From positions 1 through 64,000 of the forward strand of contig JAFLVE010000016.1 of NCBI GenBank assembly GCA_022511445.1: 64,000 bases of DNA, in the 5' to 3' direction. Source of the DNA: Clostridiales bacterium (lineage in GTDB: Bacteria > Bacillota > Clostridia > Christensenellales > Pumilibacteraceae). The notes below the pieces were generated by a model. The model saw only the letters and a list, made by a program, of their open reading frames with translations, was not told the DNA's origin and made no database searches. The position numbers and the translations under genes were made by a program. Positions 1 to 64,000 of this stretch are shown piece after piece. Each line of letters opens with the position of its first letter. The first letter of the stretch is position 1.

Positions 1-3000
1 ATTGCAAAGTAGATTACGACTATTGCAAATATGCTCGCTACCGCCGCAAGTATGATGTCTATTGTTAGTAGCGTCCTGTCAAAGGCGGGTCCGATTGTAA
101 ACTCGTATCTCGCCTCAAGCGTTTCGTATCCGTCAACTACCACGCGCGCGACAAGTATATAATCACCGGCGGTTGTGGGTTTTTCCTTAAACTCTTTGTC
201 GGGATTGTTCTTGTCTATGTACGTGTACTCGACTTTACCTACCGCCGCTTCGCCCTTAGGATCGGGCGCGGTGTCACTATGCTCTTCCGACCAGTCTTCT
301 ATTGTAGGAGACGTATCGTTTACCCAATTGTTTTTGGACAGCTCTACAATGAACTCCGCCCTACTTGTTATCTCTATGGAATCGGGCGCGGAAGCACGGG
401 CTATGACGTAGTACGAGCCTACCTTCTTGGGCGCCTCGTTGCCGAGGGGCATGTCTGTTTCCGCGTCGTAGAATTCGTAGACGATAGTAATGTTAGGGTA
501 ATTGACCGAAGCGGTCGGCACACCCCAGCCGGGTTTATTCTTATCGCCGAGACGAAGGATATCGGAGATAGCTACCGACTGAGCCCACTTAATCTCGGAA
601 AGCCTTACCTCGAATTCCATCTCGCTCGTAAGATTCTGGCAGTACGTGGCTTCCGCCGTCGCAACAACGACGTACTTACCGGGCTTAGTCGGAATTTCCG
701 TGCCGTCGAGCTCCTCGCGCGTGTCGGCCTCGTAGTACTTATATGTAATCTTACTTTCGAGCGTGGTCGACGCCGTAGGTTTTGCCCAGCTGTTTTTCTC
801 TCCGAGGTAAAGCACGGGCGCGATTGTCACCGACTGAGCCCACTTATTTACGCGGTCGTAAATCGTAAGAATGGTGTAACCCCACTCCAGGTCGTCTCCG
901 TGGTCGGCGGCGGCGACGTTTTCTACGTGCGCGTACATCATGTAAATGCCGGGCGCTTTGGGAATGTAAAACGGTCTTGCGTATTTGCCATCGGAAACGG
1001 TAGTAACGTCGTCGCCCTCACCGAGCGCGTCGCCCGTCTTTTGGTACTGATCGTTGACAAACTCCGCAGGATAGAACTTAAAGTACACCTTACCGCGGGC
1101 GGGCGTACCGGTAGGCATTTTGAACGTGCCCTCGATATTTGCCGTCCAGTCCTCGATGTTAGGCGATTCTACCCAATAGTTTTTCACCTCGAGCGAGCCC
1201 TTAGGGAATACCTGGAATTTCCTGGTGGACGAGGTGCCCTTGTACATGCCGGGCGCCGCCTCTACCGATACGACCATAGTGTACCAGCCGATTTCCGCCG
1301 CTTCAAGGTTGTTTGTCGTGACCGTAGTTGCACCGCTGTTCGCGTCGTATGCCGAGCGGAACCATTCGGCGCCCGACGATTGACTCGTAATGACGATTGT
1401 CGTAACGCCGTACGTCGCGCGGCCCTCGGGCATATTCTCGTCCGGGTTAAAGCCGCCGCTGAACCAGGAAGCAATGTTGGGCTCTACAACCCAAGCGTTG
1501 GCGTCCTCGGTTACGTTAAAGGTGGTTTGTGCGTCGAACGCGGCATAGTTGCCGTTTGCGGCGACGTGCACCTTAAGCGTATACTCGCCGGAGGTAAGAG
1601 CGTTGAGCTTATTCTTTATCTCCGCGTCGACGTAGCCGTTGGAATCGAGAGTAAAGCCCGCAATCTTAAGCGTGTCGGCGGCGTAAACGCTGTACGTAAT
1701 CGTGCCGCCCGAACGCGCCTCTCCTACGAACTTATTGGTGATAAGATAGTTGTTCCAGCTCCAATCGCCTACGCCCGGCTGAATCTTGAACGAGTCGAGA
1801 AGCGCGCCTTCGATTGTGATGTAGAATACGTTTTTGTAGATTTTAGCGCTTTCCTCGTCCGCAAGTATGGGCTTGTAGTTATGGGTCGCGGGATCTGCAA
1901 CGACAAACTCCGCCTTGTAAGTACCCACGTTGACGGGCATGCCGGAAATTGCGCTCCAGGACCCGTTATCGAGCTTTTCGTAATACAAGAACTCGACCGT
2001 GCCGTACAGCGCCTTGGCTTCCGCCGCGACTGTCTTGCCGAACGTCCAGGTGTAGGTTTTAGTATCCTCCGTATAAGTCACGTCGTCGCCGACAAAGCAA
2101 GGCTTGCCGTCCTTTTCCCAACCGTTATCGGCGGTCTCGATTGTAAAGGGAACGCGGGTTGTAATAGTGGCTTGCTCGTCGCCGAGCATAGCCATAAGCT
2201 CCTCCTTAGAGGTTGCTTGGTCTACTATGCCGTTCCAGTTATCGTCGGCGGGAGTTGTGATTATCATGATATAGGAGCCGACGTTAAGCTCGTTTGACAG
2301 GCAGTCGCTTACCTCCTTTTTGCCCTTGTCGAAGGAAGAAGTCGTGCTCGTATCGATTGTTATGTACTTGACGACGGCCTCGCTTCCCGCCTCCACAATC
2401 ATGACGATGACGGTGTTGCCGTAGCGCGGCTTTACGCCGAGCCATTCGATATCCGATCCCCACTTCCAATTATGCGTGACGGAAGAGGTGCCCTTTTCGA
2501 CAAGGGTGTTCTCCGGCGCGGGAGCGGGATGAGTATCGTCGCCGTCGTCCCAGGAGTTGTCGCCCGGCGCTATTATAATCTGAAGCGTTACCGTCGCGCC
2601 GTAGTAATCGAGGGTCTCCTTAAGCGTGATTGCAATTGTGTACGGTCCGCTGGCAAGATTCTTAACACTGACCGCAAGCTCCGCGTTAAGCTTGGAAAGA
2701 CTCTTAATTCCGTTAACGGTGACGGAAGTAATATTGTCGCCGCTTAACGTATACGAAAGCTCGAAGTTGTCGATTTCCGCTCCGTCGCCCACCTCGGTAA
2801 TGTACGTGACGGGTTTAAGAGTTATCGCGTCGACGGTTGTGTTAAGCTCGCCGTCTTTGTTCTTTTGCCACTTGCCGCCGACAACGTTGTTTTGAGGAAG
2901 CTCGGTAAACGCGGCGTTGTATTTAAGGATAGTAAGCGAAAGATTCTTCTCCGCGTTGAGCACGGCGTAGTTGGGCGCTTCCGCGAAGATACGCACCGAA

Positions 3001-6000
3001 TACGTAGCGGGAGTCAATTTCTTGAGCTCCGCCTTAAATTCGGTAAACTCAAGACGGGCGTTGCCTATTTGACCGTTGGTGTCCGCATTGAATATGGTGA
3101 AGTAAACCACGCTGCCGTCGGCCTGAGCCTTGATGTCGCCGATAAGCTCTATCCACTTATCCTCGTCTCCGTCTACCTCGTAGCCCTTTAACACCGTGTA
3201 GTAAACATTGGCGGTATCCTTGGGCGAGTGGTCTTTCACCCATTCGTTTGCCGCGAAGTTGACGGTAAACGTGGTCGTATAGATAGAAACCGCGGCATAC
3301 AAACCTTTTACGCTTTCCGCTACTTGTGCCGAAAGAGTATAGCTGCGCTCGCTTGCATTAAGCTCTCCAAGTTTAGCTTTCACACCTTCTTCGTCAAGGT
3401 TGGTGTAGTTTACATTATTGCCGCTGATTGCGTACTTAATATTGCCGAAGAGCACCTCGCCCGCGGTAAACGCACCCTCGTGCATACCGTAGCTAAAGCT
3501 TGTTACCGAAGGAAGAATAGGCGTGCCGTCGGACGCGGTTTTCCAGCCGTTTTCCGCTTTGCTTATCTGGAAGGTCGCCCATCCGTCGACGCCGCCTAGG
3601 CTCGCGCCGCCCTCCGCCTTGGCGTAGAGATGGTACACCCCGTTATTGGAATTGGGTTTTAAGTATTTAAGAAGCTTGATAACCTTTTCGTCGGTTACGA
3701 CGCCGTCTACAAGCTTGATTGCATTCAAAGCGGCGATATCTTCCGCCTTTATGATAACGTTTTCGGCGCCGTCGGCGTCAAAGTCGCCGAGCGTAAGCGG
3801 TTGTTCAAGCGAATTGCCTTTCATAATAGCAAAGGTTACTTCGCCCTTGCTGCGCGCCGAGCCTTGGAACAGGTTGACTGCGGGGTCGTATCCGCTCCAC
3901 TTCCATCCGATAACGCCGGGCATGGTTACCCATTCGTTTACGCCCGCGCCTATCTCGAACAGATAGTAGCCGACTATTCCGCCGTAGTTACCGTCCTTGT
4001 CGTCGGGAACCTCCGCCTTTAACCAATACTTGCCGGCTTCCGCACCGTGGGTCGTCGCCCACACGACGGACCCTGCGGGACCTTCGGTATTTCCTACTTC
4101 CTTATCCTCGTCGCCGGCCGTGATGTCTGCAAATGTATATTCTACCGTATTGGCGCCGAATCTTGCCTGCGACGCGGGGCGCGCGGTAGAGCTACCGAAC
4201 TTCCAGCCGTCTACGTACGGAGCGAGGCTCCACCCGTTCTTCGCCTTTTTGACATAGAAGTCAAAGGTCTTATCTGCGAGCGCGTCGTAGTTTTCGGTCG
4301 AGCCTACGGACACGGTGATCGTGTACGCGCCCTCCAAAGCGTTACGCGCCTTTAGCTTGCTTTCGAGAACGTCCAAGCTGTTTGCGCTGACTTCCTTAAC
4401 GGACGACTGTTTGTTAAGCTCGTAGTCGATAGTCATCTGCATGGCGAGCTGTTCGCGGCCGTTTGAATCGCGGTAAGTAACGGAAAGCGTGGCGGAATCG
4501 CCTTGCGTGGGTATAGGCAGGGAGATGACCGTATCTATATTGGATACTACGTTATCCCATACCCAGCCGAATCTGTTCGCCCAGATATCCTTTTCGGTCT
4601 GCTCCCACTTGTTAAACTCGCTGAGCTCGCCGAACTTTTTGCCTACCGAAAGCGCGGAGTCTTCCTGCCAGCTGTTTTTCGCCTTGCTTATAACAAGCCT
4701 TACGGAGTCGACAAGCGAGGTGTAGGTATCGTCCTCATTCACGATTGCGGTAAGTACGTACGTCTTGGCGCCGTAAACCCTTACGTGCTCGTTGAGGTCG
4801 TCCACCTTCCTTCCGTCGACGGTAAACTCTACCGTGCCGTACAGAGGCTTGAACTTACCGAATATATCGGACAGATCGTCGCCGAAGCTTCTGTTGATAT
4901 CCGTATCGTCATCGGCGGGCGGCGTGCTTGTGCCGTTACCCAGCTTTGACACCCATTCGTTAACGGACTTTTCGATTTTGACGATAACCGAGTATGTAAG
5001 CTCTTGGTGATTGTCGTCGCCGCTTATAAACGCCCTAAGCGTATAGTCGCCGGGATTTTGCTTCTTGAGCGCGGTAATCATCTCCTCCCACGAATCGTAA
5101 GGCGTAGGACGAGCGCCGCTGTCCGCAAGCGTGTATTGAATGCCCTTGCCCCAATCGCCGTAGTTCTTGTCGTCGTTTACTACCGGCTTTTTGGGAGTCT
5201 TTTCGGTCGGGGGATTTTCTCTCTCGTTAAAGTACCAGACGTACTGCAAGCCGTCGGTTAGCGCGGTGGCGGCGTTCCAGGTCGCAGTCTGCTTGCTTAC
5301 CTGCAGGAATCTTATCATAGGCTCGGGCGCCGTGTAATCGCCCGTTGCCGCAATAGTCACGGTCAAAGTGTAGTTGCCCGCGCCAATCGTTTTGGTAAGA
5401 TAGGCGATTAACTCGTCGAAAGCCTGCTCGTTGGGAGACTTACCGTCATGCTCGTTGTAGCGCCCCGCCTCGAACTTTGCTTTTTCATCGCCGTTTTGAG
5501 TTAACGAGTACACAATGGTATTTTCGCCGTACAGGGCTTCGGGCATGGTAAGAAGCGAAGAAGCAAACGAACCCCACTCCCAGTTTACGCTTCCGGGAGC
5601 GAACGAAGCGGTCCATTCGTTTTTGTACTGAGATAGCGTTATCGTGCAGGTCGAGAACAGCTCCACATAGTCGGCGTTATACAAGCCAAGCGCCGTGTCG
5701 AGAAGAGAGCTCGGGGTTACGTTTCTATAGTAGCCGCCGCCGATATAAGCGTTTACGGTAAACGTGCCGTTACGGATTAAGGCAAGCTCTTTTTTGAGAT
5801 CCTCGACGTCGATAGTATATTTGCCGTAGTCGGTGCCCGCTTGATAAATATCGAAGCGCAAAAGGTCGAAGGGACTTCCGCCGCCGATATTGACGTACCG
5901 CACGTCCGACGTGGGAATGGGGAATACGGATATATTCACGCTGCCGTTGCCGATATAGTCCTCGAGTCCCTTTTTGCCGGTACGCGCATTTTCCGACCAT

Positions 6001-9000
6001 TCGGTAGGTATAAGGTTGATAATTATTCTGCACGAGCTGGAAACGCCGCTGTAGTTGGTTGCCGAGTCTATAGTAAAGTTAAGCGTATGCTCGCCCGCGG
6101 AAAGATTTATAAGCCTGTCGTTTAATGCGTCCGCGTCGCTGCAAGCGGCGCCGTCAAGCGTAATAATAAGCTTGTCGTTACCAGCTTTCGCTTTGGGAAT
6201 AACAACCGAAATCGTCTGCTTGCGGAGATACGTCCAGGTGTAGCCGTCGTCCCAATCGACGAGGGTATCGCCTACGTACGAATCTATCCATTCGTTTTGA
6301 ATACTGCTTATATATAGATAGCATTGCTTTTCCGTTAAGCCCTCGTAGTTAGCCGTTTCCAAAACCTTGTACGTTACGATGTAGTTGGTGGCGATAGCGT
6401 TAAGGGAATTGATAAACTTGCCGAACTTAACGGTACCGTTAAGGCTGTCGTAATCGTAAGTACCGCCGTCGGTATCGCTAACTCTTATATCGATAGGAGC
6501 GTCGTAGTCCTTTACGGAGATATTCAGGTTGTCGTCGACTATGCTTCCGAAGGTGCCCGTGTATCTTTCCTCGAGCGTTTCGTTCCACTGCGGCTTTGCG
6601 CGCAAAACGTTAACGACAAGCGTGTAGGAAAGCGACGAGTAGCTCTTGTCGCCCGGAACATAGTCGGCAACGATAGTATACGCGCCCGCAACGTACTGTC
6701 CGTCGTCTGCGGTAAGCCTGCTCTTCAGCCAGGACACCACTTCGTCGCGGGTGCCCTTTTCGCCGGAGCGAGTCACTTCTTCCTCTAAATAGCTGTTCCT
6801 ATAAGTCAGGGTGTACTTAGTCACGCCGTCATCTTTGCCGACGGGGATATCCAGTCCGTCGAACGACGCGCCCATATCGTCTGCGTTGTTTACGTAATTG
6901 AACTCGACCGTTTTGGAAGTCGCATCGCCCAGCTTATCCTGGTTTTTCCACAAGCTCTTTGTGCCGGTAATGATAAGCTCGGTCTTAACCTTAAGTCCTT
7001 TATAGTTATCCGTCTCCGCAACGACGGTATAGAATACGTACGCCCCGTTATCGTTGGCGCCGAGACTCTTAATCCACTCTATAAGCTCCGCAACGGAGGT
7101 TACGGGAACGCCGTTGTGCTTGAGGGCGTCCTCGCCGCTCTCGTCGTAGAATACAACGTCGCCGTGCTTTGCGGAAGGCGGAGTTGCGTTTTGTATCGCG
7201 TTTACGATATTGTCCTTTTCGGAATACTGAGCGGAGTATCTGTCGCCGAGCTTGTTGTACAGCTCGTTATCCGCCTGCTTTACCGTGACGGTGTATACCG
7301 TTTCAAACTCGTTGTAGTTGATAAGGTCGTAGCCGCTGCCCGCCGCGGCGGAAACGGTAATTACGTACCTGCCCGCGTTGACGCGAGGCTCTTCGCTTGT
7401 CAGGTATTTAACAAGCTCGCCAAACTCGGTGTAAGGCGAAGAGGACGCACCGCCGTCGGTGCTTAAGTGGTAAACGAGCGTTACGGCGTTGTTGCTAAGG
7501 TCATGCGCCGCGGGCCTTATAAGCTTACCGCTCTTGACCGAAGCGTCGTCGTCCCATACCCACTCTACGTCGGCGGGAGTTTTTCCGTCGTCCCAAACGA
7601 AGTCCGCCTTGGCGATATGTACGGTGACCAAACGCTGAACGGTAACGTAGTTGACGCATTCCACCTTGATTGTTACTTGGTAGTCGCCTGCGTTTTGCTC
7701 GCGGAGCTTGGCGAGCATATCGCCGAATTTTTTGTACGAGTCTATGCCCGTAATGGAGTAAGTGAATTCGATTTTCTCCTTATCGCTGTCCAAAACGGTT
7801 TTGACTTCGATATCTTTGAAGTCCTTCGAGGTGCTCGGACCCCAGACCCACTCTACTCTACCGTCGGGCTCGGTTACAACCTCGAACTCGGCGAAGTCGA
7901 CCTTGATAAGCGTCGATTTTGTAAGCGAGGTGTAGTCGGCGGTTTCGGCAACCGCAACGGTTATCTTGTACTCGGTATCGCTCGCCGCAAGCGCTTTAAG
8001 CGCTTTGAGAAGATTTTGAAGGTCGCTTGCGTTTTTCACGCCGCCCGTAACGCTTACGGAAATAGGGTCGCCGACGGGCGCGTTAGTGCCGGATACGACA
8101 ATGGTGTAAGTAAGACCGTTACTCATATCCAACGCCGCGGCGTTATAGAGCTTGGAGGTTTCGAGGCTGTCCTTACCCCAGGTCCACTCCAGTCTGTCTT
8201 CCGGCTCGTTGCCGTTGTCCCAGTCGTTTGCATGTCTCGAGACGGTGAACGGCACGGTAATGCTAAGCGCCTTGTAATTGGTGTTTTCGGGCGCGGTCGC
8301 AATCATTATATAATTGCCGGGGTGAGCCTTGGTAAGATCGGTCACTTCCTCGCCGTCCTGCGTCCAAGCGCCGTTTACGAACTGCGCGGGATAGTACTTG
8401 TAGGTTATCTCGCCCGTATCGACGGTGGCGGTCGAGGTTGTAAGCTTTCCTGTGGTCTTGCCGTCGTACACCCAGCCTTCTATCGAGGGCGGGTTGCCCT
8501 TCCAAGAGTTTTCCGCCTTTTCTACGGCAAAGCGAACGTTTTGCGTAACCGCCTCGAAGTTGTTGTTCTCGTCGTCCGCCGCCCTTGCCAAAAGGTTGTA
8601 GCTGCCTGCGTCGAGGTTGTTGAGCTTATTCAAAAGCTCTTCCGCGGTAAGCCCGATATAGCCCGTTACGTCCGTATCGATATTGCCGCCCGCGCCTACG
8701 GTCTGAACGGTGTACTTGACAACGCCGAAGTTGGCCTCGCCGCCCGTGAACAGAGAAGCGTTAAAGCTGCCGTACACCCAGCCGCTTATCTGCGTGTTCT
8801 TGTTGCTCTTCCAAGCGTTTGACGCAGTCGATATAACAAACTCGGTGCAAGAATACAGCTCGGCGTAATCGGTAGTGCCGCGCACATACGCTACAAAGTA
8901 ATAGGTATCGCAGTCGAGGCTGTTAAGGTAAGCCGTGACTGTCATCTGAACGCTACCCACGCTTACCGTGTCGGTGATATTGTTAAACGTTACGCCGCTG

Positions 9001-12000
9001 CCGCTCTCTTTTGCTTCGAGGAATGCCTGCGAGGAATCGATTCTTGCGGTAAAGATGCCGTAATCGACCTGTTTATTGTCCAAAGGATAGCTCGGAACGC
9101 CCGCCGCAAAGTTGGACGACGCTTCAAACTGCGAATACTTAAACGAGGACAGCCTCGGTGAATTCGTCCAGGAATTGGCGCGCTGCGATACGTTAAACGT
9201 TATGGGATATTCGAGGTCCTCGTAGTTATCGGTACCTTCGAGCGTTACCGTTAACGTATACGTGCCGAACTTCAGTCCGTTAAAGAAGGAGACAAGGCTC
9301 GACACTTGGTCGGAGGTAAACGGACTGCCATGCGCTACTCCGCCGCTAGTCAGCGTGTAGGTAATCTTTTTGGACGGGTCCTCGTCGAACGCCGCAACGC
9401 CCGCGGTGAAGTTGCCCACGGCAAAGTTGCTGTACACCCAACCCGTCATGCCCGGAGTGGTTGTCCAGCGGTTGTCCGCCTTAGATACGACTACCGTCGT
9501 TTCGTAGGTAAGCTCTTCGTAGTTGTCCGTACCCTCGAGTTCCGCCGTGAGAATGTAGCTCGCGACCTTTAATGCGGTAAGGTATTGTTTAAGCTCGGTT
9601 GTCCCGATGTCGGACGCCTTGAACGTCTTCAATAGCTGTCCGGCATGGTTGTCGTCGCCCTCTACGCTGTAAAGCTTATAGACAACGTCGCCGCCGCCGG
9701 GGTGCTTGGAAACGCCTGCGCGGAATAGATTCGTCGTAAAGCCGCGGTACGCCCAGCCAGTAAGAACGGGCATGGTCGTCCAGGAGTTGGCGCTTTTAGT
9801 AATGCCGAACGAAATATCGTAAGTAAACTCGTTGTAGTTGTCGTCGCCCGCAACGGAAATGCCGACGGTGTAGTTGCCGACGCCCAAACCGTTGAGCTTA
9901 TTCGCAAGATCGACCGTGTTCGCGTAGAAGGTAAGTACGACGTTCTTGCTTTCGTCCTCGGTTTTATACACCTCGTACTTAACGCCGTTTACGCCGCCGA
10001 ATACGGGCACGCCTGCGATAAAGTCGGTCGAGGCATAGTTGCCGTACGTCCAGCCCGTTATTCTCGGCGTAGTAGTCCAGGAGTTGGACGCCTTGGAAAC
10101 CTTAAAGGAAATTTCGTACTTAAAGTCGTTATAATTAACGCCGTCGCCGTTAAGGGTTATATCTATCGTGTAGTCGCCGACGCCCAAACCGTTGAGCTTT
10201 GCCTTAAGCTCCTCGGTTATACTGCCCGAAGTAAAGGTTATCTCGGTGCCGCGCACCTTGTAAACAACCTCGCTTTCCGCTCCGAGCACGGGCACGCCCG
10301 CGGTAAAGCCGGACTCGGTAAAGCTGCCGTACACCCAACCCACCATTCTCGGCGTGGTCTTCCAAGCGTTGTCCGCCTTGGATACGACTACCGTCGTTTC
10401 GTAGCTCAAGTCGGCATAGTTTTTATCGCCCTCGAGGAACGCGTAAAGCGTGTATGATTTAGGCGGCAAATTATTCAGTTTATTAAACAGCGTCTCTCCC
10501 GCCAAATCCGCCGCGGACGTCCATTCGGCAATAGGCGATTTGCCTTCCCCTTTTGCGCCGTCGTAAAGCTCGTATTTTATCTGCTTTCCTGCGGCGACGT
10601 ATTCGGCAACGCCCGTGCGGAACAAGGCTGTGTTAAAGCCGCGGTACGCCCAACCGGTAAGACCGGGCGTAGTAGTCCAGGAGTTGGACTTGCTCGATAC
10701 GGTAAACGTTACGGTGTCGGTAAAAGCCGGATAGCCGGTGCCCGCCGCGATAGATATATCTATCGTGTAGCTGCCGACCGACAGCTTGTTAAGCTCCGCC
10801 GCAACGGATTGAATGGTGACGTCTCCGCCGAACTCTATGTTTTGATTGCGCACGACGTACTTAACCGCTTTCTCGCCGCCGAAAATAGGCACGCCCGCGG
10901 TAAAGTTACTCACGTCAAAGCCGTCGTATATCCAGCCCAACATATTAGGCTTGGTTACCCAACCGTTGGACGCTTGGCTTACGACTACCGTGGTGGTGTA
11001 CACCAAGTCCTCGTAGTTATCGGTGCCCTCGAGCTTAACGTAGAAGGTGTACGACTTGGGCGCCAACTGCTTAAGCTTATTAACAAGCTCCTCGCCGGAC
11101 ATATCCTCCGCGAAGAACGGACCTACCGCCTTTTCCGCGCTCTTGCCCGCCTCGGTGTCTGGATTTACGTTTTCGCCGACGTAGAGCGTGTACGTAATTT
11201 TTTTGTTATTCTTGTCCTCGTCGAAATTTGCGGCGCCCGCGCGGAAATTGGCGGCGGTAAAGCTGCCGAAGTCCCAGCCCGTCATGCCCGGAGTGGTCGT
11301 CCAGGTGTTAGTCGCCTTCGACACCACTACCGTCATGGAATAATCGAGGTCGCCGTAATCGCCGGTGCCTTCGAGAAGCGCGTAGAAGGTGTACCTGCCC
11401 GCGCCGAGCTTGTTATTGATTTCGTCGCCGCTCGGCATGGTAGATTGAGTGAACGGACCGAAAACAATCTTCGCGCTCGAATCCGCGGCGGAGGGATCGA
11501 CGTTATCGCCGCTGTAAATCGTGTATTTTACGTTTTCCTGCTTGCCGTATGCGGGTATGCCGGCGCGGAAGTTTTCCGCGGTGTAGCCCTTATACGGACC
11601 GCCGGTAAGAGCGGGGGTGGTCGTCCAGCGGTTGCTTATGGATATAACGTTAAAGGTGGAATAGCGCGCGTCGGGCGTCAAGAACTCGCTCACGTTGCCG
11701 TCCGCTCTCGGCGCAATGTAGCTGCCGAGGTAGTACGTTCCCGCGGGGAGCGCCTTTAACACCTTTGCTATGGTATTGTTTCCGTCGTCGACTATCTTGT
11801 TGTCCTTAATGGTAAAGTACGCGCCGTAAGAGGTGTCGTCGATACCCGCTTGGGGCGTTTCGCTTATCTTCACCCATGTATAAGTCCCGTTTTCCTCGTC
11901 CTTCGTGCCTATGCGGAAATATATATCCGCGCCGGTAAACTTGAGACCGTATCTTATTACGTTGACGTTGATATTAAATCCGTCGTACGCCCAGGAGGAA

Positions 12001-15000
12001 ATGGAGGGCGCGACAGTCCAATCGTTTACCGCGGGAACGATATCGAAGTAGACGAAAAGCTTGGTGCCGTCGTCGGAAATCTTAAAGTATTTCTCGTAGA
12101 ACGCTTTAATCTCTTGCTCGGTCGGAATCCCGTCGGACACTATACCGTCCGTGGGCAAGCCTTTTATACTCCAGCGCGCAAGCACGGGATCGTTAAGCGT
12201 AAGCGTAACCGAAGCGCCCTTTCTTACATTGATATAATCCTTTTTGGGCGTGCTCTCCCCGAGCGCGTCGTCAAACGAGGAACGGTAGTAGCGGCTGTAC
12301 GGAACCTCGGTATACACGGGCGAGCCGGTATACGTAACGTTTTGGAAGTATTGAGGATGCTCCGTTTCGACGATATATTCGTAGATGTCAAGGAGCTTCA
12401 TCTCGGTGTAAACGGTTGTTCTGAAGCCGTGAAGCGTTCTGTCGGACTCGCTCGCGCCGCCTACCGTAACGTAGTTTTTGGCTTCTATGCAGTAGTAAAC
12501 GGTGTACGTGCTTGTGGAAACAAGGGACTTTCTCATCGTTTCGTAGTTGACGTACAAAGCGCTTCCCGAGCCCTCGAGGTTATACGTAAACAAAACCTCG
12601 CTCGCATAATAATCGGACTTTGCTTTGTCGGTTGCCCAATAACCCGTACTGGCATTTATATCGCCGTTTCGCACGCTCTCGAGCGCCGCTTTTTGCGCGT
12701 CTATGCTGTCGTGCAGTTTTTCGGCATACTCGTTGGTGCCCTCGACAACCAAGGGATAAGCGTTAACCCACTTATCTATTTCCTTTTGAGAGTCGGGCTC
12801 GGGCGTGACCAAAGCGCCGCGGAGCGTTTCGTGAATGCTCTTTAATGTGCCGCCGTCGAAGGGCTTGGGCAAAACGTTAATGGTATACGTTGCGCCCACC
12901 GCGCCGTACGATTTGTCCGTGCCGTCTTCCTTTACCGAAACGGCGCTGCCGTGAAGGACAAGCGTGTACGTTCCGGCGGGCATGGAGGAATTTATGTAAT
13001 AAGGCAAGCGGCTTACAAGCTTATCGTTCGCCTTGGAGGGTTTGCCGTCATCGCCCAATACGTAGACGTTTTCGCCCTGGGTTATAATCTCGGCGTTTTT
13101 GCCGTCGACTGGCGCATACGATAAATCGAATGTGATTGTGCCTACGTCGTTACCGTACTTAAGCACGGGAGTTGCAACCGAAATGCCGTCGGTGTAAGTA
13201 AAGGTGGCGTTTGCAAGCGGCGAGTACGAAGTATCGCTGTCCTCGTGCCCTTCCTCTACAAACATGTTCGTCTGCATGACGATATACCACCGCTTTGTTA
13301 TACGGAAGGAATAGTCGCCCTTGCCCGCAACGGTAAGTCCCCTTACCGAATCGGACATATCGTTGTAATTGGTATCTTCGTTATCGCCGTAATAGAATAT
13401 ATAGTTGGTTTGATTGACAACGCCGGTGGTGTACGGCACCTGAACGACGAACGTTGCGGTGTAAGAGCCGGAGTTTACAAACGAAAGTCCGTTTCTCGAC
13501 AGAATGTCGTAGTGCGGATTGGTTATCGTGGAAGTGCCGCCGTCCGCGCTCGGCTTTTCGCCCACAAGCTTTATCGTGATGTTGGGGTTTTCCTTGTTCT
13601 CGCCGTTGTAGAAGGCGTAGGCGTTGGTAACCTCTTTTATATCGGGCTCCTCGTAGCTGTCTCCCTTTTGGGAAAGATACCAGCCCTCGTTGTAGCCGTA
13701 CAGCGTGGTTTTTTCGCCGAGAAGAAGATTGGAGTCGTCGTCGCCGTAGGCAAATGCGGGAACGTCGTCCAAGCTCATAAGGTTTATCTTGGCGCGGTCT
13801 ACAACAACGTCCGCGGCAAAATACTCGGGATACTTATCGAGGAATTCTTCCGACCACTCGCCCCACTTGGAAGCAAGCATTATATTAAACTTGTAAGAGC
13901 CGGCGTTTTTAACGTAGGTCGGTTTGGAAGGAGTTTGATTGTCGGGGAAAAGGAAGCTCGCAAGCGACACGGCGTAGTCGTTGCCGAGTCCGAGCACCGT
14001 CATATAATCTATATACTCCGTAGCGCCGTCGCCTATCTTTTTGGTTACGTTTCCGGAGAAGCTGTACTCCTTATCGTAAGTAAAGTGTGCGCCGTCCTCC
14101 GTGCTGTCGTAGGTGCCGTTGCTGTCGAAAGTCTTATTAAAGATATTTTTCGGCCTTGCGATATTTTTGGTGTAAAGGTCGATTTTTGTTGTGGAAGATC
14201 CGAGGGTAATCGTGCCTTCGTACGAAGCTTTTTTCTCGGCGGTATAAGCGTCGCTACCGTACCAGACGGTAGAGCTCATATTGGACAGAAGGGGCGACGT
14301 ATGTTTGTTCGATTCATCACCTACTTCCCATTTACCGTCCCACTGCTTAACGTTATTATACGTATATCCCGTCAGCCTCTTGGTATAGGTAAATTGTTTA
14401 TCGGTAGCCGTAAACTCGGGGTTTTCCACGTAGTCGGTATCGTTAAAGAAGCGGGTCGCCATATCGCTGTATCCGCCTTTAATCGAAACGCTGTAATCGG
14501 GGTCCTCGTTATCTACGTGCGCTATTATAGGTATTTGGTAGTGCACGTTACCCGTCGGCCACGGGATATTACGGTGATTTGTTTCGTACTTCTTGTAAAG
14601 AGCGTTATCCTCAAAAACAACGTGACGGGTACCTACCGTTCCGAAAGCGTTGGCGGCGATAGTAAAGTAGTCCGTTGAGGAATAAGAGCCGTCGGCGCCC
14701 TTCTTTTCATGGAAATATAACCACTGCACCAAGGTGCTGTCGGAATTGCCGGCAAAGGCACTGGCGCCGATTGTGGTTGCGTACGTTTCGAAATATTCCA
14801 CGTGAGAGCCGTTAAACGCAGACGTGCCTATTGCGGTACAAGAGGCGGGAGTTATCGCCCTTCTGCACCAAGTGCCGTTCGCAAAGTTATCGGCTATATC
14901 GTAAGTAACGTTTGCGCCTGCGGTAAACGGATTTTTGTATTTATTTGCGTCGCAGTCGAGATAATCGTATCTTATTCCCTTTCTGCGGTCGCTATTCTCG

Positions 15001-16559
15001 TTAAAATCACCGCTGTCGGGGAATATAAAAAGTGAATTAGGCGCTTCGCCCGTTTCGCCCGAAAAACCGACGGCCGACCACCGTTCGGAAGTACCCGAAC
15101 CGGTGCGAGTAAACAGAAAACCTCTCCGTCCGTTATCCAAAACCCCGTTTTCGGGCGCACCCCCAAACACGTACAAGTCGTTATTTGTCGTAGGGAGACC
15201 GAGATTATTCAGCGAGGCCGCTCCTTCTTCTCTTTCGACGTGCAACAGTTTATCGCAACCTATAAACGGTTTCCTATTATCGGTATTTGTATTGTCGTTA
15301 TATTGGGGCAGCGTTGTCAAACTACTCGGAATGGATATGTGCACCAATTGACCGAATTGATAGTAAGCGGCTACGCCTACCGACGTAACGGTTTTCGGAA
15401 TATTGGTATCTACTACTTGCGTGCATTTAAAGAATGCGTAGTGACCGATTTTGGTTACGCCGTCGGGCAAAATCATAAAGCGCATATTGTCGCAGCCCTG
15501 GAATGCGCTCTTTCCGATATCGAGCTCCATTGTTCTATTGGCACCGGGTGAAGGATTGGACACCTCCGCAACCGAAGCTAAATACGTGCCGCTTGCTATT
15601 TCTTTAAGCTGGCTGCCTTCGGGGAAGAAAACGCCGGCAAGACGCTCGCGCGGTTGCCAAAAGTAAGGCTCCGAGTCTCTGCCCAGCCTGTTTGTAATAA
15701 AGCAACCGAAATCGGTATACTTGGGGATACCGTTGCCGGTGCGCTTTACCTCTTGACCGCCGGTACTTATGTTGGTTTGACTGTTATAAATCGCGGTCAA
15801 AGTCCCGTTTACTGTCGCCACAAACGCGGCGCTGCCCTGACCGACCATGGTAATATTCTTAGGTACGATTAAAGCATATCTTACCGACGTGCCAAAGTCC
15901 TGACTGACGCTGGCAAACTGACAATAAATACCCGTAGGCGAAGCGACATCGGGATTTAGGGAGCCGGAGATAATCTCGCCGTTTTCCGCTATTTTAGTAT
16001 TGATGACGTTTTTGTCCGCATCGTAACTCGGATCCACCGACCGTATATCGGGCTTCCATCCGAAAAGAGTACGTCCGCCGTACGTCGTGTTTGCATCGGT
16101 ATATATGTAGTTTTCAACGTCGAAATACTGTTCCGCCGGGATACCGTAAATATTGTTGGTGTAAATCTTGTTTCCGTCCGAATCATAAACAAACGTGCCG
16201 TCCGCATTTCTTACGGCGTGCGCGTCATCCTGATAATATTGGAACTTTCCGTTAGAAACAAGCTGATCCTCGGCGTTTCTGTAAAACAGGTCGTTACGGT
16301 CGATTTCACCGTCGCCGTTTCTGTCTACAACGTCGATAGGACCCAACACGAAATCCGCGGGGTAACGTTCCATAAGGTCGAGTATCGTAACGCGTTTGCT
16401 CTCGGCGTCTTCCGCATTAAGCGGCTTTTTATTCATTCCGAATAAATCCGACTCGGAACCGAAAATCATTCCGACGCCTATAGATAACGCTAAGAGGAGC
16501 GCGACGGCTAAGGATAGCGCCGCAATAACAATTCTCTTGACGAAATTAGTCTTTTCCAT
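1..16559 (-). CDS. Giant secreted/surface repeat protein, 3' end truncated by window edge (>=5,519 aa); N-terminal signal peptide, EF-hand-like loop, BspA-like LRR region, about 38 Ig/MBG-like repeats, C-terminal TM helix at the edge
   Basis: ATG at 16559-16557 (MEKTNFVKRIVIAALSLAVALLLALSIGVGMIF...) preceded by GGAGG. No minus-strand ORF in the supplied track within 1-16559 lies in this frame (top coordinate = 2 mod 3), as expected if the frame has no internal stop. Hand translation at many points and at the left edge (...AGDYILVARVVVDGYETLEARYEFTIGPAFDRTLLTIDIILAAVASIFAIVVIYFA) is in the same frame. Confidence 0.93.
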   Translation of the reverse strand, partial: MEKTNFVKRIVIAALSLAVALLLALSIGVGMIFGSESDLFGMNKKPLNAEDAESKRVTILDLMERYPADFVLGPIDVVDRNGDGEIDRNDLFYRNAEDQLVSNGKFQYYQDDAHAVRNADGTFVYDSDGNKIYTNNIYGIPAEQYFDVENYIYTDANTTYGGRTLFGWKPDIRSVDPSYDADKNVINTKIAENGEIISGSLNPDVASPTGIYCQFASVSQDFGTSVRYALIVPKNITMVGQGSAAFVATVNGTLTAIYNSQTNISTGGQEVKRTGNGIPKYTDFGCFITNRLGRDSEPYFWQPRERLAGVFFPEGSQLKEIASGTYLASVAEVSNPSPGANRTMELDIGKSAFQGCDNMRFMILPDGVTKIGHYAFFKCTQVVDTNIPKTVTSVGVAAYYQFGQLVHISIPSSLTTLPQYNDNTNTDNRKPFIGCDKLLHVEREEGAASLNNLGLPTTNNDLYVFGGAPENGVLDNGRRGFLFTRTGSGTSERWSAVGFSGETGEAPNSLFIFPDSGDFNENSDRRKGIRYDYLDCDANKYKNPFTAGANVTYDIADNFANGTWCRRAITPASCTAIGTSAFNGSHVEYFETYATTIGASAFAGNSDSTLVQWLYFHEKKGADGSYSSTDYFTIAANAFGTVGTRHVVFEDNALYKKYETNHRNIPWPTGNVHYQIPIIAHVDNEDPDYSVSIKGGYSDMATRFFNDTDYVENPEFTATDKQFTYTKRLTGYTYNNVKQWDGKWEVGDESNKHTSPLLSNMSSTVWYGSDAYTAEKKASYEGTITLGSSTTKIDLYTKNIARPKNIFNKTFDSNGTYDSTEDGAHFTYDKEYSFSGNVTKKIGDGATEYIDYMTVLGLGNDYAVSLASFLFPDNQTPSKPTYVKNAGSYKFNIMLASKWGEWSEEFLDKYPEYFAADVVVDRAKINLMSLDDVPAFAYGDDDSNLLLGEKTTLYGYNEGWYLSQKGDSYEEPDIKEVTNAYAFYNGENKENPNITIKLVGEKPSADGGTSTITNPHYDILSRNGLSFVNSGSYTATFVVQVPYTTGVVNQTNYIFYYGDNEDTNYNDMSDSVRGLTVAGKGDYSFRITKRWYIVMQTNMFVEEGHEDSDTSYSPLANATFTYTDGISVATPVLKYGNDVGTITFDLSYAPVDGKNAEIITQGENVYVLGDDGKPSKANDKLVSRLPYYINSSMPAGTYTLVLHGSAVSVKEDGTDKSYGAVGATYTINVLPKPFDGGTLKSIHETLRGALVTPEPDSQKEIDKWVNAYPLVVEGTNEYAEKLHDSIDAQKAALESVRNGDINASTGYWATDKAKSDYYASEVLFTYNLEGSGSALYVNYETMRKSLVSTSTYTVYYCIEAKNYVTVGGASESDRTLHGFRTTVYTEMKLLDIYEYIVETEHPQYFQNVTYTGSPVYTEVPYSRYYRSSFDDALGESTPKKDYINVRKGASVTLTLNDPVLARWSIKGLPTDGIVSDGIPTEQEIKAFYEKYFKISDDGTKLFVYFDIVPAVNDWTVAPSISSWAYDGFNINVNVIRYGLKFTGADIYFRIGTKDEENGTYTWVKISETPQAGIDDTSYGAYFTIKDNKIVDDGNNTIAKVLKALPAGTYYLGSYIAPRADGNVSEFLTPDARYSTFNVISISNRWTTTPALTGGPYKGYTAENFRAGIPAYGKQENVKYTIYSGDNVDPSAADSSAKIVFGPFTQSTMPSGDEINNKLGAGRYTFYALLEGTGDYGDLDYSMTVVVSKATNTWTTTPGMTGWDFGSFTAANFRAGAANFDEDKNNKKITYTLYVGENVNPDTEAGKSAEKAVGPFFAEDMSGEELVNKLKQLAPKSYTFYVKLEGTDNYEDLVYTTTVVVSQASNGWVTKPNMLGWIYDGFDVSNFTAGVPIFGGEKAVKYVVRNQNIEFGGDVTIQSVAAELNKLSVGSYTIDISIAAGTGYPAFTDTVTFTVSSKSNSWTTTPGLTGWAYRGFNTALFRTGVAEYVAAGKQIKYELYDGAKGEGKSPIAEWTSAADLAGETLFNKLNNLPPKSYTLYAFLEGDKNYADLSYETTVVVSKADNAWKTTPRMVGWVYGSFTESGFTAGVPVLGAESEVVYKVRGTEITFTSGSITEELKAKLNGLGVGDYTIDITLNGDGVNYNDFKYEISFKVSKASNSWTTTPRITGWTYGNYASTDFIAGVPVFGGVNGVKYEVYKTEDESKNVVLTFYANTVDLANKLNGLGVGNYTVGISVAGDDNYNEFTYDISFGITKSANSWTTMPVLTGWAYRGFTTNLFRAGVSKHPGGGDVVYKLYSVEGDDNHAGQLLKTFKASDIGTTELKQYLTALKVASYILTAELEGTDNYEELTYETTVVVSKADNRWTTTPGMTGWVYSNFAVGNFTAGVAAFDEDPSKKITYTLTSGGVAHGSPFTSDQVSSLVSFFNGLKFGTYTLTVTLEGTDNYEDLEYPITFNVSQRANSWTNSPRLSSFKYSQFEASSNFAAGVPSYPLDNKQVDYGIFTARIDSSQAFLEAKESGSGVTFNNITDTVSVGSVQMTVTAYLNSLDCDTYYFVAYVRGTTDYAELYSCTEFVISTASNAWKSNKNTQISGWVYGSFNASLFTGGEANFGVVKYTVQTVGAGGNIDTDVTGYIGLTAEELLNKLNNLDAGSYNLLARAADDENNNFEAVTQNVRFAVEKAENSWKGNPPSIEGWVYDGKTTGKLTTSTATVDTGEITYKYYPAQFVNGAWTQDGEEVTDLTKAHPGNYIMIATAPENTNYKALSITVPFTVSRHANDWDNGNEPEDRLEWTWGKDSLETSKLYNAAALDMSNGLTYTIVVSGTNAPVGDPISVSVTGGVKNASDLQNLLKALKALAASDTEYKITVAVAETADYTSLTKSTLIKVDFAEFEVVTEPDGRVEWVWGPSTSKDFKDIEVKTVLDSDKEKIEFTYSITGIDSYKKFGDMLAKLREQNAGDYQVTIKVECVNYVTVQRLVTVHIAKADFVWDDGKTPADVEWVWDDDASVKSGKLIRPAAHDLSNNAVTLVYHLSTDGGASSSPYTEFGELVKYLTSEEPRVNAGRYVITVSAAAGSGYDLINYNEFETVYTVTVKQADNELYNKLGDRYSAQYSEKDNIVNAIQNATPPSAKHGDVVFYDESGEDALKHNGVPVTSVAELIEWIKSLGANDNGAYVFYTVVAETDNYKGLKVKTELIITGTKSLWKNQDKLGDATSKTVEFNYVNNADDMGASFDGLDIPVGKDDGVTKYTLTYRNSYLEEEVTRSGEKGTRDEVVSWLKSRLTADDGQYVAGAYTIVADYVPGDKSYSSLSYTLVVNVLRAKPQWNETLEERYTGTFGSIVDDNLNISVKDYDAPIDIRVSDTDGGTYDYDSLNGTVKFGKFINSLNAIATNYIVTYKVLETANYEGLTEKQCYLYISSIQNEWIDSYVGDTLVDWDDGYTWTYLRKQTISVVIPKAKAGNDKLIITLDGAACSDADALNDRLINLSAGEHTLNFTIDSATNYSGVSSSCRIIINLIPTEWSENARTGKKGLEDYIGNGSVNISVFPIPTSDVRYVNIGGGSPFDLLRFDIYQAGTDYGKYTIDVEDLKKELALIRNGTFTVNAYIGGGYYRNVTPSSLLDTALGLYNADYVELFSTCTITLSQYKNEWTASFAPGSVNWEWGSFASSLLTMPEALYGENTIVYSLTQNGDEKAKFEAGRYNEHDGKSPNEQAFDELIAYLTKTIGAGNYTLTVTIAATGDYTAPEPMIRFLQVSKQTATWNAATALTDGLQYVWYFNERENPPTEKTPKKPVVNDDKNYGDWGKGIQYTLADSGARPTPYDSWEEMITALKKQNPGDYTLRAFISGDDNHQELTYSVIVKIEKSVNEWVSKLGNGTSTPPADDDTDINRSFGDDLSDIFGKFKPLYGTVEFTVDGRKVDDLNEHVRVYGAKTYVLTAIVNEDDTYTSLVDSVRLVISKAKNSWQEDSALSVGKKFGELSEFNKWEQTEKDIWANRFGWVWDNVVSNIDTVISLPIPTQGDSATLSVTYRDSNGREQLAMQMTIDYELNKQSSVKEVSANSLDVLESKLKARNALEGAYTITVSVGSTENYDALADKTFDFYVKKAKNGWSLAPYVDGWKFGSSTARPASQARFGANTVEYTFADITAGDEDKEVGNTEGPAGSVVWATTHGAEAGKYWLKAEVPDDKDGNYGGIVGYYLFEIGAGVNEWVTMPGVIGWKWSGYDPAVNLFQGSARSKGEVTFAIMKGNSLEQPLTLGDFDADGAENVIIKAEDIAALNAIKLVDGVVTDEKVIKLLKYLKPNSNNGVYHLYAKAEGGASLGGVDGWATFQISKAENGWKTASDGTPILPSVTSFSYGMHEGAFTAGEVLFGNIKYAISGNNVNYTNLDEEGVKAKLGELNASERSYTLSAQVAESVKGLYAAVSIYTTTFTVNFAANEWVKDHSPKDTANVYYTVLKGYEVDGDEDKWIELIGDIKAQADGSVVYFTIFNADTNGQIGNARLEFTEFKAELKKLTPATYSVRIFAEAPNYAVLNAEKNLSLTILKYNAAFTELPQNNVVGGKWQKNKDGELNTTVDAITLKPVTYITEVGDGAEIDNFELSYTLSGDNITSVTVNGIKSLSKLNAELAVSVKNLASGPYTIAITLKETLDYYGATVTLQIIIAPGDNSWDDGDDTHPAPAPENTLVEKGTSSVTHNWKWGSDIEWLGVKPRYGNTVIVMIVEAGSEAVVKYITIDTSTTSSFDKGKKEVSDCLSNELNVGSYIMIITTPADDNWNGIVDQATSKEELMAMLGDEQATITTRVPFTIETADNGWEKDGKPCFVGDDVTYTEDTKTYTWTFGKTVAAEAKALYGTVEFLYYEKLDNGSWSAISGMPVNVGTYKAEFVVADPATHNYKPILADEESAKIYKNVFYITIEGALLDSFKIQPGVGDWSWNNYLITNKFVGEARSGGTITYSVYAADTLKIAGFTLDSNGYVDAEIKNKLNALTSGEYTLKVHVAANGNYAAFDAQTTFNVTEDANAWVVEPNIASWFSGGFNPDENMPEGRATYGVTTIVITSQSSGAEWFRSAYDANSGATTVTTNNLEAAEIGWYTMVVSVEAAPGMYKGTSSTRKFQVFPKGSLEVKNYWVESPNIEDWTANIEGTFKMPTGTPARGKVYFKFYPAEFVNDQYQKTGDALGEGDDVTTVSDGKYARPFYIPKAPGIYMMYAHVENVAAADHGDDLEWGYTILTIYDRVNKWAQSVTIAPVLYLGEKNSWAKPTASTTLESKITYKYYEADTREELDGTEIPTKPGKYVVVATAEATYCQNLTSEMEFEVRLSEIKWAQSVAISDILRLGDKNKPGWGVPTASVNYPNITIVYEFYDAETDMPLGNEAPKKVGSYYVIARASAPDSIEITSRAEFIVELSKNNWVNDTSPTIEDWSEEHSDTAPDPKGEAAVGKVEYTYIDKNNPDKEFKEKPTTAGDYILVARVVVDGYETLEARYEFTIGPAFDRTLLTIDIILAAVASIFAIVVIYFA

Positions 16560-16698
16560 AATCTGCCTCCAAAAGTAACTTCGACTTAGTAGCCACCGTC
16601 GAAAACAGCCGAACGGGTCATATATATATTCCACGCCGGTATAGAAACTTGCTTACGGTAATTATTGTATGTCCGTAGCAAAAAATATTGTGCTATAT

Positions 16699-16727
16699 AT
16701 TATATAAGCCGTTAATACACGTGTCAA
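16699..16727 (-). promoter_or_regulatory. Consensus sigma-A type promoter for the giant gene
   Basis: Minus strand TTGACA (16727-16722), 17 nt spacer, TATAAT (16704-16699); about 130 nt upstream of the ATG. Confidence 0.85.
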
Positions 16728-16803
16728 TAATTTTAAGGCGGTATTTTGTATATTTTTCAACAATTTTTGCCTAAAACTTGCATCTTTACGGCAAAACCCC
16801 GCT

Positions 16804-16916
16804 GAAACTCGCTTATTTAGGGGTATATGGGTTAAAAAAATCGGCTTGCGCTATACGTCGGATAACGGCGAACACTTAACGTAATAAACCCGAGTTGCCG
16901 CAAATAAGCGAGTTTC
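16804..16916. repeat. 15-bp perfect inverted repeat GAAACTCGCTTATTT ... AAATAAGCGAGTTTC
   Basis: Arms at 16804-16818 and 16902-16916 flanking about 83 bp between the GH13 gene and the giant gene. Confidence 0.8.
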
Positions 16917-16924
16917 GGGCGTTA

Positions 16925-16965
16925 AAAAACGAGCGCCATGCCGTAATGGCAAAGCGCCCGTTAAT
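16925..16965 (-). terminator. Rho-independent terminator downstream of the GH13 gene
   Basis: Minus strand GGGCGC-TTT-GCC-ATTAC-GGC-ATG-GCGCTC followed by TTTTTT. Confidence 0.7.
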
Positions 16966-16986
16966 TTCGTATGCATTTATTTAACC

Positions 16987-18528
16987 CTATTTCGTTTTGA
17001 AAACGTTAAACGACAGCGAAGGCACGTCGATTTTATCCTTGAGCACCTTTGCTTCCTTGCCCACCGAGAAAATCGGTTTTGCCTTAGCGTCGAGAGTTAT
17101 CGGCGCCGTCTGTTTCGCGTCGAGCGGGTTGACTACGCACAGTAGTTTTCCGCGCCTGTAGCAGAGCGGCTCCGCGCCCTTGGCGTGTACGAACTCGAGG
17201 TGATTGGAAATAAAATCGTCGTTACTCTTTCTGAAGTCGAACAGAGCGCGGATAAAATTAAGGAGCGATTTTTTATCTTTTTCCTGCGCCGCGACGTTGA
17301 CGACCTTGTCCGTCTCGGTAGGCAAAAACGTTTTTGCCGCGGTGGAAAAGCCTGCGTTTACGCTCGTGTCCCACTGCATGGGGGTGCGCGTTCCCGTACG
17401 GGCAAAGCCGCACTCCACGGACGGCATATCCTTTACGTACTTCATGCCTATCTCGTCGCCGTAGTACAAAAACGGTACGCCGGGGAGAGTGAACAGAGTG
17501 GCGTAAATAAGCTTCAGCACCTCCTGCGAATATGTGGGAGCGAGGCGGGGCGTGTCGTGATTACAGCTTATTATGCCTATGTACCCCTTTCCGCCGATTG
17601 CGTTATGCCAGGACGTAAATGCGTCCGCAATCGCGGCGGCGTCGCCTCGGCCTTTTTTGTCGAAGTAGCTGAACTTGCCCTCTTCCTCTTCCGCACGGAC
17701 GAGAAGGTTGTACGGATTGCCGTGGTGGTCGAGCATAAAATCGGCGTGGAAGCCGGCGCGTATCGCCTGCGGGTCGCACCACTCGGAAACGAGCACCGCG
17801 TCGGGATATTCGCTGTCGAGCATGGCGCGAACGTCGCGCCAAATCTCGCTCGTCTTGGGCTTTTCGCATCTGTCGCCGTCGTTTTTTACAAGCGAATCCG
17901 CCATGTCGACGCGGAAGCCGTCCACTCCCCTGTCAAGCCAAAACCGAATGACGCTTTTAAGCCACTCGCGAGTCTTTTTTGCCGCGTCGCAGTCGTGCGG
18001 CATCTGCCAGGACGGGTCGTCTATGCGGTTAAAGCCGTAGTTAAGCGCGGGCTGTGTGGAAAAGAAGTTGACTATATAATTGCCCTGACGGTTGTGCCTT
18101 CCGCCGATCGCCTTAAAGCCTTCAGGGAATGACCACTCGCCTTTAGTCCAGATAAAGCGGTCGCTGAGTTCGTTTTCGACGGGCTCGGCGCTTTTTAAAA
18201 AGTCGGGGTTTTGCTCGGAGGTGTGCCCGGGCACGAGGTCGAGTATAACCTTCATCCCCTTTGCGTGCGCGGCGGCAAGAAACATATCGAAGTCTTTTTC
18301 GGTGCCGAAGCGCGGCGAAACCTTAAAATAGTCGCGAACGTCATAACCGCCGTCCATAAACGGCGAATCGTAAATGGGGTTTAACCATATTGCGTTTGCA
18401 CCCAGCGAACGGACGTAATCGAGCTTACTCGTTATTCCGACGAGATCGCCGTAACCGTCGCCGTTGGCGTCGCAAAAGGAATTGGGATATATTTCGTAAA
18501 ATACTGCGCTTTTTAACCAGGTCGTCAT
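16987..18528 (-). CDS. GH13-family alpha-amylase / oligo-1,6-glucosidase-like enzyme
   Basis: MTTWLKSAVFYEIYPNSFCDANGDGYGDLVGITSKLDYVRSLGANAIWLNPIY; catalytic motifs GFRVDMADS, VSEW, NHDTPR. Confidence 0.93.
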   Translation of the reverse strand: MTTWLKSAVFYEIYPNSFCDANGDGYGDLVGITSKLDYVRSLGANAIWLNPIYDSPFMDGGYDVRDYFKVSPRFGTEKDFDMFLAAAHAKGMKVILDLVPGHTSEQNPDFLKSAEPVENELSDRFIWTKGEWSFPEGFKAIGGRHNRQGNYIVNFFSTQPALNYGFNRIDDPSWQMPHDCDAAKKTREWLKSVIRFWLDRGVDGFRVDMADSLVKNDGDRCEKPKTSEIWRDVRAMLDSEYPDAVLVSEWCDPQAIRAGFHADFMLDHHGNPYNLLVRAEEEEGKFSYFDKKGRGDAAAIADAFTSWHNAIGGKGYIGIISCNHDTPRLAPTYSQEVLKLIYATLFTLPGVPFLYYGDEIGMKYVKDMPSVECGFARTGTRTPMQWDTSVNAGFSTAAKTFLPTETDKVVNVAAQEKDKKSLLNFIRALFDFRKSNDDFISNHLEFVHAKGAEPLCYRRGKLLCVVNPLDAKQTAPITLDAKAKPIFSVGKEAKVLKDKIDVPSLSFNVFKTK

Positions 18529-18587
18529 CTTTTACCCTCCGTACAATCCGACCGCTTAAGACTGTCTATACTTTTATGCTCGGCGCC

Positions 18588-20048
18588 TTACTCGCCCTTG
18601 CTTTCGGTCGGCTTTTTGCCGTCGGTCTTGGGCTCGTCGGCAATCGCATGCTTTCTGTTATACTTGGCGTTGGAAATCTTTACGCCCGTCGTAATGCCGC
18701 CGATAACGAGTCCTACGGCAAACGCGGCGATAAGGATAACTACGATATTAAGGGAGGAGTCCATCATGGTTATCATAGCGGGACGGACCTGACGCACCGA
18801 GCTTGAAACGACGGTCGTGTCGTAATAGTCGGATACGGTGTTGTTAACCTTGTTTACAAACGCCGCGGCTTGCGTTTCTATGCTGCTCAGCATCGACTTG
18901 GCGGCGGCAATCTTATCGGGCGAAGTTTCTTCCTCCGCTGCGTTTACCCTTTCTATACGCATTTCAATATTGTTAAGCTGATCGGTAAGCGACTTTATCT
19001 GGAGCTGTGCGGCGTTAAGCTTATCCTGATATTCGTAATAAAGATCGGGATAGGTAGTCGTTGTCGTCGTGCCCGTCGGGGACACCACCGTGTGCTCCTG
19101 CGGCTTTATGTTGGCAATCTGTTCTTTGAGCGCGTCCACGTACGAGGACAGAGTGGTAAGCTCGTTGGTAATCTGCTTTTTTTGCGTTCCGAGCGCTTCC
19201 TTAGCCGAGGCTGCGTCCCTCCAAATATTGTTAACAAGCACGTAGTTGCTAAACGCGTCGAGCGCAAGCTTAACGGTATTGTACTCGCTGAGGAGCGAGG
19301 CGAACGTTGCGTTGTTCTTGGACGAAACAAACGCCGACGACTTGCTTTCGAGCAACGATACAAAATCGTAAATGGGGCTAATCGCGTCGACGTACAAATC
19401 GTACACGTCGGTATACTCGGCGTTGGGGTTACGCAAGGTCATGTTAAACACGTCCGCCGAAAACATCTTGGTAACGGAATATCTGTCCGCAAAGTCTGCA
19501 AAATAGCAAGCGACGACCTTTTCGAGAAGGTTTATCGCCTCCCTATCCCTAAGCCCGAGCGCGCTCGGCTCGGAAATGACTATATCAAACCGCGTCGGGT
19601 AGTACGTGGTGCTGTTAAGCTTGTTTTGCGCGTCCTTATTTCCGTTGGTCGCCTCCTCTACAAGCTTGGCGTATTCCGCGTCGGGCACGGAGTCCACGCG
19701 CATTGCGGCGCGAAGCACTGCAATTTCGGTTATCTTTTCGGAAAGCTCCGCCGCAACGACCGCTTCGGACAAAACTTTGGGCGAGATGATAAGATCGCGG
19801 TTAAACGACCCGCCGTTGGGGTTTTTGCCGTTTTCTATTCCGCTGTATACAAACTCGATAGAGGTAACGGCGGCGGGCTCGGTCTTATAAAAAACCTTAA
19901 TGGGCACGGCGACAAGAGCGGCAAGCGCCAGAGCGATAAGCGAGTACACAACCATACGGAGCCAGCCCTTTTTAAAGAACCTTCCTATCTTTCGGAACGT
20001 AAGCTCCTCGACATCGTCTTCCTCGATGTAAACGTAAGAATTTTCCAT
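18588..20048 (-). CDS. Wzz-like polysaccharide chain-length determinant / membrane protein
   Basis: N-terminal TM (WLRMVVYSLIALALAALVAVPIKVFY), coiled-coil-like middle, C-terminal TM (IVVILIAAFAVGLVIGGITTGV): Wzz-like topology. Confidence 0.65.
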   Translation of the reverse strand: MENSYVYIEEDDVEELTFRKIGRFFKKGWLRMVVYSLIALALAALVAVPIKVFYKTEPAAVTSIEFVYSGIENGKNPNGGSFNRDLIISPKVLSEAVVAAELSEKITEIAVLRAAMRVDSVPDAEYAKLVEEATNGNKDAQNKLNSTTYYPTRFDIVISEPSALGLRDREAINLLEKVVACYFADFADRYSVTKMFSADVFNMTLRNPNAEYTDVYDLYVDAISPIYDFVSLLESKSSAFVSSKNNATFASLLSEYNTVKLALDAFSNYVLVNNIWRDAASAKEALGTQKKQITNELTTLSSYVDALKEQIANIKPQEHTVVSPTGTTTTTTYPDLYYEYQDKLNAAQLQIKSLTDQLNNIEMRIERVNAAEEETSPDKIAAAKSMLSSIETQAAAFVNKVNNTVSDYYDTTVVSSSVRQVRPAMITMMDSSLNIVVILIAAFAVGLVIGGITTGVKISNAKYNRKHAIADEPKTDGKKPTESKGE

Positions 20049-20180
20049 GTTTTCTCCTCTATACGGATCGAAAGTGTTTTTCGGTTTTTATACTCATATA
20101 GTATACCACCGCAAACGGATAAAATCAACAAAATAACCTATATATATACAAAACGCGGCGCCGTAGCACCGCGAAAAACC

Positions 20181-21239
20181 CTAAATGTTTATGATATTCA
20201 CGCCGAATTCATTCATGTCCGCGCCGTCCGTCGCCGTCACCACCGACTGAAAGTTTTCCAGCAAGCTCATAAGCTTTTTTCGGCGAATACCGTCGAGCTC
20301 CCCGAACACGTCGTCGAGGAGGAGCACGGGCGACGTGCCTATAACCTCGGTCATAAGCTCCATTTCGGCAAGCTTCATGGAAAGCGCGGCGGTGCGCTGC
20401 TGACCCTGGGATCCGAACGAACGCACGTCTGTGCCGTTCACCTTTATCGCTATGTCGTCCTTGTGCGGACCGGCGTGCGTGTACTTAAGCCTTAAATCCG
20501 CCTCGCGGTCGGCACTGAGCCGCGCCAAAATCGCCGCCTTAACCTCTTCCGCCGTCTCGCCATTTTCTCCCTCGTAGTTGAGTTCGAGCGTCTCCGCCCC
20601 GTCCGATAGAAACTCGTGTTTTTTTGCGGCGACGGGCGAAAGCTTTTTTATATAGCCCCGTCGAGTTTTTACTATTTTGGAGCCCGCGTCGGCAAGAAGA
20701 ATATCCCACGGCATAAGGGTGTTATCTGTCGCCGTGCCGCTTTTAAGAAGCTTGTTCCTGCTTAAAAGAATTTTATTGTACTGGGAGAGAAGCGAAAAGT
20801 ACGCCTTACTCGCCTGGCACAAAGCAATATCCATAAACCTACGCCTGTCGGCGGGAGCTTCCTTTATTATCTTGAGTCCGTCCGGGCAGAACAGCACGAC
20901 GGGGCACACGCCCATAAGCTCGCTCATTCTCGTAATGGGAATGTTGTTTATGGAAACGCGCTTGTTTGTTACTCTGTCTATTACGGTGCGCACGGTGTCC
21001 GAAACGGATTCTTTTTGCGCCGTGACCGAGATGAACGCGCGCTCCCGCCCGTCCTTTATAAGCTCCCTATCCCGCGGTGTGCGAAACGACTTTCCCACGC
21101 CGGAAAAGTAAATCGCCTCCAAAAGATTGGTTTTGCCGCGCGCATTGCACCCCACAAACGCGTTGCGCCCTTCGCACAGCTCGACCGACCTCGCTTCGGC
21201 GTTGCGGTAATCCTTAACATTTAACAGCGAAACGTACAC
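20181..21239 (-). CDS. recF: DNA replication/repair protein RecF
   Basis: Walker A GCNARGKTNLLEAIYFSGVGKSFR; SFGSQGQQRTAALSMKLAE; PVLLLDDVFGELD. Confidence 0.95.
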   Translation of the reverse strand: MYVSLLNVKDYRNAEARSVELCEGRNAFVGCNARGKTNLLEAIYFSGVGKSFRTPRDRELIKDGRERAFISVTAQKESVSDTVRTVIDRVTNKRVSINNIPITRMSELMGVCPVVLFCPDGLKIIKEAPADRRRFMDIALCQASKAYFSLLSQYNKILLSRNKLLKSGTATDNTLMPWDILLADAGSKIVKTRRGYIKKLSPVAAKKHEFLSDGAETLELNYEGENGETAEEVKAAILARLSADREADLRLKYTHAGPHKDDIAIKVNGTDVRSFGSQGQQRTAALSMKLAEMELMTEVIGTSPVLLLDDVFGELDGIRRKKLMSLLENFQSVVTATDGADMNEFGVNIINI

Positions 21240-21249
21240 TTATTCTTCC

Positions 21250-22572
21250 CTAACGCCTTTTTCTCCCGCTCTTTTTGCCGTTAGCGAAAAGGTTTGCCAA
21301 AACGAGAAGAGCAAAAATCACGTACGCCGCCCACACGGCAAGCGGCCACGTTATATCTATGCTGCCTATTTTATAGTACACAAGCACCTTAGTTGTTTCG
21401 GGCGGGTCGGTCGGCTCCTGTTCGCTCGGCCCGCTCGGATTTTGGTCGGATTTATTGTTGCCGTAGAACAGCGCGTATCCCTCGCCGTCCTCTCCGCTAT
21501 CCTCTTTTACGGTTAGCGTAATCGTCCCGACAAGGTCGGTGCGGAGAATATTTTCTTCGGGCACGCCCATACCGTCGAGCTTATTAAGCGTTTCAGAGTG
21601 CGGGTGACCGTACGAGTTTCCATCGCCGCAGCTAATTATGTAATACACGTTTTTCGCGCCGCCCTCCGTCGTCATAACGTCTATGTACGCCTGCGAGGTG
21701 GAAGTGCGCGAGCCGTGGTGCCCCGTTTTAATCGCATTAACGCAAAAGTCGTCGGTGAATATGTCGTACTTATCGGTTACGCCGTCCGTTTTTGCGGCGT
21801 TTACTTTTGCCACAAACTCCGTCTCGTTTGCCTTTTCCGCGTCGCCCGACATCGCAAATTTAAAGCCGCGGTACTCGAGAATCATTATCGGCGAATAATC
21901 GTTCCAATCGCTATATTTTTTTGACAACGGCGAAAAGAACGTAAGCGAATACTCGTCGTCGCCCTCGCCGCCTCGTATGGTCTGATTTTCGTCGGCGGGA
22001 TCGGTAACGTACACCGTGGGCGTAAAGTCGGCGTTTTGCGCGTACATCGCGGTTATGCACTTTGCATACGCCGCGGTGTCTTTTGTAACGGCGCCCGTGC
22101 TTAAATCGGCTTTCCCCGGGTCGACCGTAGGATTGGCTTTAGTCCCCACCGCCTCCACGTTCGGACGGTACGACACACGCGCCGGATATTTTTCGAGCGC
22201 GTAGTCGAGGCTTCCGCAGTGATCGGAGTCGGGGTGAGTTAGTATCGCGTAGTCGAAGTATTTAAAGTCGGTAAAGGTTTCGGCAATAAAGCTGTCGATT
22301 GCGGTTTCGGTCTTTTTATTGTTTTCGCCGCCGTCGATAATAATCGTTTTCCCGTCGGGGAGAGAAACAACGGTACAGTCGCCCTGTCCGACGTCCACAT
22401 AGTAGACCGAAAGGCTTCCGCCTATTCCCTCCGCAAGCGCGACCTCCTCGTAGTGAAGCAGTCCCGTAGCAAGTTCGATATCGTATGACCATATACACGA
22501 TATGCCCGCCGCCACCGCCGCAAGCACCAAAATAACAAGCTGAATAACCGTACTTGATTTTACCTTTGCCAT
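21250..22572 (-). CDS. ComEC/Rec2 C-terminal-like metallo-beta-lactamase fold protein, membrane anchored
   Basis: YYVDVGQGDCTVVSLPDGKTIIIDGG; LTHPDSDHCGSLDY; KTGHHGSRTSTS; TM segments at both ends. Confidence 0.88.
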   Translation of the reverse strand: MAKVKSSTVIQLVILVLAAVAAGISCIWSYDIELATGLLHYEEVALAEGIGGSLSVYYVDVGQGDCTVVSLPDGKTIIIDGGENNKKTETAIDSFIAETFTDFKYFDYAILTHPDSDHCGSLDYALEKYPARVSYRPNVEAVGTKANPTVDPGKADLSTGAVTKDTAAYAKCITAMYAQNADFTPTVYVTDPADENQTIRGGEGDDEYSLTFFSPLSKKYSDWNDYSPIMILEYRGFKFAMSGDAEKANETEFVAKVNAAKTDGVTDKYDIFTDDFCVNAIKTGHHGSRTSTSQAYIDVMTTEGGAKNVYYIISCGDGNSYGHPHSETLNKLDGMGVPEENILRTDLVGTITLTVKEDSGEDGEGYALFYGNNKSDQNPSGPSEQEPTDPPETTKVLVYYKIGSIDITWPLAVWAAYVIFALLVLANLFANGKKSGRKRR

Positions 22573-22594
22573 TACCGCTCCAATTTTATGAGTT

Positions 22595-23398
22595 TTATTT
22601 TTTTACCGGCGCGAAAAGCGCTTTTATCTCTTCGCCCTTTTCCTTTGCGGCGCTGTAGCCGAGCTCTATCATCTCGCGGAATTTCCCCTTGCTCGCCGCG
22701 GAATACGGCGTGGTGTCCGGCGAAATGAGTACGTCCGCCCGAGTGCGCCCCATGACCGACGCGTTGTTGCTCATTATGGAAAACACCGCTTTAATCATAT
22801 CGATTATACCCGTTCCGTCGGTGCCGCTCCCGCGCATTTTGTTGGCGAGGTCTACGGCGACCACCTTTTCGGCGCCCAACATTCTGCAAACGTCGACGGG
22901 AAGGTTGTTTACAAGCCCGCCGTCCGAAAGATTCATGCCGTTTACGGTCAGCGGCGAATACACTATGGGATATGCCGACGAGGCGGAAACGGCGTCGATA
23001 ACAGAGCCTTTATCGAGCACAATCTGCTTGCCCGTTTTAAGATCTGTCGCCACGGCGGCGTAAGGAATGGGGAGGTTTTCTATTTTCGCGTCGCCTATAA
23101 TCTTGTAGACGATAGCGCCTATCTTTTTGGGGTCGTCCGGCTTAATGAGAAGCTTACCGTGAAGGTCGGACATTTCGAGCGCTTCCGCGACCTCTATTAT
23201 CTCGTCGATATCCACGCCCGCCGCGTACAGCGCGCCGACTATACTGCCGACCGAGGTGCCTACGCACACGTCGAAGCGAATACCAAGATCGCTAAATGCT
23301 TTGAGCGCGCCAATCTCTATGAATCCGCGCGCTCCTCCGCCTCCGAGCGCCAAACCCACTCGAGGCGGCGCAGCCTTCTTCCTTGAAAAAAGTCCCAT
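22595..23398 (-). CDS. Patatin-like phospholipase (RssA family)
   Basis: GLALGGGGARGFIEIGALKAF; GTSVGSIVGALYAAG; DGGLVNNLPVDV. Confidence 0.93.
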   Translation of the reverse strand: MGLFSRKKAAPPRVGLALGGGGARGFIEIGALKAFSDLGIRFDVCVGTSVGSIVGALYAAGVDIDEIIEVAEALEMSDLHGKLLIKPDDPKKIGAIVYKIIGDAKIENLPIPYAAVATDLKTGKQIVLDKGSVIDAVSASSAYPIVYSPLTVNGMNLSDGGLVNNLPVDVCRMLGAEKVVAVDLANKMRGSGTDGTGIIDMIKAVFSIMSNNASVMGRTRADVLISPDTTPYSAASKGKFREMIELGYSAAKEKGEEIKALFAPVKK

Positions 23399-23971
23399 TT
23401 ACTCCTTACTCTCTATCATATTGATAAAGTATTTATGCACGCGGTTGTCGCGCGAAACCATTTCGGGATGGAACGCCGTTGCGAGAATGTGTCCCTGTCT
23501 AACCGCAACGGGAACGTCCTCGTGCGTGGAAAGCACCTCTACGTCGCCGCCGACGCGCGTAATCTTGGGCGCACGGATAAACACCATGTTGATGTACATA
23601 TCCGCAAAGTCGCCCTCCGCGACAAAGCTGTTTATCTGCCTACCGTACGCGTTGCGAACTACGTCGACGTCGAGAAGAGAAAAGTACGGCCTTTCTCCCT
23701 CTATTTTGTTTGCGAGAAGTATAAGCCCCGCGCAGGTGCCCCACACGGGCATGCCCGCCTCGACGCGCACCTTTATGGGCGTAAACAAATCGAACTCGTC
23801 GATAAGCTTCCTTAGCGTAGTGCTCTCGCCGCCCGGGATAATTAGCCCGTCGACGCAAGCAAGCTCGTCCACCGTCCTTACGGGAACGGCGTCTATTTTT
23901 TTGTTGACCGAGGTTATCAGCTTAAGATGTTCGGCAACCGAACCCTGAAGCGCCAAAACGCCTACCTTCAT
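23399..23971 (-). CDS. pdxT: Pyridoxal 5'-phosphate synthase glutaminase subunit PdxT
   Basis: VGVLALQGSVAEHLKLI; LIIPGGESTTLRKL; WGTCAGLILLA; TAFHPE; directly downstream of pdxS. Confidence 0.96.
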   Translation of the reverse strand: MKVGVLALQGSVAEHLKLITSVNKKIDAVPVRTVDELACVDGLIIPGGESTTLRKLIDEFDLFTPIKVRVEAGMPVWGTCAGLILLANKIEGERPYFSLLDVDVVRNAYGRQINSFVAEGDFADMYINMVFIRAPKITRVGGDVEVLSTHEDVPVAVRQGHILATAFHPEMVSRDNRVHKYFINMIESKE

Positions 23972-24019
23972 ATTAGTCGTACTCCTTTTTACAGACAGTT
24001 AACGCCGAAAGTTTAAAAG

Positions 24020-24922
24020 TTACCAGCCGCGTTTTGCAAGCCGCTCCGCCTCTGTAAGCGAGTCGAGATCGACGCCGCGCATAGCTTCGCCCAACCCGTA
24101 GCTTACGCCCGCGAGGAGCGCGGGATTGCCGTAGTACGCAACCGCTTTTACGATTGCTTCGGCGCGGCGCTGCGGGTCGGCGGACTTAAAGATTCCGCTG
24201 CCTACAAACACGCCGTCCGCACCGAGCTGCATCATGAGCGCGGCGTCCGCGGGAGTTGCGATACCGCCCGCCGCAAAATTGACTACGGGGAGCGCCTTGT
24301 TTTTGGCTACCTGACGAACGAGGTCGATAGGAGCGCCGATATCTTTGGCGTAAGCGGCAAGCTGCTCTGTGGGGAGCGCCGCTACTTCCGCTATCTGCGA
24401 GCGCATTTTACGCATGTGCTTGACCGCCTCGACAACGTTGCCGGTGCCCGCCTCGCCTTTGGTGCGAATCATGGACGCGCCTTCCGAGATACGGCGAAGC
24501 GCCTCGCCGAGATCGCGCGCGCCGCACACGAACGGAGTGGCAAACTTGTTTTTATCGATATGGTACGCGTCGTCGGCGGGGGTCAAAACCTCGCTCTCGT
24601 CGATATAGTCGATTTTAATCGCCTCGAGGATTTGCGCCTCGACAAAATGTCCGATACGCACCTTTGCCATTACGGGAATGGAAACGGCTTGCTGAATTTC
24701 GGCTATCATCTTGGGGTCGGACATGCGCGCGACGCCGCCCTCCTTGCGTATATCCGCGGGCACGCGCTCGAGCGCCATGACCGCAACCGCACCCGCCGCT
24801 TGAGCTATCTGCGCCTGTTCGACGTTGGTTACGTCCATAATGACGCCGCCCTTTAGCATTTGCGCGAGGTTACGGTTGAGAATTTTTCTGTTTGCGTCCT
24901 TATTATCCGGTTTTGTTGCCAT
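24020..24922 (-). CDS. pdxS: Pyridoxal 5'-phosphate synthase lyase subunit PdxS
   Basis: [52 protein letters not shown]; conserved full length. Confidence 0.98.
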
Positions 24923-24965
24923 GATATGTAACTCCTTTTCGGTTAATTTATTATTTTGCGAGGCG

Positions 24966-25412
24966 CTATTCCGCCGCCACTACTTCTATGTGAAGCTTGC
25001 CCGATACTTCCGCGTACGGCTTTATCTGAACTACGTACCTGCCGAGCGCCTTAATCGGGTCGGAGAGTACGATCTTCTTTTTGTCGAGCTCATAGCCCAT
25101 TTCGGCGAGCGCCTCCGATATAGCCGCGGTGTTAAGCGCGCCGAACAGCTTGCCGTTTGCGCCCGTCCGTATCTTGACGGTTACGGTAACGTTAGCAAGC
25201 TTTTTACAAAGCTCGACCGCCTCGTCGTGCTCTATCTTTTTGCGCCGCTCCTCCGCCTCTTTGGAGATTTTAATGCTGTTGAGCGCAGTAGCCGTAGCCG
25301 GCTTTGCGAGGTTGTTGGGGAAAAGATAGTTGCGCGCATATCCGTCGGCAACCTCTATAACCTGTCCCGCCTTTCCCTGTGCTTTTACGTCTTTAAGAAG
25401 TATTACTTTCAT
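24966..25412 (-). CDS. rplI: 50S ribosomal protein L9
   Basis: [36 protein letters not shown]. Confidence 0.97.
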
Positions 25413-25501
25413 ATTACATTACCACCTCTTTCATATTACGTTACCACTTCTTTGTATTTTATCAAAAGGCACCGCCTTTGTCAAGCCGTGTAACGGCAAG
25501 T

Positions 25502-26659
25502 TTAATCTCTCGAAAGATAACCTATCCAATATCTTATGTTGAGTATGGTGTCGCACACGCCGAATATCGAGCAGACGAGGAAAACCACCGCAAAAACGTT
25601 GGCGGCAAAGATAAGCGCCAACACGGTTAACGCCGCTATCCTGCCCTTGCCGTTAAACAAAGTCGCTATATACACGGCAAGCGAAATAAACGCAAACTCG
25701 CTCGGCACGGTAACAAACGCGTGCATGACGGTAGCCGACACGTTTTCGAGCCTGCCCGCAATGCCGAGTATAATCGACGCGATAAACGCAGGCAAAAGGA
25801 AAACAAGCAAATACATTCGCGGGAAACGCATGTCCCTTATTTTTATTCCGTCGCGGTACGCTCCGCCGAGAGCGCGGCGCGAATTGTTTATTTCCTTTTC
25901 GGTAACGTTCTCGTCGAACGGGCTTGCCGTCAAGCCGTTTATAAGCGCCGCGAAAAAGAAGGCTATCAAAGCGATTATTCCGCCGAAGTGCAAGCAGTAA
26001 TAAAGAACGTACCCTTCCGTCTCCTCGAGCACGTGCTCCGCGGCGTACTCCGTTGCGACCTTTTTGTAATCGGGGTCGTCCTCGTCCACGCGCTCGTCTC
26101 TGTCCACGTCGCCGTTTTCGTACAGCGAGCGAATAAGCCCGTCGAAAAACGGCTCGTCGGCATGCGCCGAAACGTACGAGGCGGTAACCTCCGCAACCGA
26201 AGCGTGTTCGGTAAGAGCGACGACGCCGCACCCGCCGAAGGCGCCGAGTACGCACATCACGTACACCACCGCGGCGCGGAGCAGGTATTTTTTAAGCTGC
26301 ACGGCAAAGACGAGCCCTATAAACGCTACCGAAACAAAACACACGTACACTACGCTCATAACGTTGTAGTTAAGAGTAAGCGAAAGCGTTCCGTACGATA
26401 CAATCGCAAATAAAGGCAGGTACAACCCGAAACGGCGGTAAGTAAAGTACAAAAGCACGAGCGCAACCGGCATAAGCAAAATACCGATAAGCGGAAAATA
26501 TCCCGCCGCGATAAGCGCCGCGGGAGCGAGCATATACAAAACAAGCTCCCACAACGGGACCTTTTTTTGCGGCAGGATTCGATTTTTTTCTATCCGCTTG
26601 TACCGTTCGGCGCGCTTTGTTTTAGCGTCGACGACGTATTTTTTTACCGCTGTTGGCAT
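25502..26659 (-). CDS. Multipass membrane protein of unknown function
   Basis: Start re-assigned to MPTAVKKYVVDAKTKRAERYKRIEKN (26659); the 158 residues upstream in the track ORF run antisense to the plus-strand DUF1540 gene. Several hydrophobic helices. Confidence 0.7.
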   Translation of the reverse strand: MPTAVKKYVVDAKTKRAERYKRIEKNRILPQKKVPLWELVLYMLAPAALIAAGYFPLIGILLMPVALVLLYFTYRRFGLYLPLFAIVSYGTLSLTLNYNVMSVVYVCFVSVAFIGLVFAVQLKKYLLRAAVVYVMCVLGAFGGCGVVALTEHASVAEVTASYVSAHADEPFFDGLIRSLYENGDVDRDERVDEDDPDYKKVATEYAAEHVLEETEGYVLYYCLHFGGIIALIAFFFAALINGLTASPFDENVTEKEINNSRRALGGAYRDGIKIRDMRFPRMYLLVFLLPAFIASIILGIAGRLENVSATVMHAFVTVPSEFAFISLAVYIATLFNGKGRIAALTVLALIFAANVFAVVFLVCSIFGVCDTILNIRYWIGYLSRD

Positions 26660-26791
26660 ACCGATAATAATATAACATATCGGCACGGGCTTTGCAACCG
26701 CAAACCGAAAAAAGTAATCGGAAATAAGTCGAATAATAACGCCGTCTTTGGCAATACTACGAGTATATACAGATATTATGGAGGAAATAAA

Positions 26792-27088
26792 ATGTACGAT
26801 CTTAAATGCGGTCAAAAGGATTGCAGGTACAACCACGGCTACTGCTGCTGCGCCAAGGATATAGCGGTTTCGGCGGGCACAGACTGCACCACCTACGAAA
26901 AAAGCGGCAATAACTACGGCACCGAGGCGGCGGCGGAATTTACTAAGCCCGACAACTCGGTAGATACCTGCGTAAGCTGCAACGCACCCTGCCTTTTTAA
27001 CCACTCGGCGCGCTGCATAGCAAACGGAATAACCGTATCCACCGCCGACGACGGCAACGCGGAATGCCTTACTTTTATTAAAAAGTAA
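26792..27088 (+). CDS. DUF1540-like Cys-rich protein with two Cys clusters
   Basis: ATG with GGAGG upstream; MYDLKCGQKDCRYNHGYCCCAKDIAVSAGTDCTTYE...CVSCNAPCLFNHSARCIANGITV. Confidence 0.85.
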   Translation: MYDLKCGQKDCRYNHGYCCCAKDIAVSAGTDCTTYEKSGNNYGTEAAAEFTKPDNSVDTCVSCNAPCLFNHSARCIANGITVSTADDGNAECLTFIKK

Positions 27089-27189
27089 GCGTTCATTCGA
27101 TACCGTTATAAAACGGGCGCGGCAAAAGCGCACTTCCTATTTACAATTAAAAAACCGAATTATATAGAGTTGTGCTTTCAAGCGAAGGC

Positions 27190-27224
27190 AAAAGGCTCTC
27201 GGACAAATCGTCCGAGAGCCTTTT
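27190..27224. terminator. Bidirectional terminator between convergent genes
   Basis: AAAAGGCTCTCGGAC-AAATC-GTCCGAGAGCCTTTT, 15-bp perfect stem. Confidence 0.9.
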
Positions 27225-27279
27225 ACTACACATAAAGAAAGTATTAAGCTGAATTGAAATTTAATGCGCAATCACACCT

Positions 27280-30200
27280 TTACGACAGAGTAATCGTAAT
27301 AAAAGACCACGCGGACGCCTCGTACTTGACGCCGTCCATCGTTCTCTCATCCCACCGCATTCTTATGCTTATTTGACCGTCCGAAGTAGCTTTGGGTACG
27401 GCGGAGTAGTTGAACGTTACGTCAAATCGCTTGGTATTGCTCGTCAGAGTGTATTGGCATGCCGTTATCCAGGTACCGTCCTCAGCGAGATATTCAAAAG
27501 TAAACTTTTCGCCGTTAAAATACTCTGACATGCCGTTCATCGTCACGCTGAAAGAAACTTTTTTATTTGATGAGTCATGCGCAACGTTTGTTGCAGTGGG
27601 GCTGACAGCTTCCTGCAACGCAACATCGTACCAATTGAATCCTGTGGAAAAGCTGACGTCTGTCGAGCGGTAAAACACGGCCGCACCGTCTTCCTCCGTA
27701 AACTTATCGGACTTTATCCCCAAGTAAAAGCGTTGTATATTATGATATCCGGATACCGTTACCGTCACTTCGTTTCCCGGAGTTTCGCTAACCGTGCCGG
27801 AATTCACCCGATAAAATACCACGTAGCTCTCTATTGATTTCAATACATAGTCGTCGGGCGTGAGTGTGACGGCAATTTGAACGGGCTGGCTGTTGTACTG
27901 CCGTTCCACGTACGAATATTTGCCGGAAAAGTCGCCTACGCTGCTTTCCTTTATCGTCAGCGGCACGGGGTATCCGCTCGCTTTAAGCGTCTTGTCGGCG
28001 CCGAGAATAGCGTCCGCATCGCCGTAATCCACATTGAACGTAAGCGTATATGTGCTTCTCTGAAAGCCCGACATCACCAGCCTTTGGAAGTCGGCGTTTT
28101 GCGAAATAACTATGCTGTCGCCCATAGCAAAGGTGTAGGATTTGTTATGCTCGTAGTTGGAAGAAATCGCCCAGCTTACGTTATAATCGCCCGAGGCGAT
28201 AAATCCGTCGATTGCAAAGCCTTCTCCGTCGGCAAGAAGCTCCACCGAGCGCACGCCGTCCTTTCGGAAGGTGTCCGACACGACGTCGCCGTAATACATA
28301 TAAAAGGTGTTTCCGTCGCGCCTGCTTGCCGGTCGAACGCTAAGCTCGTACAGCCCGTACGGTAGCTCGCTTCCGTCAAGCTCTGACGCAATATCGTCGC
28401 ACTCTTTATACAGCGTGTATTCTTCGGCTTCGGAAGTTTTGCGATACAGTAGACGGGTGCAATCGTCCGCGTTTTCCGGTTCGCTCCAGGACACCGTGCC
28501 CGTCGCGGCGTTCACCTTCAGATTAAGCCCGCCAATGTCGACGTCGGGTATGCGGCTAAATGTGTACGTGTCGGTGTCGCTGTCTATATACGTTGTGTTC
28601 GGTTCGTTTTCGCGCGTGGCATATGTCAACAGAGTGGCGGACGTTTTCCCTGTGAGCGCATTTCGTATAACCGCATCCGTGAGGGTAACCGCCGTTCCGT
28701 CCAAAACGGTTACAATCGTCGAATCGGTTGCGGCTGTGAATGTGATTTTTCCTTCCGCAGTGAATCTCGAAACATAAGGCTTGCCGAGCTTCATTACGTT
28801 ATAGTCGTCGGTATAGCTATCGAATATAAAAGGATTGCTCTCGTCGCCGACTGCTATTACACGGTACATATGCGTATAGCCGTGGGTGTCTATGCCGTGC
28901 AAATACTCCGTGTCAGCACCGCGCTGCACCTCGGTGTACTGCCCGCCGATAAGCTCCTCGACGATATATCCGGTTGCACCTATCGCTTCCGTCCAGGAGA
29001 GCTTTTGCGCGTCAGCCGAAATACTTACGACGCTCAAGCTCGATACCGTGGTTTCGAAGCCGTCGGTGAACATTTGCATGTTGCTGCCCGTAGCAAAAGA
29101 GGAGAAATTGACCGTAAGCTTTTGAGCGGAGTTCGCGAGCGGGAAAGTGATTTCCCTGTCGGCGCTCATGGTCACCGTCCTTGACGTGTAACTGTAAGAG
29201 TACGATAGGGAGAGCGTGCCTCTGATGCCCGCAAGCTCGGTGGGGTATTTGACGCCTATCTTAAAAGCGCGCCCCGATGTGTAATCGGCGTTGTCGTCTA
29301 TCAAATGCACTTCGGGAGCGGGAATGTAAATCACGCTTTTCGTGTAGAAGCTGAGATCGCCCGCCGAGACGTAGCAGTAGGTGCCGTCGCCGTCCTTAAA
29401 GTCCCTTGTGATGAGAATGTTGCCCATCCGATACGGCGCCAAATCAACCTCGAATCGAGCGGCGTCGGTTTCGTCGGGATAGACGTCGGTAGTCGTATAA
29501 GTATTCATCGTCAGCATAACGGTGTACTTTTCCACGGTGTCGGCGTCCGTATCGAAGGATAAGGTCAGCTTTTCGTTTTCGCTGTCGTATGAGAGCGAAG
29601 GCGACAAGGCTTGCACGGCGGGAAATACTCTAACGGTAAATTCGTTGTAGAAGGAGATCATAGTCGGCCGCGAAGAATCGAACGCCTTTATCTTGACGGT
29701 AACCGTGCCAACGGAGACGTTTTCAAGCGTAATGCTGTTTGTAGACAGCCGCTTGTAAGTGGGCTCGCCGTCGCCCGTATCGACCGTTACGTCGTATTCC
29801 GATATGCCGGGAATCGCGGTCCAGGAGACCAAACGGGAAAACTTATCCACAGATATGGCGGCGACGCGAGGCAGGCAGTCGAGCTCGCCCGTTGTGACGC
29901 CGTTGCGGCGCAGGGCGGTAACGGTGGTCAGCTTTACGTATATGTGATCAGTTACGGGCACGTAGTGTATCGACGTTTCGGTAAGCTCAAAGGTGTGCGT
30001 CTCGTCGCCGTCGGTAATTTCCATTATGTAGCTGTCGGCGACGTCGCTCCAGATGAAACGCTCGGTTTGCGCGTCGTATTTGATGTCGGGTCTTACGCTG
30101 CCGAAGCTGACGGTTACGGGCACGCCGATTTTGTTCGTGTCGTACAGCGGAGCAACGGTTATTGAGTTGACGGTAGAGGGGACGGTATACTTCGGCTCTT

Positions 30201-30759
30201 CCACGTACATAACGCCGTTTATCATGTAGCCGACGGCGCCGTCTACCTTCGTCCATGTAAACAATCCCGTGTCGTTGTCGAAGGTGCAATGCTCTTTGTC
30301 GTATATGATAGCTTCGCCTTCGACAAACTCAAAGGTCTTGCTTACGCTTTGGCTGTCGGAGGCCTTTGCCTTGCACTTTACCGTAAGCGAAAAGGACGTC
30401 GCGTCGACCATGGCGCTGACGTCGAATATATAGCACTCGGTTTCGCCGTCGTAATTGGGATACTTAGTCGCAACGGTATCAAGCGTCCTTAACGTAGCCG
30501 ATCCGGTGCCCCAATCCTGAATAATCTCGTAATACGTGACGCCCGATTCCGAGCAGTCGGGTACATACAGCTCCTTCCATCGCAAATCGAGGCGCACCCA
30601 TTCGGGAGCCTTCAAATCGGAAGCATCGGAAACGGGAGGATCGCCATTATCACCCCTATCCCCGTCACCGAATCCGCCGAAAAGTGAACACCCGGCGATA
30701 CAGCTCAAACTTAATACCGCCAAAACGACCAATATCAATATCAGGAATTTCTTTTTCAT
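27280..30759 (-). CDS. Large secreted lipoprotein with FnIII/Ig-like repeats
   Basis: MKKKFLILILVVLAVLSLSCIAGCSLFGG lipobox; repeated 'V..L.W..V.GA.GY.V' type beta-sandwich segments. Confidence 0.8.
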   Translation of the reverse strand: MKKKFLILILVVLAVLSLSCIAGCSLFGGFGDGDRGDNGDPPVSDASDLKAPEWVRLDLRWKELYVPDCSESGVTYYEIIQDWGTGSATLRTLDTVATKYPNYDGETECYIFDVSAMVDATSFSLTVKCKAKASDSQSVSKTFEFVEGEAIIYDKEHCTFDNDTGLFTWTKVDGAVGYMINGVMYVEEPKYTVPSTVNSITVAPLYDTNKIGVPVTVSFGSVRPDIKYDAQTERFIWSDVADSYIMEITDGDETHTFELTETSIHYVPVTDHIYVKLTTVTALRRNGVTTGELDCLPRVAAISVDKFSRLVSWTAIPGISEYDVTVDTGDGEPTYKRLSTNSITLENVSVGTVTVKIKAFDSSRPTMISFYNEFTVRVFPAVQALSPSLSYDSENEKLTLSFDTDADTVEKYTVMLTMNTYTTTDVYPDETDAARFEVDLAPYRMGNILITRDFKDGDGTYCYVSAGDLSFYTKSVIYIPAPEVHLIDDNADYTSGRAFKIGVKYPTELAGIRGTLSLSYSYSYTSRTVTMSADREITFPLANSAQKLTVNFSSFATGSNMQMFTDGFETTVSSLSVVSISADAQKLSWTEAIGATGYIVEELIGGQYTEVQRGADTEYLHGIDTHGYTHMYRVIAVGDESNPFIFDSYTDDYNVMKLGKPYVSRFTAEGKITFTAATDSTIVTVLDGTAVTLTDAVIRNALTGKTSATLLTYATRENEPNTTYIDSDTDTYTFSRIPDVDIGGLNLKVNAATGTVSWSEPENADDCTRLLYRKTSEAEEYTLYKECDDIASELDGSELPYGLYELSVRPASRRDGNTFYMYYGDVVSDTFRKDGVRSVELLADGEGFAIDGFIASGDYNVSWAISSNYEHNKSYTFAMGDSIVISQNADFQRLVMSGFQRSTYTLTFNVDYGDADAILGADKTLKASGYPVPLTIKESSVGDFSGKYSYVERQYNSQPVQIAVTLTPDDYVLKSIESYVVFYRVNSGTVSETPGNEVTVTVSGYHNIQRFYLGIKSDKFTEEDGAAVFYRSTDVSFSTGFNWYDVALQEAVSPTATNVAHDSSNKKVSFSVTMNGMSEYFNGEKFTFEYLAEDGTWITACQYTLTSNTKRFDVTFNYSAVPKATSDGQISIRMRWDERTMDGVKYEASAWSFITITLS

Positions 30760-30810
30760 CTTTTCTCCGAAATCTTGTATTAGCCTAAATTAAATTGAAT
30801 GCACGTTATT

Positions 30811-30839
30811 ATTATACAATTTTTTTACATAATTTTCAA
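30811..30839 (-). promoter_or_regulatory. Sigma-A type promoter for the lipoprotein
   Basis: Minus strand TTGAAA-N17-TATAAT. Confidence 0.7.
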
Positions 30840-31005
30840 TAGTATTTCTGCGTTTACCGTAAATTATATGTTTATTTGCGTTTCAATGCGATTTAAATAA
30901 TAAAAACAAGGGCTTATCCCGTGTCGGAACAGCCCCTTTTCGTTAATGGTTTCGGTTATTCGACGAACCTAATACGGCAACGCGATTACATAATTAAAAA
31001 ATATC

Positions 31006-31034
31006 TTGTTTTATATCTTGATATATGCTATAAT
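31006..31034 (+). promoter_or_regulatory. Sigma-A type promoter for the CPCC protein
   Basis: TTGTTT-N17-TATAAT, followed by AAGGAG before the ATG at 31070. Confidence 0.65.
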
Positions 31035-31069
31035 AAATATAGAATAAAGCATTCCTAAGGAGATTAATT

Positions 31070-31318
31070 ATGGCGAAACATAAATGTCCTTGTTGCGGTT
31101 ACTATACGCTGATGGACGAGAGGACGGGGGTTTATGAATTTTGCAACGTTTGTTTTTGGAAGGACGACCCCGCCCAATCGCAAAACCCCGATTTGTCTCC
31201 CGGGTCGAACGGAGTTTCGTTAAACCAAGCGCGGATAAATTTTAAAAAGTTCGGCGCCATTACCGAATACTGCAAACAGTTCGTCCGCCCGCCCAAGCCG
31301 GAAGAATTAAAGCCGTAA
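31070..31318 (+). CDS. Cys-rich CPCC-domain protein
   Basis: MAKHKCPCCGYYTLMDERTGVYEFCNVCFWKDDPAQ: CPCC zinc-ribbon-like family; RBS AAGGAG. Confidence 0.88.
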   Translation: MAKHKCPCCGYYTLMDERTGVYEFCNVCFWKDDPAQSQNPDLSPGSNGVSLNQARINFKKFGAITEYCKQFVRPPKPEELKP

Positions 31319-31372
31319 ATAAGTCCCGCACATCAAATGCTTTTTTCATAGGGATTTACGTGTGAACGAAAT

Positions 31373-31407
31373 AACCCGCTATACTTCGCTTTTAAGTATA
31401 ACGGGTT
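31373..31407. terminator. Hairpin terminator downstream of the CPCC gene, part of a dispersed repeat
   Basis: AACCCGCTATACTT-CGCTTTT-AAGTATAACGGGTT followed by a T-rich tract. Confidence 0.7.
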
Positions 31408-31481
31408 TTATTATTCGGCTATTGTACGCCCCCCACGCTTCGGTATGAATGATATGGAGAGTAATTGTGTCCGCGTCTCAT

Positions 31482-31545
31482 CATTCCGAGCTTGTCGAGA
31501 AGTATAGGCTCGCAGGCGCCGCATTTACAGTTAAACAAAATAACA
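31482..31545. repeat. Dispersed intergenic repeat, copy A (CATTCCGAGCTTGTCGAG...)
   Basis: CATTCCGAGCTTGTCGAGAAGTATAGGCTCGCAGGCGCCGCATTTACAGTTAAACAAAA, closely matching the copy at about 62962-63025. Confidence 0.75.
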
Positions 31546-31592
31546 GCGGTGTTTGATATTCCTTTATCGCAAGCCCCGCAAGGAGAGCTTTT

Positions 31593-32531
31593 TTATTTGT
31601 TATCGAGATTCTTTTTCATAAGCACGGCAAGCTTTAAGTATTTTTTGACTATCGCGGAGTCGGTAAGCTTTGCGAATTCTCTTAAGTCCGCCACAAGATC
31701 TCTGAGCATTCCCTCGTCCTGCGATTTTATCACCCATTCGGTGCGGGAGGCGGCGTTCCAGTTCATAAGCGATACGCTGTCGGGATAGCACTTTAACAAT
31801 TCGCTCGAATACTCGGCGACAAACTCGGCGTCGCCGGCGTTCATGCGCTTTTCGAACACGTCGAAGATATGCTCTCTTCTGTACGCGATAAACGGCGCAT
31901 ACCACTTAAGCAGCTTGCCCGCGCCAAGTTCCGCCTCGTCCGCAATCAGCATGGAGCCGGTAACGTTCATTGCCTCGGCGTAAACTCCGTCGTTATGCAG
32001 AAGCTCGAAAAGCTTTTCGTCGAACTCCTCGTCGACGGGCTCGTTGGTCGCGTCGAGATAGAAATAATAGGTGTACCACAACGGTCGAAGCGGCTTAAAC
32101 ATATTACAGCAAAGATACGCCGCCGCGTACAGCGACACCGACGGAATGGGCTCCCTGTCGTCGGGCGGGATTACGCCTTGCTCCAAAAGCCTTGTAAACA
32201 GCTTGGAGCCGTAGTCGTACTTAATAAAATCCTTGCCGCGGCGGGAATACTTTCTGCCGCCGCCCTCTATCGCCACGGCGGATCCGGGCGAAAAATCGAA
32301 CTTACTCGGGTCGAGCTTGTAGTCGGGATGACGCTCGGGCTCGATTAAAAAACAGCAACCGTATTCGAAAAGCGCAGAGTGCGGAGCGGCGACGTACTCG
32401 GGATACACCGCGCACGCAAAGCAGTACATGTTATACAGTAGCGCGCGCTTACGGTCGTAAGAAAGCTCGCTGTCCCCTATCGCCTCGAAGGTCGGCTCGA
32501 ATAATTCTTTTACAGTCTGTTTGATTTCCAT
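31593..32531 (-). CDS. Hypothetical protein (312 aa)
   Basis: Intact ORF in a minus-strand run; no family recognised. Confidence 0.7.
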   Translation of the reverse strand: MEIKQTVKELFEPTFEAIGDSELSYDRKRALLYNMYCFACAVYPEYVAAPHSALFEYGCCFLIEPERHPDYKLDPSKFDFSPGSAVAIEGGGRKYSRRGKDFIKYDYGSKLFTRLLEQGVIPPDDREPIPSVSLYAAAYLCCNMFKPLRPLWYTYYFYLDATNEPVDEEFDEKLFELLHNDGVYAEAMNVTGSMLIADEAELGAGKLLKWYAPFIAYRREHIFDVFEKRMNAGDAEFVAEYSSELLKCYPDSVSLMNWNAASRTEWVIKSQDEGMLRDLVADLREFAKLTDSAIVKKYLKLAVLMKKNLDNK

Positions 32532-32538
32532 TTTTCAC

Positions 32539-32997
32539 CTAATCTTGCCCTTGCTCGCTTATTAAAAATTTGAGTAGTGCCTCGCACCCGTCGTAAATAT
32601 CCTCGTACGCTTTAGTAAAGTCGCGGGTGTACCAGGGGTCGGCAACGTCGCGGGGCTTGTCCGTAAAGTCGCAAAGCCGTTTCAGCTTGTGGGCGAGCGC
32701 GCCGCCCGCAAGCCTATGCAGCGCGCGCATATTCCAGCTATCCATACCTATTATGTAATCCGCCTCGAAAATATCGTCGAAGGTTATTGTCTGCGCCCTG
32801 TGCTCGCCCGTTATTCCGTGCTTAAGTAGCTCCGCCTTGGCGAGCGGATAAATGCCGTTACCCACCTCGTCGTCGCCCGTCGCGCGGCTTGTAACCTCAA
32901 ACTCGAGCCCCGCTTTTTTCGCCAAATCCTTAAAAATAAGCTCCGCCATCGGCGAACGGCAAATATTACCGAGGCAGACGAAAATTATCTTTTTCAT
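32539..32997 (-). CDS. Low-molecular-weight protein-tyrosine phosphatase
   Basis: IIFVCLGNICRSPMAELIFKDL P-loop; DPWYTRDF. Confidence 0.95.
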   Translation of the reverse strand: MKKIIFVCLGNICRSPMAELIFKDLAKKAGLEFEVTSRATGDDEVGNGIYPLAKAELLKHGITGEHRAQTITFDDIFEADYIIGMDSWNMRALHRLAGGALAHKLKRLCDFTDKPRDVADPWYTRDFTKAYEDIYDGCEALLKFLISEQGQD

Positions 32998-33554
32998 CGT
33001 GCTTCCTTTACCGCGTATTTTTGTATAAGCTCGACCGTGCTTTCGACTGTGCGCGTTACGTCGTACAGCGCGTTAATCTCGAAGGAAATAAATTTCCGCT
33101 CGTACGAAAGCTGCATAAACTTTTCGAGGTCGACGTAATATTCGTTTATATCGAATATGATAACCGGCTTATTGTGTCTGCCGAGCTGTTTTAGGGTTAT
33201 AACCTCGAAAAACTCCTCGAAGGTGCCCACGCCGCCCGGCGCTATGATAAACGCGTCGGCAAGATCCTCCATAGTCCTTTTCCGCTCCGCCATGGTCGGA
33301 GTGTAGATTATCTCGTCGCACTTGGGGTAAATGGGCTCTATCCCCTCGTCTCGGAAAAAGTCGGGAATAACGCCGGTAATACGCCCGCCGCCGCGAGTAA
33401 AACCGCGCGCGGTCGAGCCCATAACGCCGCTTGCGCCCGCGCCGAAAACAAGCTCGTGCTTTAGTTTAGCCAGCTCGTAGCCGAGTTTTTCCGTTTCCGT
33501 TTTGTAAACGTCGTCGATATGTTCGCTTGCCGCGCCGAAAATACAAACCTTCAA
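32994..33554 (-). CDS. LOG family (TIGR00730-type) protein
   Basis: FGAGASGVMGSTARGFTRGGGRITGVIP; APGGVGTFEEFFEVITLKQLGRHNKPV (PGGxGTxxE motif). Confidence 0.93.
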   Translation of the reverse strand: MKVCIFGAASEHIDDVYKTETEKLGYELAKLKHELVFGAGASGVMGSTARGFTRGGGRITGVIPDFFRDEGIEPIYPKCDEIIYTPTMAERKRTMEDLADAFIIAPGGVGTFEEFFEVITLKQLGRHNKPVIIFDINEYYVDLEKFMQLSYERKFISFEINALYDVTRTVESTVELIQKYAVKEAR

Positions 33555-33664
33555 AATACACCCTCGAATAAAATCGCTGTAATTAGTATATGCAATTTAT
33601 TAAGTTATGTCAACGCGCTTTTAATTACAATCCCGATACTTACGTTAATCTTTAATCCTGCGCG

Positions 33665-34420
33665 TCAAAGCTCGCTCGCAAACCTGACCGCCGCGCCGAC
33701 GCCGACGCTGTCGAGCGGCTCGAGCGAGATATCGAGTATGTAATTGGGCTCCCATTCCTCGCCCGCGAGGCTGTCCGCCGTGATGAAAAATGTGTAGAAA
33801 TTCTTTTTTCTGTAAGAACACATCGCCTGTAACGCCGCGCACTCCATATCGACCGAAATGCACCCGAGCGCTTTCATCTCGGAAATTCTCGTGCGCGTTT
33901 CCCTGTACATTGCGTCGGTGCACCAGTCGGGACCCGAAACGGTTTTAAGCCCGTAACGGCTTAACGCCGCCGCAAGCTTGCTTGCCCCCTTCAGCTCGAT
34001 AAAATCGGATTGATCGGCGTAGTGTCCGCTCGTGCCCTCGTCTCGGTACGCCTTTGTGGGAACGACAAACGTGCGCTCGGGAACGGCGGATAGCGCGCCG
34101 CAAATCCCAAACGCCACCACGCTCTCTATTCCGCAGCAAAGCGCTTCCTCCGTCGCCATTACCGCGGCGGGCGCGCCGACCGGACTTTGATAGGCGATAA
34201 GCCTTTTGCCTTCGTACTCGATTCCGTAAATGTCGTTATCTATGCCGCCCGTTACCGCAGCCAGCTTTTTCCCGCCGTAGCGCGACAGAATCTCGCGGAA
34301 CAGGTGGTTACTAAAGCTCGTGACCGCCGCCTTTGCGCCGTACTGCTTGACAATATCCGCAACCTTACCCACCGCATTTACCGGCTCTATTATTCCTTCC
34401 TCGTCGATAAACCTTATCAT
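33665..34420 (-). CDS. Nucleoside phosphorylase (PNP/UDP family)
   Basis: GAPAAVMATEEALCCGIESVVAFGICGAL; ISVDMECAALQAMCSYRKKNFYTFFITADSL. Confidence 0.9.
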   Translation of the reverse strand: MIRFIDEEGIIEPVNAVGKVADIVKQYGAKAAVTSFSNHLFREILSRYGGKKLAAVTGGIDNDIYGIEYEGKRLIAYQSPVGAPAAVMATEEALCCGIESVVAFGICGALSAVPERTFVVPTKAYRDEGTSGHYADQSDFIELKGASKLAAALSRYGLKTVSGPDWCTDAMYRETRTRISEMKALGCISVDMECAALQAMCSYRKKNFYTFFITADSLAGEEWEPNYILDISLEPLDSVGVGAAVRFASEL

Positions 34421-34537
34421 AATTCACCTCTTTTACGCCGCTATTATACCACAACTCGGGGAAGTTTGCAACCGTATGATATTCCGCTTTTCCGCAAGCA
34501 AAAAGGCGGGTCGCCCCGTCCTTTTAATTTTGCGTTA

Positions 34538-34714
34538 TTACCTATTTTCTTTTTCCTCGGCGGCGCAGTGCGGACAGCCGGAGCATTTAGAGCAGTCGCA
34601 GCAATCGCAGCCCGCGCCCCCCTTTTTCTTTACCTTGCGGTAAATAATGATTCCCACGGCGGCGAGGACAAGCACGGGCACGACGACGGCTATTATTATA
34701 TCGAGAGTACCCAT
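34538..34714 (-). CDS. FeoB-associated Cys-rich membrane protein (58 aa, absent from ORF track)
   Basis: Translated by hand: MGTLDIIIAVVVPVLVLAAVGIIIYRKVKKKGGAGCDCCDCSKCSGCPHCAAEEKENR*; directly downstream of feoB. Confidence 0.9.
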   Translation of the reverse strand: MGTLDIIIAVVVPVLVLAAVGIIIYRKVKKKGGAGCDCCDCSKCSGCPHCAAEEKENR

Positions 34715-34717
34715 TTT

Positions 34718-37066
34718 TTACTCGCTCCCCTTTTTGTTTTTGCGTTTGAATATGCCGAGTATGTCGAACTTGCCCTTGTTTCTAAGTACGATAAACACGG
34801 TTAAAACCGCGATAGCGCCAACCCATACGGCAAGCGGCCATACGAACGCGCCGATTGTGTATACCATGGACGCGACGACAAAGCTTGCCGAAATCCAGAA
34901 GAGAAGAGTAAACTTAAACTTGCCCTTAGGCAGCTCGGCTTTTGCCGTGGCGCACGCCGCAAAGCACGGAACGGTAGTCATGTTAAACGCGATAAAGGCA
35001 ATCAGTGCGGCGGTAAACTCCTGCGCGCTTATTCCCGTTTCGGCGGTTATGTGCGTAATAAGCGCGGCGACCTCTTCTATGCCCGCCTCGGTACCCTCGC
35101 CCGCATACGCGGCGATACAGATTGCAAGCGTAGTAAACGTCGCAACGACGTTTTCTTTGGCGATAAGGCCGGTGAGCGCCGCGACGGCAAACACCCAGCC
35201 GAATGTGCCGAGCTGAACGCCGAAGCCGAGCGGAGTGAATATCGGCTGCAACAGCATACCTATGGATGCGAGCACCGAATCCTGCATCTCCTCGTTGGGG
35301 AGGTACCGCCAATTCCACGACACGTGCGAGAATATCCAAATAATAACCGTCGAGATAAAGATTATCGTAAACGCCTTTTTAACAAAGTGCTTTGTTTTAT
35401 CCCAAAGGTGAATCATCAGGTTTTTAAAAAGCGGCATGTGGTATGCGGGAAGCTCCATTATAAACGGCGGCGTTTCGCCTTTGAGCGAGGTGTTGCGCAT
35501 TAACAGTATGCTTACAATCGCCGCAACGATGCCGAGCACGTACATGGAATACGTTATAAGGTCGGCGTTGCCTATTCCGAACGCCGTTACGATTCCGCCG
35601 GCAACCGCGGTCAGTATGGGAAGCTTGGCTCCGCACGAAAAGAACGGTATCACCCGTATTGTCGCCGTTCGTTCCTTTTCGTCGGCGAGCGTGCGCGTAT
35701 TAATAGCCGCGGGCACCGAGCAGCCGAAGCCCATTATCATGGGCATAAACGCCCTGCCCGACACGCCGAAGCGTCTGAAAATCCTGTCGAGTACAAACGC
35801 GATACGCGCCATGTAACCGGTGTCTTCGAGTATTGAAAAGAAAAGAAAGAGCACAAGTATTTGCGGCAGAAAGCCGAGCACCGCGAATATTCCGCCGAGT
35901 ATACCGTCGCCCACAAGCCCCGTCGCCCATTCCGCCGCGCCGCCGTTTTCCATTAACGTAATAACGCCGTCGGAGATATGGTCGAGGAAAAGATTAAGAA
36001 AATTAGTAAGTATCACACCCGGCGAAAACACAGCGCCGTCGTAAAAAATGCTAAGCACCTCAACGCCGAAGTTGTTATATCCGTCGCTCGTCGCTAAACC
36101 CAATTCCTCGAGCGTAGGCATCCACGCCTGACCTTCGGTAAACCCGTTCAAAAACAAAAGGTTTTCGGAAAAAGTGAGGTGAAATATCCCGAACAGAATG
36201 ATAAGGAACATGGGTATTGCCCACACCTTGTGGGTAAGCACTCTGTCTATCCTGTCCGACTTGGTAAGCTCGCCTGCACTTTTTCCTCGCGTTTTTGCGG
36301 GGGCAAGCGTGCCTGAAATATACCTGTACCGCTCGTCCGCAATATCCGCCTCGAAGTCGACGGAGGACGTTGCAGCCGCCTCGTCGTCCGTGCCGTCTCC
36401 TATTCCCACAATTTCCGCAAGCGCCTTTTTTGCGCCTTTATGTTCGAGCTCGATTTCGTCGTTTTCGAGAAGCTTAATCGCATGGAACAGCGGCGACGAC
36501 ACACCCTCCGCCTCGAAAAACTCGATCAGCTTTTTTATCTCCTCGGCGTGCGATGTCAGCTTGGTCTCGCCACGCCTCTCACCGCTCATGCCTACGGCGC
36601 GTCGCATAAGCTCGTCTACGCCGGTGCCGCGGAGCGCGGAAATTTTTACGACGGGAACGCCGAGCGCCTTTTCGAGCGCGACAGAGTCCAGCTTGTCACC
36701 CGACTTTTCCACCTCGTCTATCATGTTAAGCGCGACGATAACGGGAACGTCCATTTCGAGAAGCTGCAACGTAAGATACAAATTGCGTTCGAGATTGGTA
36801 GCGTCCACAATGTTAATTATGCCGAACGGCTTTTCGTCGAGTATGTAGTTTCGCGAAATGACTTCCTCCGGAGTGTACGGGGAAAGCGAATATATACCCG
36901 GAAGGTCGACTATATCGACGGGCTCCGCACCCTTTTTGTACGTGCCTTCGCGCTTATCGACGGTAACGCCCGGCCAATTGCCTACGTGCGCCGTCGCACC
37001 GGTAAGCGCGTTAAAAAGGGTGGTTTTTCCGCAGTTGGGATTGCCTGCAAGTGCAAAAATCTTCAT
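34718..37066 (-). CDS. feoB: Ferrous iron transport protein B
   Basis: FALAGNPNCGKTTLFNALTGATAHVGNWPGVTVDKREG; G-protein motifs plus Nucleoside_recog/FeoB_C membrane domains. Confidence 0.97.
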   Translation of the reverse strand: MKIFALAGNPNCGKTTLFNALTGATAHVGNWPGVTVDKREGTYKKGAEPVDIVDLPGIYSLSPYTPEEVISRNYILDEKPFGIINIVDATNLERNLYLTLQLLEMDVPVIVALNMIDEVEKSGDKLDSVALEKALGVPVVKISALRGTGVDELMRRAVGMSGERRGETKLTSHAEEIKKLIEFFEAEGVSSPLFHAIKLLENDEIELEHKGAKKALAEIVGIGDGTDDEAAATSSVDFEADIADERYRYISGTLAPAKTRGKSAGELTKSDRIDRVLTHKVWAIPMFLIILFGIFHLTFSENLLFLNGFTEGQAWMPTLEELGLATSDGYNNFGVEVLSIFYDGAVFSPGVILTNFLNLFLDHISDGVITLMENGGAAEWATGLVGDGILGGIFAVLGFLPQILVLFLFFSILEDTGYMARIAFVLDRIFRRFGVSGRAFMPMIMGFGCSVPAAINTRTLADEKERTATIRVIPFFSCGAKLPILTAVAGGIVTAFGIGNADLITYSMYVLGIVAAIVSILLMRNTSLKGETPPFIMELPAYHMPLFKNLMIHLWDKTKHFVKKAFTIIFISTVIIWIFSHVSWNWRYLPNEEMQDSVLASIGMLLQPIFTPLGFGVQLGTFGWVFAVAALTGLIAKENVVATFTTLAICIAAYAGEGTEAGIEEVAALITHITAETGISAQEFTAALIAFIAFNMTTVPCFAACATAKAELPKGKFKFTLLFWISASFVVASMVYTIGAFVWPLAVWVGAIAVLTVFIVLRNKGKFDILGIFKRKNKKGSE

Positions 37067-37294
37067 TTATACCTCCACTTCCACGCACGCAGCCTCGGTA
37101 AGCCTAAGCGTAAGCTCGTAGCCGCGCAGTGTAATTTCTATCGGGTCGCCGAGCGGCGCCCGCTTTTTCATGGTAAACGGCGCGCCCGGAGTTATTCCCA
37201 TGTCAAAAAGCCTGCGGCGCATCCGCCCCTCGCCCGACACTTTTTTAACCGTGCCGCTCTCGCCTATTTGCGTTTCAGATAACAATTTTTCCAT
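37067..37294 (-). CDS. feoA: FeoA-domain protein
   Basis: GEGRMRRRLFDMGITPGAPFTMKKRAPLGDPIEITLRGYELTLR. Confidence 0.92.
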   Translation of the reverse strand: MEKLLSETQIGESGTVKKVSGEGRMRRRLFDMGITPGAPFTMKKRAPLGDPIEITLRGYELTLRLTEAACVEVEV

Positions 37295-37330
37295 TTTTAC
37301 CTCATTTCGAGTTTTTTGAAGTTTTATACC

Positions 37331-37348
37331 GGTTAGCAGCGGCTAACC
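37331..37348. promoter_or_regulatory. Palindrome GGTTAGC-N4-GCTAACC between the two feoA genes
   Basis: Perfect 7-bp inverted repeat sharing the GTTAGC/GCTAAC core with sites upstream of the operon. Confidence 0.5.
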
Positions 37349-37398
37349 GTCTGCCGAAAAAAAAGATCGACCTAACTTACCCGTAAAAGCGTCGGGAT

Positions 37399-37668
37399 TC
37401 ATGCGGTGACCGTCTTTCTTTTTACAACAATGGATCTGGCAACGGACGAATCGAGAGCAAGCCTCGAATCGTTTACGCGCACTATCATATTTCCGTTAGT
37501 ATCGGACAATAGCATTATATCCGCGCCCGACACAATTCCGAGATCTTCAAGATGCCGGCAAAGCTTACCGTCCGCGCATACTTTTACTATTTGCATTGTC
37601 TCGCCGTGCGGCGCTAAAACAAGCGGCATAACACGCTCCGAAAAAAATTTATAGTTAGCTGTATGCAA
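37399..37668 (-). CDS. FeoA-domain protein (second copy)
   Basis: GKLCRHLEDLGIVSGADIMLLSDTNGNMIVRVNDSRLALDSSVARSIVV. Confidence 0.88.
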   Translation of the reverse strand: MHTANYKFFSERVMPLVLAPHGETMQIVKVCADGKLCRHLEDLGIVSGADIMLLSDTNGNMIVRVNDSRLALDSSVARSIVVKRKTVTA

Positions 37669-37690
37669 CTTTGGTTAGCAATGTGCAACT
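37654..37690. promoter_or_regulatory. Two tandem 17-bp direct repeats upstream of the feo operon (candidate metal-regulator operator)
   Basis: GTTAGCTGTATGCAACT (37654-37670) and GTTAGCAATGTGCAACT (37674-37690), 14/17 identical, 20-bp phase. Confidence 0.55.
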
Positions 37691-37771
37691 ACATTATCAT
37701 TATGCACTTTATTAAAAATTATGTCAAGCGTTTTTTGGGGGAAATAAAAATATTTTTCTGCGGATTTTCGT

Positions 37772-38356
37772 TTAATCGCAAATCTCGAAAGCGCACGTAA
37801 CCGTTTCCGACACCGTAATATCCTCCGGTTCCGAGCGACCGGCCGCGTCGAGCGAAGCGCGCATGGGCATTATTCCCCCGCCGTCCATGCCGTAGTCGAC
37901 CTTTACGAGCTTTCCGAGCTTTACGCCTGCCGCGAATGCAATTGTCTCAGCACGGGCGCGGGCGGCAGTTACGGCGGAAGCGGTTACTTTTTTCGACGCC
38001 GATTTATTTTTAAAAGTGTACGACACCCTATACTCGCACTTCCAGCTCGTAACAGCGGCAAGGCATTTTTCCACTTTTTCTTTGTTGTAATCAATCCCCA
38101 CCGTAAATAATTGAACCGCACGGTAGCCTATTATCTTTTTCCCGTCGCGAATCGGGCTTTCGCTTATGCTCGTTACACGAACCTTACCACCAACTTTTTC
38201 AATCGCCTTCGCCACTTCCGATGCGATATAGATGACCTCGCCGTGCGCGTCGGAACAATAGTCTTTCTCCGCGCTTGCCGTAACATTAATTATCACGTAG
38301 TCGACGGGAAACTTTTCGCTCGCCGTTTCGGTTACCGAAATCAATCTTTGTTCCAT
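37772..38356 (-). CDS. SIMPL (DUF541) domain protein
   Basis: VTETASEKFPVDYVIINVTASAEKDY...AVTAARARAETIAFAAGVKLGKLVKVDYG. Confidence 0.85.
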   Translation of the reverse strand: MEQRLISVTETASEKFPVDYVIINVTASAEKDYCSDAHGEVIYIASEVAKAIEKVGGKVRVTSISESPIRDGKKIIGYRAVQLFTVGIDYNKEKVEKCLAAVTSWKCEYRVSYTFKNKSASKKVTASAVTAARARAETIAFAAGVKLGKLVKVDYGMDGGGIMPMRASLDAAGRSEPEDITVSETVTCAFEICD

Positions 38357-38369
38357 AGTTTTCTCCTTT

Positions 38370-39692
38370 TTATTTTATTCTGAGTCCCTTGGGATACAAA
38401 TTTTTAAGGGTCATACTGCCCGCGCCGTCGGATGCGGAACGCACCTTGCCGAGCGCATAGCCGCGGTAACACGCGGCTTTTATTCCCTTGTCGACGGATA
38501 TATCGACCGTCTCGCCGCGGAGATATTTATCGGCACAGTCGTTTAGCTCGACCGCTCCGAATTGTTCCGTCTCGTCGGGGCTTAGCGCGTGAATAAGCGC
38601 GTGCGACGCCTCGCCGTCGCGATCGAACACGGGCACTCCCGTGCGCATTACGCAAAACGTGCCGCGCCTGTCGGGTCGGCATGTAAATTTGGGATATTCC
38701 CCGTCGTAGAGCGCGCACTCCCCGCCTATCTCCGCGCAGTCAAGCTTAAGAGCGCCGACGGCTACGCTCTTTCTTTTAAGCTTTTCGGGTCGAACGGTGC
38801 AATCGGAAGCCCCTATCTTTTTGAGCACGCAGTAAAAATGCCCTTCCCCGTCGAAGTTATGCGGGTATATCCGCCGTGCTTCGGGGAGGTTTATTCCGCG
38901 CTCGACGCCGGGAAGAATGGGCGTGTCTATCGGCTCGAAGCCTTTTTCAATTATGTAGCGCACGTTGTCCTCGTTCTCCTCGGGGGAGAAAGTGCAAGTG
39001 CTGTACAGCATATATCCGCCCGTACAAAGCAATTCCGTCGCGTCGTCGAGAAGCGCTCTTTGCCGCTTGGCACAGCCCTCGACAATCTCGGCGGTGTACG
39101 GAACGTCCTCGTACCTACTCATTCCGCCGCCGCTGCACGGCGCGTCTACAACGAGCGTGTCGAAGTATCCGTCAAGCCCCGCGCTTCTGTACGATTTAGC
39201 TTCGCATAACGTTACTACCGAATTTTTTACGCCCAGCCGCTCTAAATTTTCGATAAGCGCGGTGATACGCTTGTACTCTACGTCGTTACTGAAAAGCACG
39301 CCGCCCTTCATGTATGCGGCAAGCTGAGTGCTCTTTCCGCCGGGCGCGGCGCAAAGATCGAGCACGCGCTCCCCTATGTACGGCGAGAACGCCGCAACCG
39401 CCGCCGAAGCGGACGGCTCCTGCATGTAGTAAAGCCCCGCGTGGTACAGCGGGTCGAGCGACGGCTTTACCGAGGTGTAAAACGACTCGAAGCAAAGCGG
39501 GTTTTCTTTTAACGCGTATTCGCGCTTACCCGCCCCCTCTTCGCTTTTAATAAGCTCGATAAATTCGGGCACGGAGATTTTAAGCGTGTTCACCCTAAGC
39601 GCCTTATGCCGAGGCTTTTCGTTGTACGCCCGCTCGAAATCGCTATAGCGCTCGCCTAATATCTCGCGCATTTGATAAAAGAAATAGTCCAT
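38370..39692 (-). CDS. RsmF-like 16S rRNA (cytosine-C5) methyltransferase (NOL1/NOP2/sun family)
   Basis: GERVLDLCAAPGGKSTQLAAYM; VDAPCSGGGM; LYSTCTFSPEENE. Confidence 0.93.
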   Translation of the reverse strand: MDYFFYQMREILGERYSDFERAYNEKPRHKALRVNTLKISVPEFIELIKSEEGAGKREYALKENPLCFESFYTSVKPSLDPLYHAGLYYMQEPSASAAVAAFSPYIGERVLDLCAAPGGKSTQLAAYMKGGVLFSNDVEYKRITALIENLERLGVKNSVVTLCEAKSYRSAGLDGYFDTLVVDAPCSGGGMSRYEDVPYTAEIVEGCAKRQRALLDDATELLCTGGYMLYSTCTFSPEENEDNVRYIIEKGFEPIDTPILPGVERGINLPEARRIYPHNFDGEGHFYCVLKKIGASDCTVRPEKLKRKSVAVGALKLDCAEIGGECALYDGEYPKFTCRPDRRGTFCVMRTGVPVFDRDGEASHALIHALSPDETEQFGAVELNDCADKYLRGETVDISVDKGIKAACYRGYALGKVRSASDGAGSMTLKNLYPKGLRIK

Positions 39693-39767
39693 AAAGTACG
39701 CCGCCTCGGCGGCAGACGAAAGAGGTTAATTTCAAGTAATAGTGAAGAAGTAAAAAGTGAAGAAGTT

Positions 39768-40490
39768 TTATACGTACTCAACGCTATAAAGATACAGTCC
39801 GCAGGCGGGAGCGGTGTCCTTACACAGCGTTCTGTCGCCCTTTTCGATAAGCTCGGTCAAGCTTATATCCTCTCCCGAGCCGATACGCGTTAGCTGTGCC
39901 GCGATAATGCGCACCATGTTGTACAAAAACCCGTCGGCGGTTATGTAAAACCCGACAAAGTCGCCGTGCCGCTCGACCCTAACCTCGTGCACCGTGCGAA
40001 CGGTCGTTTTTGCGCCGCTGCCCGAAGCCATAAAGCATTTAAAGTCGTGCTTGCCTATAAGCTCCCTTGCCGCCTTATCCATTCTTTTTTCGTCGAGGCT
40101 TGTCCTGTTGTACACTCTGCCGTTAAGCACGGGGAGCGGAGCGCCAGTATAATAAAGATAAAGATAAGTTTTTTTCTTGACCGACTTCCGCGCGTCGAAT
40201 TCTTCGTCCGCATACTCGGCGGTTAATACTCGCACCTCGGCGGGCAAATACGCGTTCAGCCCGCCGACCACGGTTTTTAACGGCAGTTCCTTTTCGACCG
40301 AAAAGTGCGCGACCTGCGCGACGGCATGCACGCCCGCGTCCGTCCTGCCCGAGCCCGTAACGCGCGTTTTCTCGCCGCACAGCTTGTAAACGGCGGTCTC
40401 CACAGCGTCCTGAATACTGTTTCCGCTCGGCTGACTTTGCCAGCCGCAAAATGGTGTTCCGTCATAAGAAAGCGTTATCTTGTACTTCAT
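39768..40490 (-). CDS. truA: tRNA pseudouridine synthase A
   Basis: MKYKITLSYDGTPFCGWQSQPSGNSIQDAVE; GSGRTDAGVHAVAQVAHF; start trimmed to MKYK just after ecfT. Confidence 0.96.
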   Translation of the reverse strand: MKYKITLSYDGTPFCGWQSQPSGNSIQDAVETAVYKLCGEKTRVTGSGRTDAGVHAVAQVAHFSVEKELPLKTVVGGLNAYLPAEVRVLTAEYADEEFDARKSVKKKTYLYLYYTGAPLPVLNGRVYNRTSLDEKRMDKAARELIGKHDFKCFMASGSGAKTTVRTVHEVRVERHGDFVGFYITADGFLYNMVRIIAAQLTRIGSGEDISLTELIEKGDRTLCKDTAPACGLYLYSVEYV

Positions 40491-40491
40491 C

Positions 40492-41331
40492 TTATAACCC
40501 CACCGCGGCAATAAACGCCCAATTAAACCAATTGTATTTTAAAAACAGTATGGCTACGAAAATAGCGCACCACAATAACAGCGCAATCACGTCGCCGAAA
40601 TGGAATTTAAGCGACTTCATTCGCGTTCTCCCTTTTGCGCCGCGGTAGCAACGGCTGTCCATGGCGTCGGCAAGCTCGTCCGCGCGGCGGAAAGAGGACA
40701 CGAACAGAGGGATAAGCACGGGAATCATCGCCTTTATCTTTTTGAACGGATTCCTCGACTCGAACTCCGCGCCGCGCGCCTTTTGCGCGGAAGTTATCTT
40801 ATCCGTCTCCTCGACGAGCGTGGGGATAAGCCTAAGCGCAATGCTCATAATAAGCGCAAGCTCGTGCACGGGGAAACGCAGTTTTTTAAGCGGAGACATT
40901 AGGCTCTCCAGTCCGTCGCAAAGCTCTGTCGGCGTGGAGGTAAGGGTAAGAAGCGTGGGCATGGTGACAAGAAGCATAAGCCGCCAAGCAAGCTTAACCG
41001 AAGCGTATATCCCGCCGAGATATATATGGAAAACGCCCCATTCGGCAAGCGGAGCCTCGCCCTCCTCGGTGTAGAACAGCATCATAAGCACGGTGGTTAT
41101 AAGCACGATAACAAGCACGAGCCGCAGGCTTTTAAGCACCTTAAGCGGCGGCACGCGCGAAATGATTACCGTAATAATCACAAACAGGGTTAGTAGCCCG
41201 AACGACACAAAGCTGGCGCAAAACATCGTCATCACGATATACAACAGCAAAATGACAAGCTTAAACCGAGGGTCGGCACGGTGAACTATCGACTTTGCGG
41301 GATAGTATTGTCCAAACGTCATATCACGCAC
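40492..41331 (-). CDS. ecfT: Energy-coupling factor transporter transmembrane protein EcfT
   Basis: MTFGQYYPAKSIVHRADPRFKLVILLLYIV; AQKARGAEFE motif; follows two ECF ATPase genes. Confidence 0.95.
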   Translation of the reverse strand: MRDMTFGQYYPAKSIVHRADPRFKLVILLLYIVMTMFCASFVSFGLLTLFVIITVIISRVPPLKVLKSLRLVLVIVLITTVLMMLFYTEEGEAPLAEWGVFHIYLGGIYASVKLAWRLMLLVTMPTLLTLTSTPTELCDGLESLMSPLKKLRFPVHELALIMSIALRLIPTLVEETDKITSAQKARGAEFESRNPFKKIKAMIPVLIPLFVSSFRRADELADAMDSRCYRGAKGRTRMKSLKFHFGDVIALLLWCAIFVAILFLKYNWFNWAFIAAVGL

Positions 41332-42187
41332 GGCGTCTACCCTCCTTTAAAGCGAGAAGCGCCTCGACAAGCTCGTCCTCGTCCGTTATCGACGGGTCTA
41401 TATCAAGCCCCGAATCAGTAAGCTTAGAGGCAATCTCGGTGACAAGCGGAAGCCTTACGCCGCACGAGGAAATAACCTCCTGCGAGCCGAACAGCTCGCG
41501 CGGGGTGTATACTCCCACCACCGCGCCGCGCCGCATAACGGCAATCTTATTGCAGTACGACGCAACCTCGTCCATGTTGTGCGATATCATAACGACGGTC
41601 GGGCACATGGTTTTTATTTTTACTATTAAATCCATTACGGCGCGCTTACCTACGGGATCGAGTCCCGCAGTCGGCTCGTCGAGAACGAGAATTTTGGGCT
41701 TCATTGCAATTACGCCCGCGAGCGCCACTCTGCGCTTTTGCCCGCCCGAAAGCTCGAAGGGCGAACGCTCCGCCACCTCGGCGTAGTTTAGCCCGACAAG
41801 CTCTATCGCCTCGCGCGCTCTTTTCTTTTGCTCGTCTACCGAAAGTCCGAGGTTTTTGGGTCCGAACATAACGTCCTTTTCGACGGTGTCGTCAAAAAGC
41901 TGATGCTCGGGGTACTGAAACACCATGCCGACGCGTTCCCTTACCGACTTAACGTTAATCCTTTTCGAGGAAAGGTCTATGCCGTCGACAATAACGGTGC
42001 CGCTTTTTTTCTGAACGCGCGTAAGTGCGTTAAAGTGCGACACGAGCGTGCTCTTGCCCGCGCCGGTGTTGCCTATTATGCCGAAAAAGTCGCCCTCCTC
42101 TATCTCGAGGTCGACGTTAAATAGCGCCTGCGACATGAACGGCGTTTTGGGGCTGTAAACGTACGAAAGCTTTTGTACAGAAATCAT
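41324..42187 (-). CDS. ecfA2: Energy-coupling factor transporter ATPase EcfA2
   Basis: GIIGNTGAGKSTLVSHFNAL; LSGGQKRRVALAG; LDEPTAGLDP. Confidence 0.94.
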   Translation of the reverse strand: MISVQKLSYVYSPKTPFMSQALFNVDLEIEEGDFFGIIGNTGAGKSTLVSHFNALTRVQKKSGTVIVDGIDLSSKRINVKSVRERVGMVFQYPEHQLFDDTVEKDVMFGPKNLGLSVDEQKKRAREAIELVGLNYAEVAERSPFELSGGQKRRVALAGVIAMKPKILVLDEPTAGLDPVGKRAVMDLIVKIKTMCPTVVMISHNMDEVASYCNKIAVMRRGAVVGVYTPRELFGSQEVISSCGVRLPLVTEIASKLTDSGLDIDPSITDEDELVEALLALKEGRRRA

Positions 42188-43077
42188 ACTTCACCCCCGC
42201 CGTTATGATTTTTCTCCCCGTCCGAAACAGCCTCGCCGCGGTCTACATCGAGCGCGGAAAGTGCGGATGACACAAACGAATCTATATCGAGCGGAGCGCC
42301 GAGATCGAGCCCGCGCGCTCGAAGCTTTTGGGCAAGCCTGACCGAAATAGGCAAATCGAGTCCCGCATCGGTAAAAATCTCGGGCGTGGAAAAAAGCTCC
42401 CTCCCGCCGTCCGCGACAATGTGACCGCGGTCGAGTATTATTATTCTGTCGGCGCGCGCGGCTTCTTCCATGAAGTGCGTTATCATGAGCACCGCCATGT
42501 TTTCCTCGCGGTTGAGCTTTTCGACGACGTTCATAACCTCCGCCCGTCCGTCGGGGTCGAGCATGCCCGTCGCCTCGTCGAGTATCATCATCTGCGGCTT
42601 TAAGGCAAGCACGCCGGCAATCGCGACGCGCTGCTTTTGCCCGCCCGAAAGCCGAAGCGGACCCGACTTTGCGTACTCGCTCATGCCCACGCAATTAAGC
42701 GCCCAATCGACGCGCTCGCGTATCTCCGCGGGAGCAAGCCCGAGATTTTCGGGACCGAACGCGACGTCGTCCTCGACTATGGACGTTACCATTTGGTTAT
42801 CGGGGTTTTGGAACACGACGCCTATTCTTTTTCTGATCTCGTAAAGGCTCTTTTTATCCGAGGTGGACATTCCGTCTACGGTAATAAAGCCGCGGTCGGG
42901 AAGTATCAGCCCGTTACAAAGTCTGGCGAGCGTGCTCTTACCCGAGCCGTTACAGCCGACAAGCGCGACAAACTCGCCGCGCTCTATCGAAAGGCTTACG
43001 GATTGTAGCGCCTGAATATATTCGTCGTCTCCGCTGCTGTAAGCGTAATCGACTGATTTTATATCCAAAAACGGCAT
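42184..43077 (-). CDS. ecfA1: Energy-coupling factor transporter ATPase EcfA1
   Basis: ALVGCNGSGKSTLARLCNGL; LSGGQKQRVAIAG; LDEATGMLDP. Confidence 0.94.
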   Translation of the reverse strand: MPFLDIKSVDYAYSSGDDEYIQALQSVSLSIERGEFVALVGCNGSGKSTLARLCNGLILPDRGFITVDGMSTSDKKSLYEIRKRIGVVFQNPDNQMVTSIVEDDVAFGPENLGLAPAEIRERVDWALNCVGMSEYAKSGPLRLSGGQKQRVAIAGVLALKPQMMILDEATGMLDPDGRAEVMNVVEKLNREENMAVLMITHFMEEAARADRIIILDRGHIVADGGRELFSTPEIFTDAGLDLPISVRLAQKLRARGLDLGAPLDIDSFVSSALSALDVDRGEAVSDGEKNHNGGGEV

Positions 43078-43162
43078 ACCGAAATTATACCCCTAATAAC
43101 CGTTATTGTCAATCGATTAGCCGCGCGCGCACTCCGCCACGCTCGGCTTTACGGTTAAAAAA

Positions 43163-43194
43163 ATCCGAGCACGCCGCTGTGGGTATGCTCGGAT
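43163..43194 (-). terminator. Terminator downstream of the 591-aa lipoprotein
   Basis: ATCCGAGCA...TGCTCGGAT followed (minus strand) by T7. Confidence 0.75.
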
Positions 43195-43250
43195 CGGTTT
43201 GTACGCGGATATCGGTTGCGCCTAAAGCGGCGCATCATAAAACTTCGCGT

Positions 43251-45026
43251 TTATTCCGCGGGCTGATAGTCGAAATCGGGATACTCTTCGTAATCTCCGT
43301 CCGAGCCGCCGAAAAGCTTGGAAAATACGGGAACGGAAACGTTTACCGCAGAATCGAGCGTTGCGTCCTTCGCCACGAAGAAGTAAACGTTAAGGACGTA
43401 CGTCTCGCCTTCGCCGTAGGATACAAGCGCGGTCATGAAAACGGTGCCCGACTGCTCGGTGTAGAAGTTTTCCGCCGAGATTACGGGAGAAAGCGCGGAC
43501 GCCTTTACCGAGAAGGTCTTGGTTTCGGCGTTGTACGTTACGGCGTTATCCATGCCGGAGTAAGGCTCGCCCTGTACGTTATAGAAGGTATAGCCGGAAA
43601 CGGTTATATCGCTTCCCTCTTCGTAGTAGAAGTCGTAGGTCGCGTCCTTAGAGTCCGCTCTTACTATAACCGAAACTTCGACGTGCTCGGGGTTATCCTC
43701 TCTTTCGGGCGCGGTTAGCGTAAACTCGCCTTCGGTCGTGTAGTCGGAGAAGTCGAGCACGGCGTTAATCGAGTAGTCGTTGTCGGCAAAGAACTCGGCG
43801 TCGTCGCCGTCGACGGAAGTATAGTTGTGCGCCACACCCGCGTCGAGCGTTATCTTGGAGAAGTTGTAGTCGTCGTCGAACGTGAACTTGATTTCTGCGT
43901 CGAGCTTTGTAAACTTGACGTTATTCTTAATGAGAATGGCAAGGTCGGGCGGAAGCTCGTCGCCGTAGGTGTCGACCGCGGTCTTGAAAGGAATCGAATC
44001 GAGCACGCCGATCAAAACGCCTTTCATTATTCTGAGCTTGGCGGGGGTTGCGGCAACGTCGTCGGGATTTACGGGCGAGAAGAGCGCCGTGTTAATCGCT
44101 TCGAACAAGTCGTCGGGGTCTATTCCGCCCGCAGGACCTTCTTCATCTTCTTCGGGATCGCTCTCGCCGAACAGCTTCGCTTCCATATAGTTTGTAAGAG
44201 CGGTGAGCGTCTCGCCGACCGTGCGGGCGTCGATTATCTCCCACGCTTCTTCGGGAAGCCCCATTCCCGAACTTTCGAGAATGTCTTTAACCGAAACGCC
44301 GAGCGTATCGTTAATTTCGTCCAAAAGCTCGCCCAGCGTTGCGTCCTTAACCGCGTCGTAATTATTGATAAGCGCGGTGAGCACGCCGTCGAGCGTCTTG
44401 TATCTCGAGTCGGCGACAAACATCGCCAGGTACGTGTCGATAAGCTTAAGCACGGAGGTTTTTCCGTCCTTGTACGCGCTTTGAGCGGGATCGGCAAAAA
44501 GGTTGACAACCTCCTTAAGCGCAAGATTATACGTACCCGTCTTTGTCGAAGGATCGTACTTTACCTGCTCCTGAAGCTTATTGTAAAACTCGAGCTTTTC
44601 CGCAGGGGTTTCGGGAAGCATGCCGTACACTACGTCCTTAAGATACGCGGCGTAACCGCTCGGAAGGAACTGACTGTAATAGTACACTTCGCCGTCCTCT
44701 TCGTAGTAGCTGTATCCCGTAGCGAAGTTATAGTAGACTGTTTCTCCGTCGCCGGGGACCTTGAGTACGTCGCCCTTCTTTTCGAGAACGTTTTCCGCCG
44801 TAACGGGATTTTTCGCGCTTTTGCTGTCACGTGTTATCTTAACGTTAACCTTATAGCCGTGCGCAGTCAAAAGAGCGTCTATCGCCTCCATCGTCTTATC
44901 GGCAGGGAGCGCGTTTTTATCTTCGGGAGTAGGCGTGGGCTCTACCTCTTCGTTACAAGCGACGAGCGCAAAGCACATCAGCATTGCAACAAAGATCGAT
45001 ATGATCGAAAGCAATTTCTTTTTCAT
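43251..45026 (-). CDS. Secreted lipoprotein of unknown function
   Basis: MKKKLLSIISIFVAMLMCFALVACNEEVEPTPTPEDK lipobox (FALVAC). Confidence 0.8.
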   Translation of the reverse strand: MKKKLLSIISIFVAMLMCFALVACNEEVEPTPTPEDKNALPADKTMEAIDALLTAHGYKVNVKITRDSKSAKNPVTAENVLEKKGDVLKVPGDGETVYYNFATGYSYYEEDGEVYYYSQFLPSGYAAYLKDVVYGMLPETPAEKLEFYNKLQEQVKYDPSTKTGTYNLALKEVVNLFADPAQSAYKDGKTSVLKLIDTYLAMFVADSRYKTLDGVLTALINNYDAVKDATLGELLDEINDTLGVSVKDILESSGMGLPEEAWEIIDARTVGETLTALTNYMEAKLFGESDPEEDEEGPAGGIDPDDLFEAINTALFSPVNPDDVAATPAKLRIMKGVLIGVLDSIPFKTAVDTYGDELPPDLAILIKNNVKFTKLDAEIKFTFDDDYNFSKITLDAGVAHNYTSVDGDDAEFFADNDYSINAVLDFSDYTTEGEFTLTAPEREDNPEHVEVSVIVRADSKDATYDFYYEEGSDITVSGYTFYNVQGEPYSGMDNAVTYNAETKTFSVKASALSPVISAENFYTEQSGTVFMTALVSYGEGETYVLNVYFFVAKDATLDSAVNVSVPVFSKLFGGSDGDYEEYPDFDYQPAE

Positions 45027-45236
45027 GTCTTTTTATCTCCTTAAAAAATTGATAACTTAATATAACACCGCCGTTTTTAGTTGTCAAGGCAAAAACCGTA
45101 CAAAACACATTAAAAATGTATTAAAAATTCCGTTATCGTGTCACTTTTTGTAGGCGGCGTATATGCGTATATCGAATATAATTTGTGCCGCATATAAAAC
45201 GTTTATTCCGACCTCGGTTTGTCGCGCGCTCTCCAT

Positions 45237-45270
45237 CTCATCATTTCGACCGAAGCGGACGTGAGGAATA
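45237..45270. repeat. Fragment of dispersed intergenic repeat (CATCATTTCGACCGAAGCGGACGTGAGG)
   Basis: Its inverse (CGCTCACTTCGGTCGAAATGATGGG) occurs in the composite element at about 62878-62905. Confidence 0.5.
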
Positions 45271-45285
45271 TAATCCAAATAAAAA

Positions 45286-45300
45286 CCCCGCAAAGCGGGG
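45286..45300 (-). terminator. Terminator downstream of aconitase
   Basis: CCCCGC-AAA-GCGGGG with a T5 run on the minus strand. Confidence 0.75.
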
Positions 45301-45354
45301 TAAAATCAAATCATCTTAACATTGATCGGCGAGCATAACTTTGTTTTCATTTTT

Positions 45355-47283
45355 TCATTTTACATTAGGCGAAGCCGACTTCATGTAATTAATTGTTCCG
45401 CCCGCTTTAAGGATATCCTTTTGTCTGTCGTTAACGTTAAGCGACGCGGTAAACGCTCGGCCCTTCGTCTTGTTTTCTATTTTGGCTTTCCCGCAGTTTA
45501 CCGCCTCGACGGGGTCGGCTATTAAGAGCACGTCGCCCTGCTCTATCCCGTCGTAGTCGGACGGGTTGTCGAAAACGAGCGGAAGAATTCCCGAATTGAT
45601 AAGGTTGTCGCGGTGGATACGCGCAATGCTTTTAACTATCGCGGCGCGGATACCGAGCTGGAGCGGGGCGAGCGCGGCGTGCTCGCGGGAGCTGCCCTGC
45701 CCGTAGTTTTCGCCGCCGACGATTATTCCGCCGCCCAAAGCCTCGGTGCGCTCGGCAAAGTGTTCGTCCACCGTCGAGAGGCAGAACGAGGAAAGATACG
45801 GAATGTTGGAGCGGTACGGCAGGAGCTTTGCGTTGCTCGGCATAATGTCGTCCGTAGTTATATTGTCGCCCACCTTAATTGTAACCGTCTTTTCTATACT
45901 CCCCGACAGCTTTTCCCCTATCGGGAATGGCTTAATGTTTGGTCCGCGCTCTATCGCTATATCGGTGAAATCGGCGGGATTGAGAATAAGATTGTCGTTT
46001 ATATCGAAGCGGGTCGGCATTTTAACGTCAATCGGCGCGTCCTCCGGCGGAACGGTTATTACGCCCGCGATTGCGCTGTACGCGGCGGTAAGCGGCGAAA
46101 CGAGAAAAACGCTCGCGCTTTTCGTGCCGCTTCGCGCATAGAAGTTTCGGTTAAAGGTGCGGAGACTTACCGCGTTTGTCTTGGGGCTTTGTCCCATACC
46201 TATACACGGTCCGCAAGCGCATTCGAGAATGCGCGCGCCGCTGTCGAGTATGTCTTTTAACGCGCCGCACTTACTCAGCATTGTAAGCACCTGCTTGGAC
46301 CCGGGGCTTATCGTAAGCGACACGTCGGGATTAACCCTTTTGCCCTTGAGCACCGCCGCCACCTTCAGCATGGTGAGAAGCGACGAGTCGGTACAGCTTC
46401 CAATGCACACCTGGTCGACCTTTTTCCCCGCAAGCTCGGACACGGTAACCACGTTATCGGGCATGTGCGGCGCCGCGGCGAGCGGCTCGATTTCAGATAG
46501 GTCGATTTCTATAATTCTATCGTACGAGGCGCCGCTGTCGGCACAAAGCGAAACGAAATCGCTCTCTCTCCCCTGCGCGCGCAAAAACGCTTTGGTGCGC
46601 GTATCGGACGGGAAAACTGAAGTCGTCGCGCCGAGCTCGGCGCCCATGTTTGTGACCGTCGCACGCTCGGGTACGGACAGGCTCTTTACGCCGTCGCCGA
46701 AATACTCGACGATTTTCCCCACCCCGCCCTTGACGGAGAGGATACGAAGCACCTCGAGTATAAGGTCCTTTGCGGTCGCGTTGGGTTTAAGCGCGCCGGT
46801 AAGCTTAATGCCTATTACCTCGGGCATTGTGAGATTGAGCGTGCCCTTTGCCATGGCGAGCGCGACGTCCAATCCGCCCGCGCCTATTGCGAGCATGCCT
46901 ATTCCGCCGCCCGTGGGCGTGTGCGAGTCGGAGCCGACGAGGGTGTATCCGGGCACGCCGAAACGCTCGAGGTGGACCTGGTGACATATCCCGTTGCCCG
47001 GCTTAGATACAAACACGCCGTGGGATAATGCCACCGACTGAATATACGCGTGGTCGTCGGCGTTTTCAAAGCCCGATTGAAGAGTGTTGTGATCTATGTA
47101 CGCGACGGAGCGCTTTGTAACAACCTTATCTACGCCGAGCGCCTCGAGCTGAAGATAGCACATGGTGCCCGTGGAGTCCTGCGTAAGCGTTTGGTCGACC
47201 GAAATTACTATGGGATTACCCGCCTTCGGCTCGCCCGAAACGAGATGCGACAAAATTAGCTTTTGCGTGAGATTGAGTTTCAT
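45355..47283 (-). CDS. Aconitate hydratase
   Basis: VGSDSHTPTGGGIGMLAIGAGGLDVA; CACGPCIGMGQSPK; GGENYGQGSSREHAALAP. Confidence 0.95.
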   Translation of the reverse strand: MKLNLTQKLILSHLVSGEPKAGNPIVISVDQTLTQDSTGTMCYLQLEALGVDKVVTKRSVAYIDHNTLQSGFENADDHAYIQSVALSHGVFVSKPGNGICHQVHLERFGVPGYTLVGSDSHTPTGGGIGMLAIGAGGLDVALAMAKGTLNLTMPEVIGIKLTGALKPNATAKDLILEVLRILSVKGGVGKIVEYFGDGVKSLSVPERATVTNMGAELGATTSVFPSDTRTKAFLRAQGRESDFVSLCADSGASYDRIIEIDLSEIEPLAAAPHMPDNVVTVSELAGKKVDQVCIGSCTDSSLLTMLKVAAVLKGKRVNPDVSLTISPGSKQVLTMLSKCGALKDILDSGARILECACGPCIGMGQSPKTNAVSLRTFNRNFYARSGTKSASVFLVSPLTAAYSAIAGVITVPPEDAPIDVKMPTRFDINDNLILNPADFTDIAIERGPNIKPFPIGEKLSGSIEKTVTIKVGDNITTDDIMPSNAKLLPYRSNIPYLSSFCLSTVDEHFAERTEALGGGIIVGGENYGQGSSREHAALAPLQLGIRAAIVKSIARIHRDNLINSGILPLVFDNPSDYDGIEQGDVLLIADPVEAVNCGKAKIENKTKGRAFTASLNVNDRQKDILKAGGTINYMKSASPNVK

Positions 47284-47289
47284 AAATTT

Positions 47290-47616
47290 CTACCTGTCCT
47301 CTCTGAAGTAGCGCGGCAACGGTTTAATGGTGCCTGCGGAGTTTTCGAGCGAGAGCACGTCAAAGTCCACGTCCTCCACAAAGTCGCGTGTAAAAAAGCG
47401 CACTATGTTAAAATGCACAAAGTTGTACACGTGGCTTTTGAGTATTACGGGCGTGGGAATATCGAGCGCGTGCGTTATATCGCAAACGTACTCGAAAAGC
47501 CTCTCCTCCTCGAACGGTCCGTCGAGGGTATACAGATAGTTTCGCGTTATCTTTTCGCCCTTGAGCGTTTTTGCCCAAATCTGCGGATATACCTTTGCCT
47601 TGAGTTCTCTTTCCAT
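47290..47616 (-). CDS. Hypothetical protein (108 aa) upstream of aconitase
   Basis: 7 bp upstream of the acn start, same strand; MERELKAKVYPQIWAKTLKGEKITRNYLYTLDG. Confidence 0.7.
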   Translation of the reverse strand: MERELKAKVYPQIWAKTLKGEKITRNYLYTLDGPFEEERLFEYVCDITHALDIPTPVILKSHVYNFVHFNIVRFFTRDFVEDVDFDVLSLENSAGTIKPLPRYFREDR

Positions 47617-47697
47617 ATCTTAAGTATAGCATATCCCGCGCGAGTTATCAACAAAAAAACGCACCGATTGCCGCGCGCCGCGCATTCCGAAACACTA

Positions 47698-47726
47698 TTG
47701 ATTTTATAATTCGATTCTGGTATACT
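47698..47726 (+). promoter_or_regulatory. Sigma-A type promoter
   Basis: TTGATT-N17-TATACT upstream of the ORF at 47743. Confidence 0.6.
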
Positions 47727-47742
47727 TAATAAGAGGTGTATT

Positions 47743-47979
47743 ATGGAACTCGACGGCAAAATGCTTGTATCAATAAGCGAAACCCAAAAAGACTTTAACG
47801 CAACGAAAAAAGTCGCGGACGAGCACGGCGTAGCAATAATCGCAGACGGCGCGCCTAAGTATCTGCTTTTCGCGCTGACCGACGACGAGGGGGAAAAACT
47901 CCGTAAAGAGCTTGTGGGAAATGCGGCAAAGTCAGTTATGAAAAAATATGCCAAAGCCTTCGAGGAGCTCGCAAAATAG
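47743..47979 (+). CDS. Phd/YefM antitoxin-like small protein
   Basis: MLVSISETQKDFNATKKVADEHGVAIIADGAPKYLLFALTDDEGEKL resembles the Phd/YefM fold; own promoter, RBS and terminator. Confidence 0.65.
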   Translation: MELDGKMLVSISETQKDFNATKKVADEHGVAIIADGAPKYLLFALTDDEGEKLRKELVGNAAKSVMKKYAKAFEELAK

Positions 47980-48047
47980 AATCGTCGGCATTTCGTGTAA
48001 TTAGTTAATATTTTCGGACTTGCGCGCTTTACACGCCGTTAAAAAAT

Positions 48048-48070
48048 ATCCGACCGCATTGCGGTCGGAT
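48048..48070. terminator. Bidirectional terminator
   Basis: ATCCGACCGC-ATT-GCGGTCGGAT with T/A tracts on both sides. Confidence 0.85.
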
Positions 48071-48124
48071 TTTAATTGTTCCGTATTCGTTTTTATTTAT
48101 TATAAACCGCGCGGCGGCATTCTA

Positions 48125-48583
48125 TTATACCAAAGGCGTTACAAAATAATAGTAGTTGTATATACCCCAAGCGATGTCCTCAAGCAACGAGATTAACATT
48201 ATGTAAAAAACGATAACCATGATGAACGAAACGACGACGGCGGCTATAGACAGCTTAAATCCGAGGTCGCAGTCCTTATCGGTAGCGGCGGTTTTTGCTT
48301 TCAAGCCGAGGCGGGACATTACAATACCCACAATGCCGAGAGCAAGACTGACGTAATTAAGAAAAGGAATTATCGAGGTGGAAAGACACACAATGCCGAG
48401 TATCTTACTCACCTTCGAAAATACAGTCCAAACCTTGGGCGGCTTATCTGCGGGCGCTGCCGCCGCCGCGGTCTCCGAAACCGTTTTCGACGGCTCCGTT
48501 TCCTTTTGACGAACGTCCGCTCCGCAGTACGCACAGAACTTGGATTCTTTGTCTATTTCCTTACCGCAATTTTTACAAAACAT
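48125..48583 (-). CDS. Zinc-ribbon membrane protein
   Basis: MFCKNCGKEIDKESKFCAYCGADV followed by TM helices; start trimmed to MFCKNC. Confidence 0.8.
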   Translation of the reverse strand: MFCKNCGKEIDKESKFCAYCGADVRQKETEPSKTVSETAAAAAPADKPPKVWTVFSKVSKILGIVCLSTSIIPFLNYVSLALGIVGIVMSRLGLKAKTAATDKDCDLGFKLSIAAVVVSFIMVIVFYIMLISLLEDIAWGIYNYYYFVTPLV

Positions 48584-48711
48584 CGTTTCCTCCGATAACG
48601 GCAATATTTGTTGTATCGTATAAATGATAATATTCTATATTGTAATTTCGTTTAAAAATACATTAGAATTACATTAAAAACAAAACCGCAACGCCGAAGC
48701 CGACCGCAAAA

Positions 48712-48732
48712 AAGGACGGCTCAACCGTCCTT
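48712..48732 (-). terminator. Terminator downstream of the stand-alone GMP synthetase domain gene
   Basis: AAGGACGG-CTCAA-CCGTCCTT with T run on the minus strand. Confidence 0.75.
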
Positions 48733-48863
48733 AATTGTTTATTTATATCTTTTTTCGAGTCGTTATTCATTTAACCGCTTTAACCGAGTTTAAGATATTA
48801 GTCGGGTGTGATGTCAAGTACTCTATGCGGTCTACACACGACGTTCGCCGAGCCTTCGGCTTG

Positions 48864-49844
48864 TTATTCCCACTCGATTGTGCCGGAGGGCTTGGGCGTA
48901 AGGTCGTAGAGCACGCGGTTTACGCCTTTAACCTCGGTGGTTATGCGCTTTGTAATATGCTTAAGGAGCTCGTACGGAATTTCTTCAATCGTGGCGGTCA
49001 TAGCGTCCGTGGTATTAACGGCGCGAATGATTACGGGATAGGCAAACGTGCGCGCGCCGTCCTTTACGCCGACCGACTTAAAATCGGGAACGGCGGTAAA
49101 ATACTGCCACACCTTGCCCTCGAGCCCGTGCTTTGCGAACTCCTCGCGAAGTATCGCGTCGCTCTCTCTTACCGCTTCCAAGCGGTCGCGCGTGATTGCG
49201 CCGAGGCACCTGACGCCGAGTCCGGGGCCGGGGAACGGCTGACGGTACACCATGCCGTCGGGCAGTCCGAGCGCGCTTCCCACTACGCGCACCTCGTCCT
49301 TGTACAGGAACTTGAGCGGCTCGACAAGCTCGAACTTAAGATCGTCGGGAAGCCCGCCCACGTTGTGATGCGCCTTAACGCCGACGCTCTCGATAATGTC
49401 GGGATAGATAGTACCCTGCGCCAAAAACTCGATGCCGTCCAACTTTCTCGCTTCCTCTTCGAAAACGCGGATAAACTCGGCGCCGATTATTTTGCGCTTC
49501 TTTTCGGGATCGGAAACATTCTCGAGCTTGGTCAAGAATCTATCAACCGCGTCCACGTAGACGAGGTTGGCGTTCATCTGATTGCGGAAAACCTCCACAA
49601 CCTGCTCGGGCTCACCCTTGCGTAACAGACCGTGGTTAACGTGTACGCAAACAAGCTGCTTGCCTATTGCCTTAATGAGTAGCGCCGCAACAACCGAGCT
49701 GTCGACGCCGCCGGAGAGCGCGAGGAGCACCTTTTTGCTTCCCACCTGCTTTTTAAGGAGCTTAACCTGCTCGGAGATAAAGCTGTCGGCAAGCGCCTTT
49801 GTGGTGATACGCGCCATGCTTTCGGGCCGTTTGTTGTTTTCCAT
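48864..49844 (-). CDS. GMP synthase ATP-PPase domain protein lacking the glutamine amidotransferase domain
   Basis: [45 protein letters not shown]...GTIYPDIIES...[12 protein letters not shown]...KPSGTIEWE; no GATase region. Confidence 0.93.
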   Translation of the reverse strand: MENNKRPESMARITTKALADSFISEQVKLLKKQVGSKKVLLALSGGVDSSVVAALLIKAIGKQLVCVHVNHGLLRKGEPEQVVEVFRNQMNANLVYVDAVDRFLTKLENVSDPEKKRKIIGAEFIRVFEEEARKLDGIEFLAQGTIYPDIIESVGVKAHHNVGGLPDDLKFELVEPLKFLYKDEVRVVGSALGLPDGMVYRQPFPGPGLGVRCLGAITRDRLEAVRESDAILREEFAKHGLEGKVWQYFTAVPDFKSVGVKDGARTFAYPVIIRAVNTTDAMTATIEEIPYELLKHITKRITTEVKGVNRVLYDLTPKPSGTIEWE

Positions 49845-50010
49845 AATTTCCTCCCTATTTATGCTTTTTTATGTACATAGTATAGCGTAAATCGGTTACC
49901 GAAATCAAGCGAATCGGCATTAAAAAGTAACGTAAGTATTACTTGCTTACATAAAACTCTTTTAGACTTTGTGGCGGCGAAGATGACGCCTCTTCACTAT
50001 TCACTATTAC

Positions 50011-50463
50011 TTATTCACTCGGTAGGTCAAACTGCGACTTGTGTCCGCACGTATTGCAAAAATTATTGCCGCCGCCTATTTCCCTTCCGCACTTTTGACA
50101 AAACGTACGAAGCGGCTTGCCGCAGTTTTCGCAAAGCTCTCTGCCGTTTTTGTTAACGGTTCCGCAGTCGAGACACTTGACGAATTTTGCCGCGGTTTTT
50201 CTTTTCGTATTGGCGTCCGCAATAAGACTAATCCCCATAAAGGAAAAGCCGATGCCAAACCCAACCAGAACGGTGGCAAGCACGAATCTATCCCATACCG
50301 TGTAGAACAGTACGCCAAAAGTAAGCATCGCCGCAGCGATTGTGATAAAAATAATCGCCATGATTATTTGGCGACGGTTGGACGCATAATCGTAGTCGTA
50401 CTTGCTTGTTTCACTCGACCCGTGATAGTGGTGGTGATGGTGATGATAGTGGTGATGACTCAT
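50011..50463 (-). CDS. His-rich N-terminus, two TM helices, double zinc-ribbon protein
   Basis: MSHHHYHHHHHHYHGSSETSK...CLDCGTVNKNGRELCENCGKPLRTFCQKCGREIGGGNNFCNTCGHKSQ. Confidence 0.78.
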   Translation of the reverse strand: MSHHHYHHHHHHYHGSSETSKYDYDYASNRRQIIMAIIFITIAAAMLTFGVLFYTVWDRFVLATVLVGFGIGFSFMGISLIADANTKRKTAAKFVKCLDCGTVNKNGRELCENCGKPLRTFCQKCGREIGGGNNFCNTCGHKSQFDLPSE

Positions 50464-50497
50464 AATGCAATTATCAATAGTAAAATTATCATATTTC

Positions 50498-50619
50498 ATG
50501 CGCGAAGCCACGCGTAGCGCATTTTACATCGCGAAGCGATATTTCATTCGCCGATAGGCGAATTTCACTACTTGCGAAGCAAGCAATTTCACTGCGCCGC
50601 GTAGCGGTGCTTGCGGCGC
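50498..50619. repeat. Array of about five short palindromes separated by ATTTCA/TTTTACA-like spacers
   Basis: ATGCGC..GCGCAT; ATCGC-GAA-GCGAT; ATTCGCC-GATA-GGCGAAT; CTTGC-GAA-GCAAG; GCGCCGC..GCGGCGC. Confidence 0.85.
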
Positions 50620-52158
50620 TTACTCCCACTCGATAGTGGAAGGGGGCTTACTCGTAATGTCGTAGACGACGCGGTTAATGTGACCTACCTCGTTTACTAT
50701 GCGCGTGGAGGCACGCTCGAGCACGTCGTAGGGTATACGCGAAAAGTCCGCCGTCATAAAATCGGTTGTGGTAACGCCGCGGAGCGCGAGGGTGTAATCG
50801 TAAGTTCTCGTATCGCCCATAACGCCCACCGAGCGCATGCTCGTAAGAACGGCAAAATACTGATTGATATCGCGGTCGAGCTTTGCCGCGGCAATCTCCT
50901 CGCGGAATATGGCGTCGGCGTCCTGCAATAACGCCACCTTTTCGGGCGTGACGTCGCCGATAATTCTAATCGCAAGCCCGGGGCCGGGGAACGGCTGACG
51001 CCACACGAGCTTTTCGCTTAAGCCGAGCTCCACGCCGAGCGCGCGCACCTCGTCCTTGAACAAAAGCCGAAGCGGCTCTACAATCTCCTTAAAATCGACG
51101 TGCTTGGGAAGCCCGCCCACGTTATGGTGCGACTTGATAACGGCGGCGTCGCCCGCACCGCTTTCAATAACGTCGGGATAAATCGTGCCTTGAACGAGGA
51201 AGTCCACTCTTCCCAGTTTTTTCGCCTCTTCCTCGAAAACGCGGATAAACTCCTTGCCTATAATCTTACGCTTTCTTTCCGGACTTCTTACGCCCTTAAG
51301 CCGAGACAAAAACCTTTCGCCGGCATTGACGCGGACAAAGTTAACGCCGCTATCCTTAAACGCCGCCTCCACCTCGTCGCCCTCGTTTTTACGCATAAGC
51401 CCGTGGTCGACGAAAATGCAGGTAAGTTGACTGCCTATCGCGTTTGCGAGCAGCTTGCACGCAACCGAGCTGTCCACGCCGCCGGACAGAGCAAGAAGCG
51501 CCTTGCCGCCGCCTATTTTTTCGCGAAGCTCTTTTACCGCGGTCTCGGCGTAGCCGCTCATCGTCCAGTCGCCCTTGCAGCCGCACACCTTAAACAGGAA
51601 GTTGCCAAGCATATTAAAGCCCTGTTCGGTATGGTTGACCTCGGGGTGGAACTGCGTGCCGTAGAACTTTTTCTCGCTGTTTTCTATTGCGGCGTACGGG
51701 CACTTGGCGCTGTGCGCGATTGTCTTAAACCCGTCGGGTAGCTTTTTAATATAGTCGTTGTGGCTCATCCAAACGACAGAGCTTTCCTTTAAGCCGTTAA
51801 AAAGCGGCGATCCCGTATCGAAAGAACAATCGGTCCTTCCGAACTCCGCGGCGGAATCCTCGCCCGCCGCGCCTATCTCGCCGCCCAGCCCGTAGACAAG
51901 GAACTGCGCGCCGTAGCAAATGCCGAGAATGGGAACGCCGAGCGTAAAAATATCCCCGCTCATTCGCGGCGAATCGTCGAGATACACCGATTTGGGTCCG
52001 CCCGTAAAGATTATGCCCTTGGGATTTTTGGCGCGGATATCGGCGATAGGCGTTTTGTAGGAAACGACCTCGCAATAAACGTGCTGCTCGCGCACGCGCC
52101 TTGCGATAAGCTGATTGTACTGTCCGCCGAAATCGATAACAAGAACTGTTTCCGACAT
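50620..52158 (-). CDS. guaA: GMP synthase (glutamine-hydrolysing), full length
   Basis: [73 protein letters not shown]. Confidence 0.97.
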
Positions 52159-52298
52159 AAAACTCTCCTTAGCTTTTGTAAGCACATAAGTCGGTGTTTA
52201 TAAACCCGCTCGATACGATAAGTATAGCACAGTTTTTTTATATTACAAAACATTATCGCGGTGTAGCGCGCTTTTACCGTAATTTTTTTAAAAACAAA

Positions 52299-52323
52299 AA
52301 AGTGCGAAGGGGTTTCGCACTTT
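52299..52323 (-). terminator. Terminator downstream of the 110-aa membrane protein
   Basis: AAGTGCGAA-GGGGT-TTCGCACTT followed by T/A tract on the minus strand. Confidence 0.75.
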
Positions 52324-52343
52324 AATTATACGACTTAATTTAA

Positions 52344-52676
52344 TCAGAACGTTAACGGCATATTAAGCACCGTTCTGATTACCATAACCACTACGGGTAC
52401 CAGTACACCCACGATAACGGCGACTATCGCAAACGGCAAGCCGTTCCACCTTTTGTATTTAGTCATCTCTGCGAGCGAATAAATAGAAAGGATAATCGCA
52501 AGCGCGCAGAACAAAAATCCGAGCGGCGTCAGTACGGACGAATATTTTATAAAGCCCGATACGGCGATGACAAGCGCTATCAAAGAGAGGATAAACGCCT
52601 CTACCGCGGTCTCGTTAATGCCTTCCTTCTTTTTGTAATCGGCTTCGCTGCTACTCACAATAACCTCCGCCCCCAT
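52344..52676 (-). CDS. Small membrane protein (110 aa)
   Basis: Three hydrophobic segments; own terminator. Confidence 0.7.
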   Translation of the reverse strand: MGAEVIVSSSEADYKKKEGINETAVEAFILSLIALVIAVSGFIKYSSVLTPLGFLFCALAIILSIYSLAEMTKYKRWNGLPFAIVAVIVGVLVPVVVMVIRTVLNMPLTF

Positions 52677-52774
52677 ACGAATAAGAATATTAACGACGTA
52701 TGGTTTTTAACATTATAAACCGAGATAAAACGGTTGTCAATACCTTTTTTACAAAATGACCCTATTTTGTTTAA

Positions 52775-53362
52775 TTACAGCTTGAATACGGAATAATCGC
52801 TAAAACCCTCGAAGCTGAAGCTGGCGTCAATTCCTTTTAGGTACATATCGCGCCCGAGGTCGGCTTTAAGCGCGTCCTTTAACAGCTTGTAAAGCTTTTC
52901 GTCGTCGGTGTGCGACTTTTCGAGCGCGACGGTAAACTTTTCTTTTTCGATTGTCGAAAAGTCCACAACCTCGCCTATTTTTTCGCGCAGCATTTCGTTT
53001 AGCCATATTCTAAGCGCAATGCTGTTGCCGGTGCGGAACGGGTGCGCGATATTCATCTCGATGTACTTATCCACAATCTCGTCGAAGGTGTCGAAGGGCA
53101 TAATGTCCGCAAACTCAACCCCGGTGTCGAGCGCGTTGACGGGCGTAAACCGCATATTGCCTTTAACGATATCAACGGTGCGCTTTTTGCCCGCTTGGTC
53201 GGTTATATCCTTATAAAGATACTCGTGAATGGAAGCAAGCCCCTTAAACGTACCCACCTCGTACTCCTTGAGAAGACCCTTATCAAACAGCTCCTTTGCG
53301 CGGAGCTTGAGCGTTTTCTCCTCGCTCTCGATCGCTTCCTTTTCGACCTTTTCGTTATCCAT
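52775..53362 (-). CDS. Fic/DOC family protein, class III-like with C-terminal inhibitory motif
   Basis: GLASIHEYLYKDITDQAGKKRTVDIVKGNMRFTP; YIEMNIAHPFRTGNSIALRIWLNEML; C-terminal SFSFEG matches SxxxEG. Start trimmed to MDNEK after GGAGG. Confidence 0.88.
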   Translation of the reverse strand: MDNEKVEKEAIESEEKTLKLRAKELFDKGLLKEYEVGTFKGLASIHEYLYKDITDQAGKKRTVDIVKGNMRFTPVNALDTGVEFADIMPFDTFDEIVDKYIEMNIAHPFRTGNSIALRIWLNEMLREKIGEVVDFSTIEKEKFTVALEKSHTDDEKLYKLLKDALKADLGRDMYLKGIDASFSFEGFSDYSVFKL

Positions 53363-53401
53363 ATTTCCCTCCGTTTCCATTGGTTGGATTTATCTGCTTA
53401 A

Positions 53402-55258
53402 TTATTCGTCACGCTGTTCGAAAGCGTGCTTTCCTAATCCCAAAATTTTTGCGCGTTCACGCATGCGCTCTTTTTCGTCGAGGATGCGCTTTCGTATCCT
53501 AAGCGACTTGGGCGTGACCTCGAGAATCTCGTCGTCCGCCAAAAACTCGATACAGTCCTCGAGAGTCATTCGCATGGGGGTAACGAGCTTGAGCGCGTCG
53601 TCGCTTCCCGAGCTTCTGGTATTGGTAAGGTGCTTGCGCTTACATACGTTTACGACGATATCGTCGCCGCGCGGGTTTAGTCCTACCACCATGCCTGCGT
53701 AAACGGGAACGCCGGGACCTATAAACAGAGTGCCGCGCTCCTGCGCGTTAAACAGTCCGTACACAATGCTCTCGCCCGCCTCGTGCGCGATAAGCGAGCT
53801 GTAGTCGCGGCGGACAATCTCGCCCTTGTACGGCTCGTAGCCGTCGAACACGCTCGACATTATTCCCTCGCCCTTGGTGTCGGTCATAAGCTCGCTCTGA
53901 TAGCCGAACAGACCGCGCGCGGGCACTTTGAAATTCATTTTTATTCTGCTGCCGTGCGGGGTCATGTCGATAAGCTCGCCCTTTCTTGTGCCCATCTTGC
54001 TCATAACGGTGCCGACCGCCGTTTCGGGAACGTCTATAAACACTCTGTCAATCGGCTCGCACTTAACGCCGTCTATCGTTTTAATAAGCACCTTGGGCAT
54101 GCTGACCGCAAACTCGTAGCCGTCCCGCCGCATGGTTTCTATTAATATCGAAAGGTGCATTTCGCCCCTGCCGCACACCACGAAGCTGTCCGCGGTAGAC
54201 CCGTCGCTAACCCTAAGCGAAAGGTCCTTTACCGCCTCTTTGTACAGTCTGTCGCGAAGGTGCCTGCTGGTTACGTACTTTCCTTCCTTACCCGCAAGCG
54301 GCGAGTCGTTTATCATAAAGGTCATTTCGACGGAGGGCTCCGCTATCTTGACAAACTCGATAGGAGTTAGGTCCGCCTCGGTACACACGGTGTCGCCTAT
54401 GCCGACGCCCTCTATGCCCGATATGCACACGATATCGCCCACGCTCGCCTCGTTCGATTGAACGCGCTTTATTCCGTCGTAGGTAAATATGCTTACGACC
54501 TTGCTTTTTGTCGCTTTGGTTTCGTCGTGGTAGTTGGTAAGCACAACGTTGTCGCCTACCGAAAGCCTGCCCGCGCCTATTTTGCCTACGGCGAGCTTAC
54601 CCACGTAGTCGTTGTGCTCCGCGGAAGACACGAGCATCTTAAAGGGCGCGTTCTCGTCGCCCTTGGGCGCGGGAATATGTTCTATAATCGCTTGGAAAAG
54701 CGGTTGCATATTCCTGCCGTGCTCGGTAATGCTCTTTGAAGCAACACCCTCGCGCGCGGAGGCGAAAACGAACGGGCTGTTAAGCTGCTCCTCGCTCGCG
54801 TCGAGATCGAGGAAAAGCTCGAGTATCTCGTCGACGACCTCTTTAAGCCGCGCGTCCGGTCTGTCCGTCTTATTGATTACTATTATAATTTTCAGACCGA
54901 GCGACAGCGCGCGCTCCAAAACGAACCGCGTCTGCGGCATCGGACCTTCGAACGCGTCCACGACAAGAAGCGCGCCGTCCACCATTTTAAGCACGCGCTC
55001 CACCTCTCCGCCGAAATCGGCGTGCCCGGGAGTGTCCACAATATTTATCTTAAACCCGTCGTACACGCACGACGCGTTTTTACTGAGTATGGTAATACCG
55101 CGCTCACGCTCGAGCGCGTTGCTGTCCATTACGCGGTCTACGACAGCCTGTCCCTCGCGGAACACGTTGCCCTGCTTCAGCATCTCGTTGACGAGCGACG
55201 TTTTGCCGTGGTCGACGTGAGCTATTATTGCTACGTTGCGAATTCTGTTCTGTTCCAT
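53402..55258 (-). CDS. typA: Translational GTPase TypA/BipA
   Basis: NVAIIAHVDHGKTSLVNEMLKQ; ERGITILSKNAS; DTPGHADFGGEVERVL; NKTDRPDAR. Confidence 0.97.
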   Translation of the reverse strand: MEQNRIRNVAIIAHVDHGKTSLVNEMLKQGNVFREGQAVVDRVMDSNALERERGITILSKNASCVYDGFKINIVDTPGHADFGGEVERVLKMVDGALLVVDAFEGPMPQTRFVLERALSLGLKIIIVINKTDRPDARLKEVVDEILELFLDLDASEEQLNSPFVFASAREGVASKSITEHGRNMQPLFQAIIEHIPAPKGDENAPFKMLVSSAEHNDYVGKLAVGKIGAGRLSVGDNVVLTNYHDETKATKSKVVSIFTYDGIKRVQSNEASVGDIVCISGIEGVGIGDTVCTEADLTPIEFVKIAEPSVEMTFMINDSPLAGKEGKYVTSRHLRDRLYKEAVKDLSLRVSDGSTADSFVVCGRGEMHLSILIETMRRDGYEFAVSMPKVLIKTIDGVKCEPIDRVFIDVPETAVGTVMSKMGTRKGELIDMTPHGSRIKMNFKVPARGLFGYQSELMTDTKGEGIMSSVFDGYEPYKGEIVRRDYSSLIAHEAGESIVYGLFNAQERGTLFIGPGVPVYAGMVVGLNPRGDDIVVNVCKRKHLTNTRSSGSDDALKLVTPMRMTLEDCIEFLADDEILEVTPKSLRIRKRILDEKERMRERAKILGLGKHAFEQRDE

Positions 55259-55384
55259 ATAGTGTTTCTTTAAGTGAGTAGATAGGTCGGCGCCGCGGCT
55301 ACGGCGGCAATTAACCTATATCAATTTTATAATAAATGAACTTTGTTGTCAAGTACACAAACCCCATACTGCTCGAATGAGTAG

Positions 55385-57601
55385 CTACTTTCTGTTAAAC
55401 ACGCGGAAAGCGATAACGGTCATATCGTCGCGCGGCTCGCCGTCCGACTTTTCGAGCGCGCGGGATAAAATGGATTTTGCCGCCGCCTCGGGATTGTGGG
55501 AGGAGATGTCGTTTATGTAGTCAGGCAGCTCGTCGCCCTCGAAGCAATCGGTAACGCCGTCGCTCAGCATTATAAGCATCTGCCCGATATACAGCTTTTT
55601 CTTTGCGGTAAACGGGCGCATTTCGTCGAGCACGCCGATAGGCAGCGACCCGCCCTCGACGGTAAGCACGGTGTCCTCGGTCTTGATGTAGCACGGCGGC
55701 GAGCCCATTTTAATAATATCCACCACCGCCGTGTCGAGATCGCACACCGCAATATCCGCCGCCGAATACCGCTCCGAGCCTGGCAGCTTTAAAAATCTGT
55801 TTACGCCGTTAAGCACCGACTCCGAATCGAACCCCGCGCGGTAAAAGCACTCGACAAGCTCGAGCGCGCTGTCCGAGCTGTCGCCCGCGCCCTGCCCGCT
55901 CCCCATTCCGTCCGCAAGCGCGACGAGAAATTTACCGTCGATTCGCTTAAACGTGTAGCTGTCGCCGCTCACCCCGCCGTCCTTACTGACCCCCACTCTG
56001 GCGTACGCCGCCTCGAATTTGGTTTTGGGCACGCACTCGGCAACGCTCCAGCCCGCCGCCTGCGTTTGCTCCAAAAGCCGCACCTCGTACTTTGCTTTGA
56101 GAGCGACCGACACCGCTTTTTCTATTTTCTTTTTGTCCGTCGCGGTGGTACGCACCACGGCGGTAACGCTCGACTTGGACACGAACGCCTCCGCGCAATC
56201 CACGCCCGCGTTCATCAGCTCGCGCTTGACGTTTTCTTCTGCGTCGCCGTCGAAGCCTACCGGGGTTGCTTGACTTTTGCCGAGCGAGGACAAAAGCTCC
56301 TTTACGGCGCTCATGCGCTCCGTGACTATCTCCTTCGCCCTTTTCTCGCTTTCAAGCCGCACCTCCGTCTTTTTGGCGGCGTCGGCTATGTCCGTGCATG
56401 CGGAAATGACCTCGCTCGTCCTTATACACGTGGTAAGAAAAAACGAGGGGAGCTCGCCCATTACCGTCTTTGCTTCGCACGCGTTTTTGGCAATAACGTT
56501 AAACGCCGCCTCGCGCGCGAAGTTATCGCACGTGCTTTTGTTAACGCAGTACGGACAGAACTTTTCGCTAAGCATGGCGGCTACCGCGCCGATATCCTTT
56601 TCCTCCGTGCCGAACGAGCTTATAAGCCGCGCCGACTCGTCGAACGCCGCCGCCACGCACAGCAGTTTATTTCCGCCGTCCACGCGCGCCCTGTTTATGT
56701 AATGCCTAACCGCAAGCCGCGTCGTGCCGTCGAAGTCGAAATAGCTTTTAATAAAGCTAACCGCCCTTTTGGGCACCGCGCAGTAAATAACCGCGCCGAC
56801 CGCCATAACGAGCGCGTCGAAGCCTGCGATAACCGCCGACGTGCCGAGAAGGATGTTGAGCGCCGCGCCGAGCATCACCCCGATTGCGGAGCTTAGCGGA
56901 CGGGCGAGTCCCGAAAACGCCGCCGCCGCGCACACCGCGGTAAGCACGGCAAGCGCCGCGCCGCCGCCCGCTTTAACCGCTATTCCGAACGCCGTCGATA
57001 CGCCCGCGGCAAGCCCGCTTTTTGTGCCGAGCAGCGACGCAAACAGCAAAAAGCAAAAAGCGACGCCAAGTCCCAACCTTACTTTTCCCACGATAAACCC
57101 GCCGACTGTAAGCCCGAAAACGACGAGTACGGCGCACAGCGACACGCTTTCAGCGGCGTTCGGTCTATAGGAGAATTTTTTTATAAGTACGCCCGCCGCA
57201 GGGAATGCAAAGGCGTAAAAAAGCATTCCGAGCACGGCGGTCAGCACTCCGCTCGTAACGCTGTCGAAAACGCCGGTCAGCACTCCGTTAACTGCGATTG
57301 CCAAAAGCGAAAATACCGTTTTTGCCGCTACGCCCCTCGCCTTTTTCACCTTGAGCGAGAGCACCCACCGCGCCGCCGTGACAAATACCGTCGCCGCCGC
57401 CGCGTAAAGCCGCCACAGCTCGAAGGAGTACAAAAACGAAGTAAGTATGTACACGGGCGCAGGCAGAACAAAAAACGCGTACGACGACGCCGCGCAAAAC
57501 ATAGCCGTCCCGAATGGGGACAGTCCGTACAGACCGCCGCAGGTCGCGGCAACAGCCGCCGCGGAAATAAAAAAATCGCTCGGACGTACCAATCTTTTCA
57601 T
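55385..57601 (-). CDS. spoIIE: Stage II sporulation protein E (PP2C-type phosphatase)
   Basis: Multi-TM N-terminus; GVSGDSYTFKRIDGKFLVALADGMGSGQGAGDSS; MLSDGVTDCF; PRDDMTVIAFRV. Confidence 0.93.
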   Translation of the reverse strand: MKRLVRPSDFFISAAAVAATCGGLYGLSPFGTAMFCAASSYAFFVLPAPVYILTSFLYSFELWRLYAAAATVFVTAARWVLSLKVKKARGVAAKTVFSLLAIAVNGVLTGVFDSVTSGVLTAVLGMLFYAFAFPAAGVLIKKFSYRPNAAESVSLCAVLVVFGLTVGGFIVGKVRLGLGVAFCFLLFASLLGTKSGLAAGVSTAFGIAVKAGGGAALAVLTAVCAAAAFSGLARPLSSAIGVMLGAALNILLGTSAVIAGFDALVMAVGAVIYCAVPKRAVSFIKSYFDFDGTTRLAVRHYINRARVDGGNKLLCVAAAFDESARLISSFGTEEKDIGAVAAMLSEKFCPYCVNKSTCDNFAREAAFNVIAKNACEAKTVMGELPSFFLTTCIRTSEVISACTDIADAAKKTEVRLESEKRAKEIVTERMSAVKELLSSLGKSQATPVGFDGDAEENVKRELMNAGVDCAEAFVSKSSVTAVVRTTATDKKKIEKAVSVALKAKYEVRLLEQTQAAGWSVAECVPKTKFEAAYARVGVSKDGGVSGDSYTFKRIDGKFLVALADGMGSGQGAGDSSDSALELVECFYRAGFDSESVLNGVNRFLKLPGSERYSAADIAVCDLDTAVVDIIKMGSPPCYIKTEDTVLTVEGGSLPIGVLDEMRPFTAKKKLYIGQMLIMLSDGVTDCFEGDELPDYINDISSHNPEAAAKSILSRALEKSDGEPRDDMTVIAFRVFNRK

Positions 57602-57752
57602 GCGAAAAATTGTAACACAAAAAAACCGACGTATTCTGTCGGGAATTGCGGTTTTTACAAGAATAATTTACTATATAACTTTACGCGGCAAAAGTAAAAA
57701 ACAACCTTGCTAAGCAAAATACGGCTTTTAGCCGAACGCGGAAAAACCCGCT

Positions 57753-58595
57753 CTAAAAATCGGGAGTGTATTTGCTGTCCGCCGAGTCGAAGCTCTGGAA
57801 GTACCCGCTGCCGAAGCCGAGCTTTAGCGCGTGCTCTGCGACTATTTTATATTCTATCCTTTTAAGCCGAGCGTTAGGCTCCCCCACGCCGTTTGGGGTG
57901 AACTGGCTCATAAGCGAAATAACGGTATCGGTGCCCAGCTCGTCCGCGATAATATTAAGCGCCTTAATACTGTTATCCACATGCCCGGGGAGAACGAGGT
58001 GGCGGACGACAAGCCCGCTTGTCAAAACGCGCTCGCAGTCTATATCCTCCCACTCGTCCTTAGTTTCACGCATAAGCTTTATTGCGGCAAGCGCCGTCTC
58101 GGGATAGTCAGCCGCTCCCGAAAACTTTTTTGCAACGTCGCCGAGCGCATATTTGTAATCGGCAAGAAACACCGACGTAAAGCATTTTGCGCGGCGCACG
58201 CCCTCCGCCGTTTCGTAGCCCGACGTGTTGTAGATAACGCGGCGGCACTTTTTCGTGAGTGAAAACGCGCGCTCGAGCGAGGACAGGCAATGCGTGGGAG
58301 TTACAAGGTCGAGCGCGTTGCCCTCCGTTATATTATCAAACGCGGCGGCAAGGCGCTCGTCGGTATATTCCTCTCCCGCCGCGCCGCGGCTGATTAAATA
58401 ATTCTGACAGTACGAGCAGCGCAGATTGCACCCGCCGAAAAACACCGCGGATAATTTTCCCAAGCACGGCTCTTCAAAGTAAAACGGATCGACCAGCTTC
58501 GCAACGCGCGCATAACCGCCTATTCCGCAAAACCCCGTTACCCTATTTCTGTCCGCTCCGCAACGGCGCGGGCAATCGAAGCACCTTTCGTTCAT
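57753..58595 (-). CDS. Radical SAM protein (PflA-like)
   Basis: CFDCPRRCGADR...VFFGGCNLRCSYCQNYLISRG (CxxxCxxC). Confidence 0.9.
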   Translation of the reverse strand: MNERCFDCPRRCGADRNRVTGFCGIGGYARVAKLVDPFYFEEPCLGKLSAVFFGGCNLRCSYCQNYLISRGAAGEEYTDERLAAAFDNITEGNALDLVTPTHCLSSLERAFSLTKKCRRVIYNTSGYETAEGVRRAKCFTSVFLADYKYALGDVAKKFSGAADYPETALAAIKLMRETKDEWEDIDCERVLTSGLVVRHLVLPGHVDNSIKALNIIADELGTDTVISLMSQFTPNGVGEPNARLKRIEYKIVAEHALKLGFGSGYFQSFDSADSKYTPDF

Positions 58596-59179
58596 CTCAG
58601 TATCTTGCGCTTTACCTCGCGCTTGACGAAGCTAGGCGACAGGTCGTCGTCCATCCAAAACGTGACGAGCGGGAGCCCCGCGTCCTCGCAGATAGCGGCG
58701 ACCTTTTCGTCGCGCTCTACCCTGTCGGCGCGGTTATGCGAACTGTCGTTAAGCTCGACAAGGAGAAGAGGCTCGAAGGTGCGCCTATCCACAAAACAAA
58801 AATCGCACACTCTGAAAAGCTCGTTGCGGTAGGACGCGTTTGTCTTTTTGTCGATTACGTTTACAAGCGCCGTTTGCGGTATGACCTCGTACCTATCCGG
58901 GTTTATCCTTTTAAGCACGGCGTAAAGCTCCTGCTCCGGCGGAGTCAAAAGCTGTTTTTTACGCACGTACTCGGAGGAGAGCACGACCTTTTTCCCGTCG
59001 CCGCGCTTGACGAGTAAGCCGACTACGGCAATAATCATCAGCGCCGCGCCGACTATCGTCGCTATCCAAGCAAACTCGTTGGCATCTTTGAAAAACGGGA
59101 GAAGACTGACCGCAAATACCGTCAGCCCCGTAAACAGCAAAAATAACAATAACAGCGTTTTTGTCTTTAGCCTTTTCAT
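58592..59179 (-). CDS. DUF2726-domain membrane protein
   Basis: LTPPEQELYAVLKRINPDRYEVIPQTALVNVID...CDFCFVDRRTFEPLLLVELND. Confidence 0.82.
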   Translation of the reverse strand: MKRLKTKTLLLLFLLFTGLTVFAVSLLPFFKDANEFAWIATIVGAALMIIAVVGLLVKRGDGKKVVLSSEYVRKKQLLTPPEQELYAVLKRINPDRYEVIPQTALVNVIDKKTNASYRNELFRVCDFCFVDRRTFEPLLLVELNDSSHNRADRVERDEKVAAICEDAGLPLVTFWMDDDLSPSFVKREVKRKILR

Positions 59180-59212
59180 TTCCCCGTCGTTTTTCCTTGT
59201 CGTTCCTAAAAA

Positions 59213-59242
59213 TTAAGGACGGGTCTTAGGATCCGTCCTTAA
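59213..59242 (-). terminator. Terminator downstream of jag
   Basis: TTAAGGACGG-N10-CCGTCCTTAA, T-rich on the minus strand. Confidence 0.8.
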
Positions 59243-59294
59243 TAAGCACGGGTATGTTCCCGTTTTTTTTATAGAAATGTTAAAAGCGAATTTA

Positions 59295-60371
59295 TTATTC
59301 CTCGGCGCCGTCCGACTCCGACGGCTCGACGGGCTTTTCGCTCCTGCCGCGGTTATGACGGTCGCGTCCGCCACGTCTTTTCCCGCCCTTTCTCTCGTCC
59401 TTGGGGATAATAACCACAAAGCGGTACGGCTCCTTGCCCTCGGACGCCGTGGTTACTCTGTCGTCGTCCGTCAGCGCGTTGTGAACGGTGCGGCGGTCTA
59501 TGCGCTCCATAGCGTCGAGCTTAATGCGCCTGCCCTTATTTACCGCCTCGTCCGCACGGCGGTGCGCCATTGCGGTGAGCGACGCGGCGCGGCGGCCTCG
59601 GTAGCCGTTGCAGTCCACCGTTACGTTTACACGCGTTTTTTCGGCGCGAGCGCCCGTCTCGGCAAGATAGGAAAGCGCCGAAAGCGTTTCGCCGTGACGG
59701 CCTATTATGAGCGAATCGTCGCCCGCGGGAGCGTCTATATTGATAAGCTCGGGATCGGACTCGTCCTGCTTCACCTCCGCGGTAAAGCCCATTAACGCAA
59801 CGACCTCCTTTATAAAGCCGCAAGCTTTATTAAGCGCCTCGATCTCCTCCTCGCGCGTAGGTTTTTCGACCTTTTTGACCTTATCACCCTTTTCGACATT
59901 CTCCTCTTTTTCGGCGTTTTCGGGTTTTGAAGGCTTTTCGACCTTTTCCGTCTTTGCGGGTTTTTCGGGTTTGTCCGCTTTTTTCGCAGGCTTTTGCGCC
60001 GTAGCCTTTTCGGGCTTTTCGGCTTTATCGGTCTTTACGGGCTTTTCCGATTTCTCTGCCTTTTCGGGTTTTTCGGGCTTTTCCGTTTTTTCGACCTTAT
60101 CGGATTTTTCCGTCTTTATGGGTTTTTCCGCTTTTTCGGGCTTTTCGGCAGGGGGCTCAACCTTTTTTTCGGGCTCTTCCTTTTTTACTTCGGGCTCCTC
60201 TTTTTCGAGTGTAAGTCGAACCTTTGCTTTACGGAGAAATCCGCCCGCGTCCACAACCTCGACGTTAACCTCGTCGAGCGTTGCGTTTAGGGCGGCAAGC
60301 CCTTCGTTTATGGCGTCGTCCACCTTTTTGGCGACGACGAGTACCGAGTACAAATCTCTTTCGGTTATCAC
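59295..60371 (-). CDS. jag: Jag/KhpB RNA-binding protein (Jag_N-KH-R3H) with long KPEK-rich linker
   Basis: N-terminal Jag_N-like; KH segment INIDAPAGDDSLIIGRHGETLSALSYLAE; R3H segment RRIKLDAMERIDRRTVHNAL; downstream of yidC. Confidence 0.92.
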   Translation of the reverse strand: MITERDLYSVLVVAKKVDDAINEGLAALNATLDEVNVEVVDAGGFLRKAKVRLTLEKEEPEVKKEEPEKKVEPPAEKPEKAEKPIKTEKSDKVEKTEKPEKPEKAEKSEKPVKTDKAEKPEKATAQKPAKKADKPEKPAKTEKVEKPSKPENAEKEENVEKGDKVKKVEKPTREEEIEALNKACGFIKEVVALMGFTAEVKQDESDPELINIDAPAGDDSLIIGRHGETLSALSYLAETGARAEKTRVNVTVDCNGYRGRRAASLTAMAHRRADEAVNKGRRIKLDAMERIDRRTVHNALTDDDRVTTASEGKEPYRFVVIIPKDERKGGKRRGGRDRHNRGRSEKPVEPSESDGAEE

Positions 60372-60387
60372 GTTGTTATCTCCTTAA

Positions 60388-61836
60388 CTACTTCTTTTTG
60401 CCGCCGTCTCTCATATCGATATTCATGAGCTCGTTGGGATCGGGGCGGCCGCTACGCTTGACTGCGCCTGCTGATTTTTTGCCCGTCTTGCTTTTTTCTT
60501 TTTTCTCGGCGGGCGTGGGCGGAGTCTCCTTTACGGGCTTCGCGCCGGCATTGGGGTTGGCGCCTTTTACATAGTGAATGATAGGCGAATCGTTATACGA
60601 GGTTATTCCCGTGCGGGTGCTGCCCGTAGCGATTCCGTAGTGGCGTTTTGTGCGGCGGCGCTCGGAAAGCTTAATTATTCCCGTAAACAGCACGTTTAGT
60701 AGCAACGACGTCGCGCTGTTAACCGCCATGTACAGCGTGAATATCGACGCGTATTGCAATGAGAAGAAAAGCATAAGCGCCGGCATCATGAACATCATAA
60801 CCTTCATGCTCGTCGCAAAGCCGCCCTTTTCGTTGGTCTGCCCCGCGCGCTTTTGCTGCAAAGACGAAATGAACTGCGATGCAACCGATAAAAGCAATAC
60901 GAGTATGGGGAGCACGAGGTAGCCGTTTACCTTTCTGTGCGTGTTTTCGGAAGACAGGAGCTTGCCCATAACCTTGTTGTACATTGTGGGGTCGCTTCCG
61001 TCCGCTATGAGGATAGCAAGCTGTGCGTCGGTAAGTCCGCTCACCGCCTCCGTGTTGTACTTTCTGTTCTTAATCGAATCGTAGAACTTTTTGTAATCGA
61101 GTATCGCCTGATCGTTCCAAGGCACGTCTGGCGCCCAGATATTTTCTATCCACAAGAATTTGGCTTGCTGCGGTTTTTTGTAATCGAAAGAGTGATCCTT
61201 GTTAAGCTCCTCGATAAACTTTTCGGCAAAGTCGTCGGATAGGTCGTACTTTTCTTTAAGCTCGCCGTTAAGCCATTCCTCGGTTATTCCGTCGTAGTAA
61301 AGCCTGACGACAACGTCCTGACCGACTTCCTTTGCAAGCGTATCTCGAGCCTCTTCGCCGTGAGAGTCCACAACCACCGTTTCCGCCGCGGTGTATCCGT
61401 CGTACAGCGCAACGTACTGCTTAAAGGTCATGTACGAGGCGATTGTGTACATCGACTGCCAGAGCGTAATAAATACGACAAGGGTGACTATCATGGGAAT
61501 ACAGGACGAAAAATAGCTGTAGCCTTCCTTTCGGTTAAGCTCCATCTGCGCGCGCGAAAACGCCTGCTTGTCGTTACCGTATTGCTTTTGGAGCTTTTCC
61601 ATAGTCGGCTTTAACCGCTCGGTTATAATCTGATTTTTCCGCATTTTGTAGCGCTGGAAAAAGTCTAGCGGCGAAAGGACAATCTTTAACAGCACGGTAA
61701 ATACGACGACTCGCCAGCCGTAATCCGCAATAAACGAAAATACGTTTAGTATGAGTAAATGCCACGGCTTGCTCGGCGCCACAATCGTGGGGGCAACCGC
61801 GCTGAAAAATGACATTACCGAATTTAAAAGAGCCAT
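60388..61836 (-). CDS. yidC: Membrane protein insertase YidC/Oxa1
   Basis: VFTVLLKIVLSPLDFFQRYKMRKNQIITERLKPTMEKLQKQYGNDKQAFSRAQMEL; start trimmed to MALLNSVMS. Confidence 0.95.
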   Translation of the reverse strand: MALLNSVMSFFSAVAPTIVAPSKPWHLLILNVFSFIADYGWRVVVFTVLLKIVLSPLDFFQRYKMRKNQIITERLKPTMEKLQKQYGNDKQAFSRAQMELNRKEGYSYFSSCIPMIVTLVVFITLWQSMYTIASYMTFKQYVALYDGYTAAETVVVDSHGEEARDTLAKEVGQDVVVRLYYDGITEEWLNGELKEKYDLSDDFAEKFIEELNKDHSFDYKKPQQAKFLWIENIWAPDVPWNDQAILDYKKFYDSIKNRKYNTEAVSGLTDAQLAILIADGSDPTMYNKVMGKLLSSENTHRKVNGYLVLPILVLLLSVASQFISSLQQKRAGQTNEKGGFATSMKVMMFMMPALMLFFSLQYASIFTLYMAVNSATSLLLNVLFTGIIKLSERRRTKRHYGIATGSTRTGITSYNDSPIIHYVKGANPNAGAKPVKETPPTPAEKKEKSKTGKKSAGAVKRSGRPDPNELMNIDMRDGGKKK

Positions 61837-62108
61837 TTCATATCTCCATGAGGGTTGTCGGGCACGGGATCGAATCCGCCCGATTTCCAGGGCACGCACC
61901 TAAGCAGGCGTTTTGTGCCGAGAAATATGCCTCGAATTACACCGAACTTTTTTATGGCATCCACCATGTACGTGGAGCAGCTCGGCGTGTAAATACATAC
62001 GTCCGGCGTTAAGGGCGAAATGCACTTTTTGTAAAAATACACAAGCCCCAAAAACAGCCACCTGAATGTGATTATGCTTATGAGAATGTTTTTCGTACGC
62101 TTCTTCAT
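61824..62108 (-). CDS. yidD: Membrane protein insertion efficiency factor YidD
   Basis: YKKCISPLTPDVCIYTPSCSTYMVDAIKKFGVIRGIFLGTKRLLRCVPWKSGGFDPVPDN. Confidence 0.96.
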   Translation of the reverse strand: MKKRTKNILISIITFRWLFLGLVYFYKKCISPLTPDVCIYTPSCSTYMVDAIKKFGVIRGIFLGTKRLLRCVPWKSGGFDPVPDNPHGDMKWLF

Positions 62109-62434
62109 ACCAACAACCCCGCGCGCCCAAACAGCTTAACGAGCTGTCCTTCGAGGGAAGCGTAATCCTTTCCTGCGGCGGACGGGTTTGCGGCGATTAC
62201 CGCCTGACAGCCGCGAAGCCGACGGAGCATGCAGTTAACCGCGGCGCGAAGCCTGCGCTTAACCTTGTTGCGGACGACCGCCTTGCCCACTTTATTGGAA
62301 ACCGAAAATCCCACACGCGCGGTCTTTGCGGGTGTGAAATACAATACGACGTCGGGTTCGCTCAGCCGCTTGCCCTTACGGTAAACGTAGGCAAACGAGC
62401 CGTGCTTATTCAGCCTGTTGGATTTAGCGAGCAA
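62105..62434 (-). CDS. rnpA: Ribonuclease P protein component (TTG start)
   Basis: RLNKHGSFAYVYRKGKRLSEPDVVLYF...RVGFSVSNKVGKAVVRNKVKRRLR. Confidence 0.95.
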   Translation of the reverse strand: MLAKSNRLNKHGSFAYVYRKGKRLSEPDVVLYFTPAKTARVGFSVSNKVGKAVVRNKVKRRLRAAVNCMLRRLRGCQAVIAANPSAAGKDYASLEGQLVKLFGRAGLLV

Positions 62435-62584
62435 TTACTTTCCGAGCGGCTTCGGCGTAAGGTTCTTTCTGCCCTTGTTGCGGCGGCGGGAAAGGGTGCG
62501 ACGGCCGCCCTGCGTCTTCATTCTTTGGCGGAAGCCGTGCACTTTGCGTTGCTGACGTTTTTTGGGTTGATAAGTTCTTTTCAT
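62435..62584 (-). CDS. rpmH: 50S ribosomal protein L34 (49 aa, absent from ORF track)
   Basis: Translated by hand: [49 protein letters not shown]. Confidence 0.97.
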
Positions 62585-62798
62585 GGTTGTTTCTCCGTTT
62601 CGGCGGCACTGCGCCGTATATCACATATCGGTTATTATATCGCACAATCCCTTTTAAGTCAAGGATTTTACGCCAATTCTTTAATCGACGGGTATTATCG
62701 TAAACTTTTCTCCGCCCTATCTTTTTAACCGAACTCCGTCCGCAAAAAAAGACGGCAAAACGAAAGTCTTTCATATGGAATTACTTGCGGTCAAAAAA

Positions 62799-62830
62799 CC
62801 CGCTGCACTTCGGAAACGAAGTATAGCGGG
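62799..62830 (-). terminator. Hairpin terminator (downstream of GH31), part of a dispersed composite repeat
   Basis: CCCGCTGCACTTCG-GAAA-CGAAGTATAGCGGG with T6 on the minus strand. Confidence 0.75.
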
Positions 62831-62961
62831 CTATACTTTTACTATGCGGCTAACGCCTGACCTCCGCTGCGTTCGCTGCGCTCACTTCGGTCGAAATGAT
62901 GGGCAGGCGGTAGTAAGTGCGACTATACTTAATTTAAGCGGTAACGTTTTTACTACCGTCC

Positions 62962-63025
62962 GTCATTCCGAGCTTGTCGAGGAATCTAGGCGCGTATGCG
63001 CCGCACTTAATGTTAAACAAATCAC
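62962..63025. repeat. Dispersed intergenic repeat, copy B (CATTCCGAGCTTGTCGAGGAATCTAGG...)
   Basis: Near-identical to copy A at 31482-31545. Confidence 0.75.
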
Positions 63026-63135
63026 TTTGCGGCAGCGGTATATCGCTATGTAGTAACGTAAGGCAAATAAAAGTTTTTTTGGAACGCAAGCACTTTAATA
63101 CGCTCGCCTTTTTGTTTTGTCCTTCGCTTTAAAAA

Positions 63136-64000
63136 TTATTTAAGCTTGAATCTAACCTCGGTCGATTTATCGAGAGGAAGGGTTAGCTTAACCTCGGCTA
63201 TATCGCCGTCGGGCGCGCCGCCGTCAAAGCCGAACGGATAGGCGTCCTTGTCGCACGGAATAATCTCGAACGGAACTTCTTCCCCGTTTAGATAAACGCC
63301 GTCAATCTCGCCGCACGACATACTTAGGTGGTAGCGGAGCGACACGCTTCTTTGAGAGAACTTATCCGCGCCGTCATAGCTACCCTCCGCCTTGTCTAAT
63401 GTAAAGATAACGGCATTCTCTCCTTTGTCGTACTCGAGAGAATATCCTTGCTTTCGGCACACGCCGTACTTGTACGCCGTCGTTTGCCTGTCGTCCTCGT
63501 AAAGATAAGATTTTGCTTTCCTCTCCTTGGACGGGTAAATATCGAAGGCAAGCTCGTTCCAGGTCTGTTCGGCGGTGGTCTGCGCGTTTTTGCCGAGGGC
63601 GAGCACGCTGCCCGGACGAACGAAAATCGGATAGTCCTTTATTCCGAAATAGGCGACGTGCTTCCCCTTACTGTACTTTGTGCCGTCGAAAACGTTAATA
63701 TATCCGTCCTCGGGAATATAGAAAGGATGCTTTTTGACCGCCGAGTCGGGATCCGCTTTTTCGGACAGCTTTTTGTACAGAAGCTTTACGACCGCCTCGC
63801 CGCCCGCCTGCATGTAATCCATTTTAACGGAGTATTCTACCCCCTTTTTGAGCGAGACGGCTTTTTGCGGGTAAGCGGCGTGGAATGTCCAGTCGTCCAA
63901 AACAAGCTCCCCGTCGACGTAAAGCCTTGTTCCGTCGTCGTTGCACACGTACAGCTCGGCGTCGGTATCGAACTTAAGCTTAAATTCAAACACGGCGGAA
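63136..64000 (-). CDS. C-terminal part of a GH31-like glycosidase with PA14-like segment; 5' end beyond window
   Basis: FEFKLKFDTDAELYVCNDDGTRLYVDGELVLDDW (PA14-like); IFVRPGSVLALGKNAQTT...ELAFDIYPS (GH31 C-terminal/DUF5110-like). Frame open to the right edge; the listed GTG start is internal. Confidence 0.82.
   Translation of the reverse strand, partial: SAVFEFKLKFDTDAELYVCNDDGTRLYVDGELVLDDWTFHAAYPQKAVSLKKGVEYSVKMDYMQAGGEAVVKLLYKKLSEKADPDSAVKKHPFYIPEDGYINVFDGTKYSKGKHVAYFGIKDYPIFVRPGSVLALGKNAQTTAEQTWNELAFDIYPSKERKAKSYLYEDDRQTTAYKYGVCRKQGYSLEYDKGENAVIFTLDKAEGSYDGADKFSQRSVSLRYHLSMSCGEIDGVYLNGEEVPFEIIPCDKDAYPFGFDGGAPDGDIAEVKLTLPLDKSTEVRFKLK

Follow-up and report, generated by a model that had tools for sequence, protein, structure and literature searches.

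The 64,000-nucleotide stretch analysed here (the window; G000:C108:1-64000) carries at its left edge a gene for a giant surface protein, which is best explained as an adhesin-like stalk: a rod of Ig-like domains bearing an LRR head, anchored by a transmembrane (TM) helix and tethered, or served in signalling, by a partner protein with a cytoplasmic domain. This explanation is held with moderate confidence. On this view, the gene is genuine, has a strong consensus promoter and would specify a very large fibrillar protein on the surface of an uncultured, monoderm Clostridia bacterium. Sec would export the chain, and a single C-terminal TM helix, followed by a short basic tail in the cytoplasm, would keep it in the cytoplasmic membrane. 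The rod of about 40 Ig-like domains would pass through the wall and display the N-terminal LRR-bearing head, which most likely binds host, diet or microbial surfaces. The partner most likely pairs with the giant through the conserved TM helix and tail and, most likely again, tethers it to the cytoplasm or signals to the cytoplasm.

From the ATG at 16559 on the minus strand to the left edge, the frame runs for 5,519 codons with 0 stops, as the original prediction of a stop-less giant open reading frame (ORF) had it; an in-frame stop was looked for along the whole of 1 to 16559. In the same stretch, the two other minus frames contain 266 and 232 stops. The ORF tool calls the gene at 3..16634 with its 3ʹ end open, and the product has a computed mass of 606 kDa, in line with the roughly 600 kDa foreseen, and a pI of 4.6. 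The gene thus has the property by which huge bacterial surface proteins are recognized, namely a single open frame of more than 5,000 codons with real coding character. Its features are collected in Table 1.

Table 1. Features of the giant gene in the window and of related loci.
Feature	Position	Strand	Basis or remark
Giant surface-protein gene	3..16559	-	5,519 codons visible; 3ʹ end beyond contig
Sigma-A type promoter, TTGACA-N17-TATAAT	16699..16727	-	Exact consensus; read upstream of ATG 16559
Ribosome-binding site, GGAGG	16566..16570	-	6 nt before ATG 16559; read directly
N-terminal hydrophobic export signal, aa 10-28	16476..16532	-	Hydropathy
N-terminal non-repeat region	13320..16475	-	45-50% identity in four other genomes of the genus
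BspA-type LRR_5 segment, aa 348-420	15300..15518	-	Pfam PF13306, E 3.1e-18
Ig-like array, ~40 domains of ~95-125 aa, aa 1512-5492	84..12026	-	Profile search and predicted fold
C-terminal TM helix LTIDIILAAVASIFAIVVIYFA, aa 5498-5516	3..68	-	Hydropathy; conserved in relatives
77 nt exactly identical to C1 paralogue	1..77	-	Matches C1:25567-25643; diverges at base 78
Exact promoters of other giants	L006:12389 (C1 42389), L075:13130, L083:1335, L084:4714		
Exact promoters of other giants, continued	L085:4611, L076:19827, L077:16555		
Orphan partner gene, contig C52 of the window genome	L073:622-1497	-	Own promoter; no adjacent giant

Exact consensus promoters number three in the window and none in shuffled sequence. 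Each of the eight giants with a known 5ʹ end is preceded by a promoter of the exact form TTGACA-N16-18-TATAAT, as is the orphan partner gene on C52. The exactness of these promoters points to strong, constitutive expression of the giants.

Only two segments of the giant are strongly hydrophobic, aa 10-28 and aa 5498-5516, and as judged by hydropathy they provide an export signal and a membrane-retention segment. Both had been anticipated, the first as a signal peptide and the second as a hydrophobic helix at the visible C-terminus. An N-terminal export signal, a C-terminal TM helix and then a basic tail, which is seen in a paralogue, suggest a type I topology; the giant appears to be a type I membrane protein exported by Sec. 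Within the first 1,080 residues there is a single LRR_5 segment, which scores 66.4 bits against a cut-off of 27.7.

Much of the remaining chain consists of repeats. With a profile made from nothing but the paralogue's repeats, 34 domains were detected in the window giant, and 0 domains in 10 shuffles and in 10 other window proteins. Because the window giant had seeded the profile used to choose those paralogue repeats, it is the shuffles and other proteins that serve as the real control. An AlphaFold2 model of a two-unit stretch, comprising neighbouring repeats, has a pLDDT of 90.3, and Foldseek matches it to cadherin, SraP, InlK and Sap domains (probability 0.97-1.00, E down to 7e-6). The repeats, of about 100 aa, are thus predicted to fold as Ig/cadherin-like beta-sandwiches. 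The repeat array of the original prediction is not one of near-identical tandem copies; it consists of about 40 strongly diverged Ig-like domains. No Pfam family scored above threshold for the repeats, the best being Big_3_5 (E 0.0067, in 2/17 repeats), and naming them from Pfam or PDB sequence searches was given up, as these returned sub-threshold matches only.

The manner of anchoring was considered from several sides. The giant has no C-terminal LPXTG motif; the loose pattern occurs only as LPTTN at aa 455 and FPDSG at aa 513, far from the C-terminus, and is absent from the paralogue. Sortase (PF04203) gave no match in the window genome while controls were positive, although at 92% completeness of this genome a sortase gene could have been missed. 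Omp85, sought in the genome as a test for a diderm envelope, was not found. Taken together, the lack of a C-terminal LPXTG, of a sortase and of Omp85 makes TM anchoring in a monoderm cell the simplest reading.

Adhesion is suggested by this architecture, and Ig-like stalks occur too in S-layer-associated and glycan-binding proteins. The giant could instead be a surface scaffold, its rod forming a coat or setting the spacing between cells, its LRR head incidental and its partner clamping the TM tail as an anchor. Two giants of ~5.5k aa in one genome, both with exact promoters, do suggest abundant structural proteins, and the Foldseek matches extend to the S-layer protein Sap and to glycan-binding Ig-like domains. 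Moreover, the paralogue has no LRR region, its start lying close to the repeat part that the two giants share. However, Pfam searches found no SLH or other wall-binding domain in the giant, and anchoring by a single TM helix makes a self-assembling lattice less likely. The LRR-head region is also conserved: in four further genomes of the genus, its orthologues are 45-50% identical. A purely scaffolding role is regarded as unlikely, and the adhesin-like stalk is preferred.

The stalk would not act by itself. The original prediction did not include the LRR-bearing N-terminal region, the genome's second full-length giant or the partner gene that adjoins giants in relatives, and of these the partner gene is the more unusual. 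Among 61 genomes searched, the giant's tail was found in 14 (the window genome included), mostly of the same genus, and G000, G004, G013 and G015 each have one LRR-head giant and a second giant elsewhere. At all 16 related loci that could be tested, meaning those with a strong tail match and sequence beyond the match, the gene that follows starts where the giant stops, no more than ~20 nt from the tail match; several of the pairs overlap as TAATG. The partner protein encoded there has 290-385 aa and is made up of an N-terminal TM helix, an acidic linker and a conserved cytoplasmic domain of ~150 aa, whose family is present in 35 of the 61 genomes. In two other genera, the domain is found in cis, after the TM helix of a giant (G026:C27, 5,218 aa; G027:C58, 5,335 aa); the G027 giant lacks Ig-like repeats of the window giant's type. 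Conserved adjacency and natural fusion are good evidence that giant and partner share a joint function, and the two proteins may well be in direct contact. Since the window giant's own partner would lie off the contig, its presence is deduced from the relatives' loci: a partner gene probably adjoins the giant and was lost past the contig end. Partners do not always need a neighbouring giant, as indicated by the orphan on C52 with its own promoter. A further locus, L074:3-2633 (-), encodes at least 877 aa with an N-terminal TM helix, and its open end enters the partner domain at the contig end.

The partner's cytoplasmic domain has no match in Pfam, NCBIfam or PDB sequences, and the attempt to name it from these sources was dropped. 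Its model is confident (pLDDT 88), and the most credible solved neighbours given by Foldseek are YdhG/DUF1801 and YjbR proteins, with probabilities of 0.92, 0.89 and 0.77 but weak scores: an E of 0.035 beside the highest probability, and a TM-score of at most 0.5. No sequence-profile match to YdhG/DUF1801 or YjbR was found. A viral origin of the partner was also considered and set aside, as a scan of IMG/VR for close relatives of the domain confirmed none in viral contigs.

The cytoplasmic domain might alternatively serve biogenesis only, recruiting ribosomes, chaperones or Sec for co-translational export of the 600-kDa chain and lying idle afterwards. The TAATG overlap suggests translational coupling, and the cytoplasmic part of the cis giants ends in a uL15-like domain (PF00828, E ~1e-11) that occupies the C-terminal 100 aa of L076:4141-19797 (-) and L077:327-16334 (-), which are two cis giants of the other genera; no uL15-like domain, however, is present in the partners of the window genus. 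In the same vein, the 1,013-aa product of L042:8798-11839 (+) contains the partner domain in triplicate, fused to a SipW-like signal peptidase region; this SipW match, however, is below the family cut-off. Moreover, a partner translated after the giant in the operon would come late for a co-translational role. Confinement of the domain to biogenesis is therefore considered improbable. The neighbours of the L042 fusion are small exported proteins that appear TasA-like by eye.

That the open frame is an assembly artefact or a chance-open pseudogene remnant is extremely improbable: although the MAG (1.86 Mb) is in 118 contigs and the locus sits at the end of one of them, the frame has no stops, its codon usage correlates with that of other window genes at 0.94 (0.28 and 0.46 in the shifted frames), mismatches to the G004 orthologue fall mostly at third codon positions (0.35/0.30/0.60 by position), the longest exact direct repeat inside the coding sequence is 24 nt, and a complete paralogue and orthologues in relatives' separately assembled genomes exist. 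TRF found no tandem repeats in the giant gene, and this, together with the 24-nt limit on exact repeats, makes a short-read artefact implausible for the array; on the available sequence evidence, the array is not plausibly an artefact of assembly. Two long ORFs lie antisense within the gene, at 279-2297 (+; 672 aa) and 13245-14678 (+; 477 aa), and are probably shadows of the giant's codon usage and not genes. Elsewhere in the window, adjoining YidC- and Jag-like genes were recognized by eye at 59295-61899 (-), the Jag-like protein having a long KPEK-rich linker. Such YidC/Jag neighbours are found near the replication origin in many Firmicutes.

The left edge of the window is also the end of contig C108, and the true end of the giant was expected to lie just past it. 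This is borne out by the same genome, which holds a complete paralogous giant of 5,563 aa on contig C1. The paralogue has the same TM helix and tail as would be expected of the window giant, and its C-terminus reads LLTIDIILAAVASIFAIVVIYFAIRRYREH, followed by a stop. Since IRRYREH and the stop come directly after that TM helix in the paralogue, the window giant is very probably short of these 7 aa plus stop, which would give a full length of about 5,526 aa. The 77 nt that are identical between the two giants (Table 1) are probably the assembly-branch k-mer that ends C108; an exact 77-nt match with a break at base 78 fits a de Bruijn assembler with k = 77 at a branch. A similar break is seen in relative G011, in which contig C33, with the giant, and contig C16, with the partner, have an exact end overlap of 55 nt. 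Contig-end overlaps were tested for a subset of the genome's contigs. Contig C52 was considered as the continuation past the window and rejected, since the partner gene on it is preceded not by a giant but by an upstream region and promoter of its own.

The 3ʹ end of the giant and the partner gene may also move together. In G015, the 3ʹ ends of two giants share a 1,214-bp block at 99.4% identity (L019:315-1527, L033:314-1527), which spans the terminator, the whole partner gene and about the last nine codons of the giant. Upstream of the block, the two giants have diverged and show no such identity. This looks like recent gene conversion or transfer of a cassette. Three further genomes have two giants each, and there the pairs are ~77% identical and have no such block; the exact 77-nt match in the window genome would fit a similar shared block. 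A bolder extension of the adhesin-like stalk, offered tentatively and thought rather less likely than not to hold in full, is that giant and partner form a hitherto unrecognized envelope-spanning device of uncultured Clostridia. In such a device, the very long Ig-like rod would connect to a new, sensing or load-bearing cytoplasmic domain, either in cis or, by pairing of TM helices, in trans. Recombination between loci would keep the cassette near-identical, giving varied exteriors an interior in common.

Giant surface proteins are usually listed by length, and their link to the cell interior is little understood. A second conserved gene and natural fusions point to a defined inner partner and thereby to a testable unit. 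The findings also suggest why such genes appear truncated in MAGs: near-identical copies of tail and partner may break short-read contigs, leaving a truncation exactly at the giant's end.

Bacterial surface proteins of huge size form a recognized group (PMC11573180). Among Firmicutes, well-studied giants are Giant1-5 of Apilactobacillus kunkeei, with 3,000-8,000 aa (PMC12863079). Like the window giant as predicted here, these are extracellular proteins of a small-genome Firmicute with a signal peptide, long diverged internal repeats, a conserved C-terminus and evolution by recombination (PMC12863079). However, most have beta-solenoid heads, and their repeats are largely helical, their C-terminal domains are DUF5776/SH3b-like and they have no TM helix (PMC12863079), whereas the window giant combines an LRR head, Ig-like repeats and a C-terminal TM helix, to which its relatives add a coupled partner. 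With BspA-type LRR proteins (PF13306), the giant shares the one LRR_5 segment above the Pfam cut-off in its N-terminal region; unlike them, it devotes only ~70 of 5,519 residues to LRR, and most of the remainder consists of Ig-like sequence without a Pfam match. Fibrillar adhesins with Ig-like stalks share an N-terminal binding-type domain, a beta-sandwich stalk and a membrane- or wall-proximal C-terminus. In Gram-positive bacteria, such adhesins are typically LPXTG/sortase-anchored, whereas the window giant has no LPXTG near its C-terminus and no sortase was detected in its genome. The partner domain bears a possible, remote resemblance to YdhG/DUF1801 and YjbR in its helix - beta-sheet - helix order, but with no E-value below 0.001, a TM-score of 0.5 or less and no match in sequence. 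Within a partial coverage of titles and abstracts on giant surface proteins and on Christensenellales/Clostridia adhesins, no description of a giant/partner pair was found. Giant adhesins of bacteria have been described before; what appears to be new is the conserved giant/partner module.

What the first reader, a model, noticed from the sequence alone, without database searches (positions are those of the whole stretch)
150..12060. About 38 degenerate tandem Ig/MBG-like repeats in one polypeptide
Hand translation shows successive units such as SNSWTTTPRITGWTYGNYASTDFIAGVPVFGGVNGVKYEV...LNGLGVGNYTVGISVAGDDNYNEFTYDISFGITK, repeated roughly every 95-115 aa. Units 2-10 (about 9.1-11.7 kb) are the most alike. 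Units nearer the C-terminus are more diverged, with different W..P..W spacing. This gradient suggests recent amplification in the N-proximal part. The array could form a stalk projecting an N-terminal LRR head.
Basis: partly seen in the sequence, partly recalled or inferred. Interest (0 to 1): 0.72.

Follow-up and report, generated by a model that had tools for sequence, protein, structure and literature searches.

The report
Giant Ig-repeat bacterial surface stalk
A gut-type Clostridia bacterium encodes a protein of more than 5,500 residues with about 37 immunoglobulin-like beads in a row, probably a long membrane-anchored arm on the cell surface whose bead number changes between related species, with the youngest duplications near the tip and a conserved base.

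Summary
One minus-strand ORF (ATG 16559, at least 5,519 aa, cut by the contig end at base 1) carries 37 degenerate ~100-aa units at 12026-90. An AlphaFold model of two units (pLDDT 95.7) is tandem Ig-like sandwiches. The sequence passes no Pfam Ig/MBG cut-off and is distantly Big_3_5-like. The protein has a signal sequence, a short LRR_5 segment, a ~700-aa conserved head and a C-terminal transmembrane anchor. It has no LPXTG; no sortase was found in 37 family genomes.

The age-gradient idea is largely right, but "recent" is too strong. Head-proximal units U02-U09 keep excess synonymous identity (0.56 vs 0.42 shuffled; 0/500), the base units none. No pair exceeds 55% protein or 72% whole-unit DNA identity, and TRF finds no unit-scale array. 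The C-terminal units are not decayed copies: most match position-specific, colinear orthologues in other species. Length varies by head-proximal duplication and by en-bloc gain or loss of an eight-unit cassette (U13-U20 here). Head and anchor have different closest paralogues, so parts are probably exchanged.

Best reading: a sortase-free, membrane-anchored, periscope-like adhesin stalk of the Pumilibacter family. New variant of a known kind; no function was tested.

The parts
16699..16727 (-). Consensus promoter TTGACA-17 bp-TATAAT
   Evidence: read (position by hand count)
16557..16570 (-). GGAGG ribosome-binding site and ATG start
3..16559 (-). Giant ORF, 5,519 aa seen, C-terminal few residues cut by the contig end
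16446..16559 (-). N-terminal signal sequence (by eye: basic start, long hydrophobic stretch)
   Evidence: same pattern in relatives
15300..15518 (-). LRR_5 (BspA-type) match, residues 348-420
12018..14120 (-). Conserved head region shared by LRR-bearing and LRR-less paralogues; fold unresolved (pLDDT 67)
11634..12026 (-). Unit U01, matches the first units of relatives' arrays
9177..11633 (-). Units U02-U09, youngest zone (excess synonymous identity, closest relatives mostly within the same protein)
8229..9176 (-). Units U10-U12
5622..8228 (-). Units U13-U20; homologous to an eight-unit cassette present or absent as a block in relatives
90..5621 (-). Units U21-U37, old membrane-proximal units, most with colinear orthologues in relatives
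3..77 (-). C-terminal transmembrane helix; relatives end ...FAI[RK]RYKEN

Best explanation
A secreted, membrane-anchored surface arm. Inferred working: the signal sequence sends the protein through Sec, the C-terminal helix with a basic tail (tail seen in relatives) holds it in the membrane, and 37 Ig-like beads (about 4 nm each from general knowledge, so roughly 150 nm if extended) carry the N-terminal LRR-plus-head outward to bind a partner, probably host mucus, a glycan or another bacterium. Shown here: the ORF, the units, the Ig-like model, the LRR_5 match, the conserved anchor, the lack of a detectable sortase, and the way arrays differ between species. Inferred: secretion, extension, projection and adhesion. 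Length is tuned over evolution by tandem duplication near the head and by block gain or loss in the middle, while the base and anchor stay conserved.
For: units; 47/51 Ig-like fold; 10/18 LRR_5; 27/28/33 conserved last unit, TM helix and basic tail without LPXTG; 65/68 no sortase in 37 family genomes; 23/27 the same architecture in most genomes of the genus, ORFs up to about 5,500 aa without stops; 42/44/76/77 growth zone, colinear base and cassette; 38 other surface proteins (Listeria-Bacteroides repeats, an M60 peptidase) beside relatives' genes.
Against: No binding partner, expression or surface location was tested. The head model is of low confidence and its fold search gave no usable match. 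A single TM helix may not hold such a long arm under load. The LRR match is short. Absence of a PF04203 sortase does not exclude another anchoring enzyme.
Confidence: 0.7

Rival explanations
1. The array is itself the ligand-binding or matrix part: many different Ig units bind glycans or self-associate (BAP-like biofilm protein), and length follows from valency rather than reach.
For: Base units are individually conserved between species, which a plain spacer would not need; giant Ig-like BAP/BLP proteins of Acinetobacter affect biofilm and adherence (PMC4647330).
Against: A conserved N-terminal head and C-terminal anchor fit a projecting arm; conservation of base units may only reflect folding and avoidance of like neighbours.
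Confidence: 0.2
2. It is an S-layer or cell-envelope scaffold protein, packed along the surface rather than projecting.
For: Foldseek also lists Bacillus Sap S-layer Ig-like domains; promoter with perfect consensus hexamers.
Against: Only a general Ig-fold match; the anchor is a TM helix, and no SLH or other wall-binding domain appeared in the Pfam scan of the protein.
Confidence: 0.06
3. The length and chimeric pattern are assembly artefacts of metagenome bins.
For: The gene is cut at a contig end and most genomes are MAGs.
Against: Long open frames without stops recur in many independent species, including a named strain assembly (Pumilibacter muris), with colinear units; the repeats here are too unlike for short-read collapse.
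Confidence: 0.04

Closest known systems
Periscope Proteins (review PMC9704523)
   Same: N-terminal functional region, rod-like single-chain repeat stalk, C-terminal cell tether; repeat number differs between relatives
   Different: Periscope repeats are highly identical at the coding level and in Gram-positives are typically sortase-anchored; here repeats are 17-55% identical and the anchor is a TM helix
Acinetobacter BAP/BLP giant Ig-like proteins (PMC4647330)
   Same: Giant arrays of diverse 80-110 aa Ig-like modules with changing module composition
   Different: Gram-negative system with its own terminal regions; no sequence relation was tested here
BspA-type LRR_5 surface proteins
   Same: LRR_5 match of 65.1 bits, cut-off 27.7
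   Different: The LRR is a small part of a giant stalk protein
Pfam Big_3_5 (PF16640)
   Same: Ig-like fold; 36 of 62 two-unit sequences match weakly, best E 2.2e-10
   Different: No match at E<=0.001 in this genome; a relative scored 22.1 bits against a 35.5 cut-off

Membership tests
Periscope Protein class | Stalk of tandem repeats that fold individually and form a rod | tested here: inconclusive
   two-unit AlphaFold model, pLDDT 95.7, pTM 0.83 supports folded units; rod form of the whole array is inferred
Periscope Protein class | Tandem repeats highly identical at coding level | tested here: not met
   at most 55% aa and 72% whole-unit DNA identity; no unit-scale TRF array
Periscope Protein class | Repeat number varies between strains | not testable with these tools
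   one genome per species held; differences seen between species only
Sortase-anchored wall proteins (MSCRAMM type) | LPXTG-type motif and a sortase in the genome | tested here: not met
   relatives' C-termini end in a TM helix plus basic tail without LPXTG (this gene's own last residues are missing); PF04203 absent in own and 36 other family genomes
BspA-type LRR (PF13306) | Score over Pfam cut-off | tested here: met
   65.1 bits vs 27.7
Big_3_5 (PF16640) | Score over Pfam cut-off | tested here: not met
   none at E<=0.001 in own genome; 22.1 vs 35.5 in a relative
MBG domains (Pfam) | Score over Pfam cut-off | tested here: not met
   no MBG match for the window protein at E<=1; MBG_2 in 2 of 62 sequences, best E 0.0066
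BAP (biofilm-associated protein) | Sequence relation to BAP and role in biofilm | not tested
   considered from PMC4647330 only

The most novel reading that the evidence does not exclude
The stalk grows in one direction: new Ig units are born by duplication in a zone next to the head, while units toward the membrane become individually fixed and conserved, and heads and anchors are exchanged between paralogous giants in a lineage that lacks sortases.
Probability: 0.35. Interest if true: 0.6.

Novelty: new variant of a known kind. Interest (0 to 1): 0.42.

Why it matters
It shows a family of very large surface proteins anchored by a membrane helix in a bacterial family where no sortase is found, and it offers a readable record of how such arrays lengthen: head-proximal duplication, block gain or loss, and a conserved base. 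It gives a testable alternative to the periscope model, in which near-identical repeats recombine within a population.

Tried and rejected
MBG membership: rejected on scores. Recent strain-level amplification: rejected on identity. PDB sequence search with the unit profile gave nothing below E 0.05. Head model of 701 residues: low confidence, fold search uninformative. Synteny by the upstream amylase gene did not identify orthologues. Strain-level copy number could not be examined, since one genome per species is held. Paper searches found no description of giant proteins in Pumilibacter, within the held library only.

Full report
What is there. The window holds one minus-strand ORF from ATG 16559 to the contig end. 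A GGAGG site lies 6 bases before the ATG and a TTGACA-17-TATAAT promoter about 140 bases upstream. The seen protein has 5,519 residues and ends inside a hydrophobic helix; relatives continue for a few residues with I[RK]RYKEN or similar.

The repeats. A profile seeded on the 10 clearest units (U02-U11) and iterated over the protein gives 36 matches at domain E<=0.01; filling by spacing gives 37 units, residues 1512-5490, window 12026-90. Unit ends were set by hand from these matches. U02-U09 are the most alike, up to 55% aa identity; most other pairs are near 20-35%. TRF reports no unit-scale array, and local DNA matches reach 82% over 111 nt.

Fold and family. AlphaFold2 on U06-U07 with 62 rows gives pLDDT 95.7. 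Foldseek returns tandem Ig-like and cadherin-like sandwiches, including SraP, Internalin K and Sap, at modest TM-scores. No Pfam repeat family passes its cut-off in the window protein; the closest is Big_3_5, seen in relatives and below its cut-off there. No solved chain matches by sequence below E 0.05.

Head and anchor. LRR_5 covers residues 348-420. The region 14120-12018 is shared with paralogues that lack an LRR match; its model is poor. The last unit and TM helix are conserved across giants. PF04203 sortase was not found in this genome or in 36 others of the family, while other families of the order have it.

Relatives. Units occur in 17 of 19 other genomes of the genus and in several genera of the family, and rarely and weakly elsewhere in the class. 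Named records include Clostridiales MAGs and Pumilibacter muris, which is how the taxonomic placement was made; the genome of the window itself is unnamed. This genome has a second giant on contig C1 with the same units.

Age gradient. In U02-U09 the third base agrees at 0.557 of shared four-fold codons, against 0.417 in shuffles of the same stretch (0 of 500 reach it). U13-U20 give 0.442 vs 0.386 (16/500), U21-U28 0.412 vs 0.377 (55/500), U29-U37 0.373 vs 0.365 (205/500). U10-U12 give 0.71 on only 31 sites. Pairs share units, so the counts are not independent. Among 16 giants, the head-proximal third has z above 2.5 in 8, the middle third in 1 and the membrane-proximal third in none; the giants are related, so these are not 16 independent cases, and the four giants of the LRR-bearing family in other species show no young zone. 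Best matches within the same protein fall by array quarter: 20/109, 15/102, 7/105, 1/96.

Base and cassette. Against G015_C3, 18 window units have reciprocal best partners in strictly the same order. An 840-residue block of G005_C71 matches G015_C15 at 72%, G005_C70 at 56% and the window at residues 2799-3685 of the 5,550-residue frame at 32%, and is absent as an 812-818 residue block from G004_C23. Presence or absence as one block is the simplest reading; direction was not tested.

Exchange of parts. The N-terminal 840 residues match the LRR-bearing family at 41-53% (segments), and the LRR-less family does not match there. The head tree puts this protein outside the LRR-less family (whose clade has 100/100) and nearest the LRR-bearing one by branch length, but that fork itself is unresolved. 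The anchor tree places it with its own-genome paralogue C1 and G001_C22 (95/91), apart from the LRR-bearing family. Within G015 the window head is closer to C15 and most of the stalk and anchor closer to C3. Exchange or gene conversion is inferred; different rates could contribute.

Conclusion. The finding is real and so is the age gradient, but the duplications are old on a strain scale, and the base is conserved rather than degraded. The most likely role is a membrane-anchored adhesin arm. That role is inference from architecture.

Noticed in passing
G000:C1 (L055:3548-19999, minus strand): A second giant ORF of at least 5,484 aa with the same unit type and the same TM sequence, without an LRR_5 match in the N-terminal part scanned.
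   Followed up: partly
own genome, many contigs: LRR_5 matches 72 times in about 18 reading frames of a 1.86 Mb genome.
   Followed up: no
window 27280-30759, minus strand: 1,159-aa protein with a lipoprotein-like signal (by eye) and no Pfam match at E<=0.001.
   Followed up: no
window 25502-27133, minus strand: 543-aa protein, hydrophobic with several likely membrane segments, no Pfam match at E<=0.001.
   Followed up: no
L065, L066, L079, downstream of the giant gene: Neighbouring ~890-aa proteins with Listeria-Bacteroides repeats.
   Followed up: partly
L070:11928-16367: An M60 (enhancin-like) peptidase gene follows the giant gene in one relative.
   Followed up: no
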